This document shows, piece after piece, positions 1 through 64,000 of a stretch of DNA of 64,000 nt. Positions within the stretch are counted from its first letter, which is position 1; each line of letters opens with the position of its first letter. The position numbers were made by a program, and so were the translations under genes. Under the pieces are notes generated by a model, which worked only from the letters and a program-made list of their open reading frames with translations, had not been told where the DNA came from and did no database searches. The DNA lies in NCBI GenBank assembly GCA_006384855.1, contig VCJN01002251.1, forward strand, positions 155,319-219,318, in the 5' to 3' direction. The DNA is from Tetraselmis striata. Its lineage: Eukaryota > Chlorophyta > Chlorodendrophyceae > Chlorodendrales > Chlorodendraceae.

Positions 1-181
1 TCCTGGCAATCGTCCAGGCAGTTTTACTTTCCATTTCAGGCGCGTAAACGAGTGGGAGAGACCCGAGGTATACATTGGTTTCATCGCTCTTGCCCAGCGG
101 CCCCATGTCTACTGCGTGTGGCAGCATATCCTTTGGGACTGAAGCGCTGAGGCTTGGCGGTGGTAGGTACGTGAGGCGCAG

Positions 182-437
182 GCACAAGTGGTGAACCTGC
201 TGACGGAGCTACAGCTGGACATGCTGGCAGTGGATCATGATGGTGGGACTGCGCAGCGCATGATTTTCCTGGCGTTTTGCCAGCCCAACACTGAGGACAT
301 CCTGACAAAGCAGGTGGGTACTCACCGCATCCGCACCCACTAGGATGGTGCTGACATAAGTTTATGGCCGCAGCGTGTGCATTAGCCCTAGCCGTGTTGA
401 CGCGTCCCTCCTCTTGCCTTCCATATATCTCCTCTTG

Positions 438-509
<72 letters not shown>

Positions 510-1191
510 CGCCCTAACCGCGTGGATGCCTTCTCGATTGCGTACTTTGCAGGTGCTATTCCCACACCCCTTTAGCGGCCGCTCCGCCAGCGGCGGCATC
601 CAGTGGGAGAACGTGGCGCTGTTTGGCAAGGTGCGCTTCAACCGGAAGAATGAGCTCGCGGCCAAGTTCAACGTCACCCCAGGCCCAGCGCCAGTGTTTG
701 TGGCCGTGCGTATGGGGCGCCCGCTGTCTGAGTTCACCATGTTGAGCACCTCGCGCCACGCGGAGTGGGAGGCGTGGGCGTGGAAGCAGTTGCAGGTGGA
801 CGTGTGGTTCAAGAACGAGCACAGCCATGAGGTGTCGCTGTACTGGATGACGGGGCACCGCGCCAACTTTGTTGCCACCATTGCGCCCGGCGAAAGCCTG
901 TCGCAGCGCAGCATGCTGAGCCATACCTGGTGGGCACGTGACTCTCGGGTTACACAACCCCGCCTTACTGAAGGCACCTGCCTGGGCCACTTCATGATCG
1001 ACAGCCTGGAGGGCCATGTCTTTGTTATCGCCTCGCGCAGCTGCGCTGATGACAATGGAGACTGCGACGCCTGGGCCGCGCGTGGTGAGTGCCGCGCCAA
1101 CCCTGGGTTCATGCTGGAGCATTGCCGCCGTGCGTGTGGGGCGTGCACCGACGGCGACGGTGCGGCCAACAACCGGAAGGACGAGCTGTGA
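182..1191 (+). CDS. VHL-like beta-domain / ShKT protein with ER-retention signal (5' end outside window)
   Basis: Two exons are supported: 182-313 and 553-1191, joined in phase 0 across a GT-AG intron that holds a (TA)n tract. An earlier exon near 41-110 is possible, but the start codon is not visible. The last exon contains a segment resembling the VHL beta domain (VSLYW...IAPGE...HTWWARD, about residues 97-130 of that exon). A six-cysteine ShKT-type module follows (CADDNGDC...CRRACGAC). The protein then ends in KDEL directly before the TGA stop. KDEL is the classical ER-lumen retrieval signal, so I infer a soluble ER-resident protein; a signal peptide would lie in the unseen 5' part. ShKT modules often accompany secreted algal proteins, including prolyl 4-hydroxylases, but no catalytic domain is visible here. 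The intron microsatellite creates long false ORFs on both strands. The substrate or partner is unknown. Confidence 0.7.
440..500. repeat. (TA)n microsatellite in intron
   Basis: About 60 bp of uninterrupted TA dinucleotides lie inside the intron of the VHL-like/ShKT gene. The tract is open in several frames and inflates apparent ORFs. Confidence 0.95.
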
Positions 1192-1847
1192 GTGGCTCCG
1201 TGAGGCAGCGGGCCTATATATCACTCTCCTTGGTGGTATTCGGACATCCTGGGAGGTGCAATGTGCGGGACACGGATGTGTAGGAGCTGGTTGGCACTGG
1301 AGTGGCCTGTTTTGGCACGGCTCAATTTCCCACGCCCGATCCATAAACGGTGATTGCTCACTTGTGATAGCCATGCTTGGTAAGAAAGTATGTTGTGGAG
1401 TGTAGCACAACATTAAATATATATATTTAACCTATCTAATAACCATTCCTCACATCCTCTCATTTGCATCCCAAATGGCAGCTGCTGTTGCGCAGGGTAG
1501 GGAGGGAGTAGGCCCCGCTTACATTGCATGCCCAACCAGCACAACCTGATTACTGAGCACGTCTGCCACTCTGCAGCCGGCTGATGATCCGCGTGCTAGT
1601 TTAATCAGCGGCCCTCCACTTGATTGGGACTGCATTGCATGCTCACTATCGTTGGGACTATGTTGTAGATGACGTTACTGACTACATGGAAAATCCAGAT
1701 ACTTTTTCTGCGCCATCCGCACCATCCCTTAATGCCATAGGATGATTGACATGCATTCGGCTACTAGTCCTGCAGAAGATGTGATACTTGGCATGCCAGA
1801 AGACGCATGGTCCCAGCTTGCTCCGACGCCAGGCGCAAGGTGCGGGC
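1192..1847. other. convergent 3' intergenic region
   Basis: This lies between two genes that converge (VHL-like on +, globin on -). It holds their 3' UTRs and no exon I can support. A TTACA (TGTAA on the minus strand) at 1519-1523 is a possible but distant globin polyadenylation signal. Confidence 0.5.
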
Positions 1848-3094
1848 CTACGCTGCTGATCGCGCACCCTCCTTCATGGTGCTCGCCACGACACTGTATA
1901 CGTGTGTCCAGGCGGCCTGTACATCCTTTGTGTAAAGCTCGCCAAGGCCTTTCTCCAGCGTGTTCAGCAAAGCCTGGCCAACGACGTCATCTGTTGAAGT
2001 TGAGAACAAGTCAGCGTAGTCTCAAAGCAGAAATTCGGAAATTTATTGTGCTACCGGCAAGACAACCAGAAACAGGGCTTGTAAGCGTGCTGAAGAGGGT
2101 GGCGCGACGGCACTCACAGTGGGCCTCGACCACGCCGTACTTCACGTGCCTCGCGCCTAGCGTCTTCAGCGCAGGCACGACCTTCTCGAGATCATCGAGA
2201 TTGTCGACTGCCACGCCGACGGTCTTCATGACACCCGTAGCGTGGCGTTTCAGCCCGGCGGAAGTGTACAAGCCTTCATCGTCACGGAAAGAGAACATTT
2301 CCAGAGCACCGGGGGCGATGGTAAAGATCTCTGTGAACGATGTATCACGTGATGTATCAGAATGACAATAATGCGCATCGACACGGTCGTGGCCAGCGTG
2401 GACTCAACCCTGGGAGCCTATATCGCATATCAGCAATCATTTAGCATGAGCATCGTCGAGGGCTACAGGGTAGATATATAGTCGCTATGCTGGTGCATGC
2501 GTGAGGATTAGTCGCTATGGTGATAGTTGACCGTTGCAGCGTTGAAGGACCCCGTAAGCTGTTAGCGCTGATATGTTGTTTAATGCCCGTTCTAGTGCGC
2601 GCATTGCCCGTAAGCCTTAATCCTTATCTATAGTTTATAGAGATATACAATTAATCTCGACGATAAATTAATTCGCACATAATGCAACAAATGCTTTCCA
2701 TATATATATATATATATACACAATTAATTACACAATATGGTCGCCATCGGACCGATATGAACCCATCCCTAATCCACACGTCATTCGGTCGAATAGCAAC
2801 GCTCGAGGGAAGTATTGTCGACGGCACATACGGGTACTAGGAGCACGGCATGCATCCCGGAATCTCGGTGCGGTGCTGTAGGTGGTTGTGTCCAGAGCGT
2901 GGCCCACCTCTGAACAGCGCAACGCCGTTGCCTTCGAGGTCGGTGGCCACGAGCGCCCATGTTCGCTTCACTGCATCGGCCGGGCTTTCCTGCTTGCTGC
3001 TCTCGCTTTCGCGATTTTGTGATCGAAGATAATAAAAGGCTCCCGCTCCAACTGCGAAGGCTGTGGAGCCTACGAGGGCGATGGTTCGCGACAT
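1848..3094 (-). CDS. single-domain globin with N-terminal hydrophobic segment
   Basis: Three exons, 3094-2908, 2330-2118 and 1990-1848, have GT-AG borders and matching phases, giving about 180 residues. The ATG at 3094 is the first in frame. Residues 1-20 (MSRTIALVGSTAFAVGAG...) are hydrophobic, suggesting a membrane anchor or signal. The remainder matches the animal-type 3-over-3 globin fold: a CD-corner Phe in MFSFRD, a candidate distal His in GLKRHATGV, the proximal His in GARHVKYGV, then EAHYDVVGQALL (G helix) and an H-helix ending ASTM. The likely role is heme binding with O2 or NO chemistry at a membrane, by analogy with neuroglobin-like globins. The C-terminus is short and polar. Both introns are small to moderate, and the last exon would be missed by ORF calling alone. 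The globin assignment is firm; the physiological role is inferred. Confidence 0.88.
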
Positions 3095-3807
3095 TGCTGA
3101 ACCCTGGTCCGGCAAAGACTCGAACTAGCTGCTGTGATACGCGTCGAGAAAAGAATTGGGACTGATGCGCACGTGCTGTAAATATGGAGTATGCAGTGGC
3201 TACGAGTCGATTGGCGAGTATGGCGGGACGGATATTGGTGCACGAGTTGATGATAAGGAGCTTACAGGCCTGAAGGTGAGGGTACCAGCGCGAGTACCAT
3301 AACGCAGCGTTGCGCCGCACGCTACCCGCCCTGCGCGCTGCTCAATGAAGGTACGGGACGACCGCCGCCGTCACCGTCAGCGCCGCCGCCGTTTTTCCAT
3401 AGATAGCATCACCGTCGCCGCCGTCGGCCCCCGGCCCGGCGCCCGGCGCCACTGAGGGATATGTATTAAGTAATCCTTGGGCCTCCATCATATTTGTTTT
3501 TCGCACCCCGCCCGTGATGCCATCGGATTCCTGTATCAGGCGTTTCCCTTACCCAGTCCGGGTAGTCGCTACCTGTACTTTCCGTGCGTTCTCTGGCGGA
3601 TGACGCAAATACCCTACTGCTCGCAACAATCCTTACATAGGCAACCTCGTAGATTTTTCCAGTTCAAAGATTTGTGGCTTTCTGGTGATTCACGCCATCA
3701 GTAATTCAGTACTAAGGAGCGGCACGCATGATCTCGCTACTCGAGTACTCGTACACCCATGCTCGTGCCGCGCCGTTTTTACCCGGACTACAGGCGTCAG
3801 AAGTAAT
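3095..3807. other. globin upstream region, no further gene seen
   Basis: This is the upstream side of the minus-strand globin gene. It includes a very GC-rich stretch at about 3355-3455 with CCG-type repeats. I see no coding exon; the short ORFs have no protein-like features. Confidence 0.4.
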
Positions 3808-4540
3808 GATGATTACAGGTGCTAGCTGCAACATTCAAGAATTCCATACAGAATTCCAGAGGGAAATCCAGCTACGGGCCACCAGAGGCGGGAACCGCCA
3901 TGGCAGCCACCGACCAAGCATCGCCACCCGCCAGCCGCCGCTCAACGCAGTAGGGACGCTCTCCCCATCACACAATCCCGGGCCACTCCAATAGCAACAC
4001 TAGGTCGAATGTGAGGTGGATACGCCGCCATGAAAGGATGAGCTTCGAAGAGGTCTGACTCGTAGCAAGGAGCGGAAGTGTGTGTGTGTGGGGGGGGGGG
4101 GGGGGGGGGGGGGGAGGGGGGGACTCCGAAGGACGGGTAAACGACGCGGGCCTCCCAGCGTCAAATCCGCCGCCAGCTCGGTCGCGTCCCCTCCCGCCGA
4201 ACGTAGAGCTCCCTCCCCAACACAACATCCCGGGCCACTCCAATAGTGGCACTAGGTCGAGTGTGAGGTGGGCGGGGTGCCCACATGTCATGGAGAGGGT
4301 GTTCAATGAACAGCGACCGGGGAGTTGACAGGACCATCAACCACATGAGACGCCGGTGTCCAGCTCGCACTGACTGCTCTTCCGCGGCGGTGGCAACACG
4401 GACCGGGCCAAGGCTATTACCAATAAGGTGCCACCCGTGCACGAGCCCCGCCCATATCCGCAGCCGGGGGTGGAGGCGGAGGGAAGGCTCGCGATTCAGA
4501 GGGCCGAGGACGGTCATCGGGTCCAGCATGGGGGTGGGGG
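3808..4540. repeat. dispersed repeat family R1, copy a
   Basis: Closely similar to 54271-55195 in the same orientation, for example from GCTAGCTGCAACATTCAAG onward. Both contain internal sub-repeats centred on the motif CCACTCCAATAG; here these start at about 3983 and 4234. A long G run at about 4090-4120 interrupts this copy. No protein is recognised, so this looks like a non-coding transposon segment or satellite-like unit. Confidence 0.8.
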
Positions 4541-6673
4541 ATTTTACATCTCGACTTCAAAACGGCGGCGCCCACGCAGTATACATAAGCGAGCCGTTCG
4601 GTATAATGGGTGCACACAATCAAAATAAGCATTGTTACTTTGTTACCATTGTTACTTTCGGGCTGCGACCCGCTAAGCGTTTAAGCGGCGCTCTCCGCCG
4701 TACGCGCGCACGCCCGTGCATGTACGATTCTCGAAGTGGGCAAATTTCCTCGTCGTGAGGCTGGCCCGCCGCGTGCGAACCACGGTGCGCGGACCGACGG
4801 TGCGGGACTTCGCGGACGCGGGTGCGGGTACAAGTAAAGTTCTCCCCGGGTCATCGGCCGAAGCCGCCTCAACACTTGACCTCGTGCGCCAATTGCAGTC
4901 GTAGGTCTGGCATAGCCAGTACACAATTGCCTCATTCGAACCCCAAAGCATGGCTACATGCTACTATGGCTACCATGCATGGTTACCATGCATCATGGCA
5001 GCATGGCAACTTGTAATGCATCAAGCGGATAAACCCGGGACACGGGTCCGAACGATATTGTCCGGAAATGACAGAGCCGGGTGCAAGTGCGGGTGCGACC
5101 GAGTACCGCGCACCGTTTATAGTTACACCGTGACCTTTATTATGTAGTACGCGCGTATTTTGCGATTTTTGCGCATTTAATTGATGACCGGCGATTTCCG
5201 TTATTCCGGCGCGCGCTAGCGGGCGGGTATCGCTGATTTTTGAAACGCATACGCCAAGCGCGGACATGGGCTCGCGACGCAAGATAGCTGCAATAAGATC
5301 ACTCCGCATATTCTCATCTTCGGGCATAGAACTACCTACCCTAGACAACCCTAGATGTACACCGCGTGAATGCGATGTAACTCATTTACATGTCGCAAGA
5401 TATAGCACTTCACCAATGTTAGATGTAAATGCGCATATGTCCACGATACGCCATTGCATTCATTGTGCGAGGCGGGAAAATGAGGTTACATGCCCACAAG
5501 GCAGCAACATGTGGCGTGCACCCTGGGCATGGATTAAGACCCACACGTTCATTAATTTTGACGCATGTAGTACAGTACCTCTACCTCTACCTCGTATTAT
5601 TACCGGTATCGCGGATGCGCCCATGCGCCCGCCACCTCCGCCCCCAGCACAATCATGCCAACAGATGGGATGATCGCGCGGAGGGGCAGTCGATCGCTCG
5701 ATGTAAGTGTGGAGTGTGCGACACTATAACACCAAATAAATCATGGCACCTGGTACACTAATAAGCTTATTAACTACCGCGTTGCGGGATTTTCTTTGAG
5801 AGCATAGGTGCCACTTCTTCCGGCCGAGTTTTGGGAGGTTGTATCAGACGGCTATACAATTGGTAGTCGTCCCTACTCTTCTAGTCGTATCACCGTGATA
5901 TCTAGCAATGGTGCCGTGTATCTAGTCGTCGCGCCACGAAGGATTATTGCTACATGTATCCATCCTTAATAGCGACTCTGCAAGGGTTTCACTGTTGCGA
6001 GTCATGTCCCGGGGTTGGTTGAAGTTTTTTCCTTAGCAACTATGGGTAAAAGTAAAATTAAAGTTCGCCCCGGGACATCGGCCGAAGCTGCCCCATCGCT
6101 TGACCTCTTGCGCCAACTGCAATCGTAGGTATGGCATTGCCCGTAGACCATTGCCTCGTGCATTCGAACCCCGAAGGACAACTCCATTAACCGGGTAAAC
6201 CGAGGACACGACGACGGGACGATATTCATTGCCGAAATACATCGACCAGGAATCGATCCCGGGACCTTTGGTGTACGAGACGACCTATCAACCGAGCGGA
6301 CAAGGGATGTTGGGTTGTTAGTTCCGGAGTTTAGAGACTTTACTAGTAGTCATGGTATTGCGTCAACACCTTGGGACTTAACTGCCATTATTTTGGGCGG
6401 GGTCCCCCACTCCCTTCACGGCGCCATGGATTTAATTTACTAGGAATGGATTTTTTTTCCAACTATGGCGCCAGGCCCTCCCTCACATTGCCTTTTTGTT
6501 GCACATGTATCGCACTCCTGAAATGCTTTGCTCCGCGGGTTGGGGCTTGCCCCAACTCGCAATACTGCTCGAATGGGCCGACGCCCAAACGGGTAGGGCG
6601 GACCTTTCGTGGTGGGTGCCGGGTATTTTGATGGCAGTGTTTTAGACGGTGATCCAACAGTGTTTCGTCACTG
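4541..6673. other. repeat-derived intergenic region
   Basis: No gene is supported. Two diverged copies of a repeat are visible at about 4837-5070 and 6056-6250; both begin AAAGTTC followed by CCCCGGG, and both carry ATTCGAACCCC. A short fragment at about 5972-6012 resembles the 3' end of the tRNA-like repeat found at 6674 and 41551. A patch rich in ATGG/CATG words lies at about 4948-5005. Confidence 0.55.
6231..6306 (-). repeat. degenerate tRNA-like sequence
   Basis: Read on the minus strand it contains a D-arm-like GCTCGGTTGATAGG and a T-arm-like CCGGGATCGATTCCTGG (5-bp stem allowing one G-T pair, 7-nt loop). The acceptor halves pair only partly and I could not fold a good anticodon stem. 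I therefore call it a tRNA-derived repeat rather than a functional tRNA gene. Confidence 0.4.
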
Positions 6674-6831
6674 GCCCTCAATTAATCTTGCAGAATGCTT
6701 CGGCAATTTGCTTGTTGACTATAACGGAGCGTAGCCTACCCAGGCCTTTCCGTAACTAGATCGCTGCGTAAACGGACGTCGCAGAGACGCTGCAAGGGTT
6801 TCACTCGTACCAGTCCTGTCCCGGGGGCAAG
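6674..6831 (+). repeat. dispersed tRNA-like (SINE-like) repeat, copy 1
   Basis: About 158 bp similar to 41551-41709; shared words include CTTGCAGAATGCTTCGGCAA and GACGCTGCAAGGGTTTCAC. Copy 2 retains an exact Pol III B-box-like GGTTCGAATCC; in this copy that stretch is mutated. Autonomous transcription is not shown. Confidence 0.65.
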
Positions 6832-6991
6832 AAAACAAAGGATGTACCAACTACTGGTGTGAATTATAAAAACTACTACTGTACTGGTAGTACGGGTACC
6901 CTATACCTCTACGGGTACTACTACGGGTAGGGCCATACTGGGTGTACACACGGCTAGGATGCTGTATCTATATATATGTATATATATAGAG

Positions 6992-7018
6992 ATTTACCCA
7001 AGGAGGCACTGTTTGCCA
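6992..7018. repeat. DIRS split direct repeat B2
   Basis: The 27-bp core matches B1 at about 7291-7317. A weaker similarity with indels continues for about 50 bp beyond the core in both copies. Confidence 0.8.
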
Positions 7019-7113
7019 AAGAATGTCAGCTCGCTTACATCGAAGGCTAAGACAAGAACCACAGGCTTGGCCTGGGTGTCTCCTAGCGCAAAAGATGGCT
7101 GAGGGTGGGTGGG

Positions 7114-7291
7114 TGCGCGAGCCGGTTGAGGCGAGCGCAAAGCAGAGAGTGCCTGTGCCCGAGGGTGGATCCCTCAGGTCATAGTGCTGGTGCGGGCCGG
7201 CAGGCCTTAGTCCGTGCGCCGACCTCGGGGGTCGTGCGCAGTACAACATAGCTAATGTACTGTAAACCTCTAGATGACTACATCTGACCAT
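7114..7291. repeat. DIRS split direct repeat A2
   Basis: 178 bp, near-identical to A1. It is fused directly to B1, so the element's downstream end reads B1-A2-spacer-B2. This arrangement fits a circular DNA intermediate in established models of YR retroelement integration. Confidence 0.93.
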
Positions 7292-7317
7292 TTACCCAAG
7301 GAGGCACTGTTTGCCAG
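7291..7317. repeat. DIRS split direct repeat B1
   Basis: Adjacent to A2 and just downstream of the recombinase stop codon. It shares its core with B2. Confidence 0.8.
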
Positions 7318-7347
7318 AGACGAAAGCCAAAGGCTAGCACAGGAAGC

Positions 7348-8586
7348 TTAGGCCGGCGGCCGGACGGGGACGAGCCAACCGAAGAACCTCCAGGCCGCAG
7401 GAGTCGGGCGCATGGTCGGGTCGATGTACTTCCCGGTGACCACCTCGCTGTTCTTCGACCAGTCGCCCATGTGTTTGATGGCCGGCAAGGGGACGCCGAC
7501 GCAGCTTGCTGCGGAAGCGGCACCCTTGCGTAAACTGTGCGATGTCCACTTGAAACCGGTGGGAGGTCGGGCGCCTGCCGCCAGGTAGGCTTCCCGCAAC
7601 CACTCGGTAAGAGTGGCTGAAACCGACCAAGTGGCGGAAGACTCCAGCGGGGAGATGCTCCAGAACTTGGGCGGCGGGCTGGCGCCGTAGAAACGGCGGC
7701 AGTAGGCGTCGCGACTGACGGTGTACCAGTCCAGCAGGTCAGCGAAGTCCGGAACGGCGGCGATGGGCAGATTTATCAGGGGCTTAGCGGAAACCCTCGT
7801 ACGCTGGTCGCCTTTCTGTTTGCGGACGTACAGTAGAATGCTTCCGGACGGCCGGTCGACCACTAAATCACCGGTCTCGCAGCTAATGCCGGACTCCGCG
7901 CGGCACAGGAAGACGTACGCCGTAATCGTCGCGAGCGCGGCTCTGAAAGCGCGGATGTCCGCAATATTAGCGGGTTCCCACACCAATGTCTGCCGAAATC
8001 CAATCGCGGTGTTCAGGATGCCAGCCGCCACGGGCGCAGGTAGGGCGACGCGGACGTCTTCCGCCGCAAGACGCTCTTGCTGGATAGCCAGGCCGCGGCG
8101 CGCGTCGGCTACCATTTCGCCGAGGGCGATAGGCTGGCGCTGATGGTCGCGGAAGTACTTGTTGATGGACGAGTAGTACTGTTGAAGGGACTCCGCGCCG
8201 ACGGTACCTTGCATGCCTAGCCAGGCAGTGTAGCGGACGATTGTGCTGGTAGTAGCCTGCAGCGGGCGTAAGCCTTCCTGCTCGCAGAAAGTAGCGAAAG
8301 AGCGCATGCCGCTGTCGTAGTTGCGGTAGGTGCCGGCCGCCAGCGAACCCGTAAGCAACCCGAGCGCCGCTTGACCAACGTCGTCGGTCCCCAACAAAGA
8401 CCGGAGCTCGGCCGCCATTGATGCCGACCAGGGCGCCTCCGAGCCGGCGCGCGCCGCAAGCCGGTAGCGCGCGCGTCGAGTGTGGGACAGGCGGCCCGGG
8501 TATTGCACACCGTACTGCACACCGTACTGCACACCGTACTGCACACCGTACTGCACACCGTACTGCAGCGACGGCTGTACGGTCAT
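7348..8586 (-). CDS. DIRS tyrosine recombinase
   Basis: About 412 codons from the ATG at 8586; the frame is open further upstream but there shadows the methylase. All catalytic signatures are present: Arg in FLCRAESG, H-x-x-R in TSHSLRKGA, a HMGDW box, and the Tyr nucleophile in TGKYIDP. A SAM-like core-binding half precedes these (TYRNYDSGMRSFATFC...). The N-terminus contains five VQYG repeats encoded by a 12-bp tandem repeat. This enzyme should integrate the circular cDNA intermediate by site-specific recombination, replacing a DDE integrase. Its end lies about 30 nt from repeat B1. It looks intact. Confidence 0.92.
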   Translation of the reverse strand: MTVQPSLQYGVQYGVQYGVQYGVQYGVQYPGRLSHTRRARYRLAARAGSEAPWSASMAAELRSLLGTDDVGQAALGLLTGSLAAGTYRNYDSGMRSFATFCEQEGLRPLQATTSTIVRYTAWLGMQGTVGAESLQQYYSSINKYFRDHQRQPIALGEMVADARRGLAIQQERLAAEDVRVALPAPVAAGILNTAIGFRQTLVWEPANIADIRAFRAALATITAYVFLCRAESGISCETGDLVVDRPSGSILLYVRKQKGDQRTRVSAKPLINLPIAAVPDFADLLDWYTVSRDAYCRRFYGASPPPKFWSISPLESSATWSVSATLTEWLREAYLAAGARPPTGFKWTSHSLRKGAASAASCVGVPLPAIKHMGDWSKNSEVVTGKYIDPTMRPTPAAWRFFGWLVPVRPPA

Positions 8587-10591
8587 AGCCCGGCCTAGCG
8601 ACCCACGGCGGAGGTGCAGCCATGCCGGCGTGGCAGCCGAAAAGCCACGACGCTCCAGCCGGGCAGTCCGACCCCCGCGCGCGTTCCCCGCCGCCCAGAA
8701 AGAAGAGGTCGCGGGTAGGCGGGTAGACAATCGTCTCGGTGGCGAGGTCTTGCAGCAGCTGGTACCAACGCCGTCCTGGCCAGTGCGGTGCGATGACCGT
8801 GGCGGCCGCGCCCGACTGTCGCAGTTTGTCCGCCAAATCGTCCAACAAACCCCACGGAGGATTGCAATAATTGTGCTCCCTGCGCCAGAACTCGTCCGGC
8901 AAATGGAGAGAATCCACCGCTTCGCAATGCGGGTCGCGCCAGCGGGAATTGTACCGTGGAAGTTGCGTATTTTCCATCGACGCAAATCTGTCGACGGTGT
9001 GCGGACCCCACAAGCGCTGCAGGTACGCGAATATCCGCGGATTGAGCTGCCAGTCGGAGTCGTCCAGCTCCCTGCTGAGTCGGTCCGCCCAAACGTTGGC
9101 TGCAGACTGGATGTACCGGGGCCTGATGGAGATGTCGTGGATATCCAGGAGGTGCCACAGCTTGCGGAGCTCCTCCATCATGACGGGCGACCGAGAGGTA
9201 AGGTTGGTCAGCGCTGCCACTACGGCCGTGTTGTCCTCGTGCAGTAAGACGCGCCGTCCTCGGAGCTGGGGCAGGAACGATTCGACCGCGTGACGTACCG
9301 CGCGAAGCTCCTTCCACGTGATGTGACGCGAGCGGTCGTCCTCGTACCAGAAGCCGCGCGCCTGGTAAGCGCTGTTGTTGTTGAGCACAGCCCCCCATCC
9401 GTACGAGCTGGAGTCCGCGTGCAGATACGCGGTCTCCACAGGCTTGTACATAGAGCGACCGTTGTGCTGCGCAGGTACCTGGGTCCACCACTCTAGGTCG
9501 CGGCGCAGCTGGTTTGTCATCTTGACGCGCCCGCCCCAGCCCTGCCGGGTGGCGAGGACGCAGTGCAGCTCCCGCAAAAAGAAACGGGCCGGCGTAACTG
9601 CCAAGTACAGGAACTGCGCCTTGCCCGCAAAGGACGCCAGCTGCCGAGCTGGGAGCCAGCGCTTGTTGGAGGCTGCGCGGCCAAGGAGCGAACGGGCGGC
9701 CTTGGCTAGAGCGATGAGCTTCTCCTCGGGGGCGCGGAACTCGCCGCGCTTCAGGTCGATGATCAGGCCCAGGTGAGGGCCGACCTGGGTGGGCTCCCAG
9801 ACTCCCTTGTTGGGGTTGCGCAGTAGGCCCAGGCGGTCCAGCAAGGTGCTTAACCGGACGCGTAGCTCCAGGGCTGCCTCGCGGGAGTCCGCGAGGAAAA
9901 GGAAGTCGTCCATATAGGGTAGGAGCCGCTCGCCCCGCCAGCGAGTGTTGCGCAGGAAACGGCGAGTAGGCTTGGACGGGGCCGTGGGAGGCAACGCTGG
10001 GTCGCGCCGCTTCAGGGGCGTCCGCAGGTAGTCCGTAAAGGCCGCCGTCAATTTGCAGAAGTAGTACGACGAGCCTGTCCAACCCATCGGTAGGCACGCA
10101 AGTCGCCACAGCTCCCCTCGGTAGTTCACGGTAAAGAAGTCGCGGTCCTCCTCCCGAATCCCAAGGGCGTAGTAGCCATCGGCCAGGTCCATCGACACGA
10201 ACCAATCTCCCGCGCGCGCCAGGTGCCGCAGGTGCTTGAGCGTTTCGTAGGACATCGTGAAAGTCTTGCACCACTTGTTGAGCTCCCGTAGGTCGATGAT
10301 GAGGCGCCATTTGTTGGTGCCGGGTTTGGGGACTAGAAACATTCTGGATACCCACTTGTTGCAGTGTCCTCGCTCCCACGCGCCAATCGCCTCGAAGCGG
10401 GGCAGTTCTGTAGCCATGAAATCCAGTTGTGCCTGAGTGGCGTCGCGCATAGAGACGCCGTGGTTGTAGGGGCGAGGGCGTCGCCCGTTCTTGAAGCGTA
10501 TCCGGACCCCTTGGCGGATCCAACTCAAGACTTGCCCGCTCGCGCCGATGCTTTCCCAGTCTCGCCATCTTCTCCGCACGCGGTGTCGCAT
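7967..10591 (-). CDS. DIRS reverse transcriptase / RNase H / methylase-like polyprotein
   Basis: The chosen ATG is at 10591; the frame stays open upstream but there overlaps gag. The RT domain has WRLIIDLRELN, MDLADGYYALGI and the catalytic YMDD in LLPYMDDFLF. RNase H follows, with acidic residues in LHADSSSYGWG, TWKELRAV and LHEDNTAVV. The DIRS-type adenine-methylase-like domain has CNPPWGLL and a YPPTRDLFFLGG end, near 8700. Beyond that, the frame reads through a 12-bp repeat (as AVRC repeats) and overlaps the recombinase frame for about 620 nt. The overlap tail is Arg/Pro-rich and may not be conserved protein. The product should copy element RNA into DNA. No inactivating stop is seen in the RT-RH-MT core. 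Confidence 0.9.
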   Translation of the reverse strand: MRHRVRRRWRDWESIGASGQVLSWIRQGVRIRFKNGRRPRPYNHGVSMRDATQAQLDFMATELPRFEAIGAWERGHCNKWVSRMFLVPKPGTNKWRLIIDLRELNKWCKTFTMSYETLKHLRHLARAGDWFVSMDLADGYYALGIREEDRDFFTVNYRGELWRLACLPMGWTGSSYYFCKLTAAFTDYLRTPLKRRDPALPPTAPSKPTRRFLRNTRWRGERLLPYMDDFLFLADSREAALELRVRLSTLLDRLGLLRNPNKGVWEPTQVGPHLGLIIDLKRGEFRAPEEKLIALAKAARSLLGRAASNKRWLPARQLASFAGKAQFLYLAVTPARFFLRELHCVLATRQGWGGRVKMTNQLRRDLEWWTQVPAQHNGRSMYKPVETAYLHADSSSYGWGAVLNNNSAYQARGFWYEDDRSRHITWKELRAVRHAVESFLPQLRGRRVLLHEDNTAVVAALTNLTSRSPVMMEELRKLWHLLDIHDISIRPRYIQSAANVWADRLSRELDDSDWQLNPRIFAYLQRLWGPHTVDRFASMENTQLPRYNSRWRDPHCEAVDSLHLPDEFWRREHNYCNPPWGLLDDLADKLRQSGAAATVIAPHWPGRRWYQLLQDLATETIVYPPTRDLFFLGGGERARGSDCPAGASWLFGCHAGMAAPPPWVARPGYDRTAVAAVRCAVRCAVRCAVRCAVRCAIPGPPVPHSTRALPACGARRLGGALVGINGGRAPVFVGDRRRWSSGARVAYGFAGGRHLPQLRQRHALFRYFLRAGRLTPAAGYYQHNRPLHCLARHARYRRRGVPSTVLLVHQQVLPRPSAPAYRPRRNGSRRAPRPGYPARASCGGRRPRRPTCARGGWHPEHRDWISADIGVGTR
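8505..8566. repeat. 12-bp minisatellite inside RT/YR overlap
   Basis: About five copies of a 12-mer with core CTGCACACCGTA. The length is a multiple of three, so it stays open in both overlapping frames, as VQYG in the recombinase and AVRC in the polyprotein. Confidence 0.9.
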
Positions 10592-10637
10592 GTAGAGGGA
10601 GGTAGGCGTACAGGAGTCGGCGCGGCGGGCCACACCG

Positions 10638-11692
10638 TCACTTGGTGACCTTCGCCTTGGCCTTGTCGGACGCTGCGGCTGTCGCTGCGGCCTTCCGTGC
10701 CGCAGCGGCTTGCTCGCGTTGCTTGCGCCTCTCGGCGGACTCCGTGGGGGCGGGCTTGTCGGGGGTAGCCTTGGCGAACGCGGCCGCGGCACGGGCCTTG
10801 CCCGCTGCGGAAAGGCTGATCTCGAGGGTCTTGTCGTCGAACGCTCGGCGGAGTTGGTCGAGTTGCCCGGACACGGCGATGCGCCGTGGGGTGCAGAACT
10901 GTGCGTGGGCGAGCTCGGCGAAAACACGGTCCGCCTCTGTAGCCGTTGGTCCATTCTTGGCGAGCTGGAGGTAGCCCAACCGGGAACGGGTGGCCTCCTC
11001 CGTCGCCAGGTGGGTGCGGTAGCAGGCGCGGAGCTCGGCAAGGGCCGCAGCCTTGCCTGCCGGCGTAGCAGACTCGGTCGAAAGCGACTCCAGAGCGCAG
11101 CGCATCGCCTCGTTGGCGCAGCTACTGAAGAAGGCATAGCAGCCTAGGTGCAGGTATTCGTCGTACGCTGCCTGACTCCGCTTATCCGCGAGGGCGCGGG
11201 CGGTGTCGTCGGTCAGGGTCCACAAGCGGGGCTCGTCGACGTCGCGCGGGGGGCGCTCCAGACCGGGGGGGATGACTCGGCCGTAGTAGGCAAAGTCGAC
11301 GTACTCGAGCTCGTTGTCGGGTGCGTCTAGCTCAGCAGGAAGGGGCTCTCGCGCTCCTTGCTCACCACCCTCGGGCGCAGGCGTGCCGCGGGGTTGGCTG
11401 GCTGGGTACCTTCGGGAGGAAGCGGGTTAGTGGGGGGGGCGAGTCGAGCGAGCAAGGCAGCCGTAGCAGCCTCAAACTGCCCGGCCAGCCGCTTCTCCAG
11501 GGCTTCCGCTTGGGCCGTCAGGCGTTTCTCCAATTCCGCGACAGATGCCGCCGTGGCGCCGCCCGGGGCGTCGTCCGCTAAGGCGTCTTCCGGTACAGGG
11601 CGAGGGGGCATCCTGCTGTCGCGGGGTGGGGAAGGTGTAGCGTCTCGGGAGGCTGAGGCTCGGGTCCGAGTCGGCATAGAGTAAGCTGACAC
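10638..11692 (-). pseudogene. DIRS gag-like region, split by a frame change
   Basis: Two overlapping reading frames lie where gag is expected. The first (11692-11327, about 121 codons) is Pro/Arg-rich and then a heptad-like Glu/Leu/Ala stretch (about residues 50-75) that could be a coiled coil. The second frame stays open upstream of 11327 and continues to the stop at 10638. It includes an acidic stretch with EYVDFAYYGR and ends in a Lys/Ala-rich tail suited to nucleic-acid binding. The two frames overlap for tens of codons, so one indel or a programmed shift would join them. No Cys-His zinc knuckle is visible. The gag role is inferred from position and composition. Confidence 0.6.
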
Positions 11693-11721
11693 TCTGCTCG
11701 ACTGCTAGAGTCGAGACTGCT

Positions 11722-11899
11722 TGCGCGAGCCGGTTGAGGCGAGCAGAGAGCAGAGAGTGCCTGTGCCCGAGGGTGGATCCCTCAGGTCATAGTGCTGGTG
11801 CGGGCCGGCAGGCCTTAGTCCGTGCGCCGACCTCGGGGGTCGTGCGCAGTACAACATAGCTAATGTACTGTAAACCTCTAGATGACTACATCTGACCAT
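11722..11899. repeat. DIRS split direct repeat A1
   Basis: 178-bp terminal repeat from TGCGCGAGCCGGTTGAG to CATCTGACCAT. It matches A2 at 7114-7291 except for about three substitutions near its start. Confidence 0.93.
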
Positions 11900-12860
11900 A
11901 TATGTCTATATTTACATATGTACATATATATCTTATAGGAGTGAATTGCTGTTAATTTCAAAAATAAATACAAATAGTATTTTACTATTAATCAATAACC
12001 CCCCTCAAAATAATTTAAAATTTCCCTGGTTTGAAGATGAATGCTGAGTATTATTTTGCTGCAATGTGAAGAATGCGTCAAGGAGCTTGCAAATCACATC
12101 AGAGTTTACAAAGGGTGGTCGGGAATGGTTAGTTCCATCGCACACTAGCTCTAGATAGATAGGTAGCAGCCCAACATCACTCAAGAGCAATGGCGTCGTC
12201 ATCAGCTGGGGGTGCTAGGGGTGTTGCGCCCAACTCAACGAGCTTGTTATCTGCCTCAATGGCGTCTAGCATTGCATCCTCCACCACGTTCAACACATCA
12301 TGATCATAATTCTCAAGTAGGCGCAGAGTGACAGAGCAGAACAACAGCATGATAACATTGTCATGCTCAAGAGAGGCACGGCCTTTGGTGGCCACTCGCT
12401 TATATGAACAGACTTCAAGCGCTCCACACGGCAAGCACCGCGCCAAGACGCTGGCTCATCGCGCAGAAAGTCACCATGGCCGCCTGCTCGTGACGTGGCG
12501 ACATGTGTTGTGTACTTTCTGGAGCCTCTCGGCGGTACGGAAGGCGATCGAAACACTGTGCGACGGCCGCTACGCGGTTGTCCGCCGCTTGCTGCGGCTC
12601 CAGGCGCGCCGCACGCCCGAAACTGTTACTTACTACTACCAGTAAAGTACCGGTAACAAATTAAATTTGTTTCTGTCCTTTTTGTAATTCACACCAGTAA
12701 ATTATCCGTAACATTAATTAATCGTATTTTACTTACTAGGGAACTACGATTAAATGTTCCGGTTTCCGGCTGGGAATATCTCCGGAATTTGCGGGGGGGG
12801 GGGGGGGGGGGGGGGGGGGTCGTTACATTATTCGGTGACATTACGTCAGAACCGAAAAGG
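11900..12860. other. region between DIRS element and Cys-rich relic
   Basis: AT-rich next to the element. A minus-strand open frame at 12446-12177 (89 codons from a TTG, containing HDNVIMLLFCSVTLRLLENY) looks protein-like and could be the 3' end of a gene or relic, but I do not recognise it. A pure G run lies at about 12792-12819. Confidence 0.35.
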
Positions 12861-12902
12861 ACTGCGTAATGTACTGGGAATCACGCGCGCTGTGCCCGCT
12901 GC

Positions 12903-14367
12903 GTGCGTACGGCTGCCAACCCGTACGCCGACTCGGCGCCGCAGCGGTCCAGCTACTACAGGCGCCCGGCGCGCGATGTCGAAGCCACATTCAAACTCCC
13001 CGCCGACTCGCTCACACCACTACACCGCAGCAGCCCAGCATGGCTGCATGCCCCACCAGACAAGCTTGTGCCTTTGATGGCCACAGTGCGAATCCTCTCG
13101 CCTGGTGGGAGCGCCAGGACAGTAGTGAACAATAAGTGGTTTCTACGCTCGGAGGCCTGGCTAGATCAACACGATGAGACGGCGCTGCTCACCTGGATCT
13201 TGGAGACGTGCAAGCTGAAGGACGAGGCTGAGCAGTTGTCGACGTGCACCCTGCGCATGGAGGCTGTGCGTCAGCCTTTGGCGCAGCGCTCTACAAACTG
13301 GGGGCAAGGGGCGTCTACGCAGCTCGAGGCTTGCGTGGGCCAGTGTTGCACATGCTTCTTGGAGGCGAAGGTCTCTGTGTCTGACATTCTCGACGCTGTC
13401 CACACCACCACGTTCCGTTTCATCGTCACCGTGCCTCCAACCCCAACACCGCGCGTCCCGGAGCATGGTTTCCACGCTGCATCACGGAATGCGCTAGAGG
13501 CTTTGTAGATGCTGCGAAGTGGCAGCCCTCATTCATGGCCAAGGAGATAGAGAGGGCTGCACGCGCAGCTGCAGCACAGGAGGATGGCGCTGGCAGAGGT
13601 GGCGCTGGCAGAGGCAGAGGTGGCGCGGGCAGGGGCAGAGGTGGCAGAGGCGGTGGCAGAGGTAACTCCAAGCGAAAGGAGAGGGACGCCTTGATGCCCC
13701 CCAACGCCTCAGAGATTGTCAATTGTGGCACAGGCACTGACTACCATGGCAACATATTTCCCGTGGAGTGGTGTTGTGCAAGGACTGTGACAAGCCCAGG
13801 GTAATCTTCTCACACAATGCACCCCGCACGGTGCCCCGTGACCACCATGATGGCTATGAGCCCATTGAGGAGGAGAAGCTGAAGTGCAAACGCATGGCAG
13901 CAGCAGCTCTGCAAGAGGCGATGGATGGGGAGTTGTATATTTGTGGTGGTCAGCCCCTACCTGAGGACCATCCTTTCCATGGTGTCTTCTACTGCTTTGA
14001 TGGGTTGGAGTGCGCTGATCATGTGCAACCGCAGTTCTACAAGATTGGTGGCAGAAGCACCACCTCTGCCACATGGGCACAACTAGATTTGTGTGCAGTG
14101 TGTGCTGGCGCCTCTGGCCAGCCGGGCAGCATTGACGAGGAGTTGAACTACTCAATTGAGTTGCCAGTGTGCGCTGATTGCCTCAGCAAGGGGGCCAAGT
14201 ACCCTGTCAGGCGTGCCTGCAGCAACGCTAGGGCCAGGCAGGCATTAAGAGATGGGCGTGTGGCCATCCAGGGCGCAGGCCCATTAGGGGAGGGAAGAAA
14301 GGCAGGCCAGGTTGCAAGAGATTTACAACCCAGGCGCAGCGGCCGCTTTCCAGGAGGCAACGATTGA
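12903..14367 (+). pseudogene. cysteine-rich, possibly transposon-associated protein, frameshifted
   Basis: Coding-like sequence runs through three frames. The first frame (to about 13430) includes WLDQHDETALLTWILETCKL. A second frame begins near 13450 (WFPRCITECARGFVDAAKW), continues through a Gly/Arg-rich GRG repeat at about 13590-13670, and ends near 13760. A third frame carries a cysteine-rich segment to the stop at 14367: CKDCDKPRVIF, LYICGG, LDLCAVCAG and LPVCADC, giving four Cys-pair sites for metal binding. The frame changes lack splice signals, so I read it as a decayed gene. It resembles cysteine-rich proteins I associate with repetitive elements in algae and invertebrates, but I cannot name the family. 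A TGTAA lies 28 nt after the stop. Confidence 0.5.
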
Positions 14368-14394
14368 AAATTAACTTGTTACATTGCATGCTTC

Positions 14395-14399
14395 TGTAA
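14395..14399 (+). terminator. candidate polyadenylation signal TGTAA
   Basis: TGTAA is the usual chlorophyte poly(A) signal. It sits 28 nt downstream of the stop of the Cys-rich relic, a typical distance. Confidence 0.4.
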
Positions 14400-15234
14400 C
14401 AATTGCACCCAACGGTACCTAGCTAATTTGCCTCTAGTATGCATGTTGGCACAGAAATCCATGGCTATAGCGCTCCAAGGGCCTTGCCCCCCCAAAGTTT
14501 TGGGCGCTATGGACAGGGCCGAATTGGCATGTTGCATGAATAGTGCTCTAAATGTCCATGCCCTTCGCTATATTCACTTGACAATACCCAGGGGGATGTA
14601 AGAAGACATCCTAGCCACACTCTGGTCGAGTTTGATGAAAAACTTGTAGTCTAATGCCCACTTTTTAGCTGGCCAGGCGCTAATGAACTTTTCGGGGGGG
14701 TGGCACGAGCTAAAGCGGAACATTTAATCGTACTCGCCCTATTCATTAATGGGGGGTTAATATCCCCAGGATGTATAACAAAAAGTAAGGCTGCTTAAAT
14801 GTAGGCTTTTTCCTCCCCCAGTACTTTGCGTGCATTCTCTTGACGCTCTCCCTGTAACTAAAAAGTATATATATGTAACAAAAAGCACAAATCATCCACA
14901 ATAAGCAAATAACTAGAGTCGCCATATAGCAGTCGGGTACGGCGGCGGTAGACGGCCGAACAGGTACCCTGAAGTGCTCGTCCAGTACACTATAGGGTAT
15001 TTCACATCCAACTACTACAGGTACTGTAGCGACTACAGGGTGCACTGGTGGTACTCTCGTACTGGGACCGCCCCTCGCGCCCGGTCGCCCAGCCCGGCCC
15101 CGCCGGCGGCCTACAAACGACGAGTTCAACACAATAACATGCATCATATTCGAGTACGGCCCGCCTACTACATATCGTACTGCTCACCCTTGTAGTCCCC
15201 GCCGGCAGACCCTCTCGGCAAGTAACGAGGCAGC
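14400..15234. other. upstream region of zinc-ribbon gene
   Basis: No exon supported. The sequence is AT-richer than the flanking genes. It presumably contains the promoter of the gene that starts at 15235. Confidence 0.35.
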
Positions 15235-18200
15235 ATGGCAAGCGCAGTGTGGCCGCCTCCAGCTCAGGAAATCCGTCGCAAGTGCCCGACTTGCGACTTC
15301 GCATGGCTCGACAAATACCGCAAAGATGTGGGTGTCGGCGTGCCCTCGTATGCGGCTCACTCGCGCGCGCGAGGTCGTTAATTAATTATACGTTTTTGGA
15401 GTCAGATATGGGTAGCCCACGTCAGCGAGCCGCTGAGTTTTCTGAGCCAGACGCGCTCTTGCTGATGCGGTGGCTTCCCCGCGCCTGTGTGCGCCCGCAG
15501 GAGTGCCCGAAATGCCTGTGTAAGCTTTCCACCGCGTTCAAGGACCAGGAGCGGCGGCAGCCAGGAGAGGTGTCAACCTACAAGTACAGCCCGAGGTGAG
15601 CCGAAGCAGGCAGCTGCGGCCGATGCCCCGCTGGATGACTATTCTGCAGCTTTGAGGCTGTATATAAAATATATTAAGAGGAATGTTTCGTACCATTTTT
15701 CGGCTTCAATCGGATGTCCCCGGCTGCTGGAAGTCCGGAGTAAGTTTCGGCGAAACGCCCCAAGCGCCCCTCAATAGCCACTTCTTACAAGCCGCATTTG
15801 CATTCTCCACTGCCGAGCTCGCAGCGAGGCGTTCCAGAGCGAGAGCGGCAAGTGCAAGAAGGGCGGCCATCACCAGTGGAAGTTCGGAAAGTGCCTCAAG
15901 TGCGACGCGGCGGAGGGATATGAACGGCACACCAAGGAGCCGGTGCGCGTGCCCCCCCCCCCCCCCCCCCCCCCACCGCCATCAGCGGCTCGGCATGTAC
16001 CCGTCAAAGACATATACCTTATATGGGTGTATATAAATGCTTCAGAAGAAGCTCAACCATATGGGGCGACAAGGTACCTAGTGTCTCCTCTGAAAGGCCT
16101 ATGCATGTCATGAGTTTGCGTTGTCGCTTTGGAGATTGCTTCTCGTTGCCTTGTGCGCATAGTCCCATAGCCTGAGCGCTCTAGGTCAGCTTGGAGAGCG
16201 TGGTTCGGAGTCACGATGTAGACATGCTTGGTAGTATACATCGATTACTAACTCACCATCGATCAGGGTATCTGTGTACTGCGCATAGCCTCCCCCCCTC
16301 CCATAGTCGCCTCCATCTCTGCCAATTCATCCGTATGTCCTCGGTCCCTGGCAGAGATCTCACTGTGGCTGGACCTACTGGATGTGCAGCCGCCCCTTCC
16401 CTATGTGCGCCAGGACTCCAAGCCGAAGAAGGTGCCAGAGAAGAAGCGTCACTGCGTGACATGTGACCACACCTGGATGGACAGGTCCCCCCCCCCCCCC
16501 CCCCCCCCCCCCCTCCTCACAGCCTCGCCCTCTGGCTCTTGGTTTGGAATACTTTTGGGAAGCGTGTCTTGTGAAACTCACGCCCCCCCCCCTCCCCCCT
16601 CCCCCTCCGCTCTCCATCCTCTCCAGGTATCGCAAGAATGAATGCCCAAAGTGCCTCAATCCTATGAAATTGGCTGACGTTCCTCCTGAGCTAAAGCCCT
16701 CCGATGCCATGGAGTCCTCCAGCGGCAGCTGCCCCAAAGGCGGCCCCCACACCTGGAAGGTGCGACAGCAGTCTCCCCTCCCCTGACGCTCTCCTTCCTA
16801 CCCCCCTCTCACCACCACCACCACCACCGCCGCCGCCATTTCATGTCATCTCTACCTTATATATGTTGTCCCTTATAAGTATACGTAAATATGGAGAGAT
16901 GTGAGAGATAGAACCAAACATCGAGCGCCGGCTCGTACAGCACTGACAGGCGTCACCCATGCCGCTGATATCCCAGTTTGGGAAGTGCAACAAGTGCAAT
17001 CTGGCGGAGGGCTACGAGAAGCACTCCACAAAGCTGGTACCTTGTCCCTCTCCTCTACGGCAGCTACCCGCATTTGGCATTTTGCCTCAGTCCCGGCCGC
17101 AGAGTTGCACATCCCTGTCTCCACCTCAGCATGGATCGCTGGCCCTGCGTGTCGTTTACAGATGCGGCAGCAGAGCAACTCCTTCTCGGAGGTCCGCAAG
17201 ACCTGCCCCACCTGTGACTTCAGCTGGCTGGACCGCTACGGAAAGAACGAGGTAGGACCTATGCCAGGGCAGCACACCACATGCCCCCTGTTTGTGCTGT
17301 CTGACACATGCTGCCCGGTTTCCGCTTCTGATGTTGCCCCTGGTGCCTTGCAGTGCCCAAAGTGCATATCGCCCCTTGTCAAGCAGCCGCCCTCCATGGC
17401 CAGGCGGCACTCAATGACCTCTGTAAGAGTCCCACCTCCTCCCTGCCCACCCACAATCAAAGCACATTGACTTTAAATCGCTTTAGGCGCGGATCGTGGC
17501 ACATGTTGACTGCAGTGTTGATGGCGGATGATGAGGGGGTTGCAGGGCAGGCGTGGGGCGAGAAGGCGGAGGGGGGGGGAAGGGGAAGGAAAGGGGACAA
17601 CATCTCCAGCAATCATCCTTGTGATACACTAACCACAGCTCCTGGCCTGATCCTGCAGACGCCGTCGCCAGAGAGCAAGCCTACAGAAACGCGCAAGACC
17701 TGTCCTACGTGTGCTTACAAATGGCTCGACCGCTACGGGAAGAACGAGGCGCGTTCCAAAAACACTTGACAAGAGATGTCTATTCCATGTCTGCGAAATA
17801 CATGATACTAATGCGGGGCTGCAGCTGGCTGGTAGTGTTCCTGCCTCCTGACTCGCTGCTTCCCATTCGATCTCTGCCTTGCGCAGTGCCCAAAATGTCT
17901 GAGCCCGCTGGAGTCAAAGCATGACCTGGTGCCACGGCCAAACCGCAAGGTATCGCGGCATCCTCCCCCCCCCCCCTCTCTCTCCTCCAGGAGCGCGGGC
18001 GTTGTTCCCTGACGCAATGTTAAGTTCGGATGACATCCGATTTGTGGTTGGTCATTGCTGTGCCATGACAACTGCTAATGCCATTGTGGGTACGTTATTG
18101 TGCCGTTGGGCAGATAGCAGCGTCATTCATATGGAGCGAATGCTGTGTTACTCCTTAGTGTAGTGTAGTGTAGTGTAGTGTAGTGTCGTGTCGTGTGGTG

Positions 18201-19368
18201 TAGTGTAGTGTAGTGTAGTGTAGTGTAGTGTAATGTAGTGTAGTGTAGTGTAGTGTAGTGTAGTGTAGTGTGGTGTAGTGTGGTGTAGTGTAATGTAGTG
18301 TAGTGTAGTGTAGTGTAGTGTAGTGTAGTGTGGTGTAGTGTGGTGTAGTGTGGTGTAGTGTAATGTAGTGTAGTGTAGTGTAGTGTAGTATAGTGTAGTG
18401 TAGTGTAGTGTAGTGTAGTGTAGTGTAGTGTAGTGTAGTGTAGTGTAGTGTAGTGTAGTGTGGTGTGGTGTAGTGTGGTGTAGTGTAGTGTACCCTGTAG
18501 TGTACCCTGTAGTGTACCCTGTAGTGTAGCCGCGGCACGCCACACACACGACTGATTCAAGTGCGACCATGTACAGGACTTGAACACCCTTGACTTTGGG
18601 GGTCGCGGGTATCCTATGACGGCGAGGTGTTTGTGGGTATGGAATGCAGTGCCCAAGTGCCGTGTGTTGCTGCGTCCTTCTGCGCCCAGCAACTCCCCTC
18701 AGGGACTGCTGAGGCTGTTGCCACCGCTGAGGCTGGCGCATTGTGTCGCTTGCCTCTTGCAGCTGGCGGAGCTCGAGTGCGTGGCCTCCGGCACGGAAGT
18801 CCGCAAGACCTGCCCCACCTGCTCCTTCAGCTGGTACGCACTCCACCTGGTACATTTGCCCAGCAATCTGGCCTTAATGACAAAGACTATGTATTCTCTT
18901 CATCTCCTGTCTTTCAGTGGTTGGTTTTGTTGGTGCCAGGCTCGACAAGTACGGGAAGCCCGAGTGCCCCAAGTGCTTGTCACCGCTCAACGACAAGCCG
19001 CGGCGCAAGGCGGGCGAGGTGTCCACCTACAAGTACGCTCCGGCAGACGCCATGGAGTCGGTGGCGGGGCAGTGCCGCAAGGGCGGCCCCCACCACTTCA
19101 AGGTGTGAAACACCCACGGCTCTATCTTTCCCAGTGCGGCCTTACTTTTTACATACTTCCTTCCTTACTGCCCATCCACAACCTGGTGGGGCGCTGAAGC
19201 AGGGCGGCTCCAGTGCTTTACATATTGTTGTAGCCGTTGTTTAATTGGCAATGAGGATTCTATCTGACTTGCTTCCGACTGACATTGTTGGCTGCTGTCG
19301 AACCCATGCTGCAGTTCGGCAAGTGCCGACAGTGTGGGCTGGGAGAGGGCAGCATGCACTACACAGGC
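15235..19368 (+). CDS. multi-exon protein of tandem zinc-ribbon half-modules (unknown family)
   Basis: Thirteen exons fit splice rules and phase: 15235-15327, 15501-15595, 15825-15942, 16414-16484, 16627-16759, 16977-about 17036, 17162-17251, 17354-17422, 17659-17748, 17887-17949, 18763-18833, 18940-19102, 19315-19368. Three module types recur. Module a (exons 1, 4, 7, 9, 11) is K-[TRH]-C-x-T-C-x(3)-W-[LM]-D. Module b (2, 5, 8, 10, 12) is CPKC followed by a Pro/Lys tail, sometimes GEVSTYKY. Module c (3, 6, 13) is FGKC-x2-C followed by EG; GG[PH]H-x-[WF]-K precedes it across the exon border or within it. Modules a and b together give CxxC...CxxC zinc ribbons split by introns near the same site (KNE/CPKC). 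Exon 9 appears to use a GC donor. A further exon ending at 19954 (CNRCRKRE...CRDC) may be the true C-terminus. The function is not recognised; metal binding is a safe inference. Confidence 0.7.
18155..18528. repeat. TAGTG pentanucleotide satellite in intron
   Basis: About 370 bp of TAGTG repeats with GGTGT and TAATG variants, ending in three TGTACCCTGTAG-type units. It lies in the intron between zinc-ribbon exons ending 17949 and starting 18763, and creates spurious His/Thr/Tyr ORFs on the minus strand. Confidence 0.95.
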
Positions 19369-19864
19369 GTACGCTGACCACTGCTGAGATTGACCAAGGG
19401 ACGCCCGCCTCCACATACTGCGCCACTGCCAACCCCCTCGCAGCGCTGCCAACCCATGAAGACGGCATCGACCGCGGCATCAATCCGTCTGCAGTCACAG
19501 TTCCTCGACCTGCCAACGTGCAGGACGTCATCGTCTTTCCGTCTGAATTGGTGTCTGCTTTGCTTCAACTGCCACATCCCCCCCTCTCCACAACGCCCCA
19601 CGCAACCCACTGGAAATGTCCCCCATAGACCCGCAGCCACCAGCTGCAGTGTAAGCATCATTAACATTATTACGAATTCTGAAAGTGCAACTAAGGGCTA
19701 AACCTGGCAGTACTGTAATGCCGCAGTGCCGCCCACCCAGCCGATTGTCCGCTGACTGGATTTATTTGCCACACGTCTCCCCCTCCTATCCCGGAGCAGT
19801 CCTGCTTCACACGCAATTCAGCCAATCTATTTGTCTTGTGTATTCTGATCCTTATTTTCGATAT

Positions 19865-19954
19865 ACATGCAACAGATGCCGCAAGAGGGAGTTTCCAGCT
19901 CCGGGAATGTGCGCGATCTGTGTTGACATGCATTGGACGTGCCGTGACTGTTAA
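19865..19954 (+). CDS. candidate terminal exon with three Cys pairs
   Basis: The frame ends YTCNRCRKREF...MCAICVDMHWTCRDC then stop at 19952-19954, giving C-x2-C three times. It fits the metal-binding character of the preceding gene. The phase from the exon ending 19368 only matches with a GC donor, so membership is unproven. Confidence 0.35.
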   Translation, partial: TCNRCRKREFPAPGMCAICVDMHWTCRDC

Positions 19955-21030
19955 ATGCCACCCAGCACCACAACGCCCCAGCGGTGGAAGCGCAACTGGC
20001 GCCATTCGAAGTTTCTCGCGCCCAGGGTATTGTGTGTGAGGAGTCCTTGCTGCATGCCAAAGATGTGGGTGGTCACAAGTGCATGTTTCCCATGAGGACC
20101 TTGTCAGTATCGACCTCTCGAGATGTCAAAACTATTTCTAATAACAAGGGTAATGTGGATATCCGGGTACCATATCGCCTAATGTGGAAAGTACATATCC
20201 GGATGTATATAAATATAGAGCAGTTCCAGCTAGCTCACAGCCCCGCAGCTCGGACGATTTGCCGGGGTAGCGGGTTTTTTGGGCGCGTGATGCTGATGCC
20301 ACAAATCTACTTGCTGTAGTCGATATTAATCCGTAGTGGCAATATGAACCCAATGTAACAATGAAAGATATGCACACGGGGATACCGCCGGTAATTAGTT
20401 GACTCCCCATAATTAAGGGCAACTGCAAAACAAATAAATTCGCCCGATATCTGTGACGATATGTCGTAGCTGGAACCACGCGACAGTACTTATTAGTCTT
20501 TATTACATCAGCGCTTTCACAAATGCGCACTACGCGACAGTACTCGTGTATTGATTAGTTGTCGCCATTTCGGGTAGCTTGCATGTTTCGGTACGAAGTA
20601 TTGATCGACGTATAAATAAGCTACATCATCAGCTTTATTATATTGCCGAATTTTAAGTTGAGTCTGGTTTTGCCAAGAACGGTCGCGAAGGCTGTTTTAC
20701 AAGGTTGAGAGCCGAAATTGGCAGGAAGGCTTATTGGTGAAAGCATGGACGGAAAACAGAGTCAAAGGGGCGCTGTGTGTAACACAGCGAAACTGGAAGA
20801 TGGCATGCTCAGCTGCTACCGCTGCTTGAATGTTTGCTCGTGCTGCACACGAACGGGCGCAGCGACGGGTGAATTACGAACCCGTACCACTTAGCAACAC
20901 ATGTAGCCAAAAAGGCGGGTAAAAAAAGAGGAAACCCCATAACCTAGTTTTTATCATTTAAAGTTAAGTATGGTTTTGCATGTGCAGAGCCAATGAAGGG
21001 AGCGGCAGACGAAGCAGGGGCAGCGCCATG
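19955..21030. other. intergenic, mostly featureless
   Basis: No gene supported. At 20498-20530 there is a 33-bp match to the terminus of the fold-back element at 25926-26271 (CTTTATTACATCAG then GCTTTCACAAATGCGCA). It is flanked on both sides by CGCGACAGTACT. Confidence 0.5.
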
Positions 21031-21392
21031 TCACAAAAGGGGCACCGGGAAGGCCACTGCTGCGGAGTCTTGTTGAACTTGCAAGTGGCGAAGGGGCGCG
21101 ATGTGGCCGAAGAAGAATAACCACGCGCCGGGTGAAGGGAGGACGTTAGGGTCGATGTAGTTTGAAACGACATCGGAGTTTGTGGCCCATCTGCATTGAT
21201 GGCGGATGTGGGACAGCGGGACCCGGATGGCGTTAGCAACAGAGGTCGAACCCTTGCAAATGATGTGAGAGGTCCATGAAGCGCCGGGGGGAGGGGCAGC
21301 ACCGACGACGAGACGAACGGCCGTAGAGAACCAGTCCGATACGGCGCACCCATGTACATGGATTTCGGCGACAGTTGCGAGATATACGGGGA
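21031..21392 (-). pseudogene. truncated DIRS-type tyrosine recombinase relic
   Basis: On the minus strand one frame reads ATVAEIHVHGCAVSDW, TSHIICKGSTS, VPLSHIRHQCRWATNSDVV, SNYIDPNVLPSPGAWLFFFGH and a stop at 21031-21033. It aligns with the C-terminal third of the recombinase at 7348-8586. The catalytic H-x-x-R box is changed, with Cys in place of the Arg (TSHIICKG versus TSHSLRKG); the Tyr nucleophile remains. The upstream frame is closed and no RT or repeats are seen nearby. It is a dead fragment of a second, diverged DIRS lineage. Confidence 0.78.
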
Positions 21393-23490
21393 TTCAGTAC
21401 CGCCCGTAAGTTTTCGCCCCGCTCCCATGTCGCAGCAAGTGCTGCCGCCGCATTAGTTGCACCTCAACGGCAAACGCCTCACACACTTCTCCTGCGCCAC
21501 TCAACCACAGCCGTCACCATCCCGCTCCATTGAACACCATTGCCTGCCCGACACGGCGCAATGATTTATGTACCCGGTCAACCGATGTACCGGAAGTAAG
21601 TACACTACCCCTCGCCGTGTTTTCCTGCTTCTTGGGTTGTGACCACTCCCTTATGGCTCCGGCCGTGTTGTGAGGCCGTCAATCGGCGCGCCTGTTTTTT
21701 TCGTCTCGTTTTACCCACTTGTCGGTGCCCCCATCGTCACACGATCCAATGGGGCACGCATATCTTAGCGCCTCCCACAGCAAGCACGAGGGCTCTACGC
21801 GCAGCTAAGACAAAATCTCAGGGCATTCTGTGCCCGCGTTTTAGAGTGTTGTTGGGTGCGAAGGGACATTACGTGTCGCCCCCTTGGTCCTTCGGTAGTA
21901 GTAATATGGTGCGGGTTGCGCACCGTTCGCTTGATCCCAGTGTTCGCTGCCGTGCAAGATTCGCTCTATCAAGAGGTCGGGCGCCTATCTATGCCTATCT
22001 GCTCCCGCCTTAGCCCCCCCCCCCCGCCCCCCTCCCCGTAGATATGTGTCAGCCTTCCGAGCTTTTAGACGGTGTGTTGACGGGGATTCGGCCGTACGTG
22101 TCAGTCTATAATGTTTAAACGGGATGTTCGGTGTTGGCGCTTGTTAACTCACCTTCAACCCCCCCCCCCCCCCCCCCGCAGTCTCTCGCACGCGGTAGTG
22201 CAGCGGGGCACGATGCACGGCGCACCGTTCCGTGCTCCATCAGCACTCGCAGGACCGTGACCGTGAGTATCCAAAACTCGGGCGCTTTGTGGCCGGTTTT
22301 TACCGTTTACCCCGTGGTTGTATCGCTAGCTCGTTCTTGGCAGCAACCCTCAACCTAGTATCGCGGTAGGTTTCTCGCTAGGTTTCCGTGAACGTCGCTG
22401 AACAATCGTGTCGGCATGTTATTGCTACTGTCAGTAGCAAGTCGCAGTTTTGGGAACCCGGCCACCAAGGGACGCAAACCGATCGGCGCATCGGAATACG
22501 CCCGCCCATTGCCACCCAGAAAGACGGGGACGAGCTAGAGACCATCCCCACCTGGACAAATGTCCTCGGCAAGCGGAACCACTGCATGCAGTGCATCGGT
22601 ATCATTATGCACGCTCGACGCAGTTTGCTGGGGATGGCGAGGGGCCATGTCGTCGCTGCATCAAGCGAGCAGCAGCGAGGCCAGCCACCCTCCTCACGTG
22701 CGTCACGTGTTTTATGTGCAATGCGTGTATATGTATTATCGATCTCGCTATGTGCATGTGTGACTAGGAGCTGACTATCTTTTTGTGTTGCACAAGAATC
22801 GCGATTATTTGTCCGCCTTCCGGTTTCAAGCCGGCAAAGAGCTGTTGTGCACTGATGCCAAAGCCTATGCTACCTTTGTCTGCGGGGACTAGCACGGGGA
22901 CCTTTGGGAGGCCTACGTCAAGTCCCGCAACCGTGCTGCAGCCAATCCTTCTTTTGCCGTCGCTGCTAGGCTGGTTCAAGTGTTAACGCCCTCTAGAAGG
23001 ACATCAAGGACGGCGGCAACAACATCCAATGCCGGTGCTGCAACACCTTCTCACCTCTCTTCCAACTCTTCCGTCTCTCCAAGATAACGTCCATATAGAC
23101 ATGGCTGGAGCCCGTTTTTTGGACCATGCGCTTGAACGCCCAGGGGACCATATCATTTGGGGGGCCTGCGCTGCATGTAAAGCTGCACCTACCGTCAATG
23201 CGACAAGACAGAGCACGGCCATATCTTGAAGATCACCTTCGGCTTCACCATATGGGTCATCCCAACCACAGGCGGTATGCCACGGTGTGCGGAGACCATC
23301 ATGATTGATGTCTCTCCCGGGACTGGTGCCGTTACTCACATTTGCCCCGTCACTTGGCCGATCCCCCCCCCCCCCCCTTTCGACAATTATGTGGGATACG
23401 TAAATAATGAGTTGAGATAGCCCTGATTTGTGCTTATTATTGATGTATATGCTGACGGCATGGATGCATGCACGCAACATGTCGCTTACT
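21393..23490. other. unassigned region with Cys-pair ORF fragments
   Basis: Short open stretches contain paired cysteines, for example KRNHCMQC near 22570 and NNIQCRCCNTF near 23020, the latter reminiscent of a BED-type finger. They cannot be joined into a gene with clear splice sites. C runs occur at about 22014-22025 and 22160-22178. These may be decayed transposon genes. Confidence 0.3.
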
Positions 23491-23493
23491 GTG

Positions 23494-23494
<1 letters not shown>

Positions 23495-23575
<81 letters not shown>
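23495..23575. repeat. (CA)n-(TA)n compound microsatellite
   Basis: About 58 bp of CA repeats followed by about 22 bp of TA repeats, directly abutting the fold-back element at 23576. Confidence 0.95.
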
Positions 23576-23776
23576 GCGACTACCGAGCCTAGCAGAAAAG
23601 TGGCGATTACACGGTACATGCATGCGGCGATTACACGCCCACTATTATCCCACGGACTGTCTCGTAATTATACTGTAATCGCCCGTAATCGCGATTATCC
23701 CACGCAATAGTGGGCGTGTAATCGCCGCATGCATGTACCGTGTAATCGCCATTTTTCTGCTAGGCTCGGTAGTCGC
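23576..23776. mobile_element. fold-back (MITE-like) element with 71-bp inverted repeats
   Basis: The left arm starts GCGACTACCGAGCCTAGCAG. The right arm is its reverse complement, with one mismatch in about 71 bp. A loop of about 59 bp separates them, itself containing repeated TATCCCACG words. There is no ORF and no clear target-site duplication. The left edge abuts a TA microsatellite, which may hide a TA duplication. Confidence 0.85.
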
Positions 23777-24093
23777 AATGACATGGCCGGCTCGCCCGCG
23801 TTCCGTAATATGCTATACCGGTAGCATGTTGTGCCATCCCCATAGTACATTGGACCCACATCGCGCCTCGCGCGGCTACCCGTAATCGTTGGGACTTTCG
23901 CCACAATGTACTTCAACGCCTCACAAACTCCTTGACGACACAACGGCCAACGGTACCGTAGGTCTCAAACCGGCGAAGTTGTAGTAGCCCGCCGTACACT
24001 TTACCAGCATGCATCGCAGCAGCGTGAGCGCCAGTGACTAGCCCTTACCAACCCCCACCGCTGCGAGCCGCCGGCGCCGAGTAGTGGTGTGCC

Positions 24094-24312
24094 ATGGGGA
24101 GTCGGAACTCCAAGCGCCGTAATCCTGAGGGCTTGAAGCCTTCCGAGGGGACTTGGGTAGAGGTGACCAAGAAAATGCGCTGCTGCGCGTGTGGCGCCTC
24201 TTTCGCGAATACTTGGTTCTACGACAACAAAGATGGACGGAGGCGTGCCCCAAGCCGCCTCCGCACACCGTCGCGCCTGTCGCAGCCGGTGGTGATGGCG
24301 CCCATACGGTAG
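24094..24312 (+). CDS. short Cys-pair ORF, unknown
   Basis: A 72-codon frame contains VTKKMRCCACGASFANTWFY, a possible zinc-binding knuckle. A proline/serine-rich frame overlaps it downstream (to 24512), so an exon joint or frameshift is possible. I do not recognise it; low confidence that it is a real gene. Confidence 0.25.
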   Translation: MGSRNSKRRNPEGLKPSEGTWVEVTKKMRCCACGASFANTWFYDNKDGRRRAPSRLRTPSRLSQPVVMAPIR

Positions 24313-24519
24313 CTGCTGCACCGTACGTCCGTCACGCCTCTGCTCCGTCCGGACCCGGTCAGACCGAAACGCGGGGCGAGCCCGGTGCATCGATACCGTC
24401 GCCGCCGCCATCGCCCCTGCCGCCCTCTCCGCCGCTCTCGTCTCCCCGAAACGAATCAGCGAGCCCCGCACCACCCAACAGCGGGGAGGCGCATTCGGTG
24501 TCATACATCTGACGGTGGC

Positions 24520-24822
24520 ATGGCAACAAGCATGGCAGCGCAGGAGATGAATGCCGAGCTTTCACGTGGGCGCTATCATGTCCAAGACGTTCGGACGCGG
24601 GGGAGCTTTCTAGGCCAGGTAGTCCCCCCCCCCCCCCCTCCCCCCCGTTGCCCTCCCTGACGTCCCGTTACACCTGCCATAGGCCCACCGCCGCCATGTG
24701 ATAGCCACTCATGTGTATCATCCAACATCTAGGTCGTCAGTTGGAGATGGGATAACGAGGACGCATACCCGGCGGATAGGGAACTGGTGATGAAGGTGAT
24801 TTATGACGACATCGACTCGTAA
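24520..24822 (+). CDS. small two-exon ORF, unknown
   Basis: The first exon, from ATG at about 24520, reads MATSMAAQEMNAELSRG and ends FLGQ at a GT donor followed by a C run. The second exon, after an AG near 24732, reads VVSWRWDNEDAYPADRE...IYDDIDS and stops near 24822. The phase-0 join gives about 62 residues. The WxWDNE and DRELVM pieces look like conserved protein, perhaps from a transposon, but the family is not recognised. Confidence 0.35.
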
Positions 24823-24824
24823 GA

Positions 24825-25925
24825 GCTAAGTGAGTCGGAGATACAACCGCTATACCTGACGACAGAGCGGCTGGGCGATTTCACTCGCAGGTTGTCTCAA
24901 GCCGCCATTCACGACCTACTGGCGGTGCGCTCCTTGCGCACCCACCGACGGTGCCTTCGGGTGGTGCTTGCTTGCGTAGTTGTCCCATGGTTTAGGTATT
25001 GGTAAGAATATCGCACTGGCAAGGTGCAAACGATGATTTGCTGAAGATGACGGTTACACGCGCGTTCGTTTAGATGCTTGCGCGCATGTGCACTTGACAT
25101 GAGCTACGCGAACTTCTCGACGCCGACAGCAACGCCGATAGTGACGCCGAAGGTATTGTCGCGGGGGTAGGAACCCCTCTGACGACGGCGCCGCAGCGAC
25201 AGCGACCGTGAAGGAGACGCTTGCGCAAGGTATGACTTCAGTACCGGGACCAGCAACGCTCGAGGGAAGTACGACGATGGGAAGAGGTGAGCTTGTATCG
25301 TGTCGACTCCCCCTCCCCCCTGCAGCTATGAAGACGGTGCTAGCTGCAGCTCCAATAAGAACGCCTCTTTTTGAATAAGTATATGGATGGAGATGTGGTC
25401 TACCGGATCCGTAGTGCCATTCTGAATTACGCGGCAGATCCAACCAACATGGAAGTGGTTACATCGTTTGTGAATCGGCCGTCGTGCGCATTTCATCACT
25501 CTCTATCTAGGGAGGCGTGCGGGGGCTGCTATGCTGCTATGCTTCTATTTCCATTCCCCGGGCTGGCACCCGTGGGGCACCGCGTGGCCGGGGTCGCGGG
25601 AGTGGGCGCGGTCGCGAAGGTGGTCCGCTACCGGTCGAGGGGCGGACGCCGCGGCTCAACTCAGTCGAAGGTAGCTTTCTCCTCCTCCCGGCGCTTCCTA
25701 CCCACTTGTCCATGCGTTGGGCATGTCTGGCCTGGGTCTGATCGGCATTGAGCCGCCAGTCCTTGTTCACATGCCCTCCCACCTAAGTCTCTCTCGGCTT
25801 GCCACGGTGAGCAGCCCACCCGTATCCCTACCTGTTGGTTGTATCCCTACAGGAGAGATACCTGTACATTGGTGTCTTCGTTGTCGCGCGCTCGGAGTAT
25901 CCGGGCACCCTTATACGACATATAG
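24825..25925. other. unassigned, repeat-derived region
   Basis: No gene supported. An open stretch near 25380-25500 (YMDGDVVYRIRSAILNYAAD) looks protein-like but lacks a start, splice sites or a recognisable family. Confidence 0.3.
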
Positions 25926-26271
25926 CTTTATTACATCAGGGCTTTCACAAATGCGCATTACAAACATAACTAACAGCAACTATGAAAGGTTGCCAGCAAA
26001 AGATAGACATAAGCAGAAACAAAGGTCGAGTAGGAGGCTAGCAGGGAGCCAAGAACCAAGGAGCCAAGGGAACCACTCGCTTAGCTGCCAGGAACCAAAG
26101 GGACCCCCGCTCGGGGTTTTATACGACATGATGTTTTATACGACATGATGTTTTATACGACATGATGTTTTATACGACACGACATATAATACTGGCAACC
26201 TTTCATCATCCTTGTAGTTGCTGTTAGTTATGTTTGTAGTGCGCATTTGTGAAAGCCCTGATGTAATAAAG
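25926..26271. mobile_element. fold-back element with about 80-bp inverted repeats
   Basis: The left arm begins CTTTATTACATCAGGGCTTT. The right arm ends with its reverse complement; the arms match for about 80 bp apart from a 10-bp indel and a few substitutions. The interior contains about 3.5 copies of a 17-bp tandem repeat built on ATGATGTTTTATACGAC at about 26125-26180. No ORF. A terminal fragment of the same family is at 20498-20530. Confidence 0.8.
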
Positions 26272-26720
26272 AAAAAACATGATACAGTATAGGTGATACA
26301 GTTGCAGTACGGGAATACAGTACCCGTACTAAAAGCCGGCCTTATCGGATATATCCCATCCGCCGCGCGCGCGACGAACGCAACTCTCGTTGCTCCACAC
26401 GCCACGTCATTGTCAGATGACCATCGCGTGTTTTTTCGGGAGTTTCTCGGGCATTGTATCTCGTTGCCTCTGTATGATATGCGTGCTATAACAGGGGAAT
26501 GTCTCCAGCGAAGATCTGGGTGTTTTGCGGGATTTATCGGGAACATTTCCGTAGTAAAAAAGAATCTATTCCGCCTAAGCACACAACTCCGTCCATCGCC
26601 CGCCGCCACCTTTGTTCGCCGCCCCCGTCCCCACCGGCTCTCAGCCGCCTCTGCCGGGTCCGAGCCGCATTCACCTCCGCCCACCGCCAGCCCCCACCCC
26701 CTCCACCAGCAGAAGTAGCC
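26272..26720. other. upstream region / 5' UTR of plastid bL28 gene
   Basis: No separate gene supported. The C-rich stretch from about 26585 to the ATG probably includes the 5' UTR. Confidence 0.4.
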
Positions 26721-28481
26721 ATGGCTCCTCTGGCTCTCGCCCGCTCAGCTCCGGCCAGCCTGGCCGCCGGCCGCTGCGCCTTCGCCTCCGGCAGCGGCAC
26801 CGCGCGACTGGCGGCGGCGCCCCGCCCCGTGGCCCTCCGCGCCACCCGCCCCGCCGCGCCGCTCGTCCTCAGTGCGCGCCCGCCGCCCGCCTGCCTGCAC
26901 TCCCGCCCTCCACTTCTCCTTCCCGAGGATTCCAAACCAACTGATCCGGGCCCGAGTGGCGAGTCTGGCACGTGGCAGTGCGCGCCTTGCGGCGGCGCAT
27001 TTGGACCGGTCCAACGGCGCGGCGCATTGGAGCATCGCCACCGCCGCTTAAGTACTGCGGCGCCAATTAGGCGTCTTGACGGGCCACGGGGTGCGGGATG
27101 CGGGGCAGCCTTGGAAACTGGGTGGCGAAACTGGACGGCAAGCAGGCATCTAAATCGCGTGCTTGGGAACTGGGGGCCCTGCGGGTCGGAGAATGGGAGC
27201 TGGCGTGAGTGGAGCCCTGGCAGCAGACTCAACTCTGCACACTCCAAAAAAAAAAACCGCTCTGTCCAACAGCATGTATAGGAAAAAGGAATACATCGAG
27301 CAATAGCTGCAAATACAATAAATTAGTTTTAAAGGGAGATTATGCCTGGATAATGCCCGTATGTTATGGGGGCGTCGCAGCCGGCTCACTCTCTCACTGA
27401 CCCACATCGGCGACTGCTGTGCCCTGCAGACAAGGTGAAGAAGGAGAAGGTGACCGCTGCGCCCAAGAAGGGCGAGAAGCGCGTGGTCGAGGGTGAGGCG
27501 GCCGGCAGCCCCGAGCATGGTTCCCAGGCTGCACAGCCTTCGATGGAACTGTGGGCGCAGTAGTGTCCACATTGGCTTGTCGAAATAGGTGGCTGGGTGG
27601 TAGCAGAGGGTGGGGCGCTGATCCGGCATGGAGCCCCGCCTGCGCTGATCCACGTGTGTTTGTTTGCCCCCTCCCCCCCCCTTTTGGCAGTGGACCCCCG
27701 TGCGCCCAAGTACAAGAAGGTGTCCTCTGGCCGCAAGTGCCAGCTGACCGGCCAGAAGGCCAACAACGCGATGACGGTCACTTTCTCGCACAAGAGGAAC
27801 CACAAGCTGCAGCAGGTCAACCTGCAGAAGAGGAAGGTCTACTGGCCCGAGGTGCGACATCGCCCCCCCGCCCCCCCCCCCCCCCCCCCAACACACACAC
27901 ACCCACACCAACCAACCAACCACCACCGCCATCGTGCGGGGCACGTATCATTGGCCTGCCAGCCGCTTCCTGATGCACTTTGGTGTCTGCAGGCCCAGCG
28001 GTTGGTGACTCTGAAGGTCTCCACCAAGACCATGAAGACCCTGGAGAAGAAGGGGCTCACCACGATGGCGGAGGAGGCGGTGCGCCCCCCTCCCCCCCTC
28101 TCATTTTGTTAGTCAATGGGGTCCGTTGCACATCATTCTCCGCATGCTTTATGAGATGTGCAGATTATGTCCCCCCCCCTTCCCCCCCCCATCCCTCCCT
28201 CACACACACCCACATCTGCACAGCCGCCTGCCTGCCTGCCCGGCGCTGACCGATTTCCCGTCATCGCGCCGCACCGACAGGGCATCAACCTCTGGAAGCT
28301 GCCCTTCACGGACGTGAGCGAGGCGCGCAAGAAGTTTTTGGCGGAGAACAGCGGCGCCGTGCCGGTGAAGAAGAACCCGCGCCAGATGAAGAACCCCGAG
28401 AAGCTGGCGGCCTCCAAGAAGGCGCCGATGCAGGCGCGCTACGTGGACGGCCGCATCGAGTGGTACCGCCCCGCCATGTAG
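26721..28481 (+). CDS. RPL28: plastid 50S ribosomal protein bL28
   Basis: Five exons fit in phase: 26721-26871, 27430-27492, 27691-27851, 27993-28079, 28281-28481, giving about 220 residues. Exon 1 encodes an Ala/Arg/Ser-rich start ([18 protein letters not shown]), typical of an algal chloroplast transit peptide. The bL28 core follows: [36 protein letters not shown], then [19 protein letters not shown]. These match the bacterial/plastid L28 signature (C-x-TG-x-K-x-N ... SH-x-x-R ... W). The protein is a structural component of the large subunit. It has about 60 extra C-terminal residues ([12 protein letters not shown]... RIEWYRPAM) beyond the usual bL28 end. Introns carry C runs just inside the 5' splice site. 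A mitochondrial L28 is possible but the presequence favours the plastid. The exon 1 donor is the least certain junction. Confidence 0.87.
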
Positions 28482-28600
28482 GCGGCGCGCATGCCCCTGG
28501 CGACAACTTGACCTCGACCTGGGCGGGCGGGCACGGCCGGCGACTCTGTGGTTGACGGCGTGTGCTTGTGGGCGACTGGGGCCCCCAGCGAGGCAGCAGA

Positions 28601-28605
28601 TGTAA
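28601..28605 (+). terminator. candidate polyadenylation signal TGTAA
   Basis: TGTAA, the common chlorophyte poly(A) signal, lies 120 nt downstream of the bL28 stop. Confidence 0.45.
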
Positions 28606-28989
28606 GCTATTCTCTCCGCACGTCCCCCCCCCCTTCCCCCGCCCTTCTTCTTTTCTCTGACATAACAGTGCTGGCGGCTGCATACGGGTTGCTGCCCCGG
28701 TAATACAAACACTGCGAGTACGGTCCCGCCCCCACCTGTCATAGGCCAGATTTACTGGATTTGTTTTACAGGAATACTGTACCACAATGTTCTTCAAGGT
28801 GCCACGCACCCCCCCCCCCCCTCCCCCCCCCCCTCCCCCCCCCCCAATGTGAGGCTTATGATAACCATTCTCATTTGTAAATGCGACGGCGCATGTAATC
28901 AGCTTCATGCTGCAAGGGGAAGTATGCATGCGACCCAAACCGCCGATTAGAATGCAAATTCGGCAGCTAGAAATATAATACAATAGAAA

Positions 28990-29980
28990 TTGTGTCGATG
29001 GTTTGGGTTTTTTTGAAAGAAAATTTACAGATATGTCTCAGTCGTATTGGGATTTGATCTCAGAAGTCCCGGGAGAGCAAGAACAAGTGCGTCATGTTTG
29101 CAGGGGCCGTGGGGGAGGGGGGGCGGTAAGCATGCGACCGCTGGCCACCGTTTAGACCATGCGATTTGAGCGCTGTACCTATTAGACACTTCAAGTATCT
29201 ATCCTCGCTCGCCTGCCCCACAATCATGCGCCGTCAAAAACAAGAAAAGAGGGGTGGCGCGTGTCCAAACAACGGTCCTTCTTTGAATCCCTGCATCGCT
29301 AGCCCAATTTTGCACGTTTGGAGCGTGCAAACAAGCGAACACTGGGATTGAGTGCAGATCTCACTCCAAAACATGTGTTTAAAGAATTTCGTGCAGAACT
29401 GCCCAACGGACAAGCTAACTTCACAAGTCATCAGCCTAACAAATTGTTTTGAACATTTGCTGAAAGCACAAAGTACATTGTTTCAGTTTGCATTGCCCAT
29501 TCATTCAGGAAAAGTATGTGTGAATTGTTTGGAAATAGATAGCAATGCAAGAATGCGGACAGATGCACAACGATGAGATGGCGTGTGTTGTAATGCTTGC
29601 CAACGATTGCTACGCATTAGGTAGTCCTTCTATACGGTAGAATAAAACGCGCAAGTGACGCTGTACATGCTGGCATAAATGGATACACAGCGTCGCGCGT
29701 TTACTACGGACGAATGAAAACCGCCGTATAATTACGTGTACTATAGATAGTCGCTAGAGATGAAGGATTGCATTGTCCTTGTCGCCTCCAAACACTGCTG
29801 TATTTCGATGCAACTTCAGCAATAATAATATCAGCTAGGATCGACTAATGGCAGAATATAATCAAACAGGAAAAAACGCTAGAAGGGTGGCAAAACACGG
29901 CCAGGCACCGCCGATTAAAAATGTCTGCCACCTACGCGCTGGTAGAAAATGCCGTGTACTGTGGACTGCATACCGATGTG
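28990..29980. repeat. AT-rich dispersed repeat R3, copy a
   Basis: Shares ordered blocks with 31430-32030 and 33160-33720: CTCAGTCG-ATTG then GATTTGA; AAAGCA-AAAGTACATTGTTT; AGGAAAAGT; ATGCGGAC-GATGCACA; and GGCAGAATATA followed by GGTGGC and CAGGCACCG. It is AT-richer than its surroundings. Short ORFs in it are not conserved among copies. Confidence 0.7.
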
Positions 29981-30867
29981 GTGTTCTGTTTGTTCGACAT
30001 GACGCCAATGGTCTGTGCCTACGCTGCCAATGCCTGAGTTGTTGTTGTGCCCCTTTATTAATAAGGCGCCGCCTCGGGGGAGGATTAGACTTTCACCGCC
30101 TGAATAGGTAATATTATGTACATTTTTCCGAGGACATGTACGCGAGCACCCGGACTCGATGTCGGAGTTGACAACCATAGGAGAATTTGCCAGCCCGAGA
30201 ACGGTTGCTGAAGGAGACTGGGAAGCAGCAACCGGCCAGGCATCTAGCTCCATGCTGGTGGTTTTGGGTTTCGGTGGTCGATATTTATGACGACGTGTAC
30301 CATCAGCGTGCTGTCCGGTTGACATTCCATGCAACACGAATGGTTGCCCCATCCGCTCCACCCCCTTCAGGCTCCGTCCCCCCCCCCCCCCCCCCCCCCC
30401 CCAACACACACCCCACCATGCGCGCTGGCAAAACGACTGAGCATAGCAGGCGCTCCCGAGGCCAGGCCCAAGGCGCACATTGGCGTCACATGCACATGGT
30501 GGTTGCTAGCGGGACGGACGCCACCGTGCGTGGCGACTCGGGGGGGGGGGGGGGGGGGGGGGGGCAGACCAAGCACGACGGTGGATCGCGGGATCGCAGT
30601 TACAGAACCCGGGCGTTGGTTACATTTTCGACCCCAGACGTACCCTGACGCGCAGCTTGTCCGTTCCCACTGGTGATATCGCTCGGCAGGAGGCGCTAAC
30701 CAGCCCGGCCCGGCCCGGCCGCTATGCGCCAGCAGGCCAAACTAGGCGGCCTCTCGTGTTGCGATGCCGACGCCCCTCGTGCGGGAACAGGAAGCTAGGT
30801 TTTGCAGAGAGGGAGCCGTCCTTTGCTGCGGAGGTATCGCCGGCAGGGCGCGCCCTACGCTCCGCCC
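29981..30867. other. intergenic between R3 copy a and acidic ORF
   Basis: No gene supported. Contains C runs (about 30380-30402) and G runs (about 30541-30564). Long Pro/Arg frames through here and into 31337 are composition artefacts. Confidence 0.4.
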
Positions 30868-31374
30868 TCAGGGCTTGTCCTCGCCCTCCTCGTCCTCGTC
30901 CACCAGCTCGAGCTCCTCCCCGTCCCCGTCCCCGTCGCCGTCCGCGTCCTCCATCGCCTCGTCGCCTGCCTCCTCCGCGCCGCCGGTGCCGCCCGGCGCC
31001 GCCTCCTCCAGCGTCAGCTCCCCGGCTTCCTCCTCGCCGTACTCCATGTCATCACCGCCCACCTCCGCCTCCGCGTCCGCCTCCGGGTCCAGTCCCTCCT
31101 CCTCAAAGTCGGCGGCGGTCGGGGGCGCGCCGTCGATCTCCTCCTCCTCCTCCACCACCACTACCGGCTCGTCGGGCCCCTCCACCTCCACCTCCACCTC
31201 CACATCCGGCATCTCCGGTGTCTCCTCCGGGGGGTGAACCTCCAGAGACGCCTCCGGCAGGGCCCCCGACAGCGCCCCCTCGTGGGCCTCCGGGGCCGCC
31301 TCCGCCGGCGGGGGCGCGTCCGCGTTCAAGGTTCTGATAATTCCGAGCATAGGCAAAACGCCATCATCAGTCAA
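30868..31374 (-). CDS. highly acidic low-complexity protein or terminal exon
   Basis: An open frame of up to 168 codons ends at 30868. The apparent first codon is TTG; the first ATG is a few codons in, or the segment is the last exon of a longer gene. It is dominated by Glu, Asp, Ala and Pro (VEVEVEVEGPDEP, DADGDGDGDGEELELVDEDE). Such tails occur in histone chaperones and chromatin proteins, but no domain supports a function here. The opposite strand also has long Pro/Ser frames, so composition alone cannot prove coding. Confidence 0.4.
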   Translation of the reverse strand: MTDDGVLPMLGIIRTLNADAPPPAEAAPEAHEGALSGALPEASLEVHPPEETPEMPDVEVEVEVEGPDEPVVVVEEEEEIDGAPPTAADFEEEGLDPEADAEAEVGGDDMEYGEEEAGELTLEEAAPGGTGGAEEAGDEAMEDADGDGDGDGEELELVDEDEEGEDKP

Positions 31375-31429
31375 TGATAACGTGCTGAAACTGATCGCAA
31401 ATTCCGGGCAGCTCCGGATACCACTCCCA

Positions 31430-32030
31430 AAGACTTCCCCTCTTTTTGGATGGAAGTTCGGAAATCAGAAATAGATGATGAAGTAGAAAAAGTAGAAACA
31501 ATAGAAATGGAACAATACATGTGTTGATACTTTACCGTTTCCTGAAAGAAATCTGACCGGTACATTTTAGTCGTGTTGCGAATATATTTCGGAAAGCAAT
31601 AAGTACATTGTTTGATTGTGTTTTGTCCATAGATTTAGGAAAAGTTCACGTACGTTGTTTGAAAATAGACAGCAACACAGGAATGCGGACCGATGCACGA
31701 CGATGAGATTACATGAACAACTCGTACATACGAGTGGGTACAACGTGCGTGTATACACATCGCCCTGGTAGTACAAGCAGTACTCGAGTTGTAAACAGGA
31801 TTTGTTGCGAACGGGGCGAGATGTACCCATACCAGTAATCACTGACCGGCGCAGGGGTAGACATGCTGATGAATGATCACGGCATAATCCGTATGTCTGC
31901 GTCTAAACAGTCTGTTGCGATGGAGCTTCAGCAATAAGAATAACAGGAGAATGGACTGTTGCAGATACTAGCAGAATATAAGAACAGGAAAACGTTGGAA
32001 GGGCGGCAAAAAACGACCGCCAGGCACCGC
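31430..32030. repeat. AT-rich dispersed repeat R3, copy b
   Basis: Middle of three copies. Shared blocks include CTTTTTGGATGGAAG-TC-GG, TACATTGTTTGA, GGAATGCGGACCGATGCAC and AGCAGAATATAAGAACAGG. It lies between the acidic ORF and the end of the histone deacetylase gene. Confidence 0.7.
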
Positions 32031-32549
32031 TGCTTGATGTAATCCATGCTCTGATGTATTTATTGTAGTACCTTATACTTGCATGTAATGCGCGCAATTC
32101 TGGCCGCTATCGACATGTGGTGTCAGCCAGAAACACAGAACCGTAGCAATTATCTTAAAACACGGTGGTGGCCCTCACTAAATCGTCACAGAGTTGCCGT
32201 ATACACAACAGATACGTGCACTCACATTTAGAGTGTTTCGCATTCTTCCTTTGTATGTAAATCTGGTGCATTAATACTGATTCATCACACACCTCGTACA
32301 GATATCTACCACCGTTTCAATGGGTTTCAATAAAGAAAAAACCAGCTTGCAGCATTGGATCCGATACTCTGTGCGCTATTATTGGTGTATTCCGATGGAT
32401 GTCCAGATAAACGGAGTGCTTCCTTGTGTCGCGAGGAGGTAAAAAAATAATGATGTGTCGCAAATCCGGAGCGTGGGGACAGTGATACGCCTCGACATCA
32501 ACGCGATGCACCGCCATCAACTGAATCACTTGAAGGGGGGTGGGGGGAT

Positions 32550-35500
32550 TCACTCCGCGCCCTCCGCCGCCGCCGCGCCTGCGCCCTCCCCCGCCGCCTC
32601 CTCCAGCTGCTTGTTGAGCGCGACGTAGTCCACGCTGGTGCGGCGCCGCTTGGGCCGCGCGCCCGCCGCCTCCTCCTCGCCGGGCAGCTCCACTCCGCCG
32701 TCTGCGTAGGCGTCGTCCGCCGCCTCCGCCGTGGCCAGCGCCGCCCGGGCCTCCGCCTGGGCCGCCTCGCGCGCCGCCGCCGCCGCCTCCTCCTGGCGCC
32801 GCTCCTCATCCTCCAGCGCGCGCTCCCTCTGCGCCACACCACGTGGCAGGCAAGGAGAGGCGGGGGAGGGGTGGGGGCCTCAGGACCCGCGGCGTAGCAA
32901 GGCAGGCATGGCATCGTCAGAAAACGCGTTGGTTTGGCGCATCCTTGGTGCTTTTCAAAACCCTAACCATCTTGAAACCCTGGCATGTTCCAAAGAAAAC
33001 AGCACTAAGCAGCAATCGCCATCCAGTTGTCTCAGGGCTGGACACCTTGCACTGAAGGGTGGCCGGCTTCGTTTCTGGGTACCTTCTAGCTGCGTTGTTT
33101 TGGGGATTGTTGAATGTTTTGCATGAGCATTACGTTGCCGTAGCGTCGCCCTCAACACTCTATTTGGATGGAAGTCTGGCAATTATAGAAATAGAATACA
33201 AAAGATTGGAATATGTGTTGATAGTATTTGGATTACTTTGCACGACAACTGACGGATACATCTCAGTCGCATTGCGATTCGATTTCGAAAGCACTAAGGA
33301 CATTGTTTGAGTTGGTACTGCCAATCTATGCAGGAAAAGTATGCGTGCATTGTTTGAAAATAGATAACGACACCCTACAGGAATGCGGACCGATGCACAG
33401 CCATACTGTTTATGACAATGTTTATCATACTGGCAGCATTACGCGTTACTTTTACGCGCTACTCCGTATATGGTATAACCAACGCGTATACTGGTAAGGA
33501 CTACATTTCGCGTTTTGTGAGGATTGCAGACATGAAGGAATTGGCAATCCTTACTATCGCGTCTGTAAGTATATTGCGGTGGAACTTCAGCAACTATAAG
33601 AGAGTAAATCATAATAAGAGAGTAGAATAATGGCAGAATAGAGTGAGAAAACGTAAAATACGCTGAAAGGGTGGCCACACACGCCAAGGCACCGTCGATA
33701 AATTGTCTGCTACCTACGCGCGCTAGTATGGATTACTCGCACCATGTAATCATCAGGCCAAACTCACCTCAATACACCACGGATACGCCACGGAATTTGC
33801 GGTGCAAGGTGGCAACATATTGACTGAACTCACCCAAACCATGCGTTTGGGGGGCGTTAACCCCATGGAACTTTTAAGGGTGCTAGGCAAGGGAGAAGGA
33901 GAGGGGGGCGGATGGGGGGGGGGGGGGGGGGGGGGCAGCTTGCCGCGCACTCCTCCGCGCTCCAGCAGCGGCCGGTGGCCTGGTTGAGTGCGCGCGTGTG
34001 GGCGGCCACGCTGCGCGCAAACGCGCTGACGATGCCGCCCTGGATGCGGTAGCCGCCCTCCAGCACGCTCACCACGCGCCCGTTGCAGCACAGGTTGGCC
34101 ACCTGCGCGGGCGCGGCGTCCACAGCAGAGGAGGAGGAGTCAATGACGAAGAGGGGGGGGGAGGGGGGATGCGGAGCATGGCGCAAACACGAGGCACCGG
34201 GCACCAGCTTGCCCCCGGCAGGTAACTGATGTTGGTAGGGCTCCAGCGCGGCTGCCTGAATACATTTATCAAACTTGAATCCACCAAAGCAGTATCTGAC
34301 TCCGAGTCGATTCCGGAAGGCACGTTATACATTACGGGCGCGGACCCGACTGTTTAACAACCACTTTCTGGCTCTCAGAATTGGGGTGCTAGCAAACGAT
34401 CTTAGTTCTCGAAATGATATCGTGATGTATCCTGTCTGAAATCGGACCAACCCTTGGCATAGCGCGTTCTCAAGTTTTTTGTATTTATAGTTGAGTCGGC
34501 ACCCGTACTTGTGCTATAAATCAATTATCATAGTGTGTTTGAGGTGTCTCATCTTGTGACTTATACCCTCGAACTCTACGCTGAGTTGCTTTATATCAAG
34601 TGCTATTTTCTCATTAAGCAGCTGCTTCCAATTGAAAGCAGGGAGAAAGCACGTACCAGTAACAGCGCCCATGTAATGACGCCAAAAGTGTGTGGTGTGT
34701 GTGTGGGGGGGGGGGGGGGGTGGGGGGTTCTTCTAGCCATTGTTGGTACTTAAAAGGTACAAAATTACCAACATCAAGTACTATACTAACAATATGGGGT
34801 GGTATTACGGGGTAGTGCCCTTCATATGGGTGAGTGTCACAGTGGTGTTCACCCCTATAATGACACGTGTAAGGGGTGTCTCGAGGTGTCACTTTTGTGG
34901 TGTTGTCGCTACATTTTTTGGGGAATTTCAAAAGGTTGTTCGGGGCAGCCGCCTTTCTCTGACTTGGGGCGGTGGCGGACCTGCACAATCTGGTCCGTGA
35001 TCCACTCGTAGTCGACCTCGGTGATGCCGAGGTAGCCGAAGTTGATGTCGTCCTTGCGGTGCGCGTCGAAGCCGGCGGACACCAGGATGAGGTCCGGCTT
35101 GAAGGACACCACGGCGGGCAGAATCTGCACAGCGCCGGGCCGCACAGGCGGCAGGCAATCAGAGACGCCTTCACGACGCATAATGACGCTCAGTAGGCAC
35201 TCCAAAAAGACACCCGCATGGCAAGCATCGAGTGTCATCTTTCCGGTACCGTGATATCTTCCTTTATACGGGTGCTGACGCTCTCAGAAGGACACTAATT
35301 CATCATACGCCTCAGAACGAGAGGGCTTGCATGCAACCTATGATAAGAACTTTCGCTTTGGTTCCGCTGTGGATTTGTCTAGCCGCTACATTTAACCTCT
35401 GGCGCGCAGCAGGGCGGGTCCTTCTCTGCAGTGTTCTTACCACTCGTTAGTCGGCACCCGTAGGCTTTCATATCTGCATTGCCTGTCAAGGCGGCTCAGT

Positions 35501-36801
35501 GGCCTTTCCCTCCAAGTGGGCCGGGCCGCGCACCTTGTCCCGCCAGGACCGCCTCCAAAGGCCGACCTTGGCGCCCGGGCCCGGGATGCCGACGTTGATA
35601 ACGCGCGGCGCCTCCAACGGCGCCACCTCCGCGTCGGGCTGCGTCACAAACTCGCCGCTTGGGTCCTCCGGCACGCCCGCCGCGTTGAGCACCGGCGCAC
35701 CGGGCGGCGGGAGCGGGGGCTTGGAGTCGCACGTGGCGCCCGAGCCGGGGTACACCCACGCGTCGCTGCGCGGGTCCTTCTTCCCATACCTGCGCCCCGA
35801 AGCAGCGTGGGGTCAGCACGGTTCCGGGCACTCAGTCACCAGCTGGCACGCGGCGCGGCTAGTGACCAGTCCTTGCCGAAGCCAAGCGGCAGAATGGGAG
35901 GAGGCAGAGCAAGTGAAGCTTGAGTAACGTTTCAGCTATAGCAGCTCAGAAAGTTACGGGTGCAGACGAGATAGTAAGAGCACTGAGAATATCAACCTGC
36001 CCTGCCCTGCCTCCCAGAGGTCCAACGTAGACGAAAACATAGCCAAACTATAGCGAATGTTGTTAGCAAGCCCAGCGTGAGGCTTGTAATAAAGGTTCTT
36101 ATAGGTGCATGGGCACGCGTAGTGGCAACGCCCAGCACGGCACAGACTTTTGCACCAGTCCCTTGTGTTGCTGTGGACTGTGTAAGCGTATGTCTTACAT
36201 GTGTGTGTTGTGCATACATATCAGGTCGGGAGGAGGAAGGGGCTGACGCACCCCTGCACGCTGGCGAACATGATGCTCTGTGGGTCCTCCACGCCCAGCC
36301 ACGGCTTGTAGCAGGGGAACATCTGCGAGCGGCAGGGCAAGGCACCATCGCAACGTGAGGCGGCAGCGAGGGAGGGGCAATGCGATGCTGCCTCCGCCTA
36401 CAGTGCTGCCAACAAGTGCTGCCATGGTGGTTGCAGGGTCTGGCGCAGAGAGAGACCCCCATAGAGGCGCAAGAGGGATGCGGTGGGAGAGGGCGTTGGA
36501 GAGGGGGCAGGAGGGGGGGGGGGGGGGGAGGGGGGGGCACCTGGTAGCCCTCCGACAGCGGCGTGCGGAACGCGTGCTTCCTCATGGTGGGTACCGTGTT
36601 GACGGTGCAGGCCTCAGTACCGTTGCCGTGGTGCACGTCAAAGTCCAGGATGCACACGCGGCGGAGGCCTGCCACACCCGAGGAGGAAGGAGGGGGAAAG
36701 GGGAGGAGGGGGGGTGTCAGCTGGGCCACGTGGCGGCGAGGGAGACCTTGCCGGCATTGAAATGGGGGTTGCACGTGGGACGTCAGGCGCGGGTGGGTGT
36801 T

Positions 36802-36832
<31 letters not shown>

Positions 36833-37313
36833 GGGGCGGGGGAGCTCCGCACCTGCGTGCCGATAGGTGGACATGGCGTACGACGCGCCGATGGCCACGT
36901 TGTTGAGGAGGCAGAAGCCGTGGGAGCCGTGCGAGTCGTTCTTGCAGGTGACGACGCCGGAGGGGCCCGCGTGGTGGCCGGGCGGGCGCACCGCGCAGAA
37001 CGCGTTCTTCGCCTGGAGGAGGAGGCGGCGGCGGCGGGTATGACGGGGCCAGGGCGCGTGTTTAGCCCCCGGTGGACTCAAGCGGTCGAATTTCGCGTCA
37101 CGCGAGGCAAGCCCAGAGCTCAGAGCTATCCTCAGAGAAACATCAGCCAACCAACGCAATTCACAACAACAATGAATAATATCTCCGCAATTCACGCTCT
37201 GTCCCCTTCCAATTATGGAGCTGGGACAGCGGCAGCTTTCCAAATTCTTCGCACTCCTATGCGCCAGCCCATACGTCCCCGGGGGATGTCTTGTCCTCGC
37301 CAAGCAAGGAGAA

Positions 37314-37344
<31 letters not shown>

Positions 37345-38080
37345 GGGCTGCGCGCACCTGCCCCTCCATCACTTTGTCCACGGCACGGCAGACTGCCCCG
37401 GCGGCCTCCAGCGCGCCGCGCCAGGTGCTGTGCGAGATGGCGGTGTCGCCGTCGAGGTGGCCCACGGTGCTGGGGTTGTCCGGGATGCTCAAGCAGGCTT
37501 TCTGTGAGGGAGGGGGGGGGGGGGGGGGGGGGTGATTGCACCCATCCATGCGCATCAGCACGGGGTGTCCACCCCACAGAGCGGGGCTTTGCGGACGCCG
37601 AGGAGGGGGGGGGGGGGGGGGGAGGAGGAGGGATGTTGCCAGGCAGGGCCTGGCATCGTGCCTGGATGCGCTGCACGTAGCTCCACTCGTGCACCTTGAG
37701 CACGTCCGACATCTCACACGGGACGCCCTCTGTGTCCACCGACATATCTGCGCGACGGTGGTAGCGTCACAGGGTCAGAGGCGACAAGAATCGGTCTTGC
37801 CAGCTTTGTGGGGCATCCAGGAGCCGAGAAAGGGGAGGAGGGGGGGGGGGGGGGGGGGAGGGGGGGGCTGCCAGCGGCGCACCTTGGAACTCCGTAGTGC
37901 GCAGGCTGCCGGTCTGTGGGTCCACCAGCACCTGTAGGCGGCACGTGTTCTCTGGCGGCAGCCCATAGCACAGCCCCCGCATCTGCGCAGCCCAAACAGA
38001 CCTCGTTAGCTGGATACCTAAATGGGGTGCGTTGTAAGGCATGCTTTGCGCGCTTGACCTGCACCATCATATACCCTGAA

Positions 38081-38120
<40 letters not shown>

Positions 38121-40598
38121 CCATATATATATATATACACACATACATATATATGTATATACAGGCACACATATATATGTACATACATATGTTATAAGTG
38201 TGTGTGTGTAAATCTGCATGTGTATATAGATAGTAAAGGAAATTGTCTGTCTAGCCGGGGAAGGAGCTCAGGATGGGATGGAGGGGGGAGGGGGGGGGGG
38301 GTTCACCAGAGGCTCGGGGAAGGTGCGGTGCTGCTTGCATCCCTCTGGCGCCAGCAGCGCGCTGGGCGGGCGCGCAGGCGGCTGCAGCGCCGCGCAGGCC
38401 TCCTCGGAGGCGTCGGCTGCCAGCGGCTCCGCCAGCAGCGTCAGCAGGTGATCGTGTGTGTGCAGCTGCGCGACCTGCATGCGGAAGGGGAGTCATCACA
38501 ATGGGAGGTGCTAAGCATTACCCAGACAGATGCGATGTGGTGAATGCGAATGGGTGTCGAGCAGGAAGGCATGTCGGTGGTGATAAAAAGTGTTTAAAAG
38601 CCATTCTCTATTCTTGGGGGGGGGGGGGGGGGGGGGGGTACCTGCTGCGGTGTGCGGCCCAATTTGTCTACTGCCGCCAGGCAGGCGGGGCATGCGCGCA
38701 TCAGGGCAAACACGCACTGGGCGGAGCCGCCAGCAGCGCCGCTGTGCAGGGGCGTGGCCTTCGCGTTGTTGCGCAGGTCCGCCATGGGCTGATGTAGGCA
38801 GGAAGGGGTGAAGCAGGAAGGGGGGGGGGATGGGGGGCTCAATGCTCTGCGGCCTGGGGATCCCAGGCCGGACGGCCCAGTGCAGCAGCCCTTGGGAAGC
38901 TGGCAGAGACGGTGAAATGTTTGCGGGCGTCAAAGGCAGGAAGGGGAGTGGAGGGTGGAGGGGGTCAGGGGCTCGGGGCGCACCTTGTTGTGGTGGGACA
39001 GCAGCGCACGCAGAGCGCCCAGCTGCTTCTGCCGCGCAGCCAGGTGCAGCGGCGTGTCGCCGTCCTCGTCCTCCGCTTCAATCATCAGCACGGGGTTCAC
39101 CTGGTCGACGACATTCGACAGGGCGCCCAGCACGGGAGGGAGGGGGAGGGTGTCAGCGAAGGCGCACGTACATGTGACCACGCGGTCGTCGGGTTGCAGC
39201 TGAACTTCACTTAGGCGCCCGCCGCCACCCACCCCAATGCCATGTATCGTGGATGGCTGGACCATTGGAAGATCATGCTGGGGAGGGAGGGGGCGCCCAC
39301 CTGCCCCTCGCCCTGGTCCCTGCGCATCTCCTCAATGCCCTTTGTGATCAGCAGCGGCACCACCTCCTCCAGCCCCACCTCCCCGGCCCAGTGCAGCGCC
39401 AGCCGGCCGTCGTCATCCCTGCAGTATCCGCACCAGGGATGGTCGTCACTCCCGGAGGCCCCGCAAAATGGCAGTTACTATCCCCACCCGAGATGCCCTG
39501 TCCGCCCACCAGCCCCCCGCCCATCCACATGCATGCTCACACCAGTGGGGACCTCGTGCCTGGGCGAGTGAGGGGCGCACCTATCCCAGGCCGAGCAGCC
39601 GTGCTCCAGGAGCAGCTCGACGGCGCTCACTGCAAAGGCCCTGCCATGCCAGGGAGGCGCAGCTCAGCCACTATGCGGACTGCGCATGCATGGGCTGGGC
39701 TGGGCTGGGCTGGGCTGACTCCCGGTCCCCCCAAGCGCGAAAGAGGGGGAGCGCGCAGGGGCCACCTGTGCTGGGAGATGGCGCCCACGCAGACGGCGAG
39801 CACAAGCGCGGGTGAGCCCTCGCAGCGGATGGCCGGCTCAGCGCCGGCCTCCAGCAGCATCCGGCAGCACTCCAGCTGGCCTGCGGGCAAAAGGTGGCGG
39901 CAGCCGAGTGAGTACCACAGGAACAGGGGTGGGGGGGGGGGGGGGGGGGGGCTGTTGCGCGAGGCAGTGCCACTGGAGCCGGGCGGGGGGGGGGGGAGAG
40001 GGGGGGGGCACCGTTGAGGATGGCGACGTGCAGGGGGGTGCAGAAGTTGTGGTCCTTCCGGTCCATGCCCGGGACTCTTATCAGGGCGGCCTCCTCGCCG
40101 GGGACGCTCTGCCAGCAGCGCACAGAAGGGGCTGTCAGCGGATGCCAAGGGTGCTGAATGGCCCGGGCCATTGGGAGGAATGGCTGCGCACGGGAGCCTG
40201 GGAAGACGAGGGAGGGGAGGGGAGGGGAAGGGGCATAGCCAGTGCAGGGGCACGGCGAGGCATGAAGGCACAGGCAAGGGAGGGGTGAAGGTGGGAGAGA
40301 GGAGGGGGGCAGAAGAAGGGCGGGACCTCATCCGGCTGACTGCTGCGCACGATAGCGGCGATGGCGGCGGTGTTGCCAGTCTCCGCGGCGTTATGCAGCA
40401 TGCTGTGGAAGGGAGCAGAAATGCCAGAGGCGGGGCGGATCGAAGCGCAGTTAGGGCGCTGTGCTGGGACTGGCGCCGGGAGGGGGGGGAGGGCGCATGT
40501 GGGTGGGGCGTGCAGGGTGAGAGAGGTGGGGGTGCGGCTCACAACAGGCCGATATCCTCCTCGCCATCGCTGCTGTCGTCCGATGTGCTCCACGTCAT
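32550..40598 (-). CDS. ankyrin-repeat / class II histone deacetylase fusion protein
   Basis: About 19 exons can be followed in order. The start at 40598 (MTWSTSDDSSDGEEDIGL) is acidic. Ankyrin-type repeats occupy about 40404-38640: FMLHNAAETGNTAAI, NFCTPLHVAILNG, GQLECCRMLLEAGAEP, DGRLALHWAGEVGLEEV, DGDTPLHLAARQKQLGAL, ATPLHSGAAGG. The deacetylase domain follows: GLPPENTCRLQVLV (about 37980), KVHEWSYVQRIQ (37700), RPPGHHAGPSG (36960), LDFDVHHGNGTE (36650), KPWLGVEDPQSIMFASVQ (36300), FYPGSG-type YPGSGA and PRVINVGIPGPGAKV (35750-35530), LILVSAGFDAHRKDD (35090), VVSVLEGGYRIQGG (34070). The catalytic His pair, the zinc ligands (D-x-H and the Asp of SAGFDAH) and the LEGGY Tyr are all present. 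The C-terminal exon has a coiled-coil-like Glu/Ala stretch, PKRRRTS (possible nuclear signal) and DYVALNKQLEE. Expected role: Zn-dependent deacetylation of histones or other proteins. Borders are approximate. Confidence 0.88.
33160..33720. repeat. AT-rich dispersed repeat R3, copy c, inside HDAC intron
   Basis: Third copy of R3, between the HDAC exons near 33945-34107 and 32550-32832. Shares AGGAAAAGTATGCGTGCATTG and GGAATGCGGACCGATGCACA with copies a and b. Confidence 0.7.
38082..38118. repeat. (CT)n microsatellite
   Basis: About 36 bp of CT repeats followed by a TA/CA-rich stretch to about 38230, inside an HDAC intron. Confidence 0.93.
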
Positions 40599-41550
40599 GA
40601 CACGCTCAGGGCTGGATCTGCCAGCACGCCGCACCTAGCTTCAGCAAATGCACCCGTCCACCTAGCTCTGCCCCCTCCCCCCCCCCCCCCCCCCCGGGGC
40701 CTTCTACCCCCTCGTCTTTCCCACTCCAGCACAGCAAGTGGCCAGGCCCGCATGTCCACAGGCAACTGCCACATGCACCCCGCCGCCCAGTGACCTCATG
40801 GACCTTAGCCCATCATGCGCTGGGATGCTTGCCGAGCAAAGGTCGCTGAGCGCCGATACAGGCTGAGGCAGGCTAGCGAGGAGGCGTAAGGACAGTCAGC
40901 AGTGAGAGGAGCAGGCGGGGGGGGGGGGGGGGGGCTGTGCCAGCCGCTGAGAGGACAGGTTGGGCGGGCGCCTGACCAGGCAAGAGTAGCAAAGCCTAGC
41001 TGGCTGTGTGCAAGCAGAAAGCACCGCCAGCGAGAGCCGGGGGAAGGCGGGGGGGGAGTTAATGGCTTGGTGATGGCGCTCCGCAAGCCATCTAAGCTTT
41101 ACCCTAGCAAACCCCGAATAAGGTGAGTTTAAAATTATAGCGCCAATGTATTTGCGCGGCGGCGGCCCGGCAGGCGCGCACCGCGCGCACAACTTCTGTT
41201 TTGCTCCACTGTGGAACGCGGCGGGGAAGACGATACGCGCAAACTGGCGATCCTGCGAGCTTGTCTTGGCGCGGTGTCGGGCGCAGCAGAGCCGCTGGGT
41301 TGGCTGTCGGTAGGGGTGGCCGGCCCAGCAGGGGCGACGCCGTGGTGAGGCTTTGAGTGGCTAGGAACCGGCGGCGGCGGCGGCGGCGGCGACTGATGGC
41401 GATGGCGACGCATACGCATATGAAGTCGCTACCACCGTTTGATTTTTAGTACTACTTTTAGCAGTGGGTGGATTTACAACTGCCCTTTTTGTAATTCACA
41501 GCACCGCCAGTACCCGTAGCGACTACAGGTACTGCCAGGTAATAACAGCA
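40599..41550. other. upstream region of the HDAC gene
   Basis: Presumed promoter side. Contains a C run at about 40676-40695, a G run at about 40917-40934, and a (GGC)n tract at about 41371-41391. No exon supported. Confidence 0.4.
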
Positions 41551-41709
41551 AGCCTTCAATTAGTCTTGCAGAATGCTTCGGCAATTTGCCTGATGACCAT
41601 AACGGAGAGTCGCCTACCCAGGGCCTTCCGTAACTGGATTGCTGCCCAAATTACGGCCGTCGTAGAGACGCTGCAAGGGTTTCACTGGTTCGAATCCTGT
41701 CCCGGGGGT
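41551..41709 (+). repeat. dispersed tRNA-like (SINE-like) repeat, copy 2
   Basis: Similar to 6674-6831 over its whole length. Near its 3' end it has GGTTCGAATCC, an exact match to the tRNA T-loop/B-box consensus, followed by CCCGGGGG. Four of five T-stem pairs form (ACTGG with CCTGT). No convincing A box was found upstream. Confidence 0.65.
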
Positions 41710-42061
41710 GGAAAAACAACACAGCCGGCACGGCCGGCAGCACGGATGGACGATAGCGAAGCTATAGCGACGGTGTTGCACGCGGTACCCGGTACTGGCG
41801 GCAGTCGGTAGTCGGGTAGTCGTGCGGTACAGGTACCGCGGTATCTCCATACCTGTACCCGGTACTGGCGGCATAAACCTAGCGACTAGTCGCTAGCGGC
41901 TTGCTGATCTTTAAATCTTCCAAGTCCTGCTTTTTGTGGTGGTTTGCTTTCTACTGGCACTGGTACACGACCTGGCTGGTACCAGTTATGATCTAATAAA
42001 CCTGTTTCCCAAGAATTCAACTGTCCTAGTGCGACCCGTACGGCATGTTGGTGGTTTCAAC

Positions 42062-43658
42062 CAGAGTTGGGCTGCAGTCCACTTTCCAATACTGCAGGCT
42101 GCAGTGCAGTGCAGTAGGCTGCAGTGCAGCATGCAGTACTGCAGCCTGCACTGCAGCCTGCAGTTAAGGCTGCAGTCAACGGGATGCAGTACTGCACGCT
42201 GCAGTGCAAGCTGCAGTGCAAGCTGTAGTAGCACTGTATTTGCTGATTTTAAGGAAGGGAAGGGCGGGACAGTGAAGGGCAAAGGGGCTGCCATGGCGGA
42301 TGCAGAGGGACAGCAATCGTGGTGGAAGTTGTAATGTATCATTGAATTGCCTACAGAGGGGAAAAGCCTACTATGTGTACATTTGTGTGTGTCCAACGAT
42401 GATGTCCCAGCGCATGCATAGTGAAACACGCGTAAAAAAGCATGATGGCATAAAAATCCCTCTAATTCCCCGCCTCCGCATCCGCGGGCTTGGCTCCATA
42501 CTGCTCCAGCATGGACTCCACCGCTTCCCATTGAATGCGGCTGGCCTCCCCCTCGCCCTCGTCATCAAGGACTTGGCTGGCCAGCCAATCCTCCCCGCAT
42601 TGCTTGAGTAGATCCGCCGCCACGGCGCTGAAAGCAGCCTCCCCGTAGTACGACGCCAGTAGCTCCCTGCCCTTGGCATCCAAGTCCAGGTTCTTCTGAA
42701 CGAAGACGCATGCACCCATGTTATCAAGGTTCATTTTATTTCTTCAGTGCACTCAATCTGTGAGCCTGGCACACATGAAGCAATCCTAGCTAATTCAGAG
42801 ATGAGGGGGAAGGAAGAAGCATGCTTCTTCCACCACTTCAACAGGTCCTCTGTCCTCTTGGGGAGCATGTTGCAACAGCTGAAGGTGCGCAGTTCAGCCT
42901 CTGCAGCGGCCAACAGGGCGGCCTCATCGGCCTGGTTAGTGGCAACCCTCACGTCACCATCGTCATAATACATGGCATCTCCATCATCGTCGTCATCAAA
43001 GAAAAGACCGGACGGCACGGTTGGTCTCGCGCTGGGTACCGCCCCAGCAGCCGGCGGCGGCTTTGCTGAGGATAGACAGGGGGGGAGGGGGCACTGGGGT
43101 TCAGGCCTAAGAGTGGGTCATCTTCGTCGTTGTAGATGAGAATATCGTCGTCTTGCGTCCCAAGTGGTGTCTGTGTCACTCGTGCTGAGCTGTTGTCGGC
43201 AGTGCTGGCCGCTGCGGCGCCGGTGCTGTCCGTTGCCATCGCTTCGTCCGCCATCGCCGCTGCGCCTTGCTCCGCGGCAGACTGGTCTCCCTCCATGTAA
43301 TTGACGAAGAGTGACGAGAGGAGTATGACAGGTAGTGGTGCATGGGTGAGCGTTAAGTGAGGATAGGTTCGGCCGGACAGTGTGTGTGGTCTACTGGTAT
43401 GTGCCCCGATGCGGCGACGTGTGATGGTACAAGCGAGTACGGTGCTAGCCGAGGCGCTCGGACCGCCGGAACTGTCGCCATATGGCTTATTGGCATTGGC
43501 GGGCGCCATCCAAACGCTATCTAGTGAGATTTGGGGCACTTTGGGTAACTGCACTGCAGTCCCTTTTCGGGAAGTACTGCAGGCTGCGGTGCAGTAGGCT
43601 AACTGCAGGCAACAGTTTCTGCAGTCTGCAGTGCACTCGATACTGCAGCCCAACCCTG
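42062..43658 (-). mobile_element. hAT-family DNA transposon, decayed, with 8-bp target duplication
   Basis: The ends are inverted repeats CAGAGTTGGGCTGCAGT (left) and CAGGGTTGGGCTGCAGT (right, reverse complement), one mismatch in 17. The 8-bp duplication GTTTCAAC flanks it at 42054-42061 and 43659-43666. Both the length and the CAGRGTTGGGC end are typical of hAT. Both subterminal regions are dense in CTGCAG/TGCAGTGCAG words, likely transposase-binding sites. The interior holds broken transposase sequence on the minus strand. Length 1,597 bp. Confidence 0.9.
42462..43314 (-). pseudogene. hAT transposase remnant
   Basis: The frame from 43018 to 42731 ends DLLKWWKKHASSFPLISELA then RIASCVPGSQIE. 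This matches the hAT C-terminal dimerisation motif (WW-x(3)-FP-x-L-x(2)-LAR-x(3)-PxS). The overlapping frame 42734-42462 (MNLDNMGACVFVQKNLDL) resembles what normally follows, so the ER-x-FS segment between them is lost and the frame shifted at the junction ATGA. An acidic N-terminal frame from about 43294 meets it through another frame change near 43018. The BED finger and most of the catalytic core are missing, so it cannot encode an active enzyme. Confidence 0.75.
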
Positions 43659-43890
43659 GTTTCAACCGGTAGTGAAGCTACCGGTACCATCATTCAGGTT
43701 TCTGTACGGGCTGCCCCATTGCATGCGAGCCTTGCACTCCCGGCGGGGGAGCTACTTAGGACAGCCACCAGCACGTCGCTCGCATGCCATCTTCGGATCT
43801 TCCAGCTTGCTGCCTTCGGCAGCGGCTTCGTACGAGGGCGGCAGAGGGTGATCAAGTCCGCAACGGGGTTCCTTTTCCCGGTAGTGAGTC

Positions 43891-45761
43891 ACCGTGCCAC
43901 GCACATGCGTTGCATCATCGGCAGGCAGCGACAGATAACCCCTCGGTAGTGTGGTTTTCCTGACTCGTGCGCCCGAAGTTGTTTTCCGTTTTTACCTTGG
44001 CGTTGCAAACGGGGCGTTTTCGGGTGGCGATTATGCGCACGGTATGGCGAAATTAGAGCTCGGCGATCGCCGTTGGTGGGGGGTTTGAACCTCAAAACCC
44101 GCAGCCAAGTCGCAGTTTGGGCTTTCGTGGACTCCCGCAATGGAGAACCCTCTCACATAAGTAAACTCTTGAGGTTAGGACGGTGAAGCGCACGCGCTCG
44201 GTACCATGGCCATTGCTTGTCACGGTTGACAACGACGACAACTACGCCAACCGCGACAAATCGGCGCGGGCGGAGGAGGACGTCCGTGTCGTCAAAATGG
44301 CCGTTTGCCGCCATGCAAGACACTGACTTCAACGCGCGGTCCGCGTATCCTCGCAACAGGGCGTCGTGGCATCAACGGTCGCCCTGCCGCGTTACACGTT
44401 GTGGTTTTCCAAAACTATCCGCGTAATTGGTCCGTTACGGGGATAGCGCCGCTCATGCGCATGTGTTTTGAGAGGGCTCGTTGCCCTCGCAATAACCGTG
44501 CCGCAACAACGTGTGTCGTGGCTGCGGTGGGAAGCGTTTGCGCGGTAGGTTCGGTCCGGCGCGTTTCCGACGCTTGCTACGGCAACGTCGTCGTCGCAAT
44601 GACCACGACAATCTGCAGATGCCCGCCAGTAGGGCAGCTCTACCACCCCGCGAGCTCGGCGTCTCGTGGTGACCGTAACTACCCACGCTGTCCGACCTCG
44701 GGCTTGGAACCTCGGTGGCCGTCGATGGAGCAGCAGCGGGGGCCGCCTCGTCATTACCCTCGTCCCGATAACAATGGCATCGTTACGGGCCGGCGTAGGC
44801 TATCAGAGCCTCTACGCCGGCCAGCCCGCCTTTCCCGACGTCACGACATTCAACCTTTGACAACACGAGCTGCCCGCGCAGGGGGGCAGCTCCGCCACTT
44901 AACGCGACCTATGCGTTTCGTGGCATCATCGTAATTCTGCGAATTGTGAGACGGTCGGCAACCGTCGTTTGTGCAACAGCAGCGGCCGCCTCATCACACT
45001 CCACGATGCGAGACCCGCGCCGACAACTTACCGAGTAGTCGCCGGGTCTTCTACGACTACGTCGCCGGCTACCGACCCCGACACACATAAGAACCGGTAT
45101 GGCACGACCACATCATTGGGTCCCATATGGCCGCGCCGCGATGCGTTGCGCGCTTCAAGTGCCGCCCCTCGTGCGAAGCGGTGGAACCGCCGCTTGTGAT
45201 GGCAGCGGTCGTACACCGCCGTCATCGCGGGGGGTTACGTGTCCACCCCTCGTAATAATGTACACCGCCAATACATGTGCAGAGGTACCGTCACGTCGCG
45301 TACGACGTAGTGTACTTCACTTGGTTGTACGCGGCCGCGCGCTCACGTGCCCCCGCGCACAGCTCGTAATCGTCCCGCATGTGCTGCTCTGCTGGGTAAG
45401 TGGGTATTTGTGGCAAACTTGCCCATTCATACTGGCATACAATTCCGGTTCGTCTCGCACGCCGCCAGTTGTTGCATGGCGCCGCCGTCGGGAGACGGCG
45501 CCTTGATTTCGCGACATATATGTCACGCCGGCGTTCGCGCCGTCAACATCTCCTACTCGCGTCTGTTCCGGGCCTCCTCGCGCCTCGATCGAGGTTCCTA
45601 ACCTCTCGTCGCGAGACCCTTCTACAACTCATGACATCTTGCGCCAGCATGCTTATGGGATGCACGCCTGCCGACTGCCCATCACGCTCGTAGTCGCTTG
45701 CAAACCGCGTGCATCAACTGGCAAAACTAGACTCGATTGCATGTTTGAGTTGATCTAAGCT
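43891..45761. other. old repeat-derived region
   Basis: Rich in CG-containing words with many short Arg-rich frames on both strands, none convincing. The stretch 44100-45700 looks like decayed transposon sequence. No gene recognised. Confidence 0.3.
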
Positions 45762-46000
45762 TTTTTATGGGGTTTCCCAACGATTTGATTGTCCTAGTGC
45801 GACTCGTGCGGTCTGTTGGAGGTTTCAACCGGTGAAATCACTGGTACCATCATTCATGTTTCAGTACGTACAGGCTGCCCCATCGCCCGCGAGCCCTGCG
45901 ATCCCGACCGGGGAGCTACTTTGGGCATCCACCAGCGGCTCGCATGCCATCCTTCAGCTCGCTACCTTGATTCGGCAGCGCCCTCCCGTTTTCCGTTTCC
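45762..46000. repeat. dispersed repeat R2, copy b (uninterrupted)
   Basis: Paralogue of 41996-42061 plus 43659-43890. It has a single GGTTTCAACC at about 45821-45830, where copy a has two copies flanking the hAT insertion. A C run at about 46017-46034 follows it. Confidence 0.8.
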
Positions 46001-48210
46001 GCCTTGTCCGACTCTCCCCCCCCCCCCCCCCCCTTTTCGCTGAGCCTTCGTAGCCATAAAACGGCGATTTTTCCGTGTACAATAGCCTCCGCATCCTTTT
46101 GGGCAGAACTATGACTAGATTGCGTGTTTGAAATCCTTCTACTCTGTAGTCGGAAGTGCAGGTAGAGGAAATCCTTGGCGACCACTGGTAATCCTTACCG
46201 GTGCGCGCCCGCCCAGAAACCATCGGCCGTTGGTCGCGGGTTTTGCGACCAGTTTTACATATTTATATAATCGTCTCTATATCGTATATTTATCGGGGAT
46301 GGACACGCGACGCGATTATTTGGGAAACCGCCAGTAGTACTCGTACCGTACAGGTACCAATACTGGTAGCGCAGTAAACTACAGGACGACGCGCGATATG
46401 AGATATACTACGGATATACTATACTATCCCTGGTAGGGATTCTAGCGGCTATGTTTCATGATTCAAGAAATCCACCCATCACCAGATACCATCGTGACGA
46501 CATCGTGAAATAAAGGACAGGTTTTCGGATATTTCGGATGGACGATGGCCAATTTAGTTTCTGCCTATTATCCGGCTTTCCGCCAGTCGGTCGTCATCCT
46601 TCGATCGGGCGCATGCGACGTCACGACGACATCTTGCGCCTCATATATTTCGCCTCGCTCGCCACTTCAGAACATACGCAACGAGCAGGGCCGCAACTCT
46701 AATCACATCCGACGATCTCCCCCGGGCGCCCACCTGTGGAGCTCTTAGACGCTGCACCCTTGACGTCAACCCGCAAGGTCGGCTTCTCGCTCATAACGCC
46801 CGAAGACAAGGAAGCGCGGTTCACCGCCGGGCTCCCTCGTAATCGCTAAAAGAAACTAAGCGACGCTGGCCCAAGACGGGACGGAGTGGTAACCTGTCTG
46901 GAGACTTGAGGAGCTTATCGAGGCGACGCGTGGGTCTACACTTTCCGCAGAGTTATCGGAGAGCACCTGCATATCTTCCCAGGACGGCAGTCCATACGGT
47001 AGGTGAGGCCGATGCCCCCCCCCCCCCCCTTGCGCCTCGGTCCATCCGTAAAAACGCGCCGTGCTTGTTTGCGCCCAGCTCAGTGGGCCTGGTGTGGGCT
47101 AGCATAGCACTTGACAATCGCCATTTACTCATTCATATGGCTACGACGCTAGAGTAGACGAGCCTGGTGTCGCTGGAGAAGGAGCAACCCTCGATCGTCA
47201 CTACTCGTACCTTTGTCTAGCGATGATACCTCACTGTCCCAGGCAGTCCGGTTGGTGTTAGCTTCTCGGCGATCGACTGTTCTACTGTGTAAAGTCATAG
47301 CCAGGCACGACCGTACAGCGATAAGCTTCCTCATTCTTGAAGGCAAGCCTACCGGACTTGGAATGCGACAGCTTGTACCACGGGTTCAGGGCTGGTGGCT
47401 TTAGATGTGGCTGTTCATGTCCCACGCCGAGGGCCTGAGCGGCGCGGCGTGATTCAAGCCGTGACAGTGCCCCCAGTATGTACAGCTGTATATGTTATCT
47501 TGCTGAGTACTCGTATACCGCGGGTTCCGTCGCGTCGTTATTTTTCGTCGCGACATCGAAGGCAACTGACTACCAGTACCTACGGCGCGATTTGCAAGTA
47601 GAGGCTGCCGCCTGCCACCCTTGCGTGGCGTAAATGAAGAGGTACTGAGTTTCCGGAAGATACAGAAGCGGCGCCAGCTACGGGCACGGGGTCGTCAGTG
47701 TCGTTTGATAGTCGCGTCTGCGGCTGCCCCCCCGTGTGTGCCGTGATGTGGTATTCAACGAAGGCGGGTTTCGTGTTTCAGCGAGTGAATCCCAGGACGT
47801 GCCAAGTTATAAGTCCGACACAACGGCGCCGCTACTTTTGGGCGATTTTGCTGGATCTAGCGACCGAATGATACATAATCCGTATGCGTCCCTCCCCACT
47901 GGCCGGCAGTGCTCGCTTGCGCGGTCGAATTCTGCGAGCTGAATAGGTTGGTAGCGCAGGTCAGGAGCAAATATTATCGCTGGGTCGATTACGTGTGTTG
48001 CGATGACAAGCATGCTTCGAGTGTGCTACCGCAAGGCGAAAGAAATCTTTCAGAGCCCGCTTCCCCCCGGTGTTCACTTTGTGGGGTCCCTCAGTAGCAC
48101 TGGGGTCGGTATCGAACGGCTTTTTTCCGCTTGAAATGATGGGGATTGTTTTCTGAAGGGAATTGTGCCCCCTTTCCCAGCAGCGCAGGGACATACTATT
48201 AGGCGCAGCC
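46001..48210. other. intergenic, no gene seen
   Basis: Short ORFs only, without domains or splice-consistent chains. C run at about 47016-47030. The last few hundred bases should hold the promoter of the gene starting at 48211. Confidence 0.4.
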
Positions 48211-50923
48211 ATGAAGCGGCAAGCACCTGTGGCGTTGGTGCTGCTGGTGCTGCTTGCCACCGCAGGGCATGTGAAGGGTGAGAAATGCCACACCTTTGCA
48301 AATGTTATACTTCAGCATCATGTGGTATGCGGCAAGTGGGTTGAGCCTCTGCCCCATTCCCTGCTGCCCATCAGGCGACTTCTTTGGCAACCTGCTGACT
48401 TCCATGGCCAAACAGCTCTTCAACCCCAACGGACCAACTTCCAGCTCGGCGCCAGTTGAGGGCGGCCCAACAGACGTGGGGAAGGTGCCCCATGGCAGCA
48501 TCCTTGAAGAGGCCTTCCAGAGTGAGCTGGACGCCGCTGTTCAGCAAGCAGAAGCGATGGAGGCAAACAAGACTGGGACACCTGCCGGCGAGATTACCCC
48601 GAACTACAAGGATGTGGAGGAGGTGCTGGAGGAGCAGCTGGAGGAGGAGGTCGTAGACCTGGAGCAGGATGTGGTGGAGCAGAAGATGGAATGGGACGAG
48701 GACGGGTTTCTTGCCGGAGCCAAGGTAGTCAATGAGGATGCAATGCTTGAGGAGCTGGAGGTTGAGGATTACGCGCTAGTGGAGGAGCGGGTGGAGGACG
48801 TGGAGGAGCTAGTGGATGAGTTTGATGCCGCGCAGCAGATGGCAGACAAGATCGCCATGAATCTTGGCAAGGACGTGACCGTGACCATGCAGGATAGCGA
48901 CGGGAACTCCTACGAGGTCAGCAGCAATCTGGCGGCAGCGATGAAAGCCACCAAGTCGCTGGCGGATCTTGACACTCAAGTGGATCAGGAAGCGGCTGAC
49001 ATTGCAAAGGAGCTGGAAGGGGGCAATGGGGTGATTGATGCTGGGACTGACCCCATGCCCAACGACCTCTTTGAGAGAGCACTTGAAGATGAGGAGGCCG
49101 AGGAGTACGCTGAGACGGTCAATGAGGAGGCAGGCCAGTACACCGAGGAGGCAGAGAAGTACGCCGAAGAGGTGGTGGCTGCAGAGAGAAGTATTCTTGG
49201 ACCACTCGAGAATGCGCTTGGCACGCTTGACAGTGCAGAGCCCCAGCAACCTGAGCCAGTGCAGCAAGCTGTTCATGGCCTTGAGGGGGGCGAGGTTGTG
49301 CAGGCACCCGACACCACCATCGCGGAGGGCGAGGCTGAGGGTCGGGAGGCTGAGGCCAACGTGATCGTCACGGAAACGGACTTGTTCCACATGGAGGCCA
49401 CGGAGCAGCACAGCTCGCGCGTGCACTTTGTAGTGTCGGCCATCCTGCCCGCCGCCAGCTCGAACTACTGGCCAGACCACGATGCTGGCATGGAGTTCAA
49501 TCTCACATCCAGCATCATTCGGGACATCGAGCTGGCTGCAGGCTACTACTATGACCAGAATGATGTGTGGGAGCCGGGCTTTGGCGTCTATTTCAACCAG
49601 ACTATGTCAAGATACTACACCAGCGGTTATGACGCCATCTACGAGGCTGGTGAGACTCTCAGCATGCCTGCAATATTCCCAGGGAGGGGCCGTATCTTGT
49701 GTTGCTCGTGTGTGGGTGTGAATGAAGACGCTGACCAGTCTCTCCCTGCTGCCTCCTCCCGGCAGAGATCATCTACCCAGTCAGCTACAACCAGGAGGAC
49801 ATCGAGCGCTTTGTCCAGCGGCTCATTCGCGCTCCAGGCGGTATGTTTGAGATAACCAGGAAGTACCACCCCATGATTGGGGTCTCGGTGTCGCAAAAGG
49901 TAGAGTACTGCTCCAACGACTGGACCTTCTGGAGCTTCACCACCGCCAGCGGCGACTGGGCGCTTCGAGCAGCATGCGGAAGGCCAGAGGGAGGCGCGCC
50001 AGTGCTGGTACAACGCGCGCACCCGCGATGCCCCGGTGCAGTGGGGCATGGAGGACATGTGGATGCTTATCGGTATGGACACAATGCCTTTGACGCCTTA
50101 TTATTCTGTCGCCCAGTTCCTGATCCATCTGGGAAGCAGACAGTGGCGCATTATGACGATGGAATGCACTGCACGCAGGCGCTATGCTGGTCAGTGGAGG
50201 CATGGCCGCCACCGTGGGCGCAATTTCGGTGCATTACTGCTGCAAGACCCGCTCGGGCGAGGAGGAGGACGAGCTGCCCCGTCATCACCGCCGCTACCTC
50301 ATCGAGTCCCGCCTCAAGGGCAAGGGCGGCAACCCGCTCAGCGCACTGCGCCGCAAGAGTGAGCGCATGTGGCGCCGCAACCAGTACATGCCGCACGCGG
50401 ACCCGTGTGATGTCGTCAACATGGAGGTCAATCCTGCTGAGCCAGACCCTCTTGGCTCACGCTCCAAGGTAAGCAGAAGGTGGTGGTGACACACAGTCAG
50501 GCTGCTCATTGAGTGAGAATTAAGTGGAAGATAGTATAGAGTCAGCAGCATATGTTGACCTCGATTTCTGTTGCTTTGTTGGCACCAACGCAGCTGCAGG
50601 AGCTCGCCGAGTCCTACTCCGCGCCCACCTGGCATCCTCACAATATTGATCTCGACGAGAAGTACGGGAAGAAGTTCAGCAAGCAGACCAAGTTCACGTG
50701 GGTCGGGGACTACAAGACGCAGTATGCTCGGCGGGCGCGCGCCAAGGCGACCGCCCTGGCCAAGGAGGTTGCGGACAAGGAGAAGGAGACTGCCAAGGCG
50801 GGCTGCTCTTCCGAGTCTGACAGCCCGGACATCCCCACGTCCTTTGATGCTGGCGACAGCCCGGTAGAGATGTATGGAAACACAATCACGAAGCGCGCCG
50901 CAGCTGGCAAGTCATCGTGGTGA
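48211..50923 (+). CDS. predicted type I single-pass membrane protein, unknown family
   Basis: Five exons: 48211-48277, 48375-49649, 49766-50072, 50179-50468, 50594-50923. Residues 1-23 (MKRQAPVALVLLVLLATAGH...) form a clear signal peptide. A long acidic Glu-rich region follows (for example EEVLEEQLEEEVVDLEQDVV), probably coiled coil, then a folded segment with RVHFVVSAILP, FGVYFNQTMSRYYTSGY, IIYPVSYNQEDIERFVQRLI and YCSNDWTFWSF. One transmembrane helix (MWMLIGAMLVSGGMAATVGA) spans the exon 3/4 join, and a basic cytoplasmic tail ends GKSSW. An apparent extra base near 49960 breaks exon 3: the frame before (ASGDW) and the frame after (FEQHAEGQREARQCWY) are both protein-like, and removing one base restores the phase needed downstream. 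This could be an assembly error or a mutation. NLTS and NQTM are possible N-glycosylation sites. The family is not recognised. Confidence 0.75.
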
Positions 50924-52890
50924 AGCGTGTGATAGAATAATCCTATTTGGGGCAATTAGAGTCTGTCTAGGGCGGGACAGGGCAGGGTCGAGGGGCTCCC
51001 GAAGCCCTGAGAAGAAAGCTGAGATTTTGCTGGTTGCTGATGGGAGCTAGATATTGAGGAAAATTATATATGGGGTAATACATGTGGTGCATCCACTGGT
51101 ATCACCCAATGCTGTAATGACATATTTTCACTTAGCCGCTGGCTTTCATCTGTCACAGCCCTGGTGTGTTGATGCGGCGGTTCCTACCACGCAAAATGTT
51201 GCTGGGTGGTGATATTCCCTAGAGGCTCCGCAGACCGATGAGAATGTCTGAATCTACATGCAATGCAATCTCACATGATGGTGTCAAGCTACTATTTCAT
51301 CTCTGGTAGTCTCAATCCGCATCAGGTCAGACACTGCCACAGAGCTCCTGCGCAGGAATACCAAGACCTCCGCAGAATGAGTTCACAGCACGCAGGCAGC
51401 CAGATGGCACTCTAATGACCCAGATGTTACCTGGTTTTTGCTGCGTGGAGGGAGCGTTGGGAAGGCTGGTTTCCAAATCATGCTCCCATTACCTGTTACC
51501 TGTCATACTTTGGAAAGCGCCGATTTCTGCTCTGGCCTGGATCCTGAAGAACATTACCGTCCAGCAAGCGGCTTTGTAGCGGCACATCCATTTGTCTCCC
51601 TTTGGTCTCTGTCCCCAGCACATATTATTTATTTATTCATATGTCGGTATAACGTAAGCGCGGCTCGTACCTCTGGCTGCCTGCTGCTGTTGCTGCACTG
51701 CTCATCATACTTCGTCCACTCGTACTTGCATCGTGTGCTGACATCATTATGGTTTATTTCTAGTCGTCGTGTCGCCGGACGGGATTTTATTTTAGCACTT
51801 GGTAACATCGGTATTCTTTCGCTGTACCCGCGTGCTAATCTCGTTCTGCTGCCACGACGGGTACCCGCATGCTACCCGGCACGAGCCCGACGGGATAATG
51901 AGAGATGCGATGTGTTCCTCATATTTAAAATCAATTCCTGCTGCCCGGCAATATCCTCTGGCTACAGAGCATTTATCGAAAGTACTGTGTATGCTATGTA
52001 TGTGATTCTCTATAAGTACTTGATCTGGGCCAGCGACCAGCCAGCGGATAGGGCTACTACGGCGGATTTCGTATACCATATATTACCATGTATATGTGGA
52101 TGTACGAGGACTCCCTGTTAAGGGACGGGTACAGGGTAGTGACTACTGGTATAATAATAAAAATACTGCTACATACGCTGGTACGCTGGGGGCGGCGACG
52201 ATATTAGGAGTGTATGGGTGCACCCCTCCCATTGCGGCATGCGGCTTGCCCGGCGTGCGGCAGTGGGTGCGGCCGTGCGTCGGGGTCAAACCTTGCCATC
52301 AAGTCCACTCAGCTCTAATCCCTGATGGAGCTGTTTTTCCAGGGCCAGGCTCTCAAATTGCGAGGAAGCCCCTTGAGCCCCCGCTCCCACCCTCCAGCAC
52401 AACATCACTGGGGGTTCCGAGAGGTTGAGCAGCTCGGGTATGGGCACAACGCGGGAGAGGGGCACGGAGATACACTTCCGTGCAACGCCTGGTTCCCCAA
52501 TTACCAGTGCCACCCCAAGATCGGGCCACACGCAGCCAAGCCCCTCCACCTACCTACGGCCGAGTGTAGAGCCGTGCATGGCTATGACACGCAATATGCT
52601 CGGAGGGCAAGATTCAAACACTAGACGGGAGCCGGTGCGGCGGGGCACCGCCGTGCTCAAGATATAGTCCCTCACCACCCACGAGGGTGCATGTAGTGAG
52701 CTCCCCTGGGAGGGGTGAGCTACATGGGCTGGCTTGGGCCGTTCCTGACTACGTGAGATCGTATAACATGGAGCTAGTATGGAAGTGAGCTCCGCGGCTC
52801 GGGGGTTGGTGGAACAGCATGCCGCCCTCGTGACTGTCCATGTATGTAAATATATGATCTCGAGGCGAATTAGCAGCACCCCCTCCGTCA
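50924..52890. other. 3' flank and intergenic region
   Basis: Beyond the 3' UTR no gene is supported. The 227-codon frame at 51438-52121 has no domain and ordinary intergenic composition. Confidence 0.4.
51113..51117 (+). terminator. candidate polyadenylation signal TGTAA
   Basis: TGTAA lies 190 nt downstream of the stop of the type I membrane protein gene. Confidence 0.4.
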
Positions 52891-53960
52891 GTGGCATCTC
52901 CTTCCCTACTAGAACCTCAGCCATGCGGTACTATAGCTCCGCCCTCGAGTACGGGTACGGGTGTTGCCTCCGATTATCAACCCACGACGACCATGGTTGT
53001 CCAACGCCACGTCAGCCGTGCGATTCGCTTGCGTAACTTCGTGGCCCTCGCTCTTGGCTTCCAGCGTATGGGTGCCGTGGCATCGCGCCTTGATACCATG
53101 CGCTTGCACAGCGCGTGCGGGCCGGGCTCCATATCGCTTTTCCAGTCGGATCACGAGACAGCGCGCAAGATTCCCCATGCTGCTTATTCGGCCGCCGCTG
53201 CGCGGGTGCTGGGTCCTCGCCCGAGCGGGGGTTCCGCGCTTGTCACATGCTTGGGCCCCACGTGTGGTATTGATCCCTTTGTGGCTTCGCTCTACGGATG
53301 GCTCGAACTACCGGAACGCTACGACGGATTTCTTCGTGGATCGTCTGCCCATCTATATCGTCGCAAACTACAAGCACCGCATGCATACCGCTTTGAAAAA
53401 TCTGTGGGCTTCCGTGGCGCTCGAAGCTGGGGCGGTGCTCGACCGGGACCGCTCGGGAGTCGGCGACTTGACCATTGAGACGAGTGGGCTGCGCCCATCG
53501 GACCGCTCGCGGTCATCATATTTGACGCTGGCGGGGTGGGGGGGCGGCGTGCGATCACATGATCGATTTCGAATGCGTATCCTCCACGACCCCCACTTGG
53601 GGCAACGAACCCCGCTGGTGCACCCCGGGGATCGCGGCGACCGAGGCGGAGCGCAACAAGCTGGCGGCGGACTGGGCGTCTTCCGTCCCGGTGCTGGGTG
53701 TTCACCGGTACTACCCTTTTGGGTTGAAGACCGCGGCCGCCTCGGATAACCGCTGTAACGGTGGTCTATATCTTCGCGGTGTTACCTGCTGTGCGCAACT
53801 TCCCTAGCGGTCCTTCCGCCTCGACTTCATGCTTCCTTCGTGGTCAGTTCGTCCCGGCTCTTCGAAACTTTGTTGCTAGCCAGCCCGCTGAGTTCCGCCA
53901 TCACATGTCGCGCATGCGGCGGGGGTTGTTGCAGCGAGTCTCAGCTTGCGTGCATGGTTA
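52891..53960 (+). pseudogene. probable LINE-type retroelement 3' relic
   Basis: Protein-like pieces occur in successive frames: VTCLGPTCGIDPF near 53250, HTALKNLWASVALEAGAVLD near 53390, SGLRPSD near 53485, AVIIFDAGGVGGRRA near 53510, then IDFECVSSTTPTWGNEPRW, GIAATEAERNKLAADW and GVHRYYPFG to about 53720, and a last piece ending RRGLLQRVSACVHG. The order resembles the region after the reverse transcriptase in algal LINEs: HN-x-L-x-EAG, RPADV-x-x-DV, then an A-x-AE-x-x-K helix and a PFA-x-E-x-x-G motif. At least three frame changes show it is dead. The RT core is not present in this segment. Confidence 0.45.
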
Positions 53961-54270
53961 GTACCTTGGGCGGCATTCTCTCTGCCGGAGTGCATACGGC
54001 CAAGTATGATGCGTTTGCCCGTGCTCATTCCTCACCCTCTTCTAGTGCTGCTTCCACCTCGCAACTGCTGTAGTGGACGTTTTCTATTGCCTATTCGGGT
54101 GGTTTCCTGATCGCCTTTTGCAGCGAGCTCATGTAACCAGTATATTACGACTACGAGGTAGTCGCTACAGCCTACATGTACGAGGTACGAGTCGCCTCAA
54201 ATCCTCGCGATCGCGCAAAGTTGAACGCGCCGATCTACCATCAAACAGTGTATGCATGTACAAAGCATAC

Positions 54271-55195
54271 AGTATGATTACATGTGCTAGCCGCAAAATT
54301 CAAGAAATCCATGCAGAAATCCAGAAGAAAATCCAGCTACGGGCCACAAGAGGCGGGAACCGCCATGACAACCACCGATCAGGCATCGCCACCAGCCAGC
54401 CGCCGCTCCACGCAGTAGGGACGCTCTCCCCAGCACACAATCCCGGCGGGCCACTCCAATAGCGGCACTAGGCCGAATGTGATGTGAAGGCGCCGACAGG
54501 AAAGGGGCTTCGAAGTAGAGGTCTCGCAGCAAGGAGCGGAAGTGGGGGGGGGCTCCAACCCAGTCTGGGGCGCCACGGGCGTGTAACAGACCCAGCGCCA
54601 AATCCGCCGCCAGCTCGGTCGCGTCCCCTTCCGCCAAACGTAGAACGCCTTCCACAGCACAACATCCCGGGCCACTCCAATAGCGGCGCTGAGCCGAATG
54701 TGATGTGGAGGCGCCAACATGACAGGAAGGGAGAGAGTGCTCAACGAGTAGGGAATGGAGAGTCAACCGGGCCATCAACGACGTAAGACGCCGGTGTCCA
54801 GTGCGCGCTGTTCCGCCCAGCCCCAAATCCGCCGCCGTCTCGGCCGCGTCCCCTTCCGCCGAACGTAGAACTCCCTTCCCAGCACAACATCCCGGGCCAC
54901 TCCAATAGCGGCACTAGGCCGAATGTGATGTGGAGGCGCCGACAGGACAGGAAGGGAGAGGGTGCTCAAAGAACAGCGAACGGGGACTTGACCGGACCAG
55001 CAACGACGTGAGACGCCGGTGTCCAGCTCACACTGCTCCTCCGCGGCAGTGGCAGCACGGGCGGGGCCAAGGCTACCAAGGCGCCACCCGTGCACGAGCG
55101 ATCCCCGCCCCCATCCCCAGCCGGGGGTGGAGGCGGAGGAAGGGCCCGCGATTCCGAGGGCCGAGGACGGTCGTCGGGCCCGCCCAGGCGGTGGG
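54271..55195. repeat. dispersed repeat R1, copy b, with about 220-bp sub-repeats
   Basis: Second copy of the repeat at 3808-4540. Internal sub-repeats carry CCACTCCAATAGCGGC followed by GCCGAATGTGATGTG at about 54451, 54672 and 54897, spaced about 221 and 225 bp. It has one more sub-repeat than copy a. Confidence 0.82.
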
Positions 55196-55358
55196 TGGGT
55201 GGGCAGCTATACGAGAGCATACAGTATGAATTTCGTCGGCGCATCATCAGGGTCGGCGACGACAGGTTTTACTCGCTATAGTATTCGCGAATCCTTAACG
55301 CTGGGGCTACAGTCGCTGAGTGGCAAATACCGGTAGTTAGTTACAGGTACATGAAACT

Positions 55359-58300
55359 ACACCCCTGCACATAAGTTTGGGGTCCCTTTTCGGCAGTCTC
55401 AAGACTTCACAAGTCTAGGGTACCTGAACGTAGGGTATATGAGATGAAACCCTGGAATCTCAGAGGGCTTTATAAAACCTGCATGACGAGTGGCTCAAAC
55501 CGAAGCTTAATGACCTTTGACTAGGGAATCACGCTGCACTTGGTGCGTGGATGGGCGTCGCCTGCAACTGCACCAAAACCGGGGTCGGTATCACGCACAC
55601 GCCGACGCGCGTGCATAGGCCACCAAACGGCGGGATGGCCATGAACGCGTGAGGAAACACATTGGCGAGGGGCTCGGGTGCATTTGGTTGGGGTGCAGCC
55701 GTGTGGGCGGCGGCCAGTGCATGTCGCGTTGCGATACTGGCATGGCATCAGTGTCGGCCACGCGCGGCAACACCCCCTTGGCTTCAAAACGCTATAACTT
55801 CTCAGGGTTTGCTCAGAAAAACTTTTTAAAAGTATCACGCCATTCCTCGTTCAATTCTGCGTCGGGAACACTCTTCCATAATCACAAAATCGACTTTTTG
55901 GGTCTCCGGAAAAAATCCCCAAAGATGATCATCCAAGTTGCCCCTCACTGCCTCATGTGCCCACCCATATCGGGCGCGTGGCTTTGCGCCAAGTGCGTGT
56001 CTAAGCCCCATACTCAGTTGCGCGAGAGCGTTATGTATGTGGATGACCACGGACCACCAACACTTGGCATGTGCCACCTCCTAGCGATACACACATCTAC
56101 CAGCCAAAATGCCATTTTCCACAGCATTTTTCAAGGAATTTCATATTAATCAAAATCCACGCCCCTACCGCGCCACCCCGCCCACGAAACGGTGCAACTG
56201 GCATTCCACCACGCGCCCCCATAGTAGAGCATTGCCCTACGCCAAGGGGGCCATCGAGCGCCTCTCCTACGTGCGTTCGCCACAGAAACAGCAGCATTTT
56301 CACCCCAAAACTGCTCCCCACAGTGGCCAACTTGACGTTGGGGTGTCACGTCGTGCCTATAGCGACATGCTTTCAGTGGCCTACACGCACGGTGTGTGCA
56401 ACTTATGCCAAGGGCCGTATCCACCGAGTTTGGTGCGACGAGTGCCGCTATTTCCATAGGTTTGGACGGTTGGCGCAACCCACAACTTTCTGGCGCCAAC
56501 GCACCATGCAATGATTTCGCGTTTTTGAAAGGGCGCCCACAAATGGTCGTGTTGTCGCGCGGGTGGGTATAAAGCGCACAATAGGCGTTCGCCCGAACTA
56601 TTCCCACTGTAGTTAGCATGTATGCACATGCAGCCGGCGTTATCCTCGCCCATGCATGCGCTTTGCGATCGAAAATGCAAAACCCGGACTTATGTGGAGG
56701 GGTGTGCGCCGCACCAAGCGCGCTCGACGAGGTCGCAATAAGGCGTCTTGGGACAGTGAGCCCTTTCGAGCCCGTGGCTCGCATGTGGATGCGTCATGGG
56801 CATATGCAGCCAGTAGGAGCATTGGGGTGATTCAAACATGCCGCGTCGGCCGTATATGGCCGAATGACATATGGCCAACACACCCCTGCACATAAGTTTG
56901 GGGTCCCTTTTCGGCAGTCTCAAGACTTCACAAGTCTAGGGTACCTGAACGTAGGGTATATGAGATGAAACCCTGGAATCTCAGAGGGCTTTATAAAACC
57001 TGCATGACGAGTGGCTCAAACCGAAGCTTAATGACCTTTGACTAGGGAATCACGCTGCACTTGGTGCGTGGATGGGCGTCGCCTGCAACTGCACCAAAAC
57101 CGGGGTCGGTATCACGCACACGCCGACGCGCGTGCATAGGCCACCAAACGGCGGGATGGCCATGAACGCGTGAGGAAACACATTGGCGAGGGGCTCGGGT
57201 GCATTTGGTTGGGGTGCAGCCGTGTGGGCGGCGGCCAGTGCATGTCGCGTTGCGATACTGGCATGGCATCAGTGTCGGCCACGCGCGGCAACACCCCCTT
57301 GGCTTCAAAACGCTATAACTTCTCAGGGTTTGCTCAGAAAAACTTTTTAAAAGTATCACGCCATTCCTCGTTCAATTCTGCGTCGGGAACACTCTTCCAT
57401 AATCACAAAATCGACTTTTTGGGTCTCCGGAAAAAATCCCCAAAGATGATCATCCAAGTTGCCCCTCACTGCCTCATGTGCCCACCCATATCGGGCGCGT
57501 GGCTTTGCGCCAAGTGCGTGTCTAAGCCCCATACTCAGTTGCGCGAGAGCGTTATGTATGTGGATGACCACGGACCACCAACACTTGGCATGTGCCACCT
57601 CCTAGCGATACACACATCTACCAGCCAAAATGCCATTTTCCACAGCATTTTTCAAGGAATTTCATATTAATCAAAATCCACGCCCCTACCGCGCCACCCC
57701 GCCCACGAAACGGTGCAACTGGCATTCCACCACGCGCCCCCATAGTAGAGCATTGCCCTACGCCAAGGGGGCCATCGAGCGCCTCTCCTACGTGCGTTCG
57801 CCACAGAAACAGCAGCATTTTCACCCCAAAACTGCTCCCCACAGTGGCCAACTTGACGTTGGGGTGTCACGTCGTGCCTATAGCGACATGCTTTCAGTGG
57901 CCTACACGCACGGTGTGTGCAACTTATGCCAAGGGCCGTATCCACCGAGTTTGGTGCGACGAGTGCCGCTATTTCCATAGGTTTGGACGGTTGGCGCAAC
58001 CCACAACTTTCTGGCGCCAACGCACCATGCAATGATTTCGCGTTTTTGAAAGGGCGCCCACAAATGGTCGTGTTGTCGCGCGGGTGGGTATAAAGCGCAC
58101 AATAGGCGTTCGCCCGAACTATTCCCACTGTAGTTAGCATGTATGCACATGCAGCCGGCGTTATCCTCGCCCATGCATGCGCTTTGCGATCGAAAATGCA
58201 AAACCCGGACTTATGTGGAGGGGTGTGCGCCGCACCAAGCGCGCTCGACGAGGTCGCAATAAGGCGTCTTGGGACAGTGAGCCCTTTCGAGCCCGTGGCT

Positions 58301-61300
58301 CGCATGTGGATGCGTCATGGGCATATGCAGCCAGTAGGAGCATTGGGGTGATTCAAACATGCCGCGTCGGCCGTATATGGCCGAATGACATATGGCCAAC
58401 ACACCCCTGCACATAAGTTTGGGGTCCCTTTTCGGCAGTCTCAAGACTTCACAAGTCTAGGGTACCTGAACGTAGGGTATATGAGATGAAACCCTGGAAT
58501 CTCAGAGGGCTTTATAAAACCTGCATGACGAGTGGCTCAAACCGAAGCTTAATGACCTTTGACTAGGGAATCACGCTGCACTTGGTGCGTGGATGGGCGT
58601 CGCCTGCAACTGCACCAAAACCGGGGTCGGTATCACGCACACGCCGACGCGCGTGCATAGGCCACCAAACGGCGGGATGGCCATGAACGCGTGAGGAAAC
58701 ACATTGGCGAGGGGCTCGGGTGCATTTGGTTGGGGTGCAGCCGTGTGGGCGGCGGCCAGTGCATGTCGCGTTGCGATACTGGCATGGCATCAGTGTCGGC
58801 CACGCGCGGCAACACCCCCTTGGCTTCAAAACGCTATAACTTCTCAGGGTTTGCTCAGAAAAACTTTTTAAAAGTATCACGCCATTCCTCGTTCAATTCT
58901 GCGTCGGGAACACTCTTCCATAATCACAAAATCGACTTTTTGGGTCTCCGGAAAAAATCCCCAAAGATGATCATCCAAGTTGCCCCTCACTGCCTCATGT
59001 GCCCACCCATATCGGGCGCGTGGCTTTGCGCCAAGTGCGTGTCTAAGCCCCATACTCAGTTGCGCGAGAGCGTTATGTATGTGGATGACCACGGACCACC
59101 AACACTTGGCATGTGCCACCTCCTAGCGATACACACATCTACCAGCCAAAATGCCATTTTCCACAGCATTTTTCAAGGAATTTCATATTAATCAAAATCC
59201 ACGCCCCTACCGCGCCACCCCGCCCACGAAACGGTGCAACTGGCATTCCACCACGCGCCCCCATAGTAGAGCATTGCCCTACGCCAAGGGGGCCATCGAG
59301 CGCCTCTCCTACGTGCGTTCGCCACAGAAACAGCAGCATTTTCACCCCAAAACTGCTCCCCACAGTGGCCAACTTGACGTTGGGGTGTCACGTCGTGCCT
59401 ATAGCGACATGCTTTCAGTGGCCTACACGCACGGTGTGTGCAACTTATGCCAAGGGCCGTATCCACCGAGTTTGGTGCGACGAGTGCCGCTATTTCCATA
59501 GGTTTGGACGGTTGGCGCAACCCACAACTTTCTGGCGCCAACGCACCATGCAATGATTTCGCGTTTTTGAAAGGGCGCCCACAAATGGTCGTGTTGTCGC
59601 GCGGGTGGGTATAAAGCGCACAATAGGCGTTCGCCCGAACTATTCCCACTGTAGTTAGCATGTATGCACATGCAGCCGGCGTTATCCTCGCCCATGCATG
59701 CGCTTTGCGATCGAAAATGCAAAACCCGGACTTATGTGGAGGGGTGTGCGCCGCACCAAGCGCGCTCGACGAGGTCGCAATAAGGCGTCTTGGGACAGTG
59801 AGCCCTTTCGAGCCCGTGGCTCGCATGTGGATGCGTCATGGGCATATGCAGCCAGTAGGAGCATTGGGGTGATTCAAACATGCCGCGTCGGCCGTATATG
59901 GCCGAATGACATATGGCCAACACACCCCTGCACATAAGTTTGGGGTCCCTTTTCGGCAGTCTCAAGACTTCACAAGTCTAGGGTACCTGAACGTAGGGTA
60001 TATGAGATGAAACCCTGGAATCTCAGAGGGCTTTATAAAACCTGCATGACGAGTGGCTCAAACCGAAGCTTAATGACCTTTGACTAGGGAATCACGCTGC
60101 ACTTGGTGCGTGGATGGGCGTCGCCTGCAACTGCACCAAAACCGGGGTCGGTATCACGCACACGCCGACGCGCGTGCATAGGCCACCAAACGGCGGGATG
60201 GCCATGAACGCGTGAGGAAACACATTGGCGAGGGGCTCGGGTGCATTTGGTTGGGGTGCAGCCGTGTGGGCGGCGGCCAGTGCATGTCGCGTTGCGATAC
60301 TGGCATGGCATCAGTGTCGGCCACGCGCGGCAACACCCCCTTGGCTTCAAAACGCTATAACTTCTCAGGGTTTGCTCAGAAAAACTTTTTAAAAGTATCA
60401 CGCCATTCCTCGTTCAATTCTGCGTCGGGAACACTCTTCCATAATCACAAAATCGACTTTTTGGGTCTCCGGAAAAAATCCCCAAAGATGATCATCCAAG
60501 TTGCCCCTCACTGCCTCATGTGCCCACCCATATCGGGCGCGTGGCTTTGCGCCAAGTGCGTGTCTAAGCCCCATACTCAGTTGCGCGAGAGCGTTATGTA
60601 TGTGGATGACCACGGACCACCAACACTTGGCATGTGCCACCTCCTAGCGATACACACATCTACCAGCCAAAATGCCATTTTCCACAGCATTTTTCAAGGA
60701 ATTTCATATTAATCAAAATCCACGCCCCTACCGCGCCACCCCGCCCACGAAACGGTGCAACTGGCATTCCACCACGCGCCCCCATAGTAGAGCATTGCCC
60801 TACGCCAAGGGGGCCATCGAGCGCCTCTCCTACGTGCGTTCGCCACAGAAACAGCAGCATTTTCACCCCAAAACTGCTCCCCACAGTGGCCAACTTGACG
60901 TTGGGGTGTCACGTCGTGCCTATAGCGACATGCTTTCAGTGGCCTACACGCACGGTGTGTGCAACTTATGCCAAGGGCCGTATCCACCGAGTTTGGTGCG
61001 ACGAGTGCCGCTATTTCCATAGGTTTGGACGGTTGGCGCAACCCACAACTTTCTGGCGCCAACGCACCATGCAATGATTTCGCGTTTTTGAAAGGGCGCC
61101 CACAAATGGTCGTGTTGTCGCGCGGGTGGGTATAAAGCGCACAATAGGCGTTCGCCCGAACTATTCCCACTGTAGTTAGCATGTATGCACATGCAGCCGG
61201 CGTTATCCTCGCCCATGCATGCGCTTTGCGATCGAAAATGCAAAACCCGGACTTATGTGGAGGGGTGTGCGCCGCACCAAGCGCGCTCGACGAGGTCGCA

Positions 61301-64000
61301 ATAAGGCGTCTTGGGACAGTGAGCCCTTTCGAGCCCGTGGCTCGCATGTGGATGCGTCATGGGCATATGCAGCCAGTAGGAGCATTGGGGTGATTCAAAC
61401 ATGCCGCGTCGGCCGTATATGGCCGAATGACATATGGCCAACACACCCCTGCACATAAGTTTGGGGTCCCTTTTCGGCAGTCTCAAGACTTCACAAGTCT
61501 AGGGTACCTGAACGTAGGGTATATGAGATGAAACCCTGGAATCTCAGAGGGCTTTATAAAACCTGCATGACGAGTGGCTCAAACCGAAGCTTAATGACCT
61601 TTGACTAGGGAATCACGCTGCACTTGGTGCGTGGATGGGCGTCGCCTGCAACTGCACCAAAACCGGGGTCGGTATCACGCACACGCCGACGCGCGTGCAT
61701 AGGCCACCAAACGGCGGGATGGCCATGAACGCGTGAGGAAACACATTGGCGAGGGGCTCGGGTGCATTTGGTTGGGGTGCAGCCGTGTGGGCGGCGGCCA
61801 GTGCATGTCGCGTTGCGATACTGGCATGGCATCAGTGTCGGCCACGCGCGGCAACACCCCCTTGGCTTCAAAACGCTATAACTTCTCAGGGTTTGCTCAG
61901 AAAAACTTTTTAAAAGTATCACGCCATTCCTCGTTCAATTCTGCGTCGGGAACACTCTTCCATAATCACAAAATCGACTTTTTGGGTCTCCGGAAAAAAT
62001 CCCCAAAGATGATCATCCAAGTTGCCCCTCACTGCCTCATGTGCCCACCCATATCGGGCGCGTGGCTTTGCGCCAAGTGCGTGTCTAAGCCCCATACTCA
62101 GTTGCGCGAGAGCGTTATGTATGTGGATGACCACGGACCACCAACACTTGGCATGTGCCACCTCCTAGCGATACACACATCTACCAGCCAAAATGCCATT
62201 TTCCACAGCATTTTTCAAGGAATTTCATATTAATCAAAATCCACGCCCCTACCGCGCCACCCCGCCCACGAAACGGTGCAACTGGCATTCCACCACGCGC
62301 CCCCATAGTAGAGCATTGCCCTACGCCAAGGGGGCCATCGAGCGCCTCTCCTACGTGCGTTCGCCACAGAAACAGCAGCATTTTCACCCCAAAACTGCTC
62401 CCCACAGTGGCCAACTTGACGTTGGGGTGTCACGTCGTGCCTATAGCGACATGCTTTCAGTGGCCTACACGCACGGTGTGTGCAACTTATGCCAAGGGCC
62501 GTATCCACCGAGTTTGGTGCGACGAGTGCCGCTATTTCCATAGGTTTGGACGGTTGGCGCAACCCACAACTTTCTGGCGCCAACGCACCATGCAATGATT
62601 TCGCGTTTTTGAAAGGGCGCCCACAAATGGTCGTGTTGTCGCGCGGGTGGGTATAAAGCGCACAATAGGCGTTCGCCCGAACTATTCCCACTGTAGTTAG
62701 CATGTATGCACATGCAGCCGGCGTTATCCTCGCCCATGCATGCGCTTTGCGATCGAAAATGCAAAAACCCGGACTTATGTGGAGGGGTGTGCGCCGCACC
62801 AAGCGCGCTCGACGAGGTCGCAATAAGGCGTCTTGGGACAGTGAGCCCTTTCGAGCCCGTGGCTCGCATGGTGGAGGCGGTCATGGGCATATTGCCAGCC
62901 AGTAAGGAGCCTTGGGGGTGATTCAAACATGCCGCGTCGGCCGTAATATGGCCGAATGACAATATGGCCAAACACACCCCTGCAAATTAAGTTTTGGGGT
63001 CCCTTCTTCGGCAGTCTCAAGACTTCCAAACAAAGTCTATGGGTACCTGAACGGTAGGGTATATGAGAATGAAACCTTAGGGAATCTCAGAGGGCTGTTA
63101 TAAAACCTGCATGACGATGGCTCAAACCGAAGCTTTAATGACCTTTGACTAGGGAATCACGCTTGCACTTGGTGCTGGTGGATTGGGCGTCGCCTGCAAC
63201 TGCACCAAAACCGGGGTCGGTATCCACGCACAAGCGCCGGGACGACGCGCGGTGCAATAGGCAACAAAACGGCGGGAATGGCCATCGAACGCGTGAGGAA
63301 AGCACATTGCGACGGGGCTCGGGTGCATTTAGGGTTGGGGTGCAGCGCGTGTGGGCACGGCGGCCAGTGCAATGTCGCGTTGCAGAATACTGGCATGGCA
63401 TCAAGTGGTCGGCCACGGCGCGGCAGAACACCCCCTTGGCTTCACAAACCTATGAACTTCTCAAGGGGTTTGCTCAGAAAACTTTTAAAGTATCACCCAT
63501 TCCTCGTTCAAATCTGTCGTCGGGAAACTCTTCCATAATCACAAAATCGATTTTTTGGGTCTCCGGAAAAAATCCCCAAAGATGATCATCCAAGTTGCCC
63601 CTCACTGCCTCATGTGCCCACCCATATCGGGCGCGTGGCTTTGCGCCAAGTGCGTGTCTAAGCCCCATACTCAGTTGCGCGAGAGCGTTATGTATGTGGA
63701 TGACCACGGACCACCAACACTTGGCATGTGCCACCTCCTAGCGATACACACATCTACCAGCCAAAATGCCATTTTCCACAGCATTTTTCAAGGAATTTCA
63801 TATTAATCAAAATCCACGCCCCTACCGCGCCACCCCGCCCACGAAACGGTGCAACTGGCATTCCACCACGCGCCCCCATAGTAGAGCATTGCCCTACGCC
63901 AAGGGGGCCATCGAGCGCCTCTCCTACGTGCGTTCGCCACAGAAACAGCAGCATTTTCACCCCAAAACTGCTCCCCACAGTGGCCAACTTGACGTTGGGT
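55359..64000. repeat. 1,521-bp tandem repeat array (about 5.7 copies, continues beyond window)
   Basis: Units begin ACACCCCTGCACATAAG at 55359, 56880, 58401, 59922 and 61443, exactly 1,521 bp apart; a sixth begins about 62974. Units 1-4 appear identical, and every short ORF recurs unchanged at 1,521-bp spacing. Each unit contains a TATAAAG (56569 in unit 1), frames with paired cysteines (HCLMC, WLCAKC, VWCDEC), and a basic stretch RRTKRARRGRNK. The Cys-bearing frames are broken by stops. I see no rRNA, histone or snRNA gene. It may be a satellite or an amplified relic. Confidence 0.95.
62766..63540. other. error-rich block in the tandem array
   Basis: Across the end of unit 5 and first half of unit 6 there are dozens of single-base insertions and deletions, many in homopolymers, relative to the other units. 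Before 62766 and after about 63540 identity is restored abruptly. This pattern suggests unpolished long-read consensus, not gradual divergence. Confidence 0.75.

Follow-up and report, generated by a model that had tools for sequence, protein, structure and literature searches.

A stretch of Tetraselmis striata DNA of 64,000 nucleotides (C1817:155319-219318, the window, whose positions are used below for all gene coordinates) carries a predicted gene that, judging by its sequence, looks real and multi-exon and encodes almost wholly repeated zinc-binding modules. A spliced reading frame with these sites, constraint between haplotypes and paralogues composed of the same modules are directly observed. 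The reading that we favour, tentatively and at somewhat less than even odds, is that of a nuclear gene for a basic 400-residue string of eight small metal sites, grown by old exon-module duplication and working as an adaptor that perhaps binds nucleic acid.

The spliced reading frame and its predicted zinc-site motifs

Exon borders were picked by eye at splice signals, starting from the three-frame translation, and the exons were then joined by script. Spliced in silico in this manner, 13 exons on the forward strand (15235-19377) form a single open frame of 1203 bases and 400 amino acids, which runs from the ATG at 15235 to a TGA at 19375-19377. All introns but one have gt..ag borders (11 of 12); the exception, the ninth, after exon 9, is of the gc..ag type, and its predicted GC donor (gcgcgt) is the same in both haplotypes.

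Two types of site recur in the deduced protein: an ab site with the spacing C-x2-C-x12-C-x2-C, found five times, and a c site with the spacing C-x5-H-x6-C-x2-C, found three times, in the order abc-abc-ab-ab-abc. As originally predicted, CPTC-like and CPKC halves alternate, five of each (the former being CPTC, CVTC, CPTC, CPTC and CPTC), and the element GG[HP]H-x-[WF]K-FGKC-x2-C recurs three times. Every pair of halves has exactly the ab spacing, and the recurring element is the c site. By comparison, the maxima in 20,000 shuffles of the protein, each counted separately, were two ab sites and one c site. The two CxxC knuckles at fixed spacing that are characteristic of a zinc ribbon are present in five ab units here, and in two and three units of the paralogues C986 and C2604, respectively. 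On this reading, each of the eight sites probably binds zinc, the five ab sites as short ribbons with four Cys and the three c sites as Cys-His-Cys-Cys knuckles. When c site 1 alone was submitted to AlphaFold2 without an alignment, a short hairpin was returned at low confidence (mean pLDDT 60.1).

Specifically, module 1 is encoded by exon 1 (15235..15327, +), with the start codon, the first CPTC half and an N-terminus resembling that of C986 (MxxxxWPPPA), exon 2 (15501..15595, +), with gt/ag borders, the first CPKC half and the GEVSTYKY linker, and exon 3 (15825..15942, +), in which c site 1 is unsplit. In module 2, exon 4 (16390..16484, +) carries the a half (CVTC) and has an uncertain 5' edge, 16390 being one of several in-frame acceptor choices; exon 5 (16627..16759, +) carries the b half (CPKC) and c site 2 as far as HTWK, and exon 6 (16977..17036, +) completes that site with FGKCNKC. 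The a halves of modules 3 and 4 reside in exon 7 (17162..17251, +) and exon 9 (17659..17748, +), both terminating in KNE and the latter followed by the GC donor, and the respective b halves (CPKC) in exon 8 (17354..17422, +) and exon 10 (17887..17949, +). Finally, module 5 consists of exon 11 (18763..18833, +) with the a half CPTCSFSW, exon 12 (18940..19102, +) with the CPKC half, the GEVSTYKY linker and the beginning of c site 3, and exon 13 (19315..19377, +) with the rest of that site, FGKCRQC, and the stop. The initial description of one half-module per exon is only roughly right, in that the intron sites vary, one of the c sites has no intron and exon 12 combines a b half, a linker and the beginning of a c site.

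The gene had been proposed to span 15235..19954. The start at 15235 stands, and the coding region most likely ends at 19377, so that the tail (19378..19954, +) is most likely 3' flank outside the gene, because of the stop in the frame, the ends of the paralogues and a change at position 19920 in the other haplotype. The distance from the last EG to the stop is 8 to 11 residues in the window gene and in both C986 and C2604. The tail, followed to 19960, holds 14 haplotype differences, one of which (G in the window, A in the other haplotype, at 19920) turns a Cys codon (TGT, 19919-19921) into Tyr. A proposed last exon near 19868-19954 was rejected: read by hand, its frame is out of phase with the donor-like GT at 19369, its CxxC is broken by this haplotype difference, and both paralogues end where the stop of the present gene matches. 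A TGTAA, a green-algal signal, lies at +273 past the stop, and TGTAA is present downstream of three genes.

Of the 31 cysteines, 29 are inside the ab and c sites, the others being residues 38 and 308. Such a density of cysteines in 400 residues, nearly all of them in paired sites, would suit a metal buffer of the metallothionein kind, in which the sites serve to hold zinc, but we consider this quite improbable, since non-ligand W, D, K, P and G residues are invariant, which a pure buffer would not need, and the spacing is that generally known from structural zinc sites. In an alignment of the eight full modules, the positions that never vary are the ligands, W, D, Y, K, P and K in ab, and certain G and E residues around the c site. 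When 12 ab units are compared, the invariant set comprises the four Cys together with W, D, K, P and K.

Haplotype constraint and paralogues in the same genome

A second copy of the gene lies on contig C564, bases 1-28800 of which are collinear in reverse with positions 1-26200 of the window, bar two insertions, at 94.7-99.5% identity (matches over 250 bases listed). On this collinearity a separate duplicate was rejected, and the copy is treated as the other haplotype. Comparison of the haplotypes shows 2 substitutions in 1203 exon bases, without any gap column, as opposed to 45 in 2940 intron bases and, in addition, 159 gap columns, 125 of which fall in intron 10, where a (TAGTG)n array is located. 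The contrast in substitutions between exons and introns is marked (Fisher p 3e-5). Of the two exon differences, whose effects were read by hand, one is silent, in the codon of the ligand Cys 387, and the other replaces Gly with Cys at residue 312, outside the sites.

Searches of the own genome with the protein (assembly of 224,097,584 bases in 2903 contigs, in which all counts are lower bounds) found the module at at least five loci: C1817/C564, counted as one locus in two haplotypes, C986, C2604, C502 and C218. The matches on C218 are weak (E 0.00698 and 0.0191), and rows on C2099 and C721 (E 1.79 and 5.1) were left out of the count. C986 contains four exons, which splice in frame to a 204-residue protein of order abc-abc with 14 of 14 cysteines in ab or c sites. 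A comparable result was obtained for C2604, where nine exons splice in frame to 267 residues, abc-abc-abc, with all 21 cysteines in such sites. On C502 partial pieces were found; its ab pair (RKKCPTCEYSWIDRYK plus KNECPKC), read by hand and out of frame from the chosen exon start, is counted among the 13 ab units considered below. C218 has two ab units, also read by hand, one of them closing a longer reading frame that carries KSRRVRFADTVT and matches no Pfam family at cut-off.

Placement of the exons in a known repetitive element, which had been named as one finding that would overturn the prediction, was not seen: a transposable or otherwise repetitive element would show many genome copies, and the module was found in these searches at at least five loci, one of them in two haplotypes.

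These data also bear on whether the locus might be a decaying or non-coding relic, its motifs being fossils. C502 looks incomplete, one intron has a GC donor and one exon difference between haplotypes alters a residue, as a relic would allow. Against this stand the zero indels in the exons compared with the gap columns of the introns, the substitution contrast given above, and a dN lower than dS against C986, both for the first module (NG86 dN 0.269, dS 1.383, 101 codons) and for the last (dN 0.286, dS 0.654, 86 codons). We thus regard a relic as very improbable.

Intron positions and probable duplication of exon modules

The proposal that exons were duplicated within the gene is supported by 73-85% DNA identity between exons of different modules, over short stretches, together with shared identical intron sites. 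Specifically, exon 9 is 82% identical to exon 7 over 57 nt, exon 11 is 85% identical to exon 7 over 48 nt, and exon 12 is 78% and 80% identical to parts of exons 2 and 5, respectively. The introns of different modules gave no alignment except one 28-base match. Since exons align and introns do not, the duplications look old.

Equivalent introns had further been claimed at nearly the same site, after KNE and before CPKC. Every ab pair is indeed split (5 of 5), and with offsets taken by hand the introns of modules 1, 3 and 4 are no more than 3 nt away from the KNE/CPKC border, but in modules 2 and 5 the distance is 16 and 25 nt, on the upstream side. Counted from the first base of CPKC, the sites in modules 1 to 5 are -3, -16, 0, 0 and -25; in the paralogues, again by hand, they are -3 (C986), -28, -25 and 0, +2 (C2604), -1 and 0 (C218) and -10 (C502). 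Over the five loci, 13 ab introns occur in 12 of 13 units at eight different sites, each of these 12 units having an intron inside the 12-residue loop or at its edge. Identical-site pairs number 8 against 1.30 expected, a value reached in 75 of 200,000 random placements (without the C986 unit, 7 against 1.10, in 183 of 200,000), with the reservation that offsets were entered by hand for units from five loci and that random placement assumes independent modules, yet the modules are related. In the c sites, under the same assumption, four of six introns fall exactly at WK|FG or the equivalent position, giving 6 identical pairs against 0.28 expected (25 of 200,000). Module duplication predicts such shared sites.

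Duplication by itself does not account for so many different sites in a single loop; introns would also have had to slide, be lost or be gained repeatedly. In a post hoc test, 9 of the 23 introns in three genes fell in ab loops, which occupy 370 of 2622 positions (p 0.0028), the intron of C2604 module 3, 2 nt past the loop, being left out of the nine. In this regard, the ribbon and the CHCC knuckle could form a paired zinc unit of a eukaryotic family that is unnamed in the libraries searched, the ribbon loop having repeatedly taken introns, so that zinc half-sites became exchangeable exons; we hold this to be possible but rather unlikely.

As to the course of the growth, under the favoured adaptor reading the gene would have expanded through old duplications of modules the size of an exon, possibly starting from a shorter version of order abc-abc, such as C986 has. 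Among ab units, module 1 is nearest to C986 module 1 (81%), units 3, 4 and 5 are mutually 81-85% alike, and C2604 module 1 is 77-81% like those three. For c, module 5 is 69% like C986 module 2, and module 1 is 73% like module 2. The preferred view is that the middle modules were either added later in the window gene or lost in C986.

Family likenesses and possible function

Searches of Pfam and NCBIfam with the window protein, C986 and C2604 returned no model at its curated cut-off, nor did Pfam searches with three module pieces; since no profile reached such a cut-off, no function can be transferred. The best Pfam score was that of DUF7569 (PF24453; E 0.00011 and 22.6 bits for the 400-residue protein, 17.4 bits for C986 and 12.4 for C2604), below its 27-bit cut-off in all three proteins, with no single stretch of the 400-residue protein passing. 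Zn_ribbon_6 (PF07191) and DZR_2 (PF18912), of the double-zinc-ribbon kind, resemble the present modules in having two CPxC/CPKC knuckles per site, small size and tandem arrangement, but differ from them in that the modules have a 12-residue loop with invariant W, D and K and alternate with a CHCC site. Zn_ribbon_6 scored E 0.012 and 16.0 bits in C986 and E 0.87 and 10.1 bits in C2604 (cut-off 25 bits), and DZR_2 scored E 0.058 and 13.7 bits in C986 (cut-off 27); neither gave a row for the 400-residue protein at E 1, and none of the three full proteins or three module pieces reached either gathering cut-off.

In NCBIfam, the adenylate kinase model NF001385, the strongest of all these sub-threshold rows, matched three stretches of the 400-residue protein (E 3.7e-7, 30 bits) in a region that we take to be the zinc lid of the bacterial enzyme; the Cys spacing reads as alike, but the cut-off is far above, at 315 bits, and of the 213 profile positions the best stretch accounts for 30. 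TIGR00155 (PqiA) matched C2604 with E 0.00037 and 19.7 bits against a cut-off of 260. PHROGs, which has no curated cut-off, gave low E-values to families of unknown function, the best being phrog_6586 (7.9e-7, 30 bits, four stretches, about 28 of 129 profile positions). All these matches are read as matches of Cys spacing, because whole-protein scores sum over repeats; they show that the ab unit does have some likenesses elsewhere. RanBP2-type zinc fingers follow the pattern W-x-C-x(2,4)-C-x10-C-x2-C. The ab unit departs from it, with a loop of 12 and W after the second Cys, and the type was absent from the Pfam results up to E 10 for the pieces and E 1 for the three proteins.

Relatives outside the own genome were sought in the PDB and in prokaryote, viral and phage collections. 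The PDB gave no match with one protein, and with profiles 4 and 8 rows, the best at E 0.37 and 0.065. One of them is M1249L, a large-virus protein (PDB 8xy6), in which CPKGGLHDFQDKKCVKC has the c-site spacing C-x5-H-x6-C-x2-C; the E-values, 0.065 with the c profile of 35 residues and 0.37 with the entire module, are not significant, and kinship was rejected in favour of chance or convergence. Scans of IMG/VR (7, 2 and 2 stretches matching short peptide patterns), of GTDB genomes (11 stretches) and of phage records confirmed no relative, and the DNA pattern had no match in the first two; these two scans confirm only places that exactly match a few short peptide patterns, which a distant relative could escape. 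In the parts of the literature available to us, motif letters retrieved no paper and combined themes nothing useful. The protein thus matches none of the named families in the libraries covered.

With regard to function, the adaptor would contact nucleic acid, with RNA as a likelier target than DNA, through repeated basic and aromatic faces that carry the invariant W, D and K between the CxxC pairs. We favour this because the three paralogues are basic (pI 9.23 for the 400-residue protein, 9.59 and 8.92 for the others) and because the loop W, D and K, which are not ligands, are invariant, as surface contacts would be. Basic charge beside cysteines is common in zinc sites and is in itself no proof of nucleic-acid binding.

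Nearly as likely, and a possibility that we take seriously, is that the same repeat protein works as a protein-protein scaffold, its modules offering faces for partners and its linkers serving as docking motifs. The linkers do recur: of the conserved GEVSTYKY and AMES segments originally described, the former is found in two of the three abc modules and the latter, once broadened to AMES or AFQS, in all three, and over the eight aligned modules GEVST[YF]K occurs in 4 and A[MFL][EQ]S in 6. In addition, one of the C218 ab units ends a reading frame whose KSRRVRFADTVT presumably resembles the docking motif of protein phosphatase 1. There is, however, no known partner, and no interaction domain appeared at the Pfam cut-off.

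The adaptor reading and its alternatives concern a candidate zinc-repeat family to which the libraries searched give no curated name. The gene is also a compact example of a protein enlarged by duplicating exon modules, with module order, intron site and paralogues all readable. If RNA or DNA binding is true, the number of ab modules, 2, 3 or 5 in the three paralogues, would constitute a natural test of the effects of repeat number.

Introns 9 and 10 of the zinc-module gene

The comparison of the two haplotypes, represented by contigs C1817 and C564, showed that intron 10 of the zinc-module gene accounts for 125 of the 159 intron gap columns between them. Window positions 18156-18528, inside this intron, consist of a (TAGTG)n array and, after it, a repeat with a 12-base unit. 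As regards the intron after exon 9 (17749-17886), for which a GC donor would be needed, no difference was observed between the two haplotypes.

A long reading frame at a further locus of the family

At C218, a further locus of the module family in the same genome, we observed a long reading frame (positions 6280-7060 of its DNA, L057, as oriented), which contains KSRRVRFADTVT and terminates in an ab unit, the predicted C-x2-C-x12-C-x2-C zinc-ribbon site. A Pfam scan of this frame returned no family above the cut-off.

Other features and haplotype-specific DNA

On the minus strand, a histone deacetylase stretch (35995-37077) scored slightly under the Pfam cut-off (27.0 versus 27.9 bits). Positions 55619-64000, which lie close to where contig C1817 ends, are occupied by tandemly arrayed units of 1521 bases; the four units compared, starting at 55619, 57140, 58661 and 60182, are identical (1521/1521 bases).

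Window positions 6992-11986 are without a collinear counterpart in C564, and the C564 haplotype carries about 5.9 kb of extra DNA, placed at 20318-20642, containing three pieces that resemble 6992-11986. In a frame overlapping the latter stretch, a reverse transcriptase match exceeded its cut-off, and RNase H and Dam matches both fell below theirs, a set reminiscent of DIRS-type retrotransposons.
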